Shown in pieces: positions 1 through 44,472 of a stretch of DNA of 44,472 nucleotides (position 1 is the stretch's first letter; every line of letters starts with the position of its first letter). The notes under the pieces are model-generated. The model was not told the DNA's origin, did no database searches, and was given only the letters and a program-made list of their open reading frames with translations. This DNA comes from Acidobacteriota bacterium (GTDB taxonomy: Bacteria > Acidobacteriota > CAIWXX01), in contig JACPPM010000163.1 in assembly GCA_016191015.1 (NCBI GenBank), positions 1 through 44,472 on the forward strand, in the 5' to 3' direction. A program made the position numbers and the translations under genes.

Positions 1-357
1 CTGGCCGAGGCGAGACATGCGGAAGACATCTTCATCGGCGTCAACATTCTCGACTACAGCGGGTATCCTGACTGCCGCCCCGAGTTCATCCGCTCTTTCG
101 AGCGCACCGCGCGCCTGGCCACCAAAGCGGGCGTGCGCCGCACTGCGTCATTCCGCGTCCACACGCCTCTGGTCCGGATGACAAAAGCGCAGATCATCCG
201 CGAAGGGATGCGCCTGGGCCTCGACTACTCCCTCACCTGGAGCTGCTACGACCCACGGCGCCGCGGACGACGCTATGGTCCGTGCGATCTGTGCGATAGC
301 TGCTTGCTCAGAGCAAAGGGGTTTGAGGAGGCGGGCCTTGCGGATCCGGCGCGCTAG
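1..357 (+). CDS. queC: 7-cyano-7-deazaguanine synthase (QueC), C-terminal part, truncated by window edge
   Basis: The reading frame is open from base 1 and ends at TAG 355-357, so only the last 118 residues are present. QueC converts 7-carboxy-7-deazaguanine to preQ0 using ATP and ammonia, in the cytoplasmic queuosine/7-deazaguanine pathway. The diagnostic part is the zinc site at the C-terminus: a Cys in SCYDP followed by three cysteines in the order C-x2-C-x2-C (GPCDLCDSC), then [10 protein letters not shown]. Upstream, [16 protein letters not shown] and [12 protein letters not shown] match the family's C-terminal lobe. The internal GTG at 133 is not the real start, because homology continues upstream of it to the window edge. 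The end agrees with the usual QueC C-terminus and nothing looks broken. No other queuosine gene is visible downstream. Confidence 0.93.
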
Positions 358-409
358 AGTCTAGGCTCGTCGCAGGACTGCGCCTGCAACGAGAGGCCGC
401 GTTGCGACA

Positions 410-548
410 GCCGGAAGACCGGAAGGGAAACCGCAGATTGCACCGATTACGCAGATTCCCCCGGGCGACGATCTCGCGGCCGTCAATACCCCGAGGTTGA
501 ATCTGTGAAATCTCCGAAATCTGTGGTTTCCCGGCTTTCGGCCTCGTT
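410..548. repeat. CCGCAGAT-type inverted repeat, copy B1 (divergent)
   Basis: The left arm (about 428-457) carries ACCGCAGATTGCACCGATTA followed by a second CGCAGATT. The right arm (about 497-531) carries the reverse complement in the form AATCTGTGAAATCT...AATCTGTGGTTT. Flanks are also roughly inverted, with CCGGAAG on the left and CTTTCGG on the right. It is the same family as 36414-36603 and 38869-39075, but its core differs and terminal repeats like theirs are not clear. Confidence 0.6.
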
Positions 549-774
549 TGACCTGACAACATGTTGGCAAGGTCAGGATGAGGCCGATCACGGCCGCCGC
601 AGTGGTCTCCATTGGCTCCCTCAGCTACCTCGATCCTCCGCCGGCAGATGCGGGCGCGCCCTGCGCAAGCACTCCGCCGCCTCTCACTAGCCGCGTGTCC
701 GTCCAACAATAGCATAACCTGCCTGAGTGTTGGATGTCAGACGCGCGCCTGGTTGATTCCGGGGCCATCCTACA

Positions 775-826
775 CAACGCGGTGGAGCCGCCACCACACA
801 GGTTGGGTCTCCGCCGCGCGTGAGAG
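775..826. repeat. GCGGAGCCGC-type palindromic repeat, copy D1
   Basis: ACGCGGTGGAGCCGCC is followed about 15 bp later by the inverted partner TCTCCGCCGCGCGTGAGAG. The same unit occurs at 13863-13914 and, as a left half only, at 44337-44360. It could form a strong hairpin in RNA or DNA. Its position is intergenic in all three cases. Confidence 0.6.
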
Positions 827-897
827 CGTCCGGCGCGCTTCGCTAGCGTGGAGCCGGAGCCCTTGAGCGAAGCGATGGGGTGAGAGCGTTCTTCCGA

Positions 898-970
898 GCC
901 ACCCTGAGCGTCTGAGACCACGGGTCCGTTCCTGCTTTCCTGAGAGGAGCTCGGAGGGTCTCGCACCATC
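898..970. repeat. Hairpin-type repeat with CACCCTGAGC and GGGTCTCGCA ends, copy H1
   Basis: The stretch 931-949 is the exact reverse complement of 44400-44418 at the other end of the window (19 bp). The similarity extends at reduced identity over about 30 bp on each side. It contains CACCCTGAGC near 900 and AGGGTCTCGCACC near 957. It is interpreted as one copy of a dispersed intergenic repeat. Confidence 0.5.
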
Positions 971-1059
971 GAGAGTCTTGCCATTCCACGTAAGCACTGA
1001 GCTTCTCGGACACTAAGGTCTCGTGGCCATTAGCTCCTAGCCTTTAGCTATGAGCCCGG

Positions 1060-1205
1060 GTAACTGCTCAGGTCAGACAAAATCCTCCACAGAAGGCACA
1101 AAATGCGCAGAAGTCACAGATGTTCAATGCCTGGTTTTTCGTCCATTCCTTTTGTGCCTCTTGCGCGTTTTGTGCCTTCTGTGGCTAGCCTACCTGAGTA
1201 GCTAC
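1060..1205. repeat. Miniature inverted-repeat element A1 (146 bp, CACAGAAGGCACAAAATG family)
   Basis: The ends are GTAACTGCTCAGGT (1060-1073) and ACCTGAGTAGCTAC (1192-1205), inverted repeats matching at 12 of 14 positions. Inner arms CCACAGAAGGCACAAAATGC and its counterpart TTTTGTGCCTTCTGTGG lengthen the palindrome. The whole unit could fold into one long hairpin with a loop around GTTCAATGCCTGGTTTTTCG. Near-identical copies lie at 19962-20106 and 38783-39132. No coding capacity is seen, so any mobility would need a transposase from elsewhere. Confidence 0.85.
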
Positions 1206-1407
1206 GAGCCCGGAAAGGTTGGCGCGGCTATTGGCGGCGACCGATCAACCGGGAACCACCTCCGCCCGCATTTCGCGCCGGTAGGCCGTTCGGGGCTAAA
1301 GGCTAGCAATCCGTATCGCCCCGCTCCACTGAGGCGTGTCCTAAACGAGCGCGATTCTGCGATGACATGCGCTGGGGTTGGTGCTAGACTGGCTGGCGTC
1401 GACTCCG

Positions 1408-4380
1408 ATGATCGCACGCGCCCGTCGTCTCACCTTTCTCTGGGCGGCGATTTTCACAGCAATTGTCGTTTGGCCCCGTTGCGTGCACCCGCTCGATCCG
1501 CACACGCCCATCGGAGAGTACCTGCACGACACGTGGTCGACGGAAGACGGACTCCCTGTGAGCACCGTCCTGGCCGTGATCCAGGCTCCCGACCGGTACC
1601 TCTGGGCGGCCACCGAAGCTGGAATCGTGCGATTCGACGGTCTTCGCTTCACGCTTTACGACAGAAGTAGTACGCCTCCGCTTCCGGGCAACGATGCGAC
1701 GTCACTGGCCGCTGGCCGGCGTGGTTCGATCTGGGTCGGAGACGCGCTCGGCGTGAGCCGCTACGGGGATGGCAGATTCGAGCGTATCGCGCCACGAGCG
1801 GGCGCGCCGAGCCTCTCGGTCTCCGCGCTCGCGGTGGACGATCACATGAGCGCCTGGATCGGAACCAAGAACGGCGGGGTGTGGCGACTGCAGAACGGGG
1901 AGCTCGCCGCCGTCGGAGGTCCGGCGGAGGCAAGCGGCCCCGAGGTGACCTGCATCCACCTGGATCGCGACGGAGAGGTGTGGGTGGGCAGCGCCGGGGG
2001 CGGCCTGCGAGCTATAGGGGAGGGGCAGATCGCGACCTACACGATCAGGGATGGACTTCCCAGCGACACGGTGCAGGCCGTCTGCCGGGACGGCACGGGA
2101 CGGCTGTGGGTCGGAACCGAGAGTGGCTTGAGCTATTTCGAGAACGGTCGCTTCGTCACGCTGACGACGGAGGATGGGCTGAGCCGGAACTGGGTGACGG
2201 CGCTCCACGCGGACCGAAACGGTAACCTCTGGATCGGCACCCGCGGCGGTGGACTCAATCGCCTGCATGACCGTGTGTTCTCTGCGCTGAGAGCCGGGTC
2301 TGGGCTCTCGAGCGACATGGTTCGTGCCGTCTTCGAAGACCACGAGGGCAACCTGTGGGTGGGCACCGGGAGTGGGCTCGACAGGCTGAAGGATGCGACG
2401 TTTTCGGTGTACACCGTCACGCAGGGGCTCTCCAATGACGAGATCTGGTCGATCTACGAGGACGATCGCGGTGCGATCTGGATTGGCACGTACGGCGGCG
2501 GGATGAACGTGCTCGAGGGGAGTCGTGTTCGCCGCTTCTCGACGCGCGAGGGCCTCGCTGACAATATCGTCAACACCACGTTGCAAAGTCGCGATGGGAG
2601 CCTCTGGATTGGAACCTCGAACGGGCTCAGCCGTTACCGGGACGGTCGGTTTGAAAGCTACACGAAGAAGAACGGACTGGTCTCGAATTCGATTCGCGCG
2701 CTCTGCGAAGACCGGCGGGGAAGGTTGTGGGTCGGGACCTACGACGGCGTTTGCATTTCCGAACCGGATCGACCTGGCCTTTTCGTCGCCGTCGATGGCT
2801 TGACCCAGAAAAGGATCGCCTTTCTGCACGAAGATGCCGGCGGCGCGATCTGGGCCGGCACCACCTGCTGTGGCTTGATGCGTTGGCAGGACGGGACGAT
2901 CCGAACATACACGACCCGCGACGGTCTTCCGACGAACGAGTTGGACTGTCTGTACGAGGGCAGCGATGGCACCTTCTGGATCGGGACTTACGGAGGCGGT
3001 CTCGTGCGCATGAGCCACGGCAGGTTTTTCACGTATTCGACTCGCCATGGGCTCTACGACGATGTTGTCTTTTCCATCCTCGAGGATGATAAGGGCAGGC
3101 TCTGGATGTCCTGCAACAAGGGGGTCTTCTCGGCGAGCCTCGCCGAGCTGAATGACATTGCGGCGGGGAGGTCTTCGCGCCTGCGATGCGCGTCCTACGG
3201 GAAGACGGACGGCCTCCGAAACCCTGAGTGTAACGGCGGCTTTCCCACGACGGCCTGGAAGACGCGCGACGGACGGCTCTGGTTCGCAACCATGGAGGGT
3301 GCGGCAGTGGTCGATCCGGCGCGCATGCGTCGGAACGCCCCTCCACCATCGGTGGTCCTCGAGGACCTGGTCGCAGACGCCACGCACGTCGATCTGACCG
3401 GGGAGGTGAGGCTCCCCCCGGGGACGGAGAAACTCGAGCTCCGGTACACGGCGCTCAGTCTCGCGTCACCGGACAAGGTGCGCTTCCGATACCGCCTCGA
3501 TGGTTACGACACTGAATGGGTCGACGCGGGGAGCCGACGAACGGCCTTTTACACCCATCTGCCCGCCGGTGCGTACCGCTTTTCCGTGACCGCCGGCAAC
3601 CGCGACGACGTCTGGAGCGAACAGGGAGCAACCGTCGGATTCTTCATCCGGCCGTTTTACTACCGTACACCCTGGTTCTATGCGCTCTGCGTCGTCACCC
3701 TCACTCTCCTCGCCACCGGGCTCTACGCCACGCGGGTGCGCCACATGAAAGCGAAGTTCGCCGCGGTCCTCGCCGAGCGCCAGCGCATCGCACGCGAGAT
3801 CCACGATACGCTGGCTCAAGGGCTGACCGGAATCTCCGTCCAACTCGAAGGCGTGGCCGAGACCCTGCTCGACGATCCCCCCGTGGCTCAGCGCCATCTC
3901 GACCGCGCGCGCACTCTGGTGCGCACCAGCCTGGCCGATGCACGCGGGGCGGTCTGGAATCTAGTGCCTGAGGCACTGCGGGGTCGGGATCTAGTCCAGG
4001 CCTTGTTGCAAGCCTCTCGGCTGCCGGCTGAGAGCTCAGAGGCGCGCGTGGATGTGGCGGTGAGTGGCACCCCGTACTCCCTTCCGAGTCGCATCGAAGC
4101 CAACCTCCTCCGGATCGGGCAGGAGGCTCTGTCGAATGCCCTGAAGCACTCGAGATGCCGGAATGTTCGGGTCGCGGTTGGCTTCGAGAAGGGAGCTGTC
4201 CGCCTGTCGGTGAAGGACGACGGATGCGGTTTCGACGCGGGGGCGACGCCGCCTGACGGCCGGCCGCGATTCGGGCTGCGCGGGATGGAGGAACGAGCGA
4301 AGCTGATCCGTGGGACACTCAGCGTGCGGACGAATCCGGGCGCAGGCACAGAGGTCGATGTGTGTGTGCCCATCGGCTGA
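1408..4380 (+). CDS. Two-component sensor histidine kinase, double beta-propeller / Y_Y_Y / HisKA_3 type
   Basis: About 990 residues. An N-terminal hydrophobic segment (around residues 5-25) acts as signal or membrane anchor. It is followed by 14 propeller repeats of the form LW(I/V)GTxGGGL, enough for two seven-bladed propellers in the periplasm. Next come a Y_Y_Y-type beta domain (LELRYTALSL, RFRYRLDGYDTEW), one transmembrane helix (YALCVVTLTLLATGLYATRV), and a cytoplasmic HisKA_3 dimerisation domain with the phospho-acceptor His in AREIHDTLAQG (residue 799 from this start). The C-terminal HATPase domain shows QEALSNALKHS and KDDGCGFD. The pattern is that of a NarX/DesK-class kinase with a large extracellular sensor. 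The partner is almost certainly the LuxR-type regulator 43 nt downstream. The open frame reaches back to a TTG at 1378, but ATG 1408 gives the more normal signal segment; no strong ribosome site decides it. The ligand is unknown. Confidence 0.92.
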   Translation: MIARARRLTFLWAAIFTAIVVWPRCVHPLDPHTPIGEYLHDTWSTEDGLPVSTVLAVIQAPDRYLWAATEAGIVRFDGLRFTLYDRSSTPPLPGNDATSLAAGRRGSIWVGDALGVSRYGDGRFERIAPRAGAPSLSVSALAVDDHMSAWIGTKNGGVWRLQNGELAAVGGPAEASGPEVTCIHLDRDGEVWVGSAGGGLRAIGEGQIATYTIRDGLPSDTVQAVCRDGTGRLWVGTESGLSYFENGRFVTLTTEDGLSRNWVTALHADRNGNLWIGTRGGGLNRLHDRVFSALRAGSGLSSDMVRAVFEDHEGNLWVGTGSGLDRLKDATFSVYTVTQGLSNDEIWSIYEDDRGAIWIGTYGGGMNVLEGSRVRRFSTREGLADNIVNTTLQSRDGSLWIGTSNGLSRYRDGRFESYTKKNGLVSNSIRALCEDRRGRLWVGTYDGVCISEPDRPGLFVAVDGLTQKRIAFLHEDAGGAIWAGTTCCGLMRWQDGTIRTYTTRDGLPTNELDCLYEGSDGTFWIGTYGGGLVRMSHGRFFTYSTRHGLYDDVVFSILEDDKGRLWMSCNKGVFSASLAELNDIAAGRSSRLRCASYGKTDGLRNPECNGGFPTTAWKTRDGRLWFATMEGAAVVDPARMRRNAPPPSVVLEDLVADATHVDLTGEVRLPPGTEKLELRYTALSLASPDKVRFRYRLDGYDTEWVDAGSRRTAFYTHLPAGAYRFSVTAGNRDDVWSEQGATVGFFIRPFYYRTPWFYALCVVTLTLLATGLYATRVRHMKAKFAAVLAERQRIAREIHDTLAQGLTGISVQLEGVAETLLDDPPVAQRHLDRARTLVRTSLADARGAVWNLVPEALRGRDLVQALLQASRLPAESSEARVDVAVSGTPYSLPSRIEANLLRIGQEALSNALKHSRCRNVRVAVGFEKGAVRLSVKDDGCGFDAGATPPDGRPRFGLRGMEERAKLIRGTLSVRTNPGAGTEVDVCVPIG

Positions 4381-4412
4381 CGGGCCGTGAGTATCTCAGC
4401 CCGAGGGAATGC

Positions 4413-4417
4413 GGAGG
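4413..4417 (+). promoter_or_regulatory. Ribosome binding site fixing the start of the NarL-type regulator
   Basis: GGAGG lies 6 nt upstream of ATG 4424. An earlier in-frame ATG at 4409 would place this site inside the gene, so 4424 is preferred. Confidence 0.7.
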
Positions 4418-4423
4418 TATCAG

Positions 4424-5059
4424 ATGCCGATGACGAAAGAGAATCCGATCAGGATTCTTGTGGCCGATGATCATCCCGTAGTCGCCGACGGGCTCGCGGC
4501 GATGATCGAGCGACAGCCGGACATGACCGTCGTGGCCACGGCCACAACGGGCCTCCAGGCCGTCGATCTCTTCCAGGCCCACCGCCCGGACGTGACCCTC
4601 ATGGACCTGCGGATGCCCGGTATGTCCGGTCTCGATGCCATCATCGCGATTCGCAAGGACGTCGCGGATGCGAGGATTCTCGTGCTCACCACCTACGACG
4701 GGGACGAAGACATTCATCGCGCCATCGACGCAGGGGCTCGTGGGTATCTGCTGAAGGATGCGCGCCGAGAGGAGCTCCTCGATGCCATCCGGGACGTCCA
4801 TTCGGGACGGAGCCACATTCCCGCTCCCGTGGCCGCCCGCCTGCGGGAGTCCGGGCCAAGAATCCGCCTCAGCCCTCGCGAGCTCGAGGTGCTGCGCTTG
4901 ATGGCCAAAGGGTCCAGCAATAAGGACATAGCCCAGGCGCTCCACATCACGGAGGGCACGGTCAAGGGATACGTCGTCAACATACTGACGAAGCTGGACG
5001 TCCGCGACCGCACTGAGGCTGTGACTGTGGCGCTCCAGCGCGGCGTCTTCCAGTTGTAG
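4424..5059 (+). CDS. NarL/FixJ-family response regulator (receiver + LuxR HTH)
   Basis: 211 residues. The N-terminal receiver shows the acidic pair in VADDHP, the phospho-acceptor Asp in VTLMDLRMPGMSG, the Thr in LVLTTYD, and the conserved Lys in GYLLKDA. A short linker leads to a LuxR-type helix-turn-helix (LSPRELEVLRLMAKGSSNKDIAQALHITEGTVKGYV), which binds DNA. The gene follows the HisKA_3 propeller kinase by 43 nt on the same strand, the classic arrangement for this kinase class, so phosphotransfer from that kinase is the expected input. Length and all key residues are normal. Target genes cannot be told from the sequence. The convergent lipoprotein gene next door is one possible target only by proximity. 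Confidence 0.95.
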   Translation: MPMTKENPIRILVADDHPVVADGLAAMIERQPDMTVVATATTGLQAVDLFQAHRPDVTLMDLRMPGMSGLDAIIAIRKDVADARILVLTTYDGDEDIHRAIDAGARGYLLKDARREELLDAIRDVHSGRSHIPAPVAARLRESGPRIRLSPRELEVLRLMAKGSSNKDIAQALHITEGTVKGYVVNILTKLDVRDRTEAVTVALQRGVFQL

Positions 5060-5156
5060 GTGCGCCCGCTTCTCCACGATCGTGCACCAGGAGGATGGCG
5101 GAGTCGCTCCCGGTGTCTCGGGTGTGAGGGGATTCTCGACCTTGCAGCTTGGATCA

Positions 5157-7025
5157 CTACTTCACCTCGAACGAGACCGTGGCGCTGGGCACGCCGTTGA
5201 CCACCACATGGACATCGACTACACCCTTCGTGAGGCCCTTTGGGATCTTCAGCTTCAATTTCGTGGGGGTCGCCTGCTTGATCTTTGCTTCGAGTGCTCC
5301 GAAGTACGCATGGTCCTCGGCCTTCTTCTTGGAGAACCCAGCGCCAATGATGTTTGCGGTCGAGCCGGGCTTACTGCTCTTGCTCTTGATCTTGGTGATG
5401 GTCGGTCCCGAGCCCGCGGGTGGGAGGATTTGCAGCGTGTGGGATTTGAGGCCGGTGCAGTTGTCGACGTCGGTGGCGCCAAGAGAGAATGCGTAGGTCC
5501 CGACGACGAGCGGGACACCGGACAGATCGCCGTCGGGTGTGAGCGTGAGTCCCGGCGGCAATGCTCCCGACGCGACGGAGTACGTGTATGGCGCGTTCCC
5601 GCCGGCGGCGCTGAGAAATTGCTGGTAGGGTACGCTCTGGAAGCCTTCTGGGAGCGTCGGTGGATCCAGTTCGATCTGGGGGCAGACGCTCGAGCAGACA
5701 ACGGCCACATTCAGCGCAACCGGCGAGCTGATGGCGTTCGGAAGGTATCGCACGAACGGCCCGGCGATCGCTTGTGCCGTCGTGCTTGCCACGGTCATCG
5801 GCACGCTGCTGCCCTGGGAGGCGGGTGCCTGGTCGATCGAGCAGCCGCCCGCGAGGTCCCCCGCGACCTCAGTCCTGACGACGAGCATGTCGCTGCTTCC
5901 AGCGCCGTATGTTGTGGTGATCCCCGCGATCACAAACCCACCGTCGGGCGCCTGGCGGCCGTCGAGGAGCATTTCCTCAGCGGTGCCTCCGTAGGTCCTT
6001 TGCCATTGCGCCGCTCCCCCTCCCTTCACGATCCAGCCGTCGTGGTTTCCGCCTCCGAACGAAGAGGTCGTGCCGGTGATCATGTACCCCCCATCTGCGG
6101 TCACGGAGACAGCTTGGAGCTCGTCGGAACCCGTGCCCCCATGAATCTCTGCTGACATGATGCCGCCATTCGCATCGAGGCGGAGCAGGAGACCCTTGGA
6201 CGAGTCGGCAAAACTCGTGCTGCTACCCACGACAACGAAGGTGCCGTCACTCAACTGGCATGCCGACCGAGCCTTGTCGTCCAACCCGCCGCCGTACCGC
6301 TTCTGCCACAGTATGTTGCCGTTCGCATCCAGTCTCACGACCCAGGCATCGCTTTTCTTGGCCCCAAACGACTCGGTCGACCCGGCCACAATGTAGCCGC
6401 CTCCGGCAACGGACCGAACGCACGTCGCCGAATCACTGCCCGTGCCGCCGAAGCGTTTCTGCCAGGTCACGAAGCCGCTCGAGTTGAGCTTCACCACGAT
6501 CGCATCCCATCCCGACCCCGCGAAAATGCCCTCGCCGACGAAGACGGACCCACCGTCACCAGTTGGTTCAATCCAGCGCAGCGTGTCGTTTTCGCCTGCG
6601 CCAGTGTCGTGCCCGTAACGATACTGCCACTCAACATCCCCGGTGGCCCCGAGTTTCAGCACCAATGGATCCAGGTCGCCGTACGGATTCGTCCACGCAC
6701 CGGCGATGAAGCCCGGGCCCGCCGTCTGCTGAATGCAGATGGCGAGGTCCGATGTCTTGGCATAGCCGTATGTCCCTTGCCACGCCACCTGTCCGTCGCT
6801 CGCGAACTTCACCACGCTCACATCGCTGGCGGCGCCTCCAACTGGGTTCGTCGTACCCAGCAGAATGTAGCCGCCGTCGGCCGTGGGTTGGACCGAAGCT
6901 CCCAGGTCCGTCTGTGATCCGCCGATCGCGTGCACCCAGGAATTCTGAGCGGGTGACGTGCGGCAGCCGAAAAGCACGAGAATCGCTGCAACTCCGGTTT
7001 TGATGAATGACCCTGTGACATGCAT
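5157..7025 (-). CDS. Secreted lipoprotein with beta-propeller repeats, putative Ig domain and C-terminal IPT/TIG domain
   Basis: 622 residues starting at ATG 7025, which has AGGAG at 7033-7037. The N-terminus (MHVTGSFIKTGVAAILVLFGC) has a hydrophobic core ending in LFGC, a plausible lipobox with the lipidated Cys at residue 21. Residues about 30-400 consist of repeats of the type DGGYI..G.T.SFG...D.WVVK.D..G...WQ..YGG, typical of delta-60-like or SBBP-type propellers. A putative Ig (He_PIG) domain follows (LPEGFQSVPYQQFLSAAGG, then ALPPGLTL). The C-terminal 80 residues (GPTITKIKSKS...VIVNG-type strands) fit an IPT/TIG fold. It probably sits on the cell surface or in the outer membrane as a binding or structural protein. 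No catalytic motif is seen. It converges on the response regulator gene with a 97-nt gap and no clear terminator. Confidence 0.85.
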   Translation of the reverse strand: MHVTGSFIKTGVAAILVLFGCRTSPAQNSWVHAIGGSQTDLGASVQPTADGGYILLGTTNPVGGAASDVSVVKFASDGQVAWQGTYGYAKTSDLAICIQQTAGPGFIAGAWTNPYGDLDPLVLKLGATGDVEWQYRYGHDTGAGENDTLRWIEPTGDGGSVFVGEGIFAGSGWDAIVVKLNSSGFVTWQKRFGGTGSDSATCVRSVAGGGYIVAGSTESFGAKKSDAWVVRLDANGNILWQKRYGGGLDDKARSACQLSDGTFVVVGSSTSFADSSKGLLLRLDANGGIMSAEIHGGTGSDELQAVSVTADGGYMITGTTSSFGGGNHDGWIVKGGGAAQWQRTYGGTAEEMLLDGRQAPDGGFVIAGITTTYGAGSSDMLVVRTEVAGDLAGGCSIDQAPASQGSSVPMTVASTTAQAIAGPFVRYLPNAISSPVALNVAVVCSSVCPQIELDPPTLPEGFQSVPYQQFLSAAGGNAPYTYSVASGALPPGLTLTPDGDLSGVPLVVGTYAFSLGATDVDNCTGLKSHTLQILPPAGSGPTITKIKSKSSKPGSTANIIGAGFSKKKAEDHAYFGALEAKIKQATPTKLKLKIPKGLTKGVVDVHVVVNGVPSATVSFEVK

Positions 7026-7430
7026 GATGAGACTCCTGCCGGAGCATCGCCGGATGCTCCTGATAATTGATAGTTGCGAGATCTGTGTCATCGTCTTCAC
7101 GTCCAATATGGCAGCGACCCCCGATGCAGGCCCACTATCGATGGATAGGGCTACCTCTCTCCAGTGACGCTGATCACCGGTATGACCCCTGATTGTGTGA
7201 CTCCGTGCACACGTTTGAGCTCAGCCGCCTCCCCGCGGAGAGTCCTCCCCGCCGCGAGCCGATCGAGGACAACGTTCGGTCTCCGCCCAGCGGCCGGGGC
7301 GCTAGCCACGAATCTTGACATCATGACCTTCAAGTCCTATGGTGTCGGCATGCTCCTCAGGCGGGAGATACAATCGGTGGATGCTTCTCGTTTTTCTCGC
7401 ACCGCGGGGGATGCGAGAAGAGGGGGACGG
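7026..7430. other. Divergent intergenic region between lipoprotein and binding-protein genes
   Basis: Roughly 400 bp separate the minus-strand lipoprotein from the plus-strand binding-protein gene. The binding-protein frame is open back to 7164, but the translated stretch before 7431 looks non-coding (Arg/Ser/Ala-rich, no homology that I recognise). A perfect 8-bp-stem hairpin sits at 7041-7060. No convincing promoter was found by eye. Confidence 0.5.
7041..7060 (-). promoter_or_regulatory. Perfect hairpin just upstream of the lipoprotein ribosome binding site
   Basis: GGAGCATC-GCCG-GATGCTCC forms an 8-bp stem with a 4-nt loop. It ends 3 nt before the AGGAG site (7033-7037) of the lipoprotein gene. 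In the mRNA it would be a leader hairpin, which could stabilise the transcript or affect access to the ribosome site. Confidence 0.45.
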
Positions 7431-8675
7431 GTGGTTGTTCTAGTACTCCACCGTGTCAGGAGTCGCACTGCTTGGTGCCACCCGATAGGGAGACTTTTTG
7501 TGGCCTGCGCCACCGTTCTGCTCTTCTCGCCCTCGTGCCGCGAATCGAGCACGCCAGACTCCGTCAGGTCTCCAGGCATCACGGCGAAGGAGATCGTCAT
7601 CGGTTGCTCCGCAGCTCTCGGCGGTCACGCACAATTCCTGGGCACACAGTACCTCCACGGTGCCCAGGCATGGCTCAACGACGTCAACCGGCGTGGCGGC
7701 ATCCACGGACGGACCGTGCGGCTTCTGGTTTACGACGACCAGTACGAGCCTCCGCGGACGGTGGCGAACACGCAGCGGCTCATCAGCCAGGACAAGGTCT
7801 TCGCGCTCTTCAATTACGTCGGGACGCCCACCTCCGTGAAAATTGTGGACATCGTCCAGGCACAGCGGGTGCCGGCGCTCGGGTTCTTCACCGGGGCTGA
7901 GCCGCTTCGAGAGCCGTTTCGCCCGATGATGTTCCACGTGCGCGACTCCTACTACGCAGAGGCCGAGGGGGCCATGGCGTACTTCGTCGACAAGCTCGGG
8001 CTCCGGCGGGTCGCCGTGATGTACCAGGAAGATGCGTTCGGTCTTGCGGTGCTCTCCGGAGTGCAGCTGGCGCTCGGCCGCCGGGGGCTCAAGACCGCGG
8101 CCACCGACACCTATGAGCGGGGCACGATGGAGCTCGAACAGCCGCTCGAGACCATCCGTCAGAGCCAAGCGGAGCTCGTGGTGATGGTCGGCACGTATAG
8201 CCCGCTGGCGAAGTTCATCGCCAGCGCGCACGACGCCGAATATTTTCCATACTTCCACACGGTCTCGTTCGTCGGCTCGGAGGCGTTCGGAAAGGAGCTG
8301 GTCGAGACCCGGAAGATTTCTCCCCAGCAGTACGAGCGGATCGTGGTGACCCAGGTAGTTCCGTCTCCCTATCGGACCGACCTCCCGGCAGTTCGCCGGT
8401 TCACCGAGCTTCAGAGAGAGAGCTTCCCCGAGGACGAGCTCAATTACGTGGCACTCGAAGGTTTTCTCAACGGCATCGTACTGACGAAAGCGCTGACGGC
8501 CGCGGGCCCCCGCCCAACGAGAGCGCAGCTCATCGATGCCCTCGAGTCGATGCGCGACGTCGACCTCGGGATCGGCAAGGGAATCACCTACGGCAAGCAG
8601 GATCACGCGGGGATCGAGGGCATCTGGTACTCGCGGCTCAGCGAGCATGGTCGCTTCGAGAGCTTCGAGCCGTGA
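7431..8675 (+). CDS. Periplasmic substrate-binding protein, branched-chain amino-acid (Peripla_BP_6/LivJ-like) type
   Basis: About 414 residues. The mature part begins near [18 protein letters not shown], the first strand of the LivJ-like fold, and continues with [36 protein letters not shown] and [13 protein letters not shown], all standard for Peripla_BP_6. These proteins bind small ligands such as amino acids or amides. The N-terminus has a hydrophobic stretch ([16 protein letters not shown]) ending in Cys, suggesting export and possibly lipidation, although the lipobox is imperfect. GTG 7431 preceded by AGGGGG is a reasonable start. ATG 7350 or a more internal GTG cannot be excluded. No ABC permease or ATPase gene follows. 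Instead the stop is 19 nt before a hybrid sensor kinase, so this protein more probably presents a ligand to the kinase than feeds a transporter. Confidence 0.85.
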
Positions 8676-8694
8676 CCCCCCTGGATGGCGGCCG

Positions 8695-11556
8695 ATGAAA
8701 TTCACGCTGCGGCTCCTGCTTGCCCTGGTCTCCGTGGTCTTGCTCGTGGCCGTCGCCAACGTGGTGGCCACGCGCCGGATGCTGAGGAAGCTCGAGGAGA
8801 GCCGTCTGGCGGGAGGCGAGGTCGCCTTCGCCAAGAGCATCGGGGACAAGCTCTACCGTCCCGTCGTCGAGCGCGAAACCTCGAAGATCACCGACGTTCT
8901 GTTCGACGAGCGGCGACTTCGAGAGGACGAGCTCACGTACCTTTTGGTCTTCGACGACGAGGGACGGCCGCTCGCCCACACCTTCATGGGCGAGGTGCCG
9001 AGCCGTCTCGCGAGCCTGGCGAGCCGCTTCGAAAGGGAGACACCTTTTCGAGTCGAGAGGGTAAGGACCGAGGCTCTGTTCGTCTACGATGTCGCCGTGC
9101 CGATCATGGAGGGGATCCAACAGGTCGGCTCGCTTCACGTCGGCGTCTCCGGTGACTACGTCGAGGATGCGATCCGGGCGGCATCGCGCCATTCAATGGC
9201 GATAACACTCGGTGTGACCGCTCTGGGAGTCGGTCTGGCGTTGATCGTCGCCCGCGGCGTCACGAGTCCCGTCCGAAAGCTCGCGAGGGCCACGGCGCGC
9301 GTCACGGCTGGAGACCTCGACACCACCGTCGATCTTTCAGGAAACGACGAGTTCGGACAGCTTGCACAGTCCTTTAACCGAATGGTCGAGAACGTCAAGG
9401 CGTCCAAGGTGGCGCTCGAGGCGGCCATGCGGGAGGCGGTCGCGCACCAACAGCAGCTCCGCCAACTGCTCGACAGCGAGCAGGCGCTGAAGCAGGCGTT
9501 GTCCCAGAAGCTGACCGAGGCGGAGGCGCGCGAGCAGGAGCTCGCCGAGGCTCGCCGCGCCGCTGACACGGCGAACCGCGCCAAGAGCACATTCCTGGCC
9601 AGCATGAGCCATGAGATCAGGACCCCGATGAATGCGATCATCGGCATGACCGGTTTGCTCCTCGATACGCCGTTGTCGGAGCAGCAGCGGGAGTTTGCGG
9701 AGATTGTGCGTGTGAGCGGGGATTCGCTCCTGACCATCATCAGCGAGATCCTCGACTTCTCGAAGATCGAGGCCGGACGACTCGACCTCGAGGAGCAGGC
9801 CTTCGACCTGCGTGACTGTGTCGAGTCGGCGCTCGATGTCGTCGCCGCCAGAGCCGCCGAGAAGCACCTCGAGCTTGCGTTCCTGATGGACGCGCACGTT
9901 CCGGGGCGCGTGGTGGCCGATCCCACGAGATTGCGGCAGATCCTCCTGAACTTCTTGAGCAACGCCGTGAAGTTCACGGAGCAAGGAGAGGTCGTCGTCT
10001 CGGTCACCTCACGCAGGATCGTCGATGAGTCGCCGGCCGCGCATGAGCTCACGTTCGCGGTCCGAGACACGGGAATAGGCATCGGAGAGAGTCATGTCGG
10101 AAGGCTCTTCCAGCCGTTCAGTCAAGTGGACGAGTCGATCGCTCGCAAGTATGGCGGGACCGGCCTTGGCCTCACGATCAGCAGGCGATTGGCCCAGATG
10201 ATGGGTGGGACTGCCTGGGTGGAGAGCGAGGTGCGGCGGGGTTCGACCTTCTCCTTCACCGTCCGGGTACGGGAGGCGGAAGGCACGCGGCCCGCGTGTG
10301 AAGAGCCCGAGCAGCCCCACCTGCAAGGGAAACGCATCCTGGTCGTGGACGACAATCCGACCAATCGCAAGCTTCTGTCGATTCAGACCCGGTCCTGGGG
10401 CATGGCGCCGGTCGCGGTGGAGTCCGGGCCCGCCGCACTCGACCTGATCTGCAAGGGTGAGCCATTCGACCTGGCAATCCTCGACATGCAGATGCCCGAG
10501 ATGGATGGGGTCACGCTCGCCAGGGAGATTCGGCGCCATCGGGATGCTACGGAGTTGCCGGTTGCGATGCTGACCTCGCTCGGCCGCAGGGACGGGGACG
10601 CGGACGCGATACAATTCGCGGCGTTCTTGACGAAGCCGGTCAAGGCATCGCAGCTCTACAACACCCTCGTGCGAATCTTCGCGGGAGGCTCCCATCACGC
10701 GCCGCTCCAGACCGACGCCACAGCCAACGAGGCGCGGACTGAGATCGCGGCCGAGCCCCTCCGCATTCTCCTGGCAGAGGACAACGCCATCAACCAGAAG
10801 ATGGCGATCTTGATGCTCCAGCGGATGGGCTACCGCGCCGATGTCGCCGCGAACGGACTGGAAGCGATTGACGCACTGCAGCGCCAGCCATACGACTTGG
10901 TGCTCATGGACGTGCAGATGCCCGAAATGGACGGCCTCGAGGCGACGCGGAGGATCCGTCACGAGCTTCCCGCGGATCGCCAGCCGCGCATCATCGCCAT
11001 GACGGCCAATGCCATGCAGGGGGATCGGGAGCTGTGCATCGAGGCCGGCATGGACGACTACGTGAGCAAGCCGGTAGTGGTGAACGAGCTGAGAGGCGCG
11101 ATTTCGCGATGCCGGAGCCGGTTGCTCACGCATGATACGCTCGGAACCGTTCCAGACTCCGCGTCCCCCGTCCACACTCCACCCCCGGATGCGGAACTGC
11201 CGCTGCTTGCCCTGGAGCCGGCGGCCTTCGTTCGGCTGCGGGCGACCTTGGGTGACGACGCCGACCAGGTGCTGCCAGCCCTCATCGACGAGTTTCTCCG
11301 GGAGGGGCCACGGCATCTCGGAGTGGCCAGGAGCGCCTTGGAGAAGGGAGACACCGCGGAGCTGTGCCGTGCCATGCACACGCTCAAGTCCACCAGCGCC
11401 ACGTTTGGCGCCATGAAACTCGCGGCCGTCGCCCGCGAGGTCGAGGAGGCCGCGAAGGCTGCGCAGCTCGCCGGCCTCGAGGCCATGATCGCCCGGGGCT
11501 TGATCGAATACGAGCGCGTCAAGTCCGCGCTCATCGCCCAACGGGGAACGATGTGA
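8695..11556 (+). CDS. Hybrid sensor histidine kinase: TM-sensor-TM-HAMP-HisKA-HATPase-REC-REC-HPt
   Basis: 953 residues from ATG 8695. The first transmembrane helix is at about residues 5-25. A sensor of about 140 residues ([29 protein letters not shown]) looks Cache-like. The second helix ([19 protein letters not shown]) is followed by HAMP ([20 protein letters not shown]), a coiled coil, and HisKA with His306 in [11 protein letters not shown]. The HATPase has the N box [35 protein letters not shown]. Two receivers follow with phospho-acceptors Asp597 ([11 protein letters not shown]) and Asp739 ([11 protein letters not shown]), then an HPt domain with His895 in [12 protein letters not shown]. 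It is a complete four-step phosphorelay in one chain. It lies between a periplasmic binding protein gene (19-nt gap) and a receiver-cyclase gene (4-nt overlap), which makes these its likely input and output. The open frame upstream of 8695 overlaps the binding-protein gene and is not used. Confidence 0.95.
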
Positions 11557-13088
11557 TAGAAGAGGCTGGCAGGCTGCTCGTCGTCGATGACGACGTGATC
11601 AACCGCACGCTCCTGGTCACGAACCTCAAACGACAGGGTTACCAGGTGGAGGCGGCGACAAACGGGCGCGAGGCGCTCGAACGCTTGGCGACGACGCCCA
11701 TCGATGTGGTGCTGCTCGATCTCTCGATGCCGGAGCTGGATGGGTTTCAGGTGCTCGAGATCCTCAAGAAGGACAAGGCGCGCCACCACATCCCGGTCAT
11801 CGTGGTTTCGGGTTCGGATGAGATGGACAGCGTCGTCCGCTGCATCGAGATGGGCGCGGCCGACTTCTTGCCCAAGCCATTCGATCCCACGCTCTTGCGA
11901 GCGCGCGTCACCGCCTCGCTTGCGGGCAAACGGCTCTCCGACATGGAGAGGCGCCACTTCGAGGAGACGGTCGAGCTCAACAGGCAGCTTGCGGTCCGGA
12001 ATCGGTTTATCCAGCAGACATTCGGCCGCTATCTGAGCGACGAGATCGTCTCGGCGCTGCTGGAGTCCCCGGAGGGGGCGTTACTGGGCGGCGAGATGCG
12101 TAAGGTGACGATCCTGATGGCGGACCTGAGAGGATTCACGGCGCAGACGGAACACCTGGCGCCCGAGCGCGTGGTGAAGCTGCTCAACAACTACCTGGGC
12201 TGCATGGCCGATCTGATTCTCGAGCACCGAGGCACGATCGACGAATTCATCGGCGACGCCGTGCTCGGACTCTTCGGTGCGCCCATCCGGCGCGACGATG
12301 ATGCGCGCCGCGCCGTGGCCTGTTCGCTCGCCATGCAGGCAGCCATGGAACAGGTCAACCAGACGAACCGGGAAGAGATGCTGCCCGAGGTATCGATGGG
12401 CATTGCCCTGCATACCGGGGAGGTCGTGGTCGGGAACGTCGGCTCGGTCAAACGGACCAAGTACGGCGTGGTAGGGAGCACGGTGAACCTGACGAGTCGC
12501 ATCGAGAGCTGCACGGTCGGCGGTCAGATCCTGGTCTCGGACGCGACTTTGAGAGAAGCCGGGTCCGACCTGATCGTTGGCGATCCGATGCTGATTCGGG
12601 CGAAGGGAGTCCGAGAGCTCGTCCGGATTCACGATCTGCGAGGCATTGGCGGGGAGTACGGGCTGCATCTCTCGAGGCGGGAGAGCCTGAAAGTCCCACT
12701 GGAGCGTCCTCTCAGGATCATGCTCACGCTGGTGGAGGGTAAGGTCGAGAGGGGCGAGCTGTGCGCGGGCGAGATCGTACAGATGTCGAGGGATGAGGCG
12801 CTGATCCGAACGTCGCTTCCTCTGGCGCCACTGGCCAACCTGCGAGTGCAGCTCGTGGACGTGGACGGAGACGAAGGCAAGGCGGACACCTACGGCAAGG
12901 TGCTATCGAAGGATCCGGACCACTACGATGGCTGGAACGTTCGCTACACGTCGGTCACGCCCGAGGTCGCGCGCTTCCTCTCCGAAATCGTCGAAAGCCG
13001 GGGGCGCCCGAAACTCGGGCAGCAGGGACCCCAGGGCGATGCCGATGCCACGCGGGACGAATCGCCCGCGAACCTCTGGAAAGCATGA
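11553..13088 (+). CDS. Response regulator with class III adenylate/guanylate cyclase and degenerate PilZ-like C-terminus
   Basis: 511 residues. The receiver (about 1-125) has [10 protein letters not shown], the phospho-acceptor Asp56 in [13 protein letters not shown], and Lys in FLPKPFD. A short coiled linker leads to a class III nucleotidyl cyclase domain (about 165-350). This keeps both metal-binding aspartates, Asp191 (LMADLRGFT) and Asp235 ([11 protein letters not shown]), and the VNLTSRIE motif with the transition-state Asn and Arg. The last 100 residues ([22 protein letters not shown], then YGKVLS...GWNVRYTS) resemble a PilZ-like barrel lacking the c-di-GMP motifs. The start is GTG 11553, inside the ATGTGA that ends the kinase gene: a 4-nt overlap that indicates translational coupling. 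Product cAMP is more likely than cGMP by family frequency only. Phosphotransfer from the kinase's HPt would control cyclase output. Confidence 0.92.
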
Positions 13089-13131
13089 TAGGGGCACACG
13101 TGTGGCTCACAATCAAGACAGGGGTCGGGCT

Positions 13132-13854
13132 TTATGATTGCAGAAGCCCGTCTGGAGGGAGCTGACCCTCGATGAACTCCCGGAGTAGTTGGCCGCCATC
13201 GCGCCGGAAGGAGGTGAACGTAACACCCAGCCCCCTTTGTCGATCTCTTCCGATGGATGAAAGCCGAACCACAAAGGCCTCGCCCGCGATCGGTTGCGAC
13301 CAACCGGGCAGGGGCATTTCGAAAGCGAGGCCTGTCCCGAGCGGCGGCTGAACGGTGGAAGCGAGGAACATGCCGGTGGCTGAGACGTTGACAGTCTGGC
13401 AGATGACCGACTGCGGGGCGGTCGGAATAGTCACCCGCAGCCGCACCAGGAGACGTGTTTCGACTCGCCGGGCAGCCTGCGTCTGTCTCCCTATCTCCGC
13501 ATCCAGTTCTGCGAGCGAGACCGAGCTCGGCAGGAGCGCATTCACGCCCAAGCGCAGATACGGGTGGCAATCCTCCAGCCGGCTTTGTGGGGTCAGGAGG
13601 ATCAGGATACAACGGGAACAGGGCGAATTGGCGGAGCGGATCACCGGCAGGACGTCTTCGATGTCGATCCCATCGCTCGGCATCCACAGGATGACCATCG
13701 CAAAGCGTTCGGTTTCGAGCCGCCGCAGGAGGTCGGCAGAACGCCTGAGCCGCTCCACGACAAACGGGGCCCGCCCCAGGAGGCCGATCTGGTCCCGCTC
13801 AGCCGTGCTCCACGGCGAATTGAAAAGAAGTACTCGCGACTCCTCCACATACAC
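13132..13854 (-). CDS. Pseudo-receiver + PilZ domain protein
   Basis: 240 residues from GTG 13854; GTG 13848 is an alternative and no ribosome site decides. The N-terminal 130 residues have receiver-like spacing (RVLLFNS, FAMVILWMPSDGIDIEDVL, CILILLTPQS, LRLGVNALLPSSV), but the phospho-acceptor Asp position is not acidic and the final Lys is missing, so it should not be phosphorylated. The C-terminal half is a PilZ domain with both c-di-GMP-binding motifs: RLLVR (RxxxR) and NVSATG ([D/N]xSxxG). It probably binds c-di-GMP and acts by protein contact, perhaps in motility, secretion or surface behaviour. It converges on the cyclase gene with a 43-nt gap, placing two nucleotide-messenger proteins side by side. 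Confidence 0.85.
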   Translation of the reverse strand: MYVEESRVLLFNSPWSTAERDQIGLLGRAPFVVERLRRSADLLRRLETERFAMVILWMPSDGIDIEDVLPVIRSANSPCSRCILILLTPQSRLEDCHPYLRLGVNALLPSSVSLAELDAEIGRQTQAARRVETRLLVRLRVTIPTAPQSVICQTVNVSATGMFLASTVQPPLGTGLAFEMPLPGWSQPIAGEAFVVRLSSIGRDRQRGLGVTFTSFRRDGGQLLREFIEGQLPPDGLLQS

Positions 13855-13862
13855 ATTCTAGC

Positions 13863-13914
13863 ACCCAACGCGGCGTAGCCGCACCCAAACCGGTTGCGGC
13901 TCCGCCGCGCGTGA
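13863..13914. repeat. GCGGAGCCGC-type palindromic repeat, copy D2
   Basis: AACGCGGCGTAGCCGCACCC is followed by GGTTGCGGCTCCGCCGCGCG, an inverted pair able to form a strong hairpin. It matches 775-826 and the half copy at 44337-44360. It lies just upstream of the pseudo-receiver/PilZ start. Confidence 0.65.
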
Positions 13915-14122
13915 GAGGCTCGCATTGCTCGGTGTGCCCGATCGGATGCATCCACTTGCGGCCTTGGACTCGCGAGGGCCGTGTGTGTTCCCGCGAACGG
14001 ATCGCAGGCGAAGCACCAAGACCGGTGTTACACGCCGGACACACGCGCTCTCCTGGATTTGGAAACCCGCTTCCGGAATTCGGAAGTGACGCGGAACGCT
14101 TTCTCCATTGGACTCTGAGCAG

Positions 14123-14186
14123 ATCACCTGTTGGACCAACAATAATCCTGGCATCGAATTCGCAACGTATCCTGGCATCAGGTGAT
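14123..14186 (+). promoter_or_regulatory. Direct and inverted repeats next to the glycoside hydrolase start
   Basis: ATCCTGGCATC occurs twice with 24 bp between starts (14145-14155, 14169-14179). ATCACCTG (14123-14130) is the exact inverse of CAGGTGAT (14179-14186), which contains the AGGTG likely used as ribosome site for ATG 14191. The direct repeats could be operator half-sites. The inverted pair could hide the ribosome site in the mRNA. Both are inferences. Confidence 0.35.
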
Positions 14187-14190
14187 TGAC

Positions 14191-15594
14191 ATGAGAACCG
14201 TGGTAGGCGCCCTCATCCTTGGGCTGGGTTTGTTGCTTTTTCTGGATCACCCATCGAGGGCGGCCGGCCGGGCTAGAACCGGGAGCCTGCGCGTCTCGAC
14301 GGTTGATTCAGAAGGAGCGCAGATTGAGGCCCCGATCACAGTGAAGAGAAGAAAGAAAACGGTAGAAGAAGGCGCTGGAAGCCTTACGGTTAATCTCTCT
14401 CCAGGGATTTATAGAGTAGCTTTTGGGAATGTGACAGGTTATACCATCACGGATCCCACGACAGGGGTAAGATCGGCGCGGATAAGAGCCGGCAAGGCGA
14501 CCGAAGTGGTGGCGACATATGCCGCCGTGGGTGCGGCTCTGATTTACCACGGTGTCGCTACTCATTCCTGGAGTAGTTTCGTAACGCCGGGCTCGGGGCA
14601 GGCGGATGCCATAAGGGCTGAAGTCGACGCCTATGAGGCAGCCGCGGGCCGCACGGTTGCATGGGTGGAGTTTGGACACGAATGGGAGAACGACGGCCGC
14701 GCGTTTCCTACGCGTGTCGCCGCCTCGATAAGAAACAGGGGTGCAACTCCATTGATTTTCCTTAATCTTCGTAGTGTCGATCTGGGCCCAGATCCTGTCT
14801 ATCCTTTGGCTAAGATCATTTCCGGGAAATACGATTCCGATCTCGCCGCGTGGGCAGACGAAGCCAGAAACTTCGGATCAGAGCTCATTGTCATTTGGGG
14901 TTGGGAGATGAATGGGGATTGGGCGCCGTGGAATGGCTATTACAACGGCGGAGAAAAGGAGGGACCGAAGCGTTTCAAGGAGGCGTATCGACACATCATT
15001 GAGCTCATGAAGCGCCGCGGAGCAACCAATATTCGCTGGGGTTTCCACATCAACTTCCCGGAATACCCGAGTGAGCCTTGGAACGCCTTTGAGAACTATT
15101 ACCCGGGCGATGACGTGATTGATTGCACGGGTGTTTCCATATACGGCGCGCAGGCCCCGACTGAACCCTCGTTACCTTCATTTGTTTCAAACATGGATGC
15201 AGCTTACGCCCGACTTATGCGGATGGTGCCCGGAAAGCCCGTTTTCGTATTCGAGCTGGCCACAACGCCGACACACTCCGGCGGCGATCAAGTCGCGTGG
15301 GCTGAGGAAGCACTGGCGGGAATACTCACGGGCCGCTGGCCGGCGGTTCGTGGTTTTGCCTGGTGGAATGACTATTGGGAAAACGACAGCGATCCCGCCA
15401 ATGACACGGAAATGCGGGTTGAAGCCGTGCCCGAGCTTGCATCAGCTTTCAAGGCCTGGCTCTCAAGCGGCCAGCTCGGTGATCGCCCTCCAGTTCTTAG
15501 CTTCCCGGCCCAGACCACGACGCCTCCCCGACCAGCACGAACGGCGCCCAGTAGATCGGGCTCTCTGGGAGCGCCTTGCCGGAGGGAGTCTTGA
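14191..15594 (+). CDS. Secreted glycoside hydrolase, GH26-like (beta-mannanase/endoglucanase type), with altered C-terminus
   Basis: 467 residues. A signal peptide (MRTVVGALILGLGLLLFLDH...RAAG) is followed by a beta-rich segment of about 80 residues (GSLRVSTVDSEG) resembling a surface or carbohydrate-binding module. The catalytic barrel shows EFGHEWENDGR, the probable acid/base Glu239 in WGWEMNGDWAPWNG, and the probable nucleophile Glu355 in VFVFELATTP. Both positions match the GH26 arrangement. ATG 14191 is preferred over GTG 14182 because AGGTG lies 6 nt before it. The gene is clearly less GC-rich than its neighbours, with many AGA, AAT and TTT codons, which suggests acquisition. Residues beyond about 430 are Pro/Arg/Ser-rich and are read antisense to the 3' end of the TPR-CHAT gene, so the native stop has probably been lost. 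Substrate is not determined. Confidence 0.78.
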   Translation: MRTVVGALILGLGLLLFLDHPSRAAGRARTGSLRVSTVDSEGAQIEAPITVKRRKKTVEEGAGSLTVNLSPGIYRVAFGNVTGYTITDPTTGVRSARIRAGKATEVVATYAAVGAALIYHGVATHSWSSFVTPGSGQADAIRAEVDAYEAAAGRTVAWVEFGHEWENDGRAFPTRVAASIRNRGATPLIFLNLRSVDLGPDPVYPLAKIISGKYDSDLAAWADEARNFGSELIVIWGWEMNGDWAPWNGYYNGGEKEGPKRFKEAYRHIIELMKRRGATNIRWGFHINFPEYPSEPWNAFENYYPGDDVIDCTGVSIYGAQAPTEPSLPSFVSNMDAAYARLMRMVPGKPVFVFELATTPTHSGGDQVAWAEEALAGILTGRWPAVRGFAWWNDYWENDSDPANDTEMRVEAVPELASAFKAWLSSGQLGDRPPVLSFPAQTTTPPRPARTAPSRSGSLGAPCRRES

Positions 15595-18406
15595 TGGCTC
15601 CGCTGCGCAGCATCGTGATGATCTCCAGCTGCGCCGCACGCAAGGCTGCGGCTTTCGTGCCTCCGGGTGCGGTCAGCGCCCGATAAAACGCCTCCATCTC
15701 CGGTTGCGCCGTGATGTCGGCCACGCGCCAGAGACTCACGACGGCGCTCGGCGTGCCCGCGTACATGAACGCGCGGCTCAGGCCGATGACACCATCCCCG
15801 TTCACCTTCCCCAATCCCGTGTTGCATGCCGAGAGGACGACCAGGTCGGCGTGGAGGTTCATCGCGAATATGTCGCGGACAGTCAGGCGGCCGTCTCCAG
15901 GGAGGGAGGGGGTGAGAGCGAGGAAGCTCTCGAGCGGCATGTCGTCGCGGATGACGCCGTGCGTTGCGAAATGGATGATGCTCTGCGCCGGCATCGCGTC
16001 CTTCACGGCCCGCTCGCCCGCGCTCTCCCCCATCAGGAGTGTGACGCGGCTCTTCGAGAAATGCCTCCGCACGGCCTGAGCCTCGGCCTCAGCCCCCGGC
16101 AGCTGCGGAAGCGGCTGATCCATCCACGTGACCGGCGGCATCGTGGGGTTCCCCACAACAAGGACCCGCGCTTCGGTCCCTCGGATGACGCGCTCTTCGA
16201 TGGCCCCCGTGTATTTCAGAACGCTGATCGACGGGCTGTAGTTGATCGTATGCTCATGGATGAAGTATTCCCCATCCCCACCTGTCAGCGCAGCGAAGGA
16301 GACCAGGAACAGAGACCCGTGAGGAATGATGGTGACGAGATCCTCGGGCTTCGACGGTAGCCAGCGTGCGATCGGCGCCACCAGCAACGCGTGCAGTTTC
16401 CGGAGCACCTGCATCTGTTCTGCCGTCCCGGCTCCGCCCGTCTGCATCCGCTCCCGCATCTCACGGATAATCCTTTCCAGCTCACCCGAGCGGGCAGGTG
16501 AGTTCGCCGCGTGCACGACCCCTTCCGGGCTGACGACCCACATGAGGAGACGCGACGATGTGGAGAAATACTCTACGATCGTAGAGCGGCGTCGACGTGC
16601 CTCCTCGCGCAGCTCTTCGAGCGGAGGAGGTTGCAGGGAGGCGAGGCTCGCCAGGGTGGACAGTCCGGGATCACCTCGGCCGCTCCCCGCAGTCTCAATT
16701 TCCGTCCCGCGCAACGTGATCCCATCCTGTGGTTCCTTTGACGGGGTCGTGCTGCCGCCTGCGGATTCGACGAGAGCGCGCGAGCCCAGAAGATCCAGGA
16801 AGGCTCGTGCCCTGGCCCGCTCGGCCATCTCGAGTGCCTCCTCCGCCCTCCCGAGATCATAGAGCAGCATGATTGTGTCTCCGTAGACTCCCTGCTTGTC
16901 CTCGAGAAAGCCCGTCCGCGCTTCGTCTTCGGGCAGGACCCCCTTCCGCATCTCCTCGATGACCGCTATGCTCTCGCGAAAGAAACGCAGCGCCTCCTCC
17001 TTCATCCCGGCGTCGCGCTGGATCGTGCCCATCCGATAGCAGGCCTCCCAATGCATTTGCGGGTTCCCCGTGCGCGCGGCCTCATCGACGGCCCGCTGGC
17101 CGTAGGCCAGCGCTTTCTCCTTGTCGCCGATCCTCGCGTAGATCCTGCCGATATTGCCCGCCGCCAGGGGCAGGTAGGGAAGCTGGATCCTCTCCTGTAT
17201 CTCCATCGCTCTCATGTGGAACTGCAGAGCCGTGGTGTAGTCGCTCGCGTCATAGCAGGCGACGCCGGTCGAGTCGAGGTCGCTGGCGAGCGCGCGCCAG
17301 TCCTGAATTTCCTCCCAGATCCGATGCGCCTTCGTGCGAAAGCTCATCGCACGCGGGTGTTCGTCGAGCTTCTCATAGGCCTCGGCGATGGCAGCGAGGT
17401 CCCAGGCTTGTGCGCGTCGGTCGCCGGTCTGCTCCCGGATGGCGAGCACCCTCGTCAGGTATTCGATGGCCCGCCGGGCGTCCCCCTGACTGTTGTAGAC
17501 CATGCCGAGGTGGTAGAGAGCCGAGGCACGACCTGCGACATTGCCGCCGGACTCGGCGATCTGGAGAGAACGGCGGAAGTACGCGAGGGCCTCTTGCAGC
17601 GCACCCTGGAACCAATAGCAGATTCCGATCTCGGTGAGGATCGACCCCTGGCCAGGCCTGTCGCCGATGCTCTCCCGTGCCTGGAGCGCCCGATCGAACG
17701 CATCGACCGCTGCGGCATAGGCGTGCTGGTCCCGGTAAACGTATCCGATATCCTCCCACGATTCGGCCAACCCCCGGATGTCACCATCCTCAGTGCGCAT
17801 CGTCAGCGCGCGCCGGTGGTTCTCCAGAGCGAGCGCGTACTCACCCTGTTTGAAATGCACCAGTCCGATGTAGGTGAGGGTCGAAGCGATACCCGCGCGA
17901 TCTTCCACCGCCTCCTGCATCGCGAGCCCCTGATGGTGGAGCTCGAGTGCCCGATCGTATTGGGCCTGCATCCAATAGCCGTGGCCAATATGGGAGAGAA
18001 TACGGCCTTCCAGCCTGGGGTCTCCGACGCCCCGCGCCAGCTCCAGCGCCTTCTCCTGCCTCTCGCCCGCGATCGCGTGCTCCCCCTGACCATTGGCGAT
18101 CGTTCCCAGGAGGTCGAGACACCGGGCCTCGAGTGTGAGATCCTGGATCTCGCGACTGATCGTGAGTGCCTCATCGAGCGCTGTCGTCGCGCGAGCGTAT
18201 TCGCTGTTGGCAGCGTCCTCCTCGGCTCGGCTCAGGAGCTGCTCGGCGCGATCCCGGACTCCGCCGCTGTCAGAGGCGGCCGGGAGCACGAGAGCGGTGA
18301 AGACGGCAGCGAAGAGAAGCCGCCTGCGATGGCGCAGGTGCTGTGTGCTGGGTGTTGAGTGCCGGCCGGATGTGGACGAGCGACAGCACCCAGCACTCTT
18401 CGCCAT
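15497..18406 (-). CDS. TPR-CHAT protein (putative caspase/separase-like protease)
   Basis: 969 residues. A basic N-terminus and hydrophobic stretch (LLFAAVFTALVLPAAS, about 30-45) suggest export or membrane anchoring. Residues about 50-520 are at least ten tetratricopeptide repeats (for example GDRPGQGSILTEIGICYWFQ, ALAYFRRSLQIAES). The C-terminal CHAT domain (about 640-960) has the predicted catalytic dyad His816 in HFATHG and Cys861 in LVVLSACNTG, and ends with the typical YWAPFVLVG. CHAT proteins are caspase-superfamily proteases; relatives include the Csx29 TPR-CHAT partner of Craspase. Here no CRISPR gene is nearby. The gene is third in an operon behind an ECF sigma factor and its anti-sigma factor (54-nt gap). 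N-terminal codons 3-24 coincide with a GTGCTGGGTG/CACCCAGCAC inverted repeat. The substrate is unknown and proteolysis is inferred from the dyad. Confidence 0.9.
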   Translation of the reverse strand: MAKSAGCCRSSTSGRHSTPSTQHLRHRRRLLFAAVFTALVLPAASDSGGVRDRAEQLLSRAEEDAANSEYARATTALDEALTISREIQDLTLEARCLDLLGTIANGQGEHAIAGERQEKALELARGVGDPRLEGRILSHIGHGYWMQAQYDRALELHHQGLAMQEAVEDRAGIASTLTYIGLVHFKQGEYALALENHRRALTMRTEDGDIRGLAESWEDIGYVYRDQHAYAAAVDAFDRALQARESIGDRPGQGSILTEIGICYWFQGALQEALAYFRRSLQIAESGGNVAGRASALYHLGMVYNSQGDARRAIEYLTRVLAIREQTGDRRAQAWDLAAIAEAYEKLDEHPRAMSFRTKAHRIWEEIQDWRALASDLDSTGVACYDASDYTTALQFHMRAMEIQERIQLPYLPLAAGNIGRIYARIGDKEKALAYGQRAVDEAARTGNPQMHWEACYRMGTIQRDAGMKEEALRFFRESIAVIEEMRKGVLPEDEARTGFLEDKQGVYGDTIMLLYDLGRAEEALEMAERARARAFLDLLGSRALVESAGGSTTPSKEPQDGITLRGTEIETAGSGRGDPGLSTLASLASLQPPPLEELREEARRRRSTIVEYFSTSSRLLMWVVSPEGVVHAANSPARSGELERIIREMRERMQTGGAGTAEQMQVLRKLHALLVAPIARWLPSKPEDLVTIIPHGSLFLVSFAALTGGDGEYFIHEHTINYSPSISVLKYTGAIEERVIRGTEARVLVVGNPTMPPVTWMDQPLPQLPGAEAEAQAVRRHFSKSRVTLLMGESAGERAVKDAMPAQSIIHFATHGVIRDDMPLESFLALTPSLPGDGRLTVRDIFAMNLHADLVVLSACNTGLGKVNGDGVIGLSRAFMYAGTPSAVVSLWRVADITAQPEMEAFYRALTAPGGTKAAALRAAQLEIITMLRSGAIKTPSGKALPESPIYWAPFVLVGEASWSGPGS
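18346..18400. repeat. Inverted repeat GTGCTGGGTGTTGAGTG / CAGCACCCAGCACTC inside the TPR-CHAT 5' end
   Basis: The two arms (about 18347-18362 and 18384-18398) are approximate inverse copies. They fall within the first codons of the TPR-CHAT gene, which therefore encode a Ser/Thr/His-rich segment unlike the rest of the protein. It looks like a small palindromic repeat that entered the gene's 5' end. Confidence 0.45.
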
Positions 18407-18460
18407 TGTGTCCGCTGCCTGGTGATTCCTGAGACATGATCCGAGCCCCCGGCGGGCGGG

Positions 18461-19288
18461 TCAGTGGGCGAGATACTCGCGGATTGCCTGCCGCTGCAGT
18501 CGCGCTTCGTCGCGGTGTACCCCATCGATGCTGTCCAGCATCGCGGCCGCGGCGTCCAATTGTCCGGACTTCAGGTGGGCGAGCGCAAGGTACCATCTCG
18601 CCTCCTCCCTTTCCTCGTTCCGGCTGAGGTTGACCGCGGCCTGGAGCGGCGGGATCGCATCTACCGGTCGTCCCAGCATCAGCAGTGAGACGCCTCGGTA
18701 GAAGTGTGCCGGCGCATTCGCCGGATCTCTCGCGATCAGATCCGCGAGCTCCTTTTCCGCCTGACCATAATCGCTCGTGGTGTAGGGCTTCATGGCGGCC
18801 ACGAACGGATCCGGCCGCGACTCCTCACCACCACGCCAGATCACCTCATCCTCCGGCGCCGGCGCGTATTCTGCCTTCGCGATCTGAAGATTCAGCCAAG
18901 GGTTCCCGCGTTTCGCAGGTGTGTCCGCCTCCTGCTGGTCTCGGACCACGACGGGGGCTTCCCGTCTCAGCAAGAGAAGACCGGTCGCGGCGACGAAGAC
19001 CGCCGCGGCCGCCAGGGCGAAGAGTCGCGGAGCGTTGAGCGAGAAGCGCGGAGCGACAGTGCCCCTCTCAGCCTCGGACAGCGATTCGACGAACAGGCTC
19101 GTGTCTCGGCCAAGATCGAGACACGCGCGGCATCCGACGAGGTGCTCCCTGACCGCATCCGGGTCTTCCGATCGTCCCTGATAAAAGGCGATCAGATCGC
19201 TTTCCCGGAAGCACGTACCCGCGGGGGCCGCCGCATTTTGGCGGATCGCCTCCGCCACATACCCCTCGAGCGTCGCGTTCGCTCTCAT
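18461..19288 (-). CDS. Membrane anti-sigma factor with zinc-finger motif and TPR-like C-terminal domain
   Basis: 275 residues. The cytoplasmic N-terminus has the zf-HC2/ZAS-type motif H-x3-C-x2-C (HLVGCRAC, about residues 49-56) within an anti-sigma helix bundle. One transmembrane helix follows (LFALAAAAVFVAATGLLLL, about 88-106). The extracytoplasmic C-terminal half carries two or more TPR-like repeats (DYGQAEKELADLIARDPANAPAHFYRGVSLLMLGRPVDAI). ATG 19288 overlaps the sigma factor stop as ATGA, so the two are translationally coupled. The expected job is to hold the ECF factor at the membrane until a signal is sensed by the outer domain, possibly through contact with the TPR region of the protein encoded next. 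Confidence 0.88.
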   Translation of the reverse strand: MRANATLEGYVAEAIRQNAAAPAGTCFRESDLIAFYQGRSEDPDAVREHLVGCRACLDLGRDTSLFVESLSEAERGTVAPRFSLNAPRLFALAAAAVFVAATGLLLLRREAPVVVRDQQEADTPAKRGNPWLNLQIAKAEYAPAPEDEVIWRGGEESRPDPFVAAMKPYTTSDYGQAEKELADLIARDPANAPAHFYRGVSLLMLGRPVDAIPPLQAAVNLSRNEEREEARWYLALAHLKSGQLDAAAAMLDSIDGVHRDEARLQRQAIREYLAH

Positions 19289-19866
19289 AGACTGCCTCCA
19301 CCCTCCGGCAGCTTCCTTCCTATCGCCCGCCGGAGACTCTTCTTGGCCTGAGCCAGATGGTTGCGGACCGTGTGCACACTGAGCTGCAACGTGCGTGCGA
19401 TTTCTTCATACGCGAGCCCGTCTCGTACCCGCAGCATCAGACACTGCCTCTGCTGTGCCGGTAGCTCGGCGATCCTTCTCCAGACCTCGTCGATCAAAGC
19501 CTGATCCTCCTCCTCGCCACCCGGCGGGCTCGGGTCTCGCTCGGCATCCACCGAATCGATCGGCACTTCCGAGATCGTGCGGTGCCGCTGCTCGATCGCC
19601 GACAGCCGGACATTCCTGGCGATCGTGAACAGCCATGGCATGAACTTGCTCTCGTGCTCCAAGTGCTGCACACCCTGAAAGACCCTGGCCAGGGTATTCT
19701 GTACTAGGTCATCTGCGTCATCGGCGGGGTATCCATGCGCCCGGAAGTATCGGGCCAACCGGGGCCGCATGTTCACGTCGATCACCCTGAAAGCCATCTC
19801 GACGTCGATGGCGGCCATGGCTTGGCGCACAGCCTTCGCGAGAGCGATTTCAGAGTTTGATGGCAT
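19285..19866 (-). CDS. ECF-family RNA polymerase sigma factor
   Basis: 193 residues. Region 2 is present (RYFRAHGYPADDADDLVQNTLARVF, then FMPWLFTIARNVRLS). An acidic Pro-rich linker follows. Region 4 is a clear helix-turn-helix (LPAQQRQCLMLRVRDGLAYEEIARTLQLSVHTVRNHL). This is the usual ECF size and layout. The stop overlaps the anti-sigma start by 4 nt, and the TPR-CHAT gene lies behind both. ECF factors usually drive their own operon, so self-activation is expected. Upstream of ATG 19866 lie AAGTTTAAAGTT-type repeats and a miniature element, leaving little ordinary promoter sequence. Confidence 0.95.
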   Translation of the reverse strand: MPSNSEIALAKAVRQAMAAIDVEMAFRVIDVNMRPRLARYFRAHGYPADDADDLVQNTLARVFQGVQHLEHESKFMPWLFTIARNVRLSAIEQRHRTISEVPIDSVDAERDPSPPGGEEEDQALIDEVWRRIAELPAQQRQCLMLRVRDGLAYEEIARTLQLSVHTVRNHLAQAKKSLRRAIGRKLPEGGGSL

Positions 19867-19880
19867 CAGGTTCCTGGTCG

Positions 19881-19930
19881 GAGTTTAAGGTTTAGAGTTT
19901 CAAGTTTAAAGTTTCAAGTTTAAGGTTTCG
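19881..19930. repeat. AAGTTTAAAGTTT-type short tandem repeat
   Basis: Several imperfect copies of a 7-8 bp unit (AGTTTAA, AGTTTCA) occur in tandem about 15 bp upstream of the sigma factor start. Related arrays are at 20166-20190, 33773-33803, 33902-33930, 34150-34170 and 34240-34264. Confidence 0.7.
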
Positions 19931-19961
19931 GGCTCGAGGGTCGTATCCTGGGAGATTGCTA

Positions 19962-20106
19962 GTACCCGCTCAGGCCAAGAAGAACCCACCACAGAATGCA
20001 CAAAACGCGCAGAAGTCACGAATGTTCAATACCTCTTTTTCATCCATTCCCGTTGTGGCTTTTGCGCGTTATGTGCCTTCTGTTGTTAGTCTGGCTGAGT
20101 AGTTAC
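19962..20106. repeat. Miniature inverted-repeat element A2 (145 bp)
   Basis: It has the same ends and arms as 1060-1205: GTACCCGCTCAGG on the left, GCTGAGTAGTTAC on the right, with CCACAGAATGCACAAAACGC against GCGTTATGTGCCTTCTGT in the arms. The central loop (GTTCAATACCTCTTTTTCATCC) aligns with that of A1. No gene lies inside. Confidence 0.85.
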
Positions 20107-20165
20107 GAATCTTGAGCCTTGAGGTTTGGACCTTGAGCTCAACTTCGCGCCCACCGTCCCTCCGG

Positions 20166-20190
20166 TAACTTTAAACTTTAAACTTTAGAC
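20166..20190. repeat. AAGTTTAAAGTTT-type repeat that supplies the aminotransferase stop codon
   Basis: On the minus strand the gene reads straight into the repeat, giving the last residues LKFKV and the TAA stop at 20171-20173. The class III aminotransferase fold should already be complete before these residues. Confidence 0.65.
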
Positions 20191-21463
20191 TGAGAACGAC
20201 CTGCTCCAATGCTGTGACGGCTTGGTCGCACTCCTCCGCCGTGATCGATAGCGGCGGCTGGAAGCGCAGGACGTTTCCGTTGGGGCCGCCGACGCCGATG
20301 AGGACTCCGCGCTCGCGCATCTCCTCGCGGATCGCCTTCGCGCTGTCGGTGGCCGGTTCCTTCGTGACACGATCGCGAACAAGCTCGAGGCCGATCATCA
20401 GCCCGCGCCCGCGAACGTCCCCGATCAAGGGATATTTCTCATGCAGGCTCCGGAATCGCGCGAGAAGCTCTTCGCCGCGATTCGCGGCATTCTCCACGAG
20501 CCGCTCCTCCTGGATGACGGCGATATTGGCCAGGGCCGCGGCGCAGGCGATCGGGTTGCCGCCGAAGGTGGAGAGATGATCGCCTGGCTGCATCGCATCG
20601 CAGACGGGCTCGCGCGCCGTGAACGCTCCCAACGGGAAACCGCTGGCGATCCCCTTCGCCATCGTCATGATGTCCGGCACGACCCCGTCGCTGTGCTCGA
20701 TCGCGAACATTCTGCCGGTCCGCCCGAAGCCGGACTGGACCTCGTCGGCGATAAAGAGCGCGCCGGCCTTGTGAAAGATCTCTGCGGCAATCGAGAAATA
20801 CTCGGGAGGCGGAGGCAGGATGCCGCCCTCGCCGAGAACCGGTTCGGCGATAAATGCGGCCACGTCGCCGGATGTCTGCTCCTGGATGACTTCCTTGAGG
20901 GCCGCGGCGCACGCGACTCCGCATGAGGGGTACTTCATCCCGAGCGGGCAGCGGTAGCAGTAGGGCGCTGGAGCGAAGGCGACACCCGAAAGATAGGGGC
21001 CGGCGTTGCGCTTCCTCTTGCTGTTTCCCGTGACCGACAGCGTGCCCACCGTCCGTCCGTGGAAGCTGTGCCCCAGCGCGACGATCTCGCTGCGGCCGGT
21101 GGCCTGCTTGGCGAGCCGCAACGCGCCCTCGTTAGCTTCGGCGCCGGAGTTGGCAAAGAAGCTTTTCTTGAGATTGCCGGGAGTGATAGCAGCCAGCCTC
21201 TCGGCAAGCTCACCCACGACCGGCACGTGGTAGACGTACGAACAGCAGTGGACGAGCTTCTCCATTTGCTCGCGTGCTGCCGCCACGATGCGTGGGTGAT
21301 TGTGCCCGGCATTGGCGACCGATATGCCGGCGAAGCAATCAAGATAGCTCTTTCCGTCCGCACCAGTCAGCGTCCGCCCACGGCCGCTCACCACGACCAC
21401 AGGCTCGACCCCCTTCGCCGCAACCGGCATCAGAAACTGATTGTACTGCTCGCGCGTGTCCAT
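20171..21463 (-). CDS. Class III PLP-dependent aminotransferase (AGXT2/GABA-aminotransferase-like)
   Basis: 430 residues from ATG 21463. The family features are [35 protein letters not shown] (PLP phosphate site), the PLP-nitrogen Asp240 in [14 protein letters not shown], and the Schiff-base Lys270 in [10 protein letters not shown]. The [14 protein letters not shown] region and overall spacing look most like alanine-glyoxylate aminotransferase 2 and omega-amino-acid aminotransferases. It would transfer an amino group from an omega-amino acid to pyruvate or glyoxylate and release a semialdehyde. It starts 9 nt after the stop of an acylating semialdehyde dehydrogenase gene, which would take that product. 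The last five residues and the stop come from an AAGTTTAAAGTTT repeat. Exact substrate (beta-alanine, 3-aminoisobutyrate or 4-aminobutyrate) cannot be fixed from sequence. Confidence 0.9.
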
Positions 21464-21472
21464 CAGATCTGC

Positions 21473-23002
21473 TCAGACCCATCCTTCCTTCGGCGCCTCC
21501 GCGCCGAACCACCGCTCAGTCACCACCTTCTTGCGTGTGTAGAACTCGATCGCGTCCGGCCCGTGCGCATGCAGGTCGCCGAACAACGACTGCTTCCACC
21601 CGCCGAACGAAAAGAATGCCATGGGCGCCGGAACTCCAAGGTTGACGCCGATCATTCCACACTGGATCCGGGAACGGAAGGTTTTCACGGCCGCGCCGGA
21701 TTGGGTGAAAATCGAAGCCGAGTTGCCGTAGGCACTGCGATTCGCGAGAGCGATAGCCTCGTCTAGGTCTCGAGCCCTCAACATCACGACCACGGGACCG
21801 AAGATCTCCTCGCGCGCGATCGCCATCTCAGGGGCGACGTCGTCGAAGACCGACGCGCCGAGAAAGGCGCCGCGCGGAAGCGATGGCACGGCGGTGTGAC
21901 GGCCGTCAAGCGCGAGGCGGGCGCCTTCGGCCACACCGCGTTCGATCCAGCCAATGACCCGATCGTGGTGCTCATGACTCTGGACCGGACACAGCTCCGC
22001 CGCCGGGTCCATTCCATCGCCCAGCTTGAGCGACCGGGCGGAATCCACGAAACGGTTCACGACCTCGTCCTGGCGGGCCCGATCGCCAACGGCCACAATG
22101 ACGCTGCCGGCCAGACATCGCTGTCCGGCGCACCCGTAGGTCGATCCGATGAGGGCCGGCATGCTGCGAGCCAAGTCGGCGTCGGGCATGACGACGAGAT
22201 GGTTCTTGGCTCCGCCGAGCGCCTGGACACGCTTGCCGGCCGCGGACGCGGTTCGGTAGACGCTCTCGGCCACGGCCGACGAGCCTACGAACGATACAGC
22301 CCTGACGTGCCTATTCGCTATCAGGCTCTCCGCAGTCTCGCGGCCGCCATGGATGACAGTCACAACGCCCGGCGGGAGTCCGCTTTCGGCAAGAAACGAG
22401 GCCAGCATGGCTCCGGTGAGCGGTGACTTTTCTGACGGCTTCAAGACAAAACTGTTCCCGCAGGCGACGGCGAGCGGCATCATCCAGAGCGGGATCATCG
22501 CGGGGAAATTGAAGGGAGGGATGCCGACGGCGACTCCGACCGGCTCACGCACCACGTAGCTGTCGACGTCTCGGGAGATCTCGGGCAGGGTTTTCCCCAT
22601 GAGGAGCGACGGAATGCCGCAGGCGAATTCGACGACATCGATGCCGCGGCGCACGGATCCGCGAGCCTCGCTCAGGAGCTTGCCATTCTCTTTTACTACA
22701 AGTGTAGCGAGATCGTCGAAGCGGTCTTCGAGCAACTGCCGGTAGCGGAATAGCACGCGCACCCGCTCGGTGGCCGGCACAGCTCGCCATACGGTGAACG
22801 CCCGCGCGGCCGCTTCGCATCCTTCTTCGATCTGCGCCGCGGATGCCTCGCGCACCTCGGCCACGCACTCGGTCGTGTCGGCTGGATTGCGGATGAGCCT
22901 CGTGTGAGGCCCCTCTCCAGGCACCCACCGCCCGCCGATGAAGTTGCGGCCGAACGCAGCGTGGCCCGACCAGGGTTCGGTACGCTGAGTCTGTGTCGCC
23001 AT
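21473..23002 (-). CDS. mmsA: CoA-acylating methylmalonate-semialdehyde dehydrogenase
   Basis: 509 residues from ATG 23002, preceded by GAGAGGAAG; the longer frame to 23050 adds an Arg-rich stretch and is unlikely. The enzyme oxidises (methyl)malonate semialdehyde with NAD+ and CoA, giving propionyl-CoA or acetyl-CoA and CO2. Evidence: FIGGRWVPGEG start, GIPPFNFPAMIPLWM cofactor-binding segment, SFVGSSAVAESVY, ALGGAKNHLVVMPDAD (family-specific), and the catalytic Cys296 in GCAGQRCLAGS. The general ALDH Glu is absent, as expected for acylating members, where the motif reads GGAKNH. It lies 9 nt upstream of an omega-type aminotransferase gene, matching degradation of valine, beta-alanine or 3-aminoisobutyrate. 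Confidence 0.93.
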   Translation of the reverse strand: MATQTQRTEPWSGHAAFGRNFIGGRWVPGEGPHTRLIRNPADTTECVAEVREASAAQIEEGCEAAARAFTVWRAVPATERVRVLFRYRQLLEDRFDDLATLVVKENGKLLSEARGSVRRGIDVVEFACGIPSLLMGKTLPEISRDVDSYVVREPVGVAVGIPPFNFPAMIPLWMMPLAVACGNSFVLKPSEKSPLTGAMLASFLAESGLPPGVVTVIHGGRETAESLIANRHVRAVSFVGSSAVAESVYRTASAAGKRVQALGGAKNHLVVMPDADLARSMPALIGSTYGCAGQRCLAGSVIVAVGDRARQDEVVNRFVDSARSLKLGDGMDPAAELCPVQSHEHHDRVIGWIERGVAEGARLALDGRHTAVPSLPRGAFLGASVFDDVAPEMAIAREEIFGPVVVMLRARDLDEAIALANRSAYGNSASIFTQSGAAVKTFRSRIQCGMIGVNLGVPAPMAFFSFGGWKQSLFGDLHAHGPDAIEFYTRKKVVTERWFGAEAPKEGWV

Positions 23003-23070
23003 GCTTCTTCCTCTCGACTTGCGGCTGGCCCGTGGACCGCGCCGGGACATGGCCTTATCCTACCTCAGAG

Positions 23071-23249
23071 GTAACGACTCAGGTGGCGTAATTATGAAGT
23101 GACCTTACCGCAGAGGCGCAGAGCACGCAGAGGAGGGAAGAAATGGCGGATGGACCGCCGACCTTTGCTGCTCAATGTGAATCTGCCGGTTCTCAAGGAT
23201 GCAATCAAAAAAGACATCTCCGCGTCCTCTGCGTCTCTGCGGTGAGGGC
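23071..23249. repeat. Miniature inverted-repeat element C1 (CCGCAGAGGCGCAGAG family)
   Basis: The left arm ACCGCAGAGGCGCAGAGCAC (about 23107-23126) faces the right arm CGCGTCCTCTGCGTCTCTGC (about 23221-23240). Just left, GTAACGACTCAGGT (23071-23084) is nearly identical to the terminus of A elements (GTAACTGCTCAGGT at 1060-1073), linking the two families. It lies between the amine oxidase and mmsA genes, within what would otherwise be one operon. Confidence 0.75.
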
Positions 23250-23263
23250 CTGCCGGGCGCGGC

Positions 23264-24667
23264 CTAGCTCGAAAAGCCGATGCCCGCCGCGTCGAGGATG
23301 CGCAATAGCAGGCTCGGGTTGTGGCCGGCGTCGACGCGGCGCAGGGCGGCCGTGACGGCGTTGACCGCCATGCTGCGGAAAGGCTCGGGTGGGTACGGGA
23401 ACGGCTTGCGTCGAACGATCGAGAGATCGAGCAGCGGATGCATCTTTTCCAATGCGAGGTGCGCGAGGATCTTGCCGGCCAGCCTGGTGCTCCCGATGCC
23501 GTGGCCGGTGAAGCCGAGCACGTACAGGATGCGACCGCGGTTTGCGGAGCCAAAGAACGGGGTCATGCGGGTAGTCGAGCAGATCGGGCCGCCCCAAGCG
23601 TATGGGAACGGGATCTCCGCGAGTGCCGGGAAGTGTCGCTTGAAGCTGTCGCGGAGCGACGCATAGTGGGGCTCGGAGTGGTCGCACCCCTCATCGACGC
23701 GGTTTGGGCCGAAGTACGTGGCCTCGCTCGTTCCCCACACGAGCCTGTTGTCGGAGGTGAGACGGTAGTAGTTGAAGAAAGTGCGTCCGTCGGTCACACC
23801 CTGGCGGTGCTGCCATCCGATCGACGCGAGCTGCCCGGCAGTCAGCGGTTCGCTGACGAGGATGTAATCGTAGAGTGGTATGAATCTGCGGAGGACTCCG
23901 GGAAGAAGGTGGTGAGTATAGGCACTCATCGCAAGGATTGTCTTTCGCGCCCGCAAGGCTCCCACGCCGGTCCTGAGAACAAGGCCATCGCGGGTCTGAT
24001 CGATTCGCGTCACCCGGCTCCGCTCGAAGACTCGCACTCCCTCGCTCACCGCTGCGCGCAGAAGCCCGTCCACAAGAGCGGCCGGATTCAGGATGCCCCC
24101 GCTGGGAACCATGACACCGCCCAGGTAGAGCGGGCTGTCGAGCTCGCTTCGCGCTTCGCATGCGCTGAGAATGCGGTAGTCGGTGACTCCGAGGCGTTCT
24201 GCCGCTTCGACAGTATGCCGGCAATCTTCGACCTGCCCCTCGGTGAGGGCCACGAGAAGTCGTCCGGTCTGTTCGAGCTCGCAATCAATCCCACGGTGGC
24301 TCATAAAAGAGAACATCTCCTCGATGTTCTCGCGACCGAGGTGGGCGAGGAGGCGAGCCTCCTCGAGGCCGAAGTGGCGGATGGCGAGCTGGTGGGTGTG
24401 GTCGATCGTCTCGGCCAGCATCCCGGCGTTCCGGCCGCTGGCGCCGTAGGCGGCGACTCCCTGCTCGATGACGGCAATGTCGGCACCGGGATCAAGCTCC
24501 TTGAGGAAGAGCGCCGTCCAGAGGCCGGTGTACCCGGCGCCGACGATGGCGATGTCCGCGCGCGCGTCGCCTTCCAGCCGCGGCTGTGGCCGGTGCCGTC
24601 GCGTCGCGAGCCAGTAGCAAGCTTCTTCGATCGGTCTCACAGGTTCTTGTGCGGCTGCTCTGTCCAT
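23264..24667 (-). CDS. FAD-dependent amine oxidase, DAO superfamily (gamma-glutamylputrescine oxidase-like)
   Basis: 467 residues from ATG 24667; the longer frame would overlap the 3' end of the upstream kinase gene, so the shorter start is chosen. The N-terminus (EEACYWLATRR) and the FAD Rossmann motif IAIVGAGYTGLWTAL (around residue 40) are typical of PuuB-like enzymes, as are GASGRNAGM, SGGILNPAALVDGL, YRLTSDNRLVWGT and the C-terminal FAD-contact segment FTGHGIGSTRLAGK. It oxidatively deaminates an amine or N-substituted amino acid to an aldehyde, producing H2O2. With the dehydrogenase and aminotransferase downstream it suggests polyamine or amino-acid catabolism. The true substrate is uncertain. 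No glutamylation ligase (PuuA) is nearby, so a full Puu pathway cannot be claimed. Confidence 0.88.
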   Translation of the reverse strand: MDRAAAQEPVRPIEEACYWLATRRHRPQPRLEGDARADIAIVGAGYTGLWTALFLKELDPGADIAVIEQGVAAYGASGRNAGMLAETIDHTHQLAIRHFGLEEARLLAHLGRENIEEMFSFMSHRGIDCELEQTGRLLVALTEGQVEDCRHTVEAAERLGVTDYRILSACEARSELDSPLYLGGVMVPSGGILNPAALVDGLLRAAVSEGVRVFERSRVTRIDQTRDGLVLRTGVGALRARKTILAMSAYTHHLLPGVLRRFIPLYDYILVSEPLTAGQLASIGWQHRQGVTDGRTFFNYYRLTSDNRLVWGTSEATYFGPNRVDEGCDHSEPHYASLRDSFKRHFPALAEIPFPYAWGGPICSTTRMTPFFGSANRGRILYVLGFTGHGIGSTRLAGKILAHLALEKMHPLLDLSIVRRKPFPYPPEPFRSMAVNAVTAALRRVDAGHNPSLLLRILDAAGIGFSS

Positions 24668-24711
24668 CGGAGGCCTAGTGTAGTGTCGGGCTTCCAGGTT
24701 TACAATCGCCG

Positions 24712-27700
24712 TCACGGCGCGCTGATCTTCAGATAGGACCACCGATACAACCGACCGAGATTCCGGTTGAGAGTGGCGGCGCGGTCCAGTGACTCGCGAG
24801 CCTTTCGAGTGGCCTCACGGCGTTCGTCCAGAGTATCGGCCGATTCCGCGCGAAGGTTGTAGAGTGCTCCGCGGACTGCGAGGACCTCGGGATAGTCAGG
24901 GTGGATCCCCAGCGCTTTTTCGCACGCGGCAAGGCCTTGGAGGACGAGGTCAGACGGACCCCGTTCCGCATGGGCACGGTGATCGTACTCGGCCCTCTGC
25001 AGAGCCATCATCGCCTGTTGACCATAGATCTGGGCGTCGTTCGGGTTCGGCTCGAGTGCCTTGTTCAGGAATTCGGCGGCTTTCGTGAACGCGGCCTCCG
25101 GTGATCGCCCTGCGCGCACCAGCGACATCCCCTCGATCACGAAGGATTCACCCATCTTCAGCCGGAAGAGCGAGTTCATGGGAGGCGAGGCGCATTCGGG
25201 CTCGAGCAGTGAGCGGGCTTCGGCGAGGGCCTTCTCGATCGGACGATCCTGGACGATCGCGGCTCGCGCCTGGAGGAGCCACGCCGTGGCGCTCGTGATC
25301 CGCCCAGGGGCGCCCTGGCGGTTGATCTCGAGCCCCTTCCGACTCGCTTCAATGGCGCGCTTCAGCGAAGCCGACGGCGCAAGCCCACGCTGGAGGTCAT
25401 ACGCGGCAATCGCTTGCTGCGATTCGCTCATGAGAAAGTACGCATCGGCATACCGCGGATTCAGGACCACTGCTCTGTCCAGGAGCCGCGTCGCTTCGCG
25501 GATCACGCCGCCCGGGTCCTGTCCTCGTTCAAGAAGAGCCGCGGCACGGATCACATGCGTTCGAGCCAGCTCAGTGTGCGAAAACAGCTCGTCCGGGGCC
25601 AGGGCCAACGCCTTCTCAAAGTTCTCGCATGCCGTCCGATACGGGACTTCAGTCGCACGACCGGTCGCCAGGCAGTATTCGGTCTCAACCCGGGAGGCGA
25701 CCGCGATCTGGTAGTATCCGACACTATCTTGTCCATCCGTCACGGTGGCTGCCGCGGCTTCGATTGCATCGTGAATGAGTGTGCGAGGGTCCCGCCCGCA
25801 GAGGTGCTCATATCGAGCTGCCAGGCGGTACAGCTTGGCCAGGCCGTTCACGGGCGTCCCCCATTTCTGGTTGATCTCGTGAGCCTTCTTCTCGCTGTCT
25901 ATGCCCAGCCGGAAGAAATCCGTGGGATCGGCGAGCCAGCCCTCGAACGCGTCGCCTGAGTAATCCGAGCACGCACTGCCGAGACTCATATAGACGCTCT
26001 CGGTGGGGCGCACCCGGATGGCTTTCTGGTAGTTACGAATCGACTTCTCCATAAGCTCCCCAGCCGGGTGGCCAGTGAAGCTCTTGTATGCTCCCCAGAT
26101 CTCATAGGTGTCGCCGAGCGATTCGTAGGCTGACGCCCGACCGGGCTCCAACTCGATCACCCTCTCGGCCATCTCCACGGCCTTTTCCAACTGTGGGACC
26201 GGGTCCTGACCACGGGCGAGCCGGTCGTCCCCCCAGAGCCAGTGGATGTTCGCCGCCAACTGGTGGATGCCCGCGTTGTCAGGATCGATTCGGGTCCCGG
26301 CCTCAGCCCAGCGTCGGGCCTCTTCGAAGGGCGCGTCTCCCCCACGCCGGCCGGTACTCAGCGTGTTCAGCCGATTCCAGTGCAAGCTGCAGATATCTAC
26401 GTAGAGGCCCGGATGACTTCGCACGATTTCGAGCGCGCTCTTATATGCTCGTTCTGCCTGCTCGTACGACTGCGACGCTGCGTCAAGGCGGCCTTGCTGC
26501 CCCTCCTCGGTTGCCCGTGACTGCAGAATTCTCCCTTCGAGCTGGTATTCCTCGTAGCGCCACAGATCCCCCGATGCCGCGGCTTGCGCCTTCCCGATGG
26601 CCTCGTCGTATCTACGTTCGTAGTAAGAGATCAGTGCCTCACCATACTCGATCGGAAGTGACGAAGCTTGCTTTCCCATCCGCAAGAATTCGATCGCAGG
26701 AGCTCGGAATCGGTTCTGGCTTTCCTGCAGTCGCCTGTCTCGCACGACGCGGTCCGTGATTCCCCGGACATCCTCGAGCTCTTGTTGGTAGAGATGTCCC
26801 ATGACCAGCCCGAGCTCATACGCGACTTCCGGCTCTCGGTAGCCCGAATCCCAGGCGGCCTGCAGATAGCCGCGGGCTCTTTCGTTCTCTTCCAGGAACC
26901 GGTAGGCTCGTCCCATCGCGAAGTTTCCGACCCCGGCTCCCGATCGGCCCGCTGCCTTCATCGCTTCCTCGATCCCTCCGATACGCTCCCGGACTATTCT
27001 CTTCTCGGCGCGAATATCATGAGGGGGCATCATGTATGCGCCACGCATGATGCTGGCGATGCCCTCGAGATTCTGCCCGAGCTGGCGGGCCAACAGCTCA
27101 CGTTTCCGAGCCTGGAACTGCATGCGGACTCCCAGCGCGAGCATGGCGATGATGATGATCAGCGCGGCTGCCACCGGGATAGCGACAAGCTTGTGCTTGC
27201 GAATCTTCTTGACCGTCCGGTAGCGCCAGGTGGTCGTGCCCCGGGCCAGGACCGGATCGCCGCCGACATAGCGACCAAGGTCTTCGGACAGCGCGCGTGC
27301 GGATTCGTAGCGTCGCTGAGGCTCCTTCTCGATGCACTTCATGATGATGTGATCGATGTCCGGTGGTGTACTGGGCTCGATCCTCCGCAACTGCGCCGGA
27401 TCGTCGTTGAGCGCCTTGAGAAGCAGGTCGGTACTGGTCTCACCTTGAAACGGGGGTCTGCCGCTGAGCAGCTCGTAGAAGGTCGCTCCGAGTCCGTAGA
27501 CGTCGGTGCGGCGGTCAAGCTTGTGGACCTGGCCGAGGATTTGCTCGGGGGCCATGTACTGGGGAGTGCCAACAGTGATGCCGGTCCGCGTGACTGTCGG
27601 CCCTTCCATGTCCCGCAAGACACCGAAGTCGAGGAGGTAGGGACGCCACGCGCCCCCTTCGATCTGCTCGACCATGATGTTGCCCGGTTTGATGTCGCGG

Positions 27701-28140
27701 TGGATGAGACCCAGTCGGTGCGCCTCATGGAGCGCGTCGGCCACCCGCTGCATGACCGCGATCTTCTGTTCCAGCGTCAGCCGGTCGCGCGCGTCGCACA
27801 ACGTCCAGCCCGCGATGTACTGCATCGCGATGAAGCGGTACCCTTCCACCTCGCCCACTTCGTATACCTTGCAGATGCTGTCATGCGCGATGCGTGCTTG
27901 TGCCTGCGCCTCGCGGATGAACCGCAACGTCTGCTCGGCCGACCCTTCTTTGATCACCTTCAACGCAACACTGCGCTTGAGCTCGGGGTCCGCAGCCTTG
28001 AACACGATCCCCATTCCGCCCTCGCCGAGAACCGCCTCGATCCTGTACCGCGTGCGCGCGTGGAACCGCGCGACGATTCCCTCGATGCGAGGATCGCCAA
28101 GGGCGGGAGAGTTGCCGTCCGTGCGCTCCTCGCTACTCAA
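24712..28140 (-). CDS. Membrane Ser/Thr protein kinase with large TPR-like C-terminal region (paralogue 1)
   Basis: 1142 residues. A PknB-type kinase domain (about 30-300) carries the Gly-rich loop LGEGGMGIVFKA, catalytic Lys61 (VALKVIK), HRD Asp149 (IHRDIKPGNIM), DFG Asp171, and the activation segment ending GTPQYMAPEQ. HRD with Arg suggests activation-loop phosphorylation. One transmembrane helix follows at about 319-338 (LVAIPVAAALIIIIAMLALG). Some 800 residues of helical TPR-like repeats then lie presumably outside the membrane (DPAQ, LEPGRASAYESLGDTYEIWG, ALEPNPNDAQIYGQQA). TTG 28140 is the first possible start because TAA precedes it in frame; GGTGGGA lies 8 nt upstream. It is very similar in the kinase half to the gene at 28662-32150. 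Its stop is 44 nt before the amine oxidase start. Targets are unknown. Confidence 0.93.
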   Translation of the reverse strand: MSSEERTDGNSPALGDPRIEGIVARFHARTRYRIEAVLGEGGMGIVFKAADPELKRSVALKVIKEGSAEQTLRFIREAQAQARIAHDSICKVYEVGEVEGYRFIAMQYIAGWTLCDARDRLTLEQKIAVMQRVADALHEAHRLGLIHRDIKPGNIMVEQIEGGAWRPYLLDFGVLRDMEGPTVTRTGITVGTPQYMAPEQILGQVHKLDRRTDVYGLGATFYELLSGRPPFQGETSTDLLLKALNDDPAQLRRIEPSTPPDIDHIIMKCIEKEPQRRYESARALSEDLGRYVGGDPVLARGTTTWRYRTVKKIRKHKLVAIPVAAALIIIIAMLALGVRMQFQARKRELLARQLGQNLEGIASIMRGAYMMPPHDIRAEKRIVRERIGGIEEAMKAAGRSGAGVGNFAMGRAYRFLEENERARGYLQAAWDSGYREPEVAYELGLVMGHLYQQELEDVRGITDRVVRDRRLQESQNRFRAPAIEFLRMGKQASSLPIEYGEALISYYERRYDEAIGKAQAAASGDLWRYEEYQLEGRILQSRATEEGQQGRLDAASQSYEQAERAYKSALEIVRSHPGLYVDICSLHWNRLNTLSTGRRGGDAPFEEARRWAEAGTRIDPDNAGIHQLAANIHWLWGDDRLARGQDPVPQLEKAVEMAERVIELEPGRASAYESLGDTYEIWGAYKSFTGHPAGELMEKSIRNYQKAIRVRPTESVYMSLGSACSDYSGDAFEGWLADPTDFFRLGIDSEKKAHEINQKWGTPVNGLAKLYRLAARYEHLCGRDPRTLIHDAIEAAAATVTDGQDSVGYYQIAVASRVETEYCLATGRATEVPYRTACENFEKALALAPDELFSHTELARTHVIRAAALLERGQDPGGVIREATRLLDRAVVLNPRYADAYFLMSESQQAIAAYDLQRGLAPSASLKRAIEASRKGLEINRQGAPGRITSATAWLLQARAAIVQDRPIEKALAEARSLLEPECASPPMNSLFRLKMGESFVIEGMSLVRAGRSPEAAFTKAAEFLNKALEPNPNDAQIYGQQAMMALQRAEYDHRAHAERGPSDLVLQGLAACEKALGIHPDYPEVLAVRGALYNLRAESADTLDERREATRKARESLDRAATLNRNLGRLYRWSYLKISAP

Positions 28141-28164
28141 TTAAACTTCCCACCATCTCCAAAT

Positions 28165-28179
28165 CGTAGTATTCTACGC
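28165..28179 (-). promoter_or_regulatory. Putative -10 element (TAGAAT) of Ser/Thr kinase paralogue 1
   Basis: On the minus strand GCGTAGAATA ends about 30 nt before TTG 28140. The identical 10-mer is present 33 nt before the start of the second kinase (32183-32192), although the surrounding bases differ. TAGAAT matches the sigma-70 -10 consensus at 5 of 6 positions; the -35 is weak. Here it also forms part of a CGTAG-TATT-CTACG hairpin. Confidence 0.45.
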
Positions 28180-28219
28180 ATAACCAACGGCCGGAAGAAT
28201 AACATCATGGGAGGGAGAA

Positions 28220-28597
28220 ATGGCACGCAAACGGACCGCATCAGGTAGCTCGGCCAAGCCGAATCGCCCGGTAGTTACCGCGATCACTGTCAATCTCGCG
28301 TATCCTGATGGAACGTCGCGGGTCGTGACGTATGATCCGCGGAACACCGAAGCCCTATTTTGGACGGACTGGGCCGTCACTGAGATCTTAGGGCGCTATT
28401 ATGAGCGATTCCACCCGAAGATGACACGAGAGGAGCTCGAACGGCGCTTCGGAAAAGCACGAGTAGCGAAACTGCCCGACCGATCAGAGTTCGAGATCAC
28501 GCGTGAGGACATACTGCTTCTCTGGAATACTCCGGATGAGACTGGTTTGGCTCTGGGGACGGTGAGCAAGGGCTCCGATACGAAGCCCAGTCCGTAG
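28220..28597 (+). CDS. Conserved-looking small protein of unknown function
   Basis: 125 residues from ATG 28220 with GGGAGGGAG immediately upstream, a strong ribosome site. The product is soluble, with a basic flexible N-terminus (MARKRTASGSSAKPNRP), a predicted beta segment (AITVNLAYPDGTSRVVTYDP), a helical middle (FWTDWAVTEILGRYY, MTREELERRFG) and a polar C-terminus. I recognise no family. It is the only plus-strand gene between the two minus-strand Ser/Thr kinase paralogues. Divergence from kinase paralogue 1 leaves 79 bp for both promoters. Real coding status is supported by the ribosome site and balanced amino-acid composition. Confidence 0.65.
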   Translation: MARKRTASGSSAKPNRPVVTAITVNLAYPDGTSRVVTYDPRNTEALFWTDWAVTEILGRYYERFHPKMTREELERRFGKARVAKLPDRSEFEITREDILLLWNTPDETGLALGTVSKGSDTKPSP

Positions 28598-28661
28598 TCA
28601 CATCTGTTTTGACACCTGATCTTTGCCTGGCTCAGACACTCTTAGGTGCCGGGGCTAGGGA

Positions 28662-31600
28662 CTACGGCTCGACTCTCCCAGGGCGAGGGATCCTCGAATA
28701 GTACGATTGGTATATCCGGGCCATATTGGGGTTCAGCCCGGCTGCCTTGGCGAGCGATTGCCGAGCCTTGCGGAACAAGTCCCCCCGGGAATCGCGCCCC
28801 GGTTCGATCTGGGCGCAGAGGCATTGCAAGGCCCCCCGAATCGCCAGCATCTCCGGCTGATCCGGATGGATCAAAAGACCGGTGTCGACGCTGCGGAGCC
28901 CGGCCTGAATGATACGCGAGACGTCAATCCCTCTTGCCGGCCGCATAAGGAATTCGGCCCAGTTCAGGTACATGATCGCCGTGACACGATGCGCGTCGGC
29001 TTGGTTGCCGTTCAGCTCGTTCGCTCGCTTCAGTGCAGCGTTCGCGGCCTCGAAGCAGGCTACCGGCGATCGGCCCAACCGGTGCTGCCAGCACCCCTCG
29101 ATCACGTACGATTCTGCCCACTTGACTACGAACCGGTGGTCCATTGGGAACGAGTCTAGCCCCTGGTGGAGCAGGGAGCGAGCCTGCCCAATCGCGGTTC
29201 CAGTCCCCGAGATCCGTGCGCGTAGCAGCCATGCTGCCGCGCCCGTCAGGAGACCGGGGGCCCCCCTCGGATTTATCGCCAGCCCATGTCGACTGTACTC
29301 CAGCGCACGCAATCCCCGCGCTTCTGGGACCAGTCCGCGCTGGAGATCCGATTCCGCGAGCAACTGCTGAGCCTCGCTCATCAGAAAATATGCGTCGGCA
29401 TAGTGTGGGTTCAGACTCACGGCGCGATCAAGGAGCTGAGCCGACGCTGAGATCGGGTCGGCCGGGCTCTCGCCACGCTCGAGCTGAGCCGATGCCCGCA
29501 AGAGGTGTGTTCGTGCGAACTCCGTGTAGGCAAAATGATAGTTAGGCCTCAGCCTAATGGCCTTATCGAAGCTTTCCACCGCGAGTCGATACGGCACCTC
29601 CAGGGCCAGACCTGCCTTCAGGCAGTATTCGGTCTCCACCTGGTATGCGGTACCCACCTGGTACCACACGTTTTCGTCCTTACCCATTCCCAGGGCGGCT
29701 GTCGCGTACTGAATCGCGCTCCGAATCGATCCACGAGGATCTCTACCGAGGAGGATCTCGTAGCGGGCCCAGTCACGATAGGTCTTCGCGAGAGTTACCA
29801 GCGGATCATACCACCTGGGACTGAGTTCATGCGCCCTTCTAAGACTTTCGACCGCAAGCTCGAATGCATCCCGCGGATCATCCAACCAGCCCTCCAAAAC
29901 CCCTTGGATCTTGTCATCGCAGACCATGCCGAGGGACTTGTAGACCACCTCCGAGGGGTCTATGCGTATGGCCTCCCGGTAGCTTTCAATGGACTTTTCC
30001 ACCAGTTCCTTCGGATCCTCACCCCTGAGTGATGCATAGGCCCCCCACACCTCATAGATGTCACCGAGCGCGACGTAGTTGGATGCCCGCCCGGGCCGCA
30101 GCGCCATTGCCTTCTTCACGGATTCGACTGCCTTGTCCAACTCGGGGACTGGATCGGCTCCCCGCATGAGTTGGGAATCCGCCCACATCCAATGGATGTT
30201 TGCTTCAATGAGGGGCAGATCACTGCTCCCGGGATCTATTCTGCCCGCCAATTCGAGGGCCTTGATTCCGTCCTCGACGGCGGCAGAGAGGTCTTTTCGG
30301 ATGCGCACCATCGTATCAATCTGAGCCTCCCGGAGTCTGCATATGTCTTCGTGAATTCCAGCATGCGCCCGGGCGATGTCCAGAGCACCCAGGTATGCCC
30401 GCTCGGCTTCTCCGTAAAGCCACATGGCATCGTCGAACCTCCCCTCTTGACTGCGGTCCCTCCCCTGAGTTTGCAAAATCCGTGCCCGGAGCCTGTACTC
30501 CTCGAACGGCCATGGGTCTCTCCGGGCGGCCACCGCCACCTTGCTGAGCGCCTCGTCCGACCTCTTCTCGTAGAATGCAATCAGGGCTTCCCCGTACTCG
30601 ATCGGCATCGTGCCGGAACCCTGTCCCTGTCGCAGATAGGCGACTGCCGGATCTCGGTACTTCTGGGCTGCTTGCTTGAGGCGCGACTCGCGCACTGATT
30701 GGTCGGTAATGCCGCGGAGGGTCGCGATCTCCTCCTGGTAGAGATGTCCCATCACGAGCCCTAATTCGTAGGAGGCCTCTGGCTCGCGATAACCGCCATC
30801 CCATGCCGTGTGTAGGTACGCTACCGCTTTCTCATAGTCCTCGAGTATCCGGTAGGCTCGTCCGAGGGCGAAGTTGCCTACTGCCTGTCCGGCCCGGCCG
30901 CTCTCGCGCATCCGGGCCTCGATCTCACGAATGCGGTCCTGAACCATCTTTTTCTCGCGTCGGATGTCGTGCGGCGGCATCATGTAGGCGCTGCGCATGA
31001 TGTTGTCGATCTCTTCGAGATCCTGCCCCAACTGGCGGGCCAACACTTCCCGGTGGCGCGCCTGAAACTGCATCCGGATGCCGACGCCGACTAGGGCCAC
31101 TATGATGACGATGGCGATCGCGACTGGGATCGCCACCATCTTGTGCTTGCGTATCCTCTTGAGGGTCCGGTACCGCCAGGTGGTGCCGCGCGCCTGCACG
31201 GGATCGCCGGCGATGTACCGCTGCAGGTCCTCGGAGAGTGCCTTGGCGGATTCGTACCGGCGTTGAGGCTCCTTCTCGATGCACTTCATGATGATGTGAT
31301 CGATGTCGAGCGGTGTACTGGGCTCGATCTTCTGAAGCGGGGCTGGATCGTCGTTGAGGGCCTTCAGGAGCAGGTCCGTGCTGGTCTCGCCGTGAAACGG
31401 GGGTGCCCCCCCGAGCAGGTCGTAGAATGTCGCACCCAATCCGTAGACATCCGTGCGCCGGTCGAGCTTCTGGATGTGGCCCAGGATCTGTTCGGGAGCC
31501 ATGTACTGCGGAGTGCCGACCGCGATGCCGGTCCGCGTGACGGCTGGTCCTTCCATGTCACGGAGGACGCCGAAGTCGAGCAGGTACGGGCGCCACGCGC

Positions 31601-32150
31601 CATCCTCGGTCTGTTCGACCATGATGTTGCCGGGCTTGATGTCGCGGTGGATGAGACCCAGGCGATGCGCCTCATGGAGTGCCTCGGCGATTCTCTGCAT
31701 CACTGAGATTTTCTCTTCGAGCGTGAGTCTTTCCCGGGCGTCGCACAGCGTCCATCCGGAAATGTACTGCATCGCTATGAACCGGTAGCCGTGTACCTCG
31801 CCGACCTCGTAGACCTTGCAAATGCTGTCGTGAGCGATGCGTGCCTGAGCCTGCGCCTCGCGCATGAAACGCACCTTCTGCTCGGTGGAGCCCTCTTTGA
31901 TGACCTTCAGCGCGACAGTGCGCCTGAGCTCAGGGTCCGTCGCCCGGAAGACAATCCCCATGCCGCCTTCGCCAAGCACGCCATCGATGACGTATCGAGT
32001 GTGCGCGTGGAACTGCTCGACGATCGGCCGCACGTTCGGACCATCGAGCGTGGACGGTGGGGGACCCGATCCGCCCTTGATGCCTGTTGTCCCTGCTGTG
32101 GTCGGGGTTCCCAGGCTGCCGGGATTCACCGCGTCCTCTCTGGTGGTCAC
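28662..32150 (-). CDS. Membrane Ser/Thr protein kinase with large TPR-like C-terminal region (paralogue 2)
   Basis: 1162 residues from GTG 32150. Layout is as in paralogue 1: a Pro/Gly-rich N-terminal tail of about 50 residues, a kinase domain with LGEGGMGIVFRA, Lys82, HRD Asp170, DFG Asp192 and GTPQYMAPEQ, a transmembrane helix at about 338-358 (VAIPVAIAIVIIVALVGVGI), and some 800 residues of helical repeats (GRASNYVALGDIYEVWGAY, LNPHYADAYFLMSEAQQ). The kinase halves of the two paralogues are nearly the same over long stretches (DVYGLGATFY, LNDDPA, IIMKCIEKEPQRRYESA), whereas the repeat halves have diverged. This points to a tandem duplication followed by change in the sensing or docking part. 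A weak GAGGAAG lies 12 nt before the start. A GCGTAGAATA promoter motif is shared with paralogue 1. Confidence 0.93.
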   Translation of the reverse strand: MTTREDAVNPGSLGTPTTAGTTGIKGGSGPPPSTLDGPNVRPIVEQFHAHTRYVIDGVLGEGGMGIVFRATDPELRRTVALKVIKEGSTEQKVRFMREAQAQARIAHDSICKVYEVGEVHGYRFIAMQYISGWTLCDARERLTLEEKISVMQRIAEALHEAHRLGLIHRDIKPGNIMVEQTEDGAWRPYLLDFGVLRDMEGPAVTRTGIAVGTPQYMAPEQILGHIQKLDRRTDVYGLGATFYDLLGGAPPFHGETSTDLLLKALNDDPAPLQKIEPSTPLDIDHIIMKCIEKEPQRRYESAKALSEDLQRYIAGDPVQARGTTWRYRTLKRIRKHKMVAIPVAIAIVIIVALVGVGIRMQFQARHREVLARQLGQDLEEIDNIMRSAYMMPPHDIRREKKMVQDRIREIEARMRESGRAGQAVGNFALGRAYRILEDYEKAVAYLHTAWDGGYREPEASYELGLVMGHLYQEEIATLRGITDQSVRESRLKQAAQKYRDPAVAYLRQGQGSGTMPIEYGEALIAFYEKRSDEALSKVAVAARRDPWPFEEYRLRARILQTQGRDRSQEGRFDDAMWLYGEAERAYLGALDIARAHAGIHEDICRLREAQIDTMVRIRKDLSAAVEDGIKALELAGRIDPGSSDLPLIEANIHWMWADSQLMRGADPVPELDKAVESVKKAMALRPGRASNYVALGDIYEVWGAYASLRGEDPKELVEKSIESYREAIRIDPSEVVYKSLGMVCDDKIQGVLEGWLDDPRDAFELAVESLRRAHELSPRWYDPLVTLAKTYRDWARYEILLGRDPRGSIRSAIQYATAALGMGKDENVWYQVGTAYQVETEYCLKAGLALEVPYRLAVESFDKAIRLRPNYHFAYTEFARTHLLRASAQLERGESPADPISASAQLLDRAVSLNPHYADAYFLMSEAQQLLAESDLQRGLVPEARGLRALEYSRHGLAINPRGAPGLLTGAAAWLLRARISGTGTAIGQARSLLHQGLDSFPMDHRFVVKWAESYVIEGCWQHRLGRSPVACFEAANAALKRANELNGNQADAHRVTAIMYLNWAEFLMRPARGIDVSRIIQAGLRSVDTGLLIHPDQPEMLAIRGALQCLCAQIEPGRDSRGDLFRKARQSLAKAAGLNPNMARIYQSYYSRIPRPGRVEP

Positions 32151-32182
32151 GAGTGGCTCACTTCCTCACGACGATGTTGAGC

Positions 32183-32192
32183 TATTCTACGC
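32183..32192 (-). promoter_or_regulatory. Putative -10 element (TAGAAT) of Ser/Thr kinase paralogue 2
   Basis: On the minus strand the 10-mer GCGTAGAATA lies 33 nt upstream of GTG 32150. It is identical to the motif upstream of paralogue 1 and similarly placed. The -35 region is C-rich and poor. Confidence 0.45.
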
Positions 32193-32256
32193 GAGTCGGC
32201 GGGGGGAAAAGCAAAAGCGTCTGCGGCCGTTCGGCGTCCACCTCGACGCGGCAGTC

Positions 32257-32286
32257 TTGACCGGAGCGCCCGGGTCTGTGTACAAT
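32257..32286 (+). promoter_or_regulatory. Sigma-70-like promoter of the brnT-brnA pair with palindrome over the -10
   Basis: TTGACC (32257-32262), an 18-bp spacer, and TACAAT (32281-32286) match consensus at 5 of 6 in each box. The -10 overlaps the palindrome ACAATTGT (32282-32289), a natural place for the BrnA ribbon-helix-helix repressor to bind. Transcription would start near 32293, only a few bases before ATG 32300, so the mRNA may be nearly leaderless. Confidence 0.55.
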
Positions 32287-32299
32287 TGTGCATATCAGG

Positions 32300-32578
32300 A
32301 TGCGGGAGTATGAGTGGGATCCGGGGAAGGCTCGCAGGAATCTGCGAAAACATGGCGTCGGTTTCGCCGACGCGGTCACGATCTTTTCGGACGAGAACCT
32401 CGCTGTCATCCCTGACCCCGGAGTCGAAGAAGAGCAGCGCTTCGTCGCACTCGGCCTGGATGCTTCAGGCCACCTGCTCGCCGTTGTGTATACGTGGCGG
32501 GGAGAGAACCGCATCAGGATCATTTCCGCTCGCAGGGCAAGCGCTCGCGAGCGCAAGCAATACGGTGGACTCTCATGA
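32300..32578 (+). CDS. brnT: BrnT-family ribonuclease toxin
   Basis: 92 residues from ATG 32300; GTG 32288 would add four residues and lies almost at the predicted transcription start. The product has the family layout: MREYEWDPGKARRNLRKHGV at the start, FADAVTIFSD, then EQRFVALGLDASGHLLAVVYTWR and the C-terminal IRIISARRASARERKQY. BrnT is an RNase of RelE-like fold that blocks translation under stress. It is paired with an overlapping BrnA antitoxin gene (ATGA overlap), in the toxin-first order normal for this type II system. Length is normal and no inactivating change is apparent. Confidence 0.92.
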   Translation: MREYEWDPGKARRNLRKHGVGFADAVTIFSDENLAVIPDPGVEEEQRFVALGLDASGHLLAVVYTWRGENRIRIISARRASARERKQYGGLS

Positions 32579-32832
32579 GAAAACAGTATGATTTCACTCA
32601 CGCCAAGCGTGGCGCTGTCGATCGCGCGCCGGTCGGCAAGACTCGGATCACTATCCGGCTCGACGACGAGATCCTCGATTGGTTCCGCGACGAGGTGACA
32701 ACCCGTGGCGGGGGCAACTATCAGACGATGATCAACGACGCCCTGCGTGAACATGTTCGCCGGCAGAAGGAGCCTCTGGAGGCCACGTTGCGGCGGGTCT
32801 TGCGCGAAGAGCTGCGGAGGCGAATCGCCTAG
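32575..32832 (+). CDS. brnA: BrnA-family antitoxin (ribbon-helix-helix)
   Basis: 85 residues from ATG 32575, overlapping the toxin stop by 4 nt. The core TRITIRLDDEILDWFRDEV followed by GGGNYQTMINDALREHV is the BrnA ribbon-helix-helix domain that binds DNA and neutralises BrnT. A charged helical tail (LRRVLREELRRRIA) completes it. Autoregulation of the promoter at 32257-32286 is expected from what is known of the Brucella system. The order and coupling guarantee co-production with the toxin. Confidence 0.92.
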   Translation: MRKQYDFTHAKRGAVDRAPVGKTRITIRLDDEILDWFRDEVTTRGGGNYQTMINDALREHVRRQKEPLEATLRRVLREELRRRIA

Positions 32833-32935
32833 GCGGAATGACGGGCTGATTGCTGCCGAAGGCTCGCCACTGAATTCACAGCAGCTGAATCCTAACCGCC
32901 CCTTCCTGCGTTTGTTCCACATGGGAGGACGAGAG

Positions 32936-33772
32936 ATGAAGAGAATGGGTCTCGTGATGGCTTTGATGACGGCCGCTCTTCCGCTGAGCTGCGTGGCCAG
33001 CGCGACGGGCGGCTATTCGATCGAGGTTCTGGTCGATGGGCGGCCGGTGCAGGAGTACTACTATCGCGGCAAGGGTTATGTTGAGGCCCTCGAAGGGCGA
33101 GAGTATTCGGTCCGCATCAGCAATCCGACCCCATCTCGAGTGGCAGTGGCCCTGGCTGTCGACGGACTGAACTCGATCGACGCCAAGCACACCGCTGCCC
33201 GGCAGGCGGCCAAGTGGGTCCTCGACCCTTACCAGGCGGTCACGATTGACGGCTGGCAGACCAGCGGTGCGACGGCTCGCCGATTTTTCTTCACTACCGA
33301 ATCGCACTCTTACGCGAACTGGATCGGAGACACCCGCAACGTGGGGCTGATCTCCGCAGTCTTCTTTCGCGAAAAGCGATACCCGGTCACGCGCTACTAT
33401 CAGGATCGTGAAGAACGGAGTAGGGCGCCGTCGGCCGCGCCGGCGCCGTCGGGCGGGCTCGGTGAGAGCGACGGGAAGGCATCTCCGGATGCTTCCGGCG
33501 AGTCCGGGCGTATCGCCCCACCCGTGCCACAAAAGGACGACATGGCTGCGACAGGGATCGGGCGTGAGCTGGATCATCGAGTGACGCGCGTTCATTTCGA
33601 CCTGGAAGACATGCCCGCCGCCAGTATCGATATCCGTTACGAGTACCGTCCGGAACTGGTACGCCTGGGGATCCTGCCCGAGTGGCACCGATGCCCGCCG
33701 ACGCCGCTCGACCGGCGCGATGGGGCGCGCGGATTCGAAGATGGTGGGTTCGCGCCGGATCCGTACAGGTGA
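32936..33772 (+). CDS. Secreted protein of unknown function
   Basis: 278 residues from ATG 32936, with GGGAGG 7 nt upstream; the open frame further upstream overlaps brnA and is not used. A signal peptide (MKRMGLVMALMTAALPLSCVASA) has a hydrophobic core, and the Cys could be lipidated (LPLSC). The mature half (YSIEVLVDGRPVQEYYYRGKGYVEALEGREYSVRISN, then NVGLISAVFF) is beta-rich and resembles uncharacterised secreted proteins that I have seen in Proteobacteria, with conserved DGLN, VLDPYQAVTIDGW and FFFT segments. A Ser/Pro/Gly-rich linker precedes a C-terminal segment (RVHFDLEDMPAASIDIRYEYRPELVRLGIL). I know no function. The stop TGA is directly followed by an AAGTTTAAAGTTC repeat. Confidence 0.75.
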   Translation: MKRMGLVMALMTAALPLSCVASATGGYSIEVLVDGRPVQEYYYRGKGYVEALEGREYSVRISNPTPSRVAVALAVDGLNSIDAKHTAARQAAKWVLDPYQAVTIDGWQTSGATARRFFFTTESHSYANWIGDTRNVGLISAVFFREKRYPVTRYYQDREERSRAPSAAPAPSGGLGESDGKASPDASGESGRIAPPVPQKDDMAATGIGRELDHRVTRVHFDLEDMPAASIDIRYEYRPELVRLGILPEWHRCPPTPLDRRDGARGFEDGGFAPDPYR

Positions 33773-33803
33773 GTTTCAAGTTTAAAGTTCAAAGTTTCAA
33801 GTT
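33773..33803. repeat. AAGTTTAAAGTT-type array immediately after a stop codon
   Basis: The array begins at the first base after TGA 33770-33772 and consists of AGTTTCA/AGTTTAA/AGTTCAA units. Confidence 0.7.
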
Positions 33804-33901
33804 GCGAGGTAGGGAGTCGGGGAGCGGTTGAAGGTGTGGGGACATGCGGGAGATCCCTCGGGAACCAGTGGTGGAGGATCTATGGCGTTCGGGGGGTTGG
33901 A

Positions 33902-33930
33902 GTTCCAAGTTCAAAGTTCAAAGTTCAAAA
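33902..33930. repeat. AAGTTCAAAGTTC-type array
   Basis: Three tandem AAGTTCA units within the intergenic repeat field. Confidence 0.65.
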
Positions 33931-34100
33931 TTGCGACTAAGTCTGTCTTGGGGTCTGCGAGTGCCCGTTTCGGGTAGAGAGAGTTCCCTGCTTCGCCGGG
34001 TATCTCAGGCGATCGGCGGGTCACGACGTTTTTCCCTTCGCGCTTTCCCGAAAGGAGCACGGGAGAGCTCGCCCTCGCAGTACCCTCATTCACTCATGGG

Positions 34101-34259
34101 TGCTCCGTGGTCCACGATCGCTGTGGGTAGCGTAGCCGGCCCGGCTCCTGGAACTTTGAACTTTGAACTTCGATCTTCGAACCCGGGACTGCTCCGTGGT
34201 GCACAATGGCTGCGGCTAGCGTAGCCGGCCCGGCTCCTGGAACTTTGAACTTTAAACTT
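34101..34259. repeat. Two tandem 89-bp-period copies ending in AACTTTGAACTTT
   Basis: Copy 1 begins at 34101 and copy 2 at 34190. Over the first 70 bases most positions match, with a shared core of GTAGCCGGCCCGGCTCCTGG followed by AACTTTGAACTTT. The duplicated unit links a GC-rich segment to the AT-rich short repeat. Confidence 0.7.
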
Positions 34260-34263
34260 TAAA

Positions 34264-36231
34264 CTACTTGTCATCGATGGCCTCGCGGACCCGGATGGCC
34301 AGGTCGGCGGGGCGGTAGGGTTTTTGCAAAAGGTTCAGGCCCTCTTTCAGGACGAAATTCACGTGCACCGACTGGGCTGCGTAGCCGCTCGTGAAGAGCA
34401 CCTTCACTGCGGGGTTCATTGATCGAAGCATCTGGTAGGCCTCGTAGCCGCCGAGCTTGGGCATGACCACATCCATGACCACCAGCTCGATCTGACCCTT
34501 CCGATCCTCGAATAAGTGCACCGCCTGAACGCCATCTTCGGCGGCGATGACGGTGTAGCCGAGGTTGGCGAGGATCGAGCAGGCCAGCTCCCGCACTTGC
34601 AGATCGTCTTCGACGAGCATCAGCGTTTCGGTTCCACCCCGGATGGGCCCGGGCGGATTGGTGCGATCCACGCGCGTCATGTGCGTGGCGAAGGGCAGGA
34701 ACACGCGGAATGTGGTGCCCTGCTCAAGTCTGCTCTCCACGCTGATGAACCCGCCGTGCTGCTGGACGATGCCGTAGGCCATCGCGAGGCCGAGGCCCGT
34801 GCCGACCTCCTTCGTCGTAAAGAACGGCTCGAAGACCCGGGCCCGGACCTGCTCGTTCATGCCGATCCCCGAGTCCGCGACCGTCACCTCAACGAACTCA
34901 CCAGGGAGAACCCATGGATAGACCGTGAGGCCGGCTTCATCCAGATTCACGCGCCGGGTCGTCATCGTGAGATGTCCTCCGCGTGGCATCGCCTGCCGTG
35001 CATTCGTGCACAGGTTCAACAGGACCTGATCGATCTGTGATTCGTCGGCATTCACGAGTGTCGATCCCGGCGTTTTTGTGATCGTGACTTCGATATCTTC
35101 GCCGAGGATCCGGGTGAGCATCATGGCGAAGCTGTCGAGCCGGTCGTTGATGTGGAAGGGGCGCGTCTGCAAGACCTGCTGGCGGGAGAAGGCGAGGAGT
35201 TTCCGGGTGAGCTCGGCCGCCCTCGAGCCCGCCGCGATGACGTTTTGAAGACACGCCCGCGCCGGTTGGTCCGGCGGGAGTCTTGCCAGCCCGAGCTCGC
35301 TGTACCCGAGGATCACACTGATGAGGTTGTTGAAATCATGGGCGACGCCGCCGGCCAGGACTCCGATCGCCTCCATCTTCTGCGACTGCCTGAGCTGATC
35401 CTCGAGGCGCCTCCGGTCGGTGATGTCGCGTGCCACGCCCAGGAGGCCGGTGAGACGACCGTCTTCGCCGCGCTCGGGGATCACCCGGTCCTCGACCCAG
35501 CGGAACTCACCGCTCTCTTTGTGCCGAAGCCGGTACTCACGCAATCCCGGCTTGCAACTCTGGACGATCCGCATCGTGCTCTCGGTCAATACGGGGATGT
35601 CGTCGGGGTGAACCAGGTTGATCCACAGATTCGGATCTGTCATGAACTCATCCGGAGCGTACCCGATAATGTCGCGGACTCGCCCGCTCACAAACTCGAC
35701 CAATCCGCGAAACGGATACTCCTGTGATGTGCTCACACGGTACACGATCTCGTCGATCGACTCCAGCACGAGCCTGTGCTTCTGCTCGCTTTCGCGCAGG
35801 ACCCGCTCGGCTCTCTGTGTCTCCTCCTGCGCGCGTTGCTTTTCGAGCGCGGCCTCGATGGCCGTGTTGAGCCGGATGAGATGCTCAGTCGTCACGTACT
35901 CGGAGGCTCCGGCCTTGAGGCACTCCAGCGCCGTGCTCTCACCCGCCACATCAGTCAGAACGACGAACACCGCCGATGGCGCCCTCTCCCGAACAATGCT
36001 CAGCGCTCCGATCGGATCAATACCCGGCGGACGCGCATCGAGCAGAACCACAGCCGGATCGAATCCGACCAACTCGTTCAGAAACTCCTCCGGCGATCCC
36101 ACCGTTCGCAACGTCAGAGTCCGATTCGATCGCCGCAGCTCCCTCTCGACCACGTGTGCGATCGACGCGTCCCCCTCGAAGAGCAGTATCCTCCGATCCG
36201 TGTTCGGCGACTCCACCCCTTTGCTCCCCAT
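34264..36231 (-). CDS. Hybrid histidine kinase: REC-PAS/PAC-HisKA-HATPase-REC
   Basis: 655 residues from ATG 36231; the frame is open 34 codons further and the start is not fixed by a ribosome site. The N-terminal receiver-like domain (RRILLFEGDASIAHVVE, LLDARPPGIDP) keeps the phospho-acceptor Asp but lacks the C-terminal Lys-Pro. A PAS/PAC pair follows (EQKHRLVLESIDEIVYR, GLLGVARDITDRR). HisKA has its His in AGGVAHDFNNLISVILGYSEL, and the HATPase shows NLCTNARQAM, DSGIGMN and GTGLGLAMAYGIV. The terminal receiver has VEDD, Asp in VVMDVVMPKLGGYE, and LLQKPY. There is no transmembrane helix from this start, so the kinase is probably cytosolic and senses through PAS. The stop TAG lies directly against an AAGTTTAAAGTTT repeat. 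No partner gene is adjacent. Confidence 0.92.
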   Translation of the reverse strand: MGSKGVESPNTDRRILLFEGDASIAHVVERELRRSNRTLTLRTVGSPEEFLNELVGFDPAVVLLDARPPGIDPIGALSIVRERAPSAVFVVLTDVAGESTALECLKAGASEYVTTEHLIRLNTAIEAALEKQRAQEETQRAERVLRESEQKHRLVLESIDEIVYRVSTSQEYPFRGLVEFVSGRVRDIIGYAPDEFMTDPNLWINLVHPDDIPVLTESTMRIVQSCKPGLREYRLRHKESGEFRWVEDRVIPERGEDGRLTGLLGVARDITDRRRLEDQLRQSQKMEAIGVLAGGVAHDFNNLISVILGYSELGLARLPPDQPARACLQNVIAAGSRAAELTRKLLAFSRQQVLQTRPFHINDRLDSFAMMLTRILGEDIEVTITKTPGSTLVNADESQIDQVLLNLCTNARQAMPRGGHLTMTTRRVNLDEAGLTVYPWVLPGEFVEVTVADSGIGMNEQVRARVFEPFFTTKEVGTGLGLAMAYGIVQQHGGFISVESRLEQGTTFRVFLPFATHMTRVDRTNPPGPIRGGTETLMLVEDDLQVRELACSILANLGYTVIAAEDGVQAVHLFEDRKGQIELVVMDVVMPKLGGYEAYQMLRSMNPAVKVLFTSGYAAQSVHVNFVLKEGLNLLQKPYRPADLAIRVREAIDDK

Positions 36232-36684
36232 GACCCGCAGCCCGGACAGCCGCGCTACGACGAATAGCCGCGGAAACTCCCATGCCTGCGAGGAGACTAT
36301 ACTGTATGGCCGACACGCATGCCAGAGCTTCATGCGGATCCACGAATCCTGCAGGAGGATCCTACGTCGCCGGTCGGCTCCTCAGGAGGCGGGGGTTGGG
36401 TCAGAAGTCCCGAGCAAACCGCAGATTTCACAGATTGACTCGCAGATGTCGCCGATTGTTTCGCGCCGACCCGAGAGTGAGGAGCAAGTTGCTCGTCGGT
36501 TGAAGGCTGGACGAATCTGCGTAATCTGCGCGGAAATCCGTGCCATCTGCGGATTCGTACGGAACGGACACGCCCAGATCGGCACCTCGACTTTGCCACA
36601 GCCCTGACGCAGTCAAGGATGACCCTTGACAACCCATCGCCGGGGCCGTATTGTGGCAGACTTTGTGGGAGACAGGGGGAGCGC
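36232..36684. other. Divergent intergenic region carrying element B2
   Basis: About 450 bp between the hybrid kinase and the DedA gene. It contains the CCGCAGAT-type element (about 36414-36603). The rest shows no gene; the short frames are not convincing. If the kinase uses its earliest start, up to 36333 is coding. Confidence 0.5.
36414..36603. repeat. CCGCAGAT-type miniature element B2, reverse orientation
   Basis: Its reverse complement aligns along most of its length with 38869-39075: it begins GGCTGTGGCAAAGTCGAGG, continues through ATTTCCGCGCAGATTACGCA and CTTCAACCGACGAGCAACTT, and ends near ATCTGCGGTTTGC. The terminus corresponding to the other inverted end is not conserved, so this copy is probably truncated or decayed on its left side. 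Confidence 0.8.
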
Positions 36685-37341
36685 ATGGTCGATCTGATCG
36701 CTCAGTTCGTGGACATTTTCTTGCATCTCGACAAGCACCTCAACCTGATCATCCAGGACTACGGTGGTTGGACCTATCTGATCCTGTTCGCTGTCATCTT
36801 CTGCGAGACCGGGCTTGTGGTGACGCCGATTCTGCCTGGTGATTCGCTGCTGTTCGCCGCGGGCGCGCTTGCGGCCAGCGGGCCGCTGAGTCCGATGCAG
36901 CTTTTTCTCCTCCTCTCCGTCGCCGCCATCGCCGGCGACGCCGTGAACTACGCCGCGGGCCGGTTTGTGGGACCGAAGGTGTTTCACAAGGACAACGTGC
37001 GGTTCCTGAACAGGAAATATCTCGAACGAACCCACCAGTTCTACGAACGCCACGGCGGGAAGACAATCATTCTAGCGCGGTTCATCCCGATCATTCGCAC
37101 CTTCGCCCCCTTTGTGGCGGGAATCGGCAGCATGACCTACCTCCGGTTCGCCTGCTACAACGTGGTCGGCGCGATCGCCTGGATCGCCGTCTTCGTCTTC
37201 GGCGGGTACTACTTCGGCAACCTGCCGGTGGTGCGCCAGAACTTCACGCTCGTCATCATCGCGATCATCATCATTTCGATCATGCCCGGCGTCATCGAGT
37301 TCATCCGGCACCGCCGCAGCCGCAGTCAAGCCGTAGCCTGA
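36685..37341 (+). CDS. DedA-family (VTT domain) membrane protein
   Basis: 218 residues from ATG 36685 with AGGGGGAG just upstream. Five or six hydrophobic segments are visible. The family signatures are FAVIFCETGLVVTPILPGDSL (re-entrant segment with conserved acidic residue), AGDAVNYAAGRFVG, and ILARFIPIIRTFAPFVAG with the essential arginines. DedA proteins of the YqjA/YohD type act as lipid scramblases or proton-linked transporters that support envelope homeostasis. The basic tail (IRHRRSRSQAVA) is cytoplasmic. It precedes an alkaline-phosphatase-superfamily gene by 59 nt. Normal length and intact motifs. Confidence 0.92.
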   Translation: MVDLIAQFVDIFLHLDKHLNLIIQDYGGWTYLILFAVIFCETGLVVTPILPGDSLLFAAGALAASGPLSPMQLFLLLSVAAIAGDAVNYAAGRFVGPKVFHKDNVRFLNRKYLERTHQFYERHGGKTIILARFIPIIRTFAPFVAGIGSMTYLRFACYNVVGAIAWIAVFVFGGYYFGNLPVVRQNFTLVIIAIIIISIMPGVIEFIRHRRSRSQAVA

Positions 37342-37369
37342 CCCCGAGAATGTCAGGGTCCGGCACCGG

Positions 37370-37403
37370 CTAATGGCTAACAGCTAAGGGCTAAAGGCTA
37401 ATG
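37370..37403. repeat. GGCTAA-type short repeat overlapping a start codon
   Basis: CTAATGGCTAACAGCTAAGG and GCTAAAGGCTAATGG form tandem GGCTAA-like units. The ATG 37401 of the next gene lies in the last unit. Related sequence occurs inverted near 1028-1050. It replaces the place where a ribosome site would be expected. Confidence 0.55.
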
Positions 37404-38696
37404 GCCGGGCGAGCGACTCCCCGTGTCCTCCTGGGCTTCTTGATCGTCGCGTTGGCATGCGTCGCGCTGATCTGGGCGCTGGCGGGTCGAGGCGGCGGGA
37501 ACCCGCGAGTGATCCTGATCGGGCTCGACGGCGCCGGCTGGACGACCGCTAGCCCACTCATGGCGGCTGGCGATCTCCCGAATCTGAAGGCACTGGTCGC
37601 TGCCGGCGCCAGCGGGCCGATTGCGAGCATGTCGCCCATAATTTCGCCTCGGATCTGGACGACGATCGCGACGGGGAAGGTGCCACGCAAGCACGGTATT
37701 TTCAACTTCACCTATAAGACGCCCGGCGGCCGTGAAGCGCCGGTCCATCGGGGGATGCGACGATGCAAAGCAGTCTGGAACATCCTCGGAGATCACGGCG
37801 TGAAGGTCGCCGTGGTGAACTGGTGGGTGACGTGGCCGGTTGAGCAGGTCAACGGGCTGATGGTGAGCGACCGCCTGCGGCTCGGCACGAATCCCAAATA
37901 CCACGCCGACACTCTGGCGTACCCGCCGTCGCTGGCGGATCGCCTGCTGCCGCTGGTCGACAACAGCGAGACGGCATTCGAGCGCGACGGAGGCGCCTTC
38001 GGCTTTCCCGTCGAGTGGCTCAGGACCGCCACCCTCGACGATGACCTTTTCAGAAAGATGCGGATCCAATTCCCCGCCTACTTCACGCAGGAGAATGCGA
38101 TCCGACGGATCGGCCAGGCCCTGCAGAAAGACGATTGGGACTTCTACGCGGTTGTCTTTAGGATGATCGATGTCTCGTCGCATTCGCTTCAGTACCAGAT
38201 CGATTTCGAGAAGGCCGTGGCCGAGGGCGATGCCGCGCTCACGCGGGAGTTCACGCGCGCGATCCGCCCGGCGTGGCTTTTCTGTGATGCCGTGATCGGC
38301 GACTTCCGCCGCGCTCATCCCGACGCGACATTTGTCGTCGTATCCGATCACGGCTTCGTCTACCAGGGCCGCCTTTTCAACCACGGGAACCGGGACGATG
38401 GTCCGGCGCCGGGTGTCTTCGTGATCTCAGGCGGGGCTGCGAGGAGAGGTGCATCCGTGTCGGGCGCATCCGTCCTCGACGTGACGCCGACAATTCTCCG
38501 TCTGTACGGCCTCACCGTCGCCGGCGACATGGACGGCAAGATAGTTGACGACGCCTTCGATGCCGCACGGCTCCCTTCACTCTCCCTCCAGCAGCCCTCC
38601 TCCTACGACACTGGATGGAAGAACACGATCGATGCGGGCGGCGCCGATGAGACCGAAGTCATGGAAGACTTGCGGGCTCTGGGCTACATCCAGTGA
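37401..38696 (+). CDS. Membrane-anchored alkaline-phosphatase-superfamily enzyme (type I phosphodiesterase/nucleotide pyrophosphatase-like)
   Basis: 431 residues. A transmembrane anchor lies at about residues 9-28 (VLLGFLIVALACVALIWALA). The catalytic domain has the first metal Asp43 (VILIGLDGAGW), a Thr nucleophile in RIWTTIATGK (about residue 87), the Asp...His pair in MIDVSSHSLQ, and the Asp-His of VVVSDHGF. The segment GVFVISGG and the ending LRLYGLTVAGDMDGK...GYI are common to the PDE/sulfatase-like subgroup found with glycan or TPR proteins. It probably hydrolyses a phosphodiester or transfers a phospho-group outside the membrane. The substrate is unknown. ATG 37401 sits in a GGCTAA repeat and lacks a ribosome site, so a GTG start at 37425 or later is possible. 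Confidence 0.85.
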   Translation: MAGRATPRVLLGFLIVALACVALIWALAGRGGGNPRVILIGLDGAGWTTASPLMAAGDLPNLKALVAAGASGPIASMSPIISPRIWTTIATGKVPRKHGIFNFTYKTPGGREAPVHRGMRRCKAVWNILGDHGVKVAVVNWWVTWPVEQVNGLMVSDRLRLGTNPKYHADTLAYPPSLADRLLPLVDNSETAFERDGGAFGFPVEWLRTATLDDDLFRKMRIQFPAYFTQENAIRRIGQALQKDDWDFYAVVFRMIDVSSHSLQYQIDFEKAVAEGDAALTREFTRAIRPAWLFCDAVIGDFRRAHPDATFVVVSDHGFVYQGRLFNHGNRDDGPAPGVFVISGGAARRGASVSGASVLDVTPTILRLYGLTVAGDMDGKIVDDAFDAARLPSLSLQQPSSYDTGWKNTIDAGGADETEVMEDLRALGYIQ

Positions 38697-38782
38697 GGCA
38701 CTCTGCCGGCCTCGTCGGGTTTGTTGCAAAATGCAAAGTGCACGCTGGCATGCCCGGGACATGTATCTTGTCTTCTTCGTTT

Positions 38783-39132
38783 GCAACCGCTCAGGTCAGG
38801 TGGAGTCCACCACAGAATGCACAAAATGCGCAGAAGCCACAAGTCCTCAATGCCGGTCTTTCATTCATGGCTGCGGCAAAGTCGAGGCGCCGACTCGGGC
38901 GAGGCCTTTCCGTGCGAAACCGCAGATGGCGCAGATTTCCGCGCAGATTACGCAGATACTTCCAGCATTCAACCGACGAGCAACTTGCTCCCCACTCTCG
39001 GGTCGGCGGAAAGCAATCGGCGACATCTGCGAGTCAATCTGTGAGATCTGCGGTTTCCGGATCTTTGCCGTAGCCTTGGTCTTTCATTCCTTCCTTTTGT
39101 GCCTTCTGTGGTTAACCTGCCTGAAAAGTCAC
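38783..39132. repeat. Miniature inverted-repeat element A3, interrupted by element B3
   Basis: The left part (38783-38868) matches A1 and A2: GCAACCGCTCAGGT, then CCACAGAATGCACAAAATGC, then CAATGCCGGTCTTTC. The right part (39076-39132) ends CTTTTGTGCCTTCTGTGG and ACCTGC. Removing the insertion and one target-site copy leaves 127 bp. Compared with A1 the right arm also lacks 18 bp between two TTTTGTGCC repeats, which accounts for the difference. Confidence 0.85.
38869..39075. mobile_element. Non-autonomous MITE-like element B3 (207 bp) inserted in A3
   Basis: Terminal inverted repeats are GGCTGCGGCAAAG (38869-38881) and CTTTGCCGTAGCC (39063-39075), matching at 12 of 13 positions. The direct repeat GGTCTTTCATTC flanks it at 38855-38866 and 39078-39089, a candidate 12-bp target duplication. 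The uninterrupted loop of A1 and A2 shows the single ancestral site. Internal arms have CCGCAGATGGCGCAGATTTC and its counterpart CTGTGAGATCTGCGG. There is no gene inside, so movement would need a transposase in trans. Confidence 0.85.
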
Positions 39133-39140
39133 TTTCGTTC

Positions 39141-42100
39141 CTAGTCCTGCACTGACTCCAGAATACCGAGTAGTTCGTCGAACTGGCAGTTCTTGATCGA
39201 GTGGGAGAGGGAGTCGGCGAGGCCGGCGTCGAGCTGGCGGATCTCCTCGGCTACATGGATCGAGCCGCGATCGTCTCCTCGCTCGAGCGCTTCCACGAGG
39301 CGACGTCTCAGAGGCTTCGGGACTCTCTGCAGATGCTGGATGACGGTGGCGGGGTCGAGTGGCTGGGGAGGCGGCGCCGCAGGTTCGCCGTGCACGAAGT
39401 GCAAGCCGGTGTGTCTGGAAAGCTTCTCGAACAGCTCGGTCTCACGATATGGTTTTCGTATGTAGTCGTCGCACCCGGCGTGAAGCACAGCATCGTGCTC
39501 CTGCTCGAGCACGCTCGCCGTTATCGCGATGATGACCGTGCGCGCGCTCGGCGCCGCCGCCCCCGCGGCCGCGGCCGCCGCGGCCGCCGCTTCCTCGGCG
39601 CGGATCTGCCGCGACGCTTCGTACCCGTCCATCCCCGGCATTCGAACGTCCATCAGGATCACGCGCGGTTTGTCGCGTCGCCATAGCTCGACGGCCTCCC
39701 GGCCGCCACTCGCCTCAATCACTTCGAGACCGTTCACGGCGAGCTGCTCCCTGAGGAGACGGCGGTTCGCAGCCTTGTCGTCCACCACGAGCACACGGCA
39801 CGGCGCCTGACCTGGCTCGAGTCCCGTCACCGGCCTATCGGGCGATGCGGCCTCCGGAGCGATCGCGTCTTCGGCGACACGTGGCAGCGGGATGTCGAAA
39901 CTGAACACGCTTCCTCGTCCTTGGGTGCTGGCGACCTTGATCTCTCCCCCCATCATCCTGATGAAGCTCCGGCTGATGGCGAGGCCGAGTCCTGTGCCCT
40001 CCCGCGGCTGGCGACCCACCTCGGCCTGGTAGAACGGTTCGAAAATCCTGTCCACGTCCCCCTCTCTGATCCCAGGACCCGTGTCCTCGATCTGGAACGA
40101 GCCGACGCCATCATTCCAGGATATTCGCACCGTGACGCCACCGGCCTCCGTGAATTTGAAGGCGTTCCCGATGAGGTTGATCAGGATCTGCCGCAGCTTC
40201 CCCTCATCGCCGGAGACCTGCTTCGGGATCCCGGGTTCTCGCAGGAACTCCAACTGGAGTCGCTCGTTTTCCGCCCGGACGCGGAAGATCTCCTCGAGCC
40301 CCTGCAAGAGCCTCCAGAGATCGAACGTTCTGATGTTGAGGCTCGCGTGACCTGCCTCGATTTTCGAGATCGACAGCACATCGTTGATGAGTCCCAATAG
40401 GTGTTCGCCGCTTCTCATGATGATGTCGAGCCGTTCGCGGTCGGGGGCCGGGCGGTTGGGGTCGCGGTTCATGAGTTGTACGAATCCGAGGATGGCGTTG
40501 AGAGGCGTGCGCAGCTCGTGACTCATGTGCGCGAGAAACCTGCTTTTCGCCTGGTTCGCCTCTTCCGCCCGGATCCGCTGGAGCTCGGCCTCGGCCCTCT
40601 GCCTCTCGGTTTCTTCCTTCTCCGTGCGCAGACTCCTGGTCCGTTCCTCGACCTGATTCATCAGCTCGCGTCGGTGAGCCTCGAGGTACCCGACGCGAGC
40701 TCGGTAGGCGGCTCCGGAGACGATCACGATGAGGAAGCTCGAAAGAAGGTAAAACCACCACGTCTGGTGGAAGCGCGGTGCGAGATAGAAATCCAGCGCG
40801 GCCCCGTCATGGTTCCAGAGCCCGTCTTCGTTGCACGCGATCACACGAAAGGTATAGCGGCCGGGGGCCAGATTCGTGAAGTACGCCGTGCGGCGAGCAC
40901 CGGCGTCGGTCCAATCCTCTTCGAGCCCATCCAGTTTGTACTTGAATCTGACTCGCTCGGGCACACGGAGGCTGAGCGCGGTGTAGCGGAACTCGAATTT
41001 GGATGCCCCCGGATTGATGAGCAGACCGGGCGCGATGGCGACCGGATGTGCATCGGCGAAGAAGTCCTCGACGATCACCGGCGGCGGGATCTGGTTCATC
41101 GGAAGGTGATCGGGATCGACCACCGCCACGCCCTTGGTGGTCGGAAACCAGAGCTTTCCGTCGGTGGTTTTCCAACCCGCGGGCTGCGTTCCGCCGTTGC
41201 ACTCGGCCTTTCTCATGCCATCTGCCGGCCCGAATGCATGGCATTCCACAGAGAGCGTCGTGCCCGATGTAAGCAAATCGAGATCCGATTTGAGGACGCG
41301 GAAGACGCCCTTGTTGGAGCTGAGCCAGAGGTAGTGTCTGTTGTCTTCGAGTATCTGGAAGACTGAGTCGTCGAAGAGCCCCTCCCTAGTCGTGAACGAA
41401 GAAAATTTCCCGTCTTTGTAGCGGACAAGGCCGCCGCCGAAAGTCCCGAACCAGAGGACATTGTCAGCGTCTTCCCAGATCGCGTTGATGTCATCGTTGG
41501 AGAGACCATCCTTGGTTGTGTAGCTGGTGATCCTGTTTCCGCGCATGCAGGTGAGGCCCCGGTCCGCGGCGAGCCAGAGATTCGATTCGTGATCCTCGTA
41601 GATCCAGGAGATGTGGTCGCTCGAGAGCCCGTCTTTGGTTCTGTAGACTGTGAATCGCCCCTGATCGAGACGGTTGACGCCTCCGCCCCAGGTGCCGATC
41701 CAGATGCTGCCTTTTCGGTCCTGATAGACCGCCCGAACCTCGTTGTGGGAGAGTCCATTGGCGGTCGTGTAGGCGGTGAACTTCCCGTCTTTGAGATGAT
41801 TCACGCCGCCCGTACTGGTCCCGAGCCAGAGGCTTCCGTCTCGGTCTTCACACATCGCCCAGACGGCGTTGTCGGACAGGCCGTCGGCCTTCGTATAGGC
41901 GGTGAATCGGCCATTCTCGTAAAGATTGAGCCCCCCGCCGAACGTGCCGATCCAGACGCGCCCTTGCCGGTCCTGCAAGACCGTCCTCACTTCGTCGTTC
42001 GTGAGTCCCTCTCGGGTCGTATAGGTGGTGAACTTGCCGCACCTGAGGCGGCTCAACCCGCCACCGTGGGTGCCGATCCAGAGACTCCCTTCACGATCCT

Positions 42101-43001
42101 CGTAGAGCGCTACGACGCGATCGCCCGAGAGGGCATCCCGGGATGTAATGGTCTCGGTCCGCCCGCCGCTGAGGAGGCGGGTGAGCCCTTCTCCGTTCGT
42201 GCCCACCCAGAGATTCTCATCACGATCCTCCTGGATAGTCTTCACCTGCGACGTGATCGTACGATCGGGGACGAAGCGATCGCCGTCGAGACGGCAGAGC
42301 CCGCGGCTGGTCCCAACCCAGAGCGACCCGCGCCGGTCCTCGTAGATGCACCACACCTGCTGATCCGGCAGCCCCTCGGATGCGCCATAGCTCCTAAACT
42401 TGTTATCGACGAATCGGTCGATCCCGTTGCTCGTGCCGATCCAGATCGAGCCGGCCGAATCCTGGTGGACCGCCCAGACGCGCCGATCGGATAGCCCGTC
42501 CTTCTCGTTCAGTATCGTGACCTTTCCATGGACCATGTGGCCCAGCCCATTGGACGTGCCGATCCACAAACCGCCGTCCCGGTCGACCGTGAGAGCGAAT
42601 ACCTGTGCACGGAGCAGGTCGGAAGCTTCTGAGTAGCTGCGGAATCTGCCGTTCGAAAGTGACATCAAGCCAGCGTAGGTTCCGATCCAAAGGGTCCGGT
42701 CATGATCTTCGGCCAGAGCACGTATCCAGTTGTGGGCCAGCTCAGGCGTGTTGCGGCGGTCGAATGTTGTGAAGCGCGCGCCGTCGAAACGCACAAGACC
42801 CTCCTGGGTACCGATCCAGAGGTATCCATCGTGCGTCTGGATGAGTGCTTCAGCGGCGTTCTGTGGAAGCCCGTCCTCGACCTGCCAGCTGTCGAGGACA
42901 TACTGCGTGATCGCTCGAGCCGGGTCGAGCGCCGTGAGGGAAGCCGCGAATGAGCATACGGCGGCGATACAGGCGAGGAAGTGAGCCTCGCTAGTGTTCA
43001 C
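39141..43001 (-). CDS. Hybrid sensor kinase: double beta-propeller / Y_Y_Y / HisKA / HATPase / REC
   Basis: 1286 residues from GTG 43001, 16 nt after the stop of the upstream kinase gene; the longer frame overlaps that gene. A signal segment (HFLACIAAVCSFAASLTAL) precedes 14 LW(I/L)GT-type propeller repeats, a Y_Y_Y domain (FEFRYTALSLRVPERVRFKYKL-type strands), a transmembrane helix (WFYLLSSFLIVIVSGAAY) and a coiled coil. HisKA has His828 (MSHELRTPLNA), and the HATPase has NLIGNAFKFTE, DTGPGI and GTGLGLAI. The receiver has Asp1118 (LMDVRMPGMDGYE). Inside the receiver an alanine run (about residues 1134-1149), encoded by a GCC/GCG repeat, interrupts the usual helix. The last 80 residues look like an HPt-type bundle without a clear His. 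The sensor resembles that of the kinase at 1408-4380, but the transmitter class differs. Confidence 0.93.
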   Translation of the reverse strand: MNTSEAHFLACIAAVCSFAASLTALDPARAITQYVLDSWQVEDGLPQNAAEALIQTHDGYLWIGTQEGLVRFDGARFTTFDRRNTPELAHNWIRALAEDHDRTLWIGTYAGLMSLSNGRFRSYSEASDLLRAQVFALTVDRDGGLWIGTSNGLGHMVHGKVTILNEKDGLSDRRVWAVHQDSAGSIWIGTSNGIDRFVDNKFRSYGASEGLPDQQVWCIYEDRRGSLWVGTSRGLCRLDGDRFVPDRTITSQVKTIQEDRDENLWVGTNGEGLTRLLSGGRTETITSRDALSGDRVVALYEDREGSLWIGTHGGGLSRLRCGKFTTYTTREGLTNDEVRTVLQDRQGRVWIGTFGGGLNLYENGRFTAYTKADGLSDNAVWAMCEDRDGSLWLGTSTGGVNHLKDGKFTAYTTANGLSHNEVRAVYQDRKGSIWIGTWGGGVNRLDQGRFTVYRTKDGLSSDHISWIYEDHESNLWLAADRGLTCMRGNRITSYTTKDGLSNDDINAIWEDADNVLWFGTFGGGLVRYKDGKFSSFTTREGLFDDSVFQILEDNRHYLWLSSNKGVFRVLKSDLDLLTSGTTLSVECHAFGPADGMRKAECNGGTQPAGWKTTDGKLWFPTTKGVAVVDPDHLPMNQIPPPVIVEDFFADAHPVAIAPGLLINPGASKFEFRYTALSLRVPERVRFKYKLDGLEEDWTDAGARRTAYFTNLAPGRYTFRVIACNEDGLWNHDGAALDFYLAPRFHQTWWFYLLSSFLIVIVSGAAYRARVGYLEAHRRELMNQVEERTRSLRTEKEETERQRAEAELQRIRAEEANQAKSRFLAHMSHELRTPLNAILGFVQLMNRDPNRPAPDRERLDIIMRSGEHLLGLINDVLSISKIEAGHASLNIRTFDLWRLLQGLEEIFRVRAENERLQLEFLREPGIPKQVSGDEGKLRQILINLIGNAFKFTEAGGVTVRISWNDGVGSFQIEDTGPGIREGDVDRIFEPFYQAEVGRQPREGTGLGLAISRSFIRMMGGEIKVASTQGRGSVFSFDIPLPRVAEDAIAPEAASPDRPVTGLEPGQAPCRVLVVDDKAANRRLLREQLAVNGLEVIEASGGREAVELWRRDKPRVILMDVRMPGMDGYEASRQIRAEEAAAAAAAAAGAAAPSARTVIIAITASVLEQEHDAVLHAGCDDYIRKPYRETELFEKLSRHTGLHFVHGEPAAPPPQPLDPATVIQHLQRVPKPLRRRLVEALERGDDRGSIHVAEEIRQLDAGLADSLSHSIKNCQFDELLGILESVQD

Positions 43002-43017
43002 GTTCAGTGTGTCGTCC

Positions 43018-44160
43018 TCATGCGCCCGCGGCTCCGCGAACCGGGAGAGCGAAGGTGAAGGTCGATCCCTTGTTCGCCTCGCTCTCCACCCAGATTCGAC
43101 CCCCGTGCGCTTCCACGATCCGTTTGACGATGGCGAGCCCAAGGCCTGTACTTCTTTCCCCCCCTGTGGGTCTCACGCTGAGGCGCACGAACTCGGCAAA
43201 AACCTTCTGGATCTCGCCCTCCGGGATTCCCTGCCCCTGGTCGCGGACGAACATGTGGATCTCGCCGCCGTCGGGGCGCGCTCCGAGACAAACGCTGGTC
43301 CCCGGATGCGAGAACTTGACCGCGTTCGAGACCAGGTTGTTCACCACCTGGCGGATGCGTTTCGGGTCCATACGCACCACCGGCATCGCCGGCGGAACGT
43401 CCAGTCTCATCCCAATCGATTTCGCCTTGGCGGTGAGCAGGCCGTCGGCCATGCATTCTTCAAGGAACCGGACAACGTCCACATCGACCGTGCGCAAGTC
43501 GAGATGCCCGGCCTCGATCGCACTCACGTCAAGCAGGTCATCGATCAGCGCCAGCATCGTCTCGCAGGCCCGGTCCATCGTCTTCAGGATCTGAAGCTGG
43601 CTTTCCGGGACATCACCCAAGATCCCGCCGACGAACAGTCCCAGGTACGCCTTGGTGACGGTGATGGGGTGGCGGAGGTCATGAGCTGCCATGCCGACGA
43701 ACCGGTTCTTCTCCTCGTTCAGCTCCAGGAGCTCCTGGTTCTTCCGCGCCAGCTCCACATTGCGCCGCTCGAGCTCGCGCTGCAGCCTCGAGATCCTGAG
43801 TTGATTCTCGACGCGCGCGACCACCTCCTGCTCCTGGAACGGTTTGGTCACGTAGTCGCATCCACCCGAGTTGAATGCACGGACCTTGTCGAATGGGTCG
43901 TCGAGCGCGCTGATGAAAACGATGGGAATCGACCGGGTGGCGGGATCCGCCTTGAGCGCTTCGCAGACCTCATACCCGTCCATTTCAGGCATCCGAATGT
44001 CCAGCATGACCAGGTCGGGCGGGTGGCTCTTCACCGTCGTCACCGCCCTCCGCCCGCTCTTCGCCATACGCACGCCGTAACCGTGATCTCGCAGAATACC
44101 CGCAAGAAGGTTCAGGTTATTCGAATTGTCGTCGACGATGAAAATATCACCGCTAAGCAA
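43018..44160 (-). CDS. Receiver-histidine kinase (REC-HisKA-HATPase), cytoplasmic
   Basis: 380 residues from TTG 44160, with GAAGAGGA just upstream; the open frame extends to 44313 but that part lacks receiver homology. The receiver has IFIVDDNSNN, Asp54 (VMLDIRMPEMDGYE), FISA and YVTKPFQ. A coiled coil (LQRELERRNVELARKNQELLEL) links it to HisKA with His160 (MAAHDLRHPI) and to an HATPase (NLVSNAVKFSHPG, DQGQGIPEG, STGLGLAIVKRIVEAHGG). No membrane helix. This architecture receives a phosphoryl group and adjusts its own kinase activity. The hybrid propeller kinase follows 16 nt downstream on the same strand, so the two probably form one relay: either the hybrid's receiver or an unlinked regulator is the next step. 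No output regulator is adjacent. Confidence 0.9.
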   Translation of the reverse strand: MLSGDIFIVDDNSNNLNLLAGILRDHGYGVRMAKSGRRAVTTVKSHPPDLVMLDIRMPEMDGYEVCEALKADPATRSIPIVFISALDDPFDKVRAFNSGGCDYVTKPFQEQEVVARVENQLRISRLQRELERRNVELARKNQELLELNEEKNRFVGMAAHDLRHPITVTKAYLGLFVGGILGDVPESQLQILKTMDRACETMLALIDDLLDVSAIEAGHLDLRTVDVDVVRFLEECMADGLLTAKAKSIGMRLDVPPAMPVVRMDPKRIRQVVNNLVSNAVKFSHPGTSVCLGARPDGGEIHMFVRDQGQGIPEGEIQKVFAEFVRLSVRPTGGERSTGLGLAIVKRIVEAHGGRIWVESEANKGSTFTFALPVRGAAGA

Positions 44161-44336
44161 GAGATCCTCTTCTCCAGGCGGATCGCTGAGATCAATTAAG
44201 CAGAATCTGTGTGGCAGAGTCAAGTGCTGCGAAGCGTGGGTACGTGAAAGAGTGAGAGCGTGGGAGCGATCCGTGCCTGCCTCACCAGCTGAACATCTCT
44301 TCTCCTGCGGCACCTCCGGACGTAATCCCTAGCCCC

Positions 44337-44360
44337 TAACGCGGCGGAGCCGCAACCAAA
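44337..44360. repeat. GCGGAGCCGC-type repeat, half copy D3
   Basis: AACGCGGCGGAGCCGCAACC matches the left arms at 775 and 13863. The right arm is absent. Confidence 0.55.
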
Positions 44361-44364
44361 CAGG

Positions 44365-44472
44365 CAAGACCCAGGCACGCTGCAAGACCCTTCCGAGCAC
44401 CTCTCAGGAAAGCAGGAAGTTAGGAAGGCAGGAAGGGGTCTGTTCGATGCCACCCTGAGCTCCGGAGATGAC
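44365..44472. repeat. Hairpin-type repeat copy H2, reaching window edge
   Basis: CCTCTCAGGAAAGCAGGAA (44400-44418) is the exact inverse of 931-949. CACCCTGAGCTCCGGAG near 44452 parallels CACCCTGAGC near 900. The copy continues beyond the window. Confidence 0.5.

Follow-up and report, generated by a model that had tools for sequence, protein, structure and literature searches.

The window (the whole 44,472-nt stretch of DNA analyzed here, contig JACPPM010000163.1 from an Acidobacteriota genome) carries on its minus strand a single three-gene operon, which encodes an ECF sigma factor, a single-pass zinc-finger anti-sigma factor, and an exported TPR-CHAT protein. We computed the operon, the domain content and predicted topology of its products, the recurrent linkage of the three families, the intact protease active site, and the homology of the module to both ends of the Myxococcus xanthus protein DdvA. 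We give a probability of about one half to the reading in which the CHAT protease, located in the periplasm, engages the anti-sigma outer domain and initiates sigma release with a first cut. This interaction, the cleavage, the signal, and the target genes (regulon) of the trio are what we infer from those data. The first-pass annotation had placed the three genes in tight succession and its coordinates agree with ours: the sigma and anti-sigma genes overlap by 4 nt (ATGA), and 54 nt separate the anti-sigma stop from the CHAT start. The features are summarized in Table 1.

Table 1. Features of the sigma, anti-sigma, and CHAT genes, in positions of the window
Feature	Position	Strand	Basis or remark
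ECF sigma factor, 193 aa	19285..19866	(-)	Sigma70_r4_2 E 4e-16, Sigma70_r2 E 2e-10, TIGR02937 above cut-off
Membrane anti-sigma factor, 275 aa	18461..19288	(-)	zinc-finger-type N-domain, one TM helix, linker, outer TPR domain
Zinc-finger motif H49-x3-C53-x2-C56	19121..19144	(-)	invariant columns, alignment A3
Predicted TM helix, residues 87-109	18962..19030	(-)	hydropathy and AF2 helix 87-109
Arg152 codon (..VIW-R-G..), flexible outer linker	18833..18835	(-)	candidate cleavage/docking site, low confidence
Outer (periplasmic) TPR domain, residues 161-274	18467..18808	(-)	Pfam TPR_16/TPR_19; Foldseek top matches are TPR domains
Exported TPR-CHAT caspase-like protease (predicted), 969 aa	15497..18406	(-)	CHAT E 3e-66, TPR_12 E 1e-49 (Pfam)
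N-terminal export signal, residues about 29-45 (RRLLFAAVFTALVLPAAS)	18272..18322	(-)	hydropathy 2.48, RHRRR before
TPR solenoid, residues 47-548	16763..18268	(-)	AF2 secondary structure, Pfam
CHAT protease domain, residues 667-961	15524..16408	(-)	Pfam PF12770
Catalytic His816 codon	15959..15961	(-)	invariant in A4; 45/45 sigma-linked CHATs
Catalytic Cys861 codon	15824..15826	(-)	invariant in A4; 45/45 sigma-linked CHATs

The sigma protein consists of sigma-70 regions 2 and 4 (Pfam). Inspection by eye of the regions upstream of the sigma genes gave no usable sigma-promoter motif. Short AAACTTTGAAACTT-type repeats lie upstream of the sigma gene (19867-19945) and in two further intergenic stretches (33771-33936 and 34101-34259).

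The anti-sigma N-domain scores under the Pfam threshold for zf-HC2, and its Hx3Cx2C residues (H49, C53, and C56) are kept throughout the 14 relatives of alignment A3. A profile of A3 matches solved class I anti-sigma factors, including an RslA-type protein (3hug, E 8e-7), ChrR (2q1z, 5e-5), DdvA (8rlz, E 8.2e-5), and RsiW (4e-3). With an Hx3Cx2C domain N-terminal to one TM helix, the protein belongs to class I (zinc anti-sigma domain). The AF2 model (pLDDT 83) contains one TM helix, a flexible linker (pLDDT 60-66 in blocks 141-160), and a TPR domain. Because the zinc-finger domain must be cytoplasmic in order to bind sigma, the C-terminus is predicted to lie outside.

As the first-pass annotation had noted, both the anti-sigma factor and the CHAT protein carry TPRs, which Pfam identifies as TPR_16 (E 5e-9) and TPR_19 (E 9e-8) in the former and TPR_12 in the latter. 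The annotation had also suggested that the two TPR regions might meet, and had named opposite membrane sides for them as a point against its idea. The prediction is otherwise: both are placed outside the inner membrane. As a general link, however, TPR-TPR contact was rejected, since most linked anti-sigma factors have no TPRs; TPR_16 matches 9 of the 33 CHAT-linked anti-sigma factors, and only about a third have a recognizable outer TPR domain. A single docking mode is unlikely because the outer domains differ in fold.

Within linker residues 141-160, Arg152 is a low-confidence candidate for the cut site, to be taken as a lead only. It is aligned in 10 of 11 TPR-class anti-sigma factors, a level reached in 0 of 300 linker shuffles but inflated by shared descent. 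We retained this TPR-class result alone and dropped that of a 33-row alignment, whose near-invariant Arg partly consists of Arg residues from other outer folds (FRW/LRW) that are likely structural. The dipeptide RG was also rejected as a general cleavage motif, as it showed no enrichment in CHAT-linked (20/34) over unlinked (5/12) anti-sigma factors.

The catalytic dyad of the CHAT protein, described as intact in the first reading, is indeed so: the HFATHG and SACNTG motifs are both present, and His816 and Cys861 are invariant in the 21-row CHAT alignment A4. The protein begins with an export signal, RHRRRLLFAAVFTALVLPAAS, and a strong N-terminal hydrophobic segment was found under a strict threshold in 75 of 101 long CHAT ORFs; those below the threshold mostly have a weaker segment or a doubtful start. 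The signal predicts that the protease lies outside, in the same compartment as the outer domain of the anti-sigma factor. With the AF2 model (pLDDT 87, pTM 0.84), Foldseek returned, in order, DdvA (8rw5, E 3e-18, and 8rot), Csx29, and human separase.

We considered Asp897, which is invariant and lies 36 residues past Cys861, as the counterpart of the Asp that confers P1-Arg specificity on separase, and rejected it because the alignment with Csx29 disagrees. Separase D2151 corresponds to Csx29 K670 (PMC9729208), and in our HMMER alignment this site is Gln901, four residues beyond Asp897 and mostly Ala in relatives. Since the specificity site falls on Gln901 and not on Asp897, P1-Arg specificity is not inferable. 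Some sigma-linked, exported TPR-CHAT proteins carry a PDZ domain between the signal and the TPRs, as seen at L094 (PDZ_6, E 3e-7, Pfam) and by motif at L044, L090, L107, and L108; further exported PDZ-TPR-CHAT proteins occur at L078 (Pfam, weakly) and at L088 and L091 (motif).

The nearest homologous system is DdvS/DdvA, for which structures of DdvA are available (PDB 8rot, 8rw5, and 8rlz; Bernal-Bernal et al. 2024, Sci Adv eadp1053, via PMC12288465). DdvA is the anti-sigma factor of DdvS, and its inactivation or loss leaves DdvS active (PMC4374960). The A3 anti-sigma profile matches residues 7-113 of 8rot (E 9.6e-5), at the N-terminus of DdvA, and the best PDB match of the CHAT profile A5 is 8rot 825-977 (E 1.7e-11), at the C-terminus, where the aligned segment has a His and a Cys in line with the catalytic dyad. 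Since neighboring proteins of our operon match the two ends of one chain, DdvA is a natural fusion of both families, and the window module is its split, two-gene form. The fusion supports a physical partnership between the anti-sigma family and the CHAT family. Both systems combine an ECF sigma factor, a transmembrane zinc-finger anti-sigma factor, and a TPR-CHAT outer part, which DdvA unites with the anti-sigma domain on one polypeptide whereas the window encodes them in two genes; the window anti-sigma factor differs further in carrying a separate, small TPR domain. The fused form was found in none of the 104 CHAT ORFs longer than 700 aa. DdvS controls an island of CBASS and type III-B CRISPR genes (PMC12288465), but no such island was seen near the window operon: the main ORFs include no cas family, the window has no CRISPR array, and the neighbors have no strong PADLOC match.

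We propose that the operon encodes an envelope signaling module. In the resting state, the anti-sigma factor would span the inner membrane once, tethering the ECF sigma factor there through its zinc-finger domain and exposing its TPR domain to the periplasm. The exported, separase/caspase-like cysteine protease would engage this outer part, and its TPR solenoid may sense a signal that is passed on as protease activity. CHAT would then cut at site 1, in the linker that joins the membrane helix to the anti-sigma TPR domain. Next, RseP would cleave within the membrane and cytoplasmic proteases would degrade the remaining stub, which would free sigma. An RseP gene is present in the genome (E 3e-97). 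The 2024 DdvA authors reportedly raised autoproteolysis of DdvA before RseP cutting as a possibility. If sigma drives its own operon, a self-reinforcing loop would follow.

The linkage between CHAT and ECF sigma genes is widespread. In the window's own genome (6.43 Mb, with 12 CHAT genes and 65 sigma-70-type matches), an ECF sigma gene lies within 2.6 kb of 8 of the 12 CHAT genes, where 0.7 would be expected; this is an enrichment of about tenfold (Poisson tail P about 8e-7). We surveyed 60 loci from 36 genomes of the phylum, all but one (L093) picked by CHAT match with sigma ignored. Across the 35 other genomes, with L093 excluded, 31 of 68 CHAT genes have a sigma gene within 2.6 kb, and the other 37 have none. 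Closer than 1.3 kb to CHAT there are 16.5 sigma genes per 100 kb, and past 2.6 kb about 2. The co-occurrence across genomes that the first-pass annotation had asked about is thus strongly enriched but not universal, and the adjacency of sigma, anti-sigma, and CHAT genes is not due to chance. Neither of the two grounds for refutation that the annotation had listed was fully borne out.

The partner gene follows the same pattern. A single-TM protein is typically encoded directly after a CHAT-linked sigma factor, an arrangement far rarer for the unlinked sigma factors of the own genome (12/40). The trio is present in that genome as several diverged copies, and a Mantel test of these paralogs showed co-variation between sigma and CHAT (r = 0.65, P = 0.009; r = 0.31, P = 0.08 without the close copy L041). 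The test was restricted to the own genome because the version with all loci was confounded by species phylogeny. The 34 complete trios occur in the orders sigma-anti-CHAT (17), CHAT-sigma-anti (5), convergent (8), and divergent (4); as the linkage persists through gene-order rearrangement, a functional tie is indicated.

Relatives of the window's CHAT protein trace the limits of this linkage. A contig profile search with a three-row CHAT alignment gave 29 named relatives. The sigma-(partner)-CHAT order is shared by the Acidobacteria loci L113, L114, L120, and L136, and four more Acidobacteria loci end too close upstream to be scored for sigma. The cyanobacterial and Obscuribacterales relatives showed no sigma linkage, bar one doubtful, distant sigma in L128. 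In the CHAT tree, the window's clade contains 8 sigma-linked, 1 unlinked, and 4 unscorable members, and its cyanobacterial sister clade has 14 unlinked vs 1 linked; the source of the window is thus most likely acidobacterial on this evidence too. The linkage label changes 21 times on this tree, compared to 32 in shuffles, and supported branches force at least 12 gains or losses. Since CHAT genes without a neighboring sigma gene make up about half of those in the phylum and include the closest cyanobacterial relatives, CHAT proteins also have roles that are independent of sigma.

Such roles lend some weight to a rather unlikely alternative, namely that CHAT is the output of the module and not its trigger. 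Envelope stress would then be sensed by other means, sigma would switch on the operon, and the protease would act elsewhere, in envelope remodeling, killing, or defense. Sigma-independent CHAT genes are common, CHAT, as the final gene of the operon, would share in the autoregulation of sigma, and the divergent arrangements might share a promoter region. However, the linkage also exists in the eight convergent loci, which are beyond the reach of one shared promoter, and in DdvA the TPR-CHAT part and the anti-sigma factor are one molecule.

DdvA can also be read in another way, in which CHAT would be mainly a nonproteolytic sensor or co-inhibitor that stabilizes the off-state on the anti-sigma factor, leaving the cut to another protease upon signal. 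Extended TPR solenoids typically act as binding scaffolds, and DdvA, whose outer domain is TPR-CHAT, is itself an anti-sigma factor; losing DdvA activates the cognate sigma factor (PMC4374960), which indicates that TPR-CHAT can serve the off-state. We nevertheless judge this distinctly unlikely, because both the His and Cys active-site residues are retained in 45 of 45 sigma-linked CHAT domains, an outcome that is unexpected if catalysis is irrelevant. Finally, with so many sigma-70-type matches and CHAT genes in the genome, some could have come together by chance or hitch-hiking with no functional tie, but this is very improbable given the enrichment in the own genome alone, the steep decay with distance, and the linkage in all gene orders.

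A first cut by an adjoining CHAT protease would resemble several known systems. Craspase, to which the first-pass annotation compared the operon, is an apt analogy, though DdvA is the closer relative. Csx29 cuts Csx30 and thereby relieves the inhibition of CASP-sigma (PMC10028731), so that in both cases a TPR-CHAT protease with a His-Cys dyad, a sigma inhibitor, and an ECF sigma factor are encoded at one locus, and Csx29 is among the structural matches of our CHAT model. Craspase is cytoplasmic and RNA-gated via Cas7-11, whereas the window CHAT protein has a predicted export signal, and Csx30 is not a membrane anti-sigma factor, whereas the one in the window is a TM protein. Neither Cas7-11/gRAMP nor a CRISPR array was found at the window locus. 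In the CalpL/CalpT/CalpS system of type III CRISPR, a protease cuts an anti-sigma factor and releases an ECF sigma factor (PMC11417357); CalpL is a cytosolic, cA4-gated SAVED-Lon protease whose protease fold is unrelated to CHAT.

Two further comparisons concern systems that are not associated with CRISPR. Near ECF54 genes of Actinobacteria lie CHAT, subtilase, and carboxypeptidase genes, and proteolytic control has been proposed (review, PMC8999054). ECF54 is described as having no anti-sigma factor, whereas in the window one is encoded between sigma and CHAT. One locus in our survey (L086:7992-11476) encodes a TPR-CHAT protein that lacks an export signal and whose gene overlaps the end of one for an ECF sigma factor, with no anti-sigma gene between; this locus is more like the ECF54 microsynteny. 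In the DegS/RseP-RseA-sigmaE pathway, a periplasmic protease likewise cuts a membrane anti-sigma factor to free an ECF sigma factor, and the PDZ-TPR-CHAT variants parallel the PDZ-bearing DegS. This likeness is a functional analogy only, DegS being a trypsin-like serine protease and CHAT a cysteine protease of clan CD with a different fold. We found no open paper on the acidobacterial sigma/anti-sigma/CHAT trio, which may be mentioned in other papers or in supplements.

To our knowledge, CHAT proteases are common in bacteria, with a known substrate for almost none of them. The survey offers a concrete substrate candidate, the adjoining anti-sigma factor, and suggests what purpose dozens of these proteases may serve in the cell. 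More tentatively, Acidobacteriota-type genomes may encode a large family of site-1 proteases of the caspase/separase-like type that are exported, independent of CRISPR, and each matched with an ECF sigma factor and a membrane anti-sigma factor of their own. In this doubtful but attractive scenario, DdvA would derive from the ancient module by fusion, and Csx29/Csx30/CASP-sigma would be its cytoplasmic, RNA-gated relative. The trio also offers a CRISPR-free setting in which a Craspase-type protease/anti-sigma/sigma trio could have arisen, and the diverged copies in one genome would mean orthogonal lines of envelope signaling with caspase-like proteases in charge.

Several other genes in the window and the survey stood out. 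A GH26-like glycoside hydrolase gene (window 14182-15594, plus strand) is convergent with the CHAT gene, and their 3' ends overlap by 98 nt. Two neighboring genes encode large Ser/Thr kinase-TPR proteins (window 24712-28140 and 28662-32150). A response-regulator/class III cyclase protein is encoded at window 11364-13088, where PADLOC matches to PycC most likely reflect a shared cyclase domain only. Among the surveyed loci, L042, L052, L057, L060, L065, L070, L073, and L098 encode another class of sigma partner linked to CHAT, with no zinc motif, one TM helix, often a coiled stalk, and then an outer domain that opens with a conserved LxPxxRG-like stretch. At L054, L059, and L066, the sigma gene is followed by one for an unusually large partner, a single-TM protein of 655-695 aa (TM at ~430-490), and then by CHAT.

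Follow-up and report, generated by a model that had tools for sequence, protein, structure and literature searches.

The window analyzed here, a 44,472-nucleotide stretch of Acidobacteriota contig JACPPM010000163.1 (assembly GCA_016191015.1), holds one small mobile element, B, inside another, A3. A nested insertion of this kind is in itself an ordinary, textbook event. The questions that the locus raises are what moved B into A3 and where the interior of B came from. The nested pair is placed between two convergent genes, a type I phosphodiesterase/nucleotide pyrophosphatase gene at 37401 to 38696 (plus strand) and a hybrid two-component sensor gene (Reg_prop, HisKA, response regulator) at 39141 to 43142 (minus strand). 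An Rfam search of the whole window gave zero matches.

Alignment to other copies in the genome showed that B runs from CAG to TTG and occupies positions 38866 to 39078 on the plus strand (213 bp); the window copy opens with CAT, a single change. Its left inverted repeat is CATGGCTGCGGCAAAGTC (38866 to 38883, plus strand; consensus CAGGGCTGCGGCAAAGTC) and its right repeat lies at 39061 to 39078 (minus strand; consensus CAAGGCTACGGCAAAGTC, read on that strand). In the consensus these repeats are 18 bp long with 2 mismatches. An earlier note on this DNA had recognized a 207-bp element at 38869 to 39075 with 13-bp terminal repeats, one mismatch between them, and a 12-bp target duplication. The element and its repeats are real, but both are longer than that note had them. 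The 12-mer GGTCTTTCATTC is indeed present on both sides (38855 to 38866 and 39078 to 39089), but because B runs from CAG to TTG, the true duplication is the 10-bp GTCTTTCATT, with plus-strand copies at 38856 to 38865 and 39079 to 39088. The remaining bases of the 12-mer are part element sequence and part coincidence. The core of B (38916 to 39057, plus strand) is a hairpin of the AACCGCAGATNNCGCAGAT class with arms at 38916 to 38957 and 39016 to 39057. Short, noncoding (213 bp is too short for a transposase) and bounded by terminal inverted repeats, B has the build of a MITE.

A3, the older MITE of about 146 bp that B splits, spans 38783 to 39132 on the plus strand. Elements of this type have ends of the GTAACTACTCAGG type, which in A3 read GCAACCGCTCAGG (consensus GTAACTGCTCAGG) and CCTGAAAAGTCAC (consensus CCTGAGTAGTTAC). 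The A3 target duplication is decayed, with 6 of 8 positions matching between the left copy, CTTCGTTT (38775 to 38782, plus strand), and the right copy, TTTCGTTC (39133 to 39140, plus strand). Two unbroken sisters lie on the plus strand of the window: A1 at 1060 to 1205, with an exact 8-bp duplication, GAGCCCGG, at 1052 to 1059 and 1206 to 1213, and A2 at 19962 to 20106. Once B and one duplicate were removed, A3 aligned across the site with both sisters (80% for A1, 78% for A2), which bears out the empty site that the earlier note had seen in these sisters. An independent 18-nt deletion in the right arm is private to A3. None of 31 aligned A copies holds the GTCTTTCATT site in two copies, in keeping with insertion of B as a nested mobile element.

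The 8-bp duplications of A recur as well, with at least 6 of 8 positions matching in 17 of 24 copies (shuffled mean 1.05, maximum 6). In its GTAA ends and 8-bp duplication A is like the IS66 family, whose published features are ends starting GTAA and an 8-bp duplication (PMC11946415), but the published start is GTAAGCG and that of A is GTAACTG. We found no A-like ends at the IS66 transposase loci of its own genome or of G001, a genome from a sister genus, and no IS66 parent, so membership of A in the IS66 family is unproven.

B is abundant in its own genome, a 6.43-Mb draft in 349 contigs, for which a copy number of about 185 rests on pattern counts: the central sequence of B gave 185 matches with at most 3 mismatches, and the reversed-pattern control gave 0. 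Sequences like its ends also occurred beyond chance (495 versus 51). Target duplications were mostly 8 to 10 bp, with a mode of 10 bp. In 20 of 43 copies, at least 8 of the 10 flank positions matched (shuffled mean 0.52, maximum 5); 11 of 47 copies had no recognizable duplication, and some of these lie at contig ends. B thus combines target duplications with a high number of near-identical copies, as MITEs do. At one locus (L274, contig C20), inverted B copies at 205 and 2727 have rare variants in common and bracket a sensor-kinase gene. This pair is possibly a composite unit or a product of gene conversion; no transposase is found among the open frames between the copies, and we rejected it as the home of an autonomous partner.

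Full-length B copies, of which 47 were sampled, measured 212 to 213 bp, were 88 to 99.5% identical to the consensus and had a mean pairwise divergence of 4.8%, versus 15.7% for A; because the sample favors good copies, the true divergence of B is somewhat higher. In a second case of B within A (locus L060, contig C51), B lies at another position in A and its duplication is a near-match of 8 of 9 bases. The reverse nesting was not seen in the sampled B copies, whose uniform length leaves no space for an A element. The lower divergence, the L060 case and the absence of A within B together support the order that the earlier note had proposed, with B younger than A and spreading after it. None of the 148 relatives searched in a 149-genome sample has a full B, and these include the sole other member of the family in that sample; within the sample, only the source species has it.

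The ends of B point to a mobilizer. Elements of the ISAs1 family have ends of 14 to 22 bp starting CAGGG and a 10-bp direct repeat (PMC11946415), and B resembles them in its CAGGG start, its inverted repeats of about 18 bp and its 10-bp duplications. We sought ISAs1 transposases in relatives and read the ends of their elements, from which two end groups emerged. Plain ISAs1 elements lacking DruA (G001, G007 and G062) end in CAGGGCAGACGCATCT or similar and were rejected as parents. The second group encodes an ISAs1 transposase (PF13808, PF01609, NF033564) that is extended at its N terminus by a DruA domain (PF14236) and has B-type ends, which are common to the DruA-ISAs1 elements of G001, G063, G289, G183 and G009; NF033564 was above its cutoff in elements of G063, G289, G183 and G001. 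Through these elements of other genomes, B shares its ends with an autonomous element type. It differs from the ISAs1 family in being gene-less, where its full-length relatives carry an ISAs1 transposase (NF033564), and the transposases that match B differ in their extra DruA domain, which brings the relatives to about 2.0 kb. We found no description of a DruA-ISAs1 fusion in the open-access literature.

The closest match was in G001, where a left end, CAGGGCTGCGGCAAAGTCG, and a right end, CAAGGCTACGGCAAAGTCGC, surround an internally deleted ISAs1 transposase. In BLAST comparisons with the G001 elements, B was identical at 19 of 19 bases on the left and 22 of 23 on the right, including the G/A asymmetry between left and right. 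Complete DruA-ISAs1 elements were present in G063 (L151, 358 to 2364; 2007 bp) and G289 (L150, 711 to 2738; 2028 bp), with exact 10-bp duplications CTCTACCTAT and GGGGTCTGAC, respectively; the genes of these full-length relatives contain stops or frameshifts. As for B's own genome, the search for a transposase with matching ends that the earlier note had suggested turned up only relics: at L287 (contig C209), ends CAGGACCACGTCAAAGTCG and CAGGGGAACGTCAAAGTCG flank a DruA fragment, and L091 holds a fragment of ISAs1. We found an intact DruA-ISAs1 transposase nowhere in this 349-contig draft, from which repeats may be missing, and none of the genome's matches to ISAs1, DruA-ISAs1 or IS66 transposases lies within the window. 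Since only relics are kept, the B copies look stranded, and the autonomous partner would have been lost or left unassembled; the supply of transposase in this genome is probably gone. Separate DruA-domain genes adjoin IS66 transposases in the same genome (L236, contig C343) and in G001 (L238, contig C72; L241, contig C174), which is a second association of DruA with a transposase.

We also looked for exact matches to the 18-mer end across 84,980 species genomes. The 32 stretches recovered were mostly uninformative, and none encodes the transposase near the end; several of the eight that we examined seem to be coding sequence matched by chance. One genome was informative, a Candidatus Troglogloeales MAG (SBBA01), in which another MITE with a different core carries a B-type end and a DruA-ISAs1 gene adjoins an end reading CAGGACTACGGCAA. 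The MITE of this genome (L243, L248, L255) is about 180 to 190 bp long, with ends CAGGGCTACGGCAAAGTC and CAAGGTCACGGCATAG and a hairpin, ATTCCCGC...GCGGGAAT.

On these comparisons of sequence, the mobilizer of B is likely of the DruA-ISAs1 transposase lineage. An ISAs1-family transposase with an N-terminal DruA domain would recognize the 18-bp ends of B and would move B in trans, leaving a 10-bp target duplication; one copy has inserted in the loop of the older MITE A3. We hold it very probable that B is such a MITE with ISAs1 ends and that it reached A3 in this way.

B might instead have come from a DruA-ISAs1 element by simple internal deletion, with a hairpin core that appeared later or by chance. 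Derivatives of that kind exist in G001, where the two extremities of the gene are fused in an 848-bp copy (L106). BLAST of B against any parent, however, aligned the end sequences only, and the consensus core, as single-stranded DNA, folds far better than shuffles (z score, −5.8). Moreover, free-standing hairpins that match the core occur in B's own genome (L231, L232) as well as in genus g26. The AACCGCAGATGGCGCAGAT pattern with which this hairpin opens gave 192 matches in the own genome, most of them within B. Among 296 genomes it was present in 12 others, g26 being the commonest source with up to 43 matches; reversed controls gave zero. We therefore consider simple internal deletion improbable and infer for the core an origin as a captured hairpin repeat and not as the deleted interior of a transposon.

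Several IS families make duplications of 9 to 10 bp, so an unrelated family (of the IS4 or IS1 type, for example) could have moved B, with convergence accounting for its ends. The near-complete identity of both ends to those in G001, down to their asymmetry, and the independent support from the Troglogloeales MAG make this very unlikely. Another reading takes the repeats for regulatory or terminator hairpins under selection that spread by recombination, with coincidental duplications. It would suit the strong hairpin of the core and the position between two convergent genes but is refuted as the mode of B spread by the precise empty site and by duplications that vary by site and match their partners far above shuffled flanks; a secondary terminator role is possible.

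The core of B is one of a wider class of hairpins. The A core, ACCACAGAANGCACAGAA, belongs to the same class, and across the phylum such arms are found on both sides of nuclease-like GxxExxY genes (TIGR04256, PF13366). We counted 38 arms in 104 kb at GxxExxY loci, where first-order Markov shuffles predicted 0, whereas control loci totaling 164 kb had none. A convergent arm pair was present at 12 of 34 GxxExxY loci, a few of which overlap and are hence partly nonindependent. Inverted ACCRCAGA-type arms, with repeats every 8 to 10 bases, were observed around the GxxExxY genes of L196 to L229; we found no description of these arms or of the hairpin sequence in the open-access literature.

One such gene sits within A-type ends. 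At L226 (own genome, contig C96, 1063 to 1579), a 517-bp unit with ends GTAACTACTCAGGT...ACCTGAGTAGTCAC and an exact 8-bp duplication, CTCCTTTC, contains a single intact GxxExxY gene and inner ACCGCAGAGACGCGGAG arms. At L227, in the same genome, a GxxExxY gene lies between arms of the B-core type. No clear target duplication was visible by eye at the arm-only units L201, L206, L215, L218 and L227. Elsewhere in the genome (L229, contig C284, 222 to 373), an A-ended 152-bp hairpin abuts the remnant of a GxxExxY gene that itself carries an arm; this may be a further nested case.

Because the two cores belong to one class and an intact GxxExxY gene sits within A-type ends at L226, A and B can be read as composite MITEs. 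A is plausibly a unit like that of L226, where gene and arms sit within A-type ends, but without the gene, and B is the same kind of hairpin within different ends. The units thus share their arm class with the A and B cores and differ in carrying a gene, whose protein has only a hypothetical role in mobility. We propose tentatively, as a possibility rather than an expectation, that ACCRCAGA hairpins and GxxExxY genes form a widespread, previously undescribed class of mobile element, that its gene-less forms were repeatedly captured by the ends of ordinary insertion sequences (GTAAC ends in A, ISAs1 ends in B), and that the protein aids in moving or keeping the element. One published account mentions GxxExxY only as a neighbor of a reverse transcriptase, and we found no role for these common genes in the open-access literature.

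Known bacterial MITEs include Chunjie of Geobacter uraniireducens, Correia and ERIC, described in a review in which ISAs1 goes unmentioned (PMC10969869). B is like them in being about 200 bp long and gene-less, with inverted repeats, target duplications and tens to hundreds of copies, but differs in being composite, since its ISAs1-type ends enclose a hairpin core that also exists independently.

Given the DruA-ISAs1 assignment and the shared core linked to GxxExxY genes, B would be a novel form of a familiar type of element. Through this assignment, a high-copy MITE can be connected with a family of transposases that join ISAs1 to DruA. The DruA domain is known from the Druantia anti-phage system, and the connection hints at a link between a Druantia defense protein and transposons. 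The same class of hairpin core is found in two MITEs with unrelated ends and marks the borders of GxxExxY genes, a link that offers a concrete proposal for what these genes may travel with.
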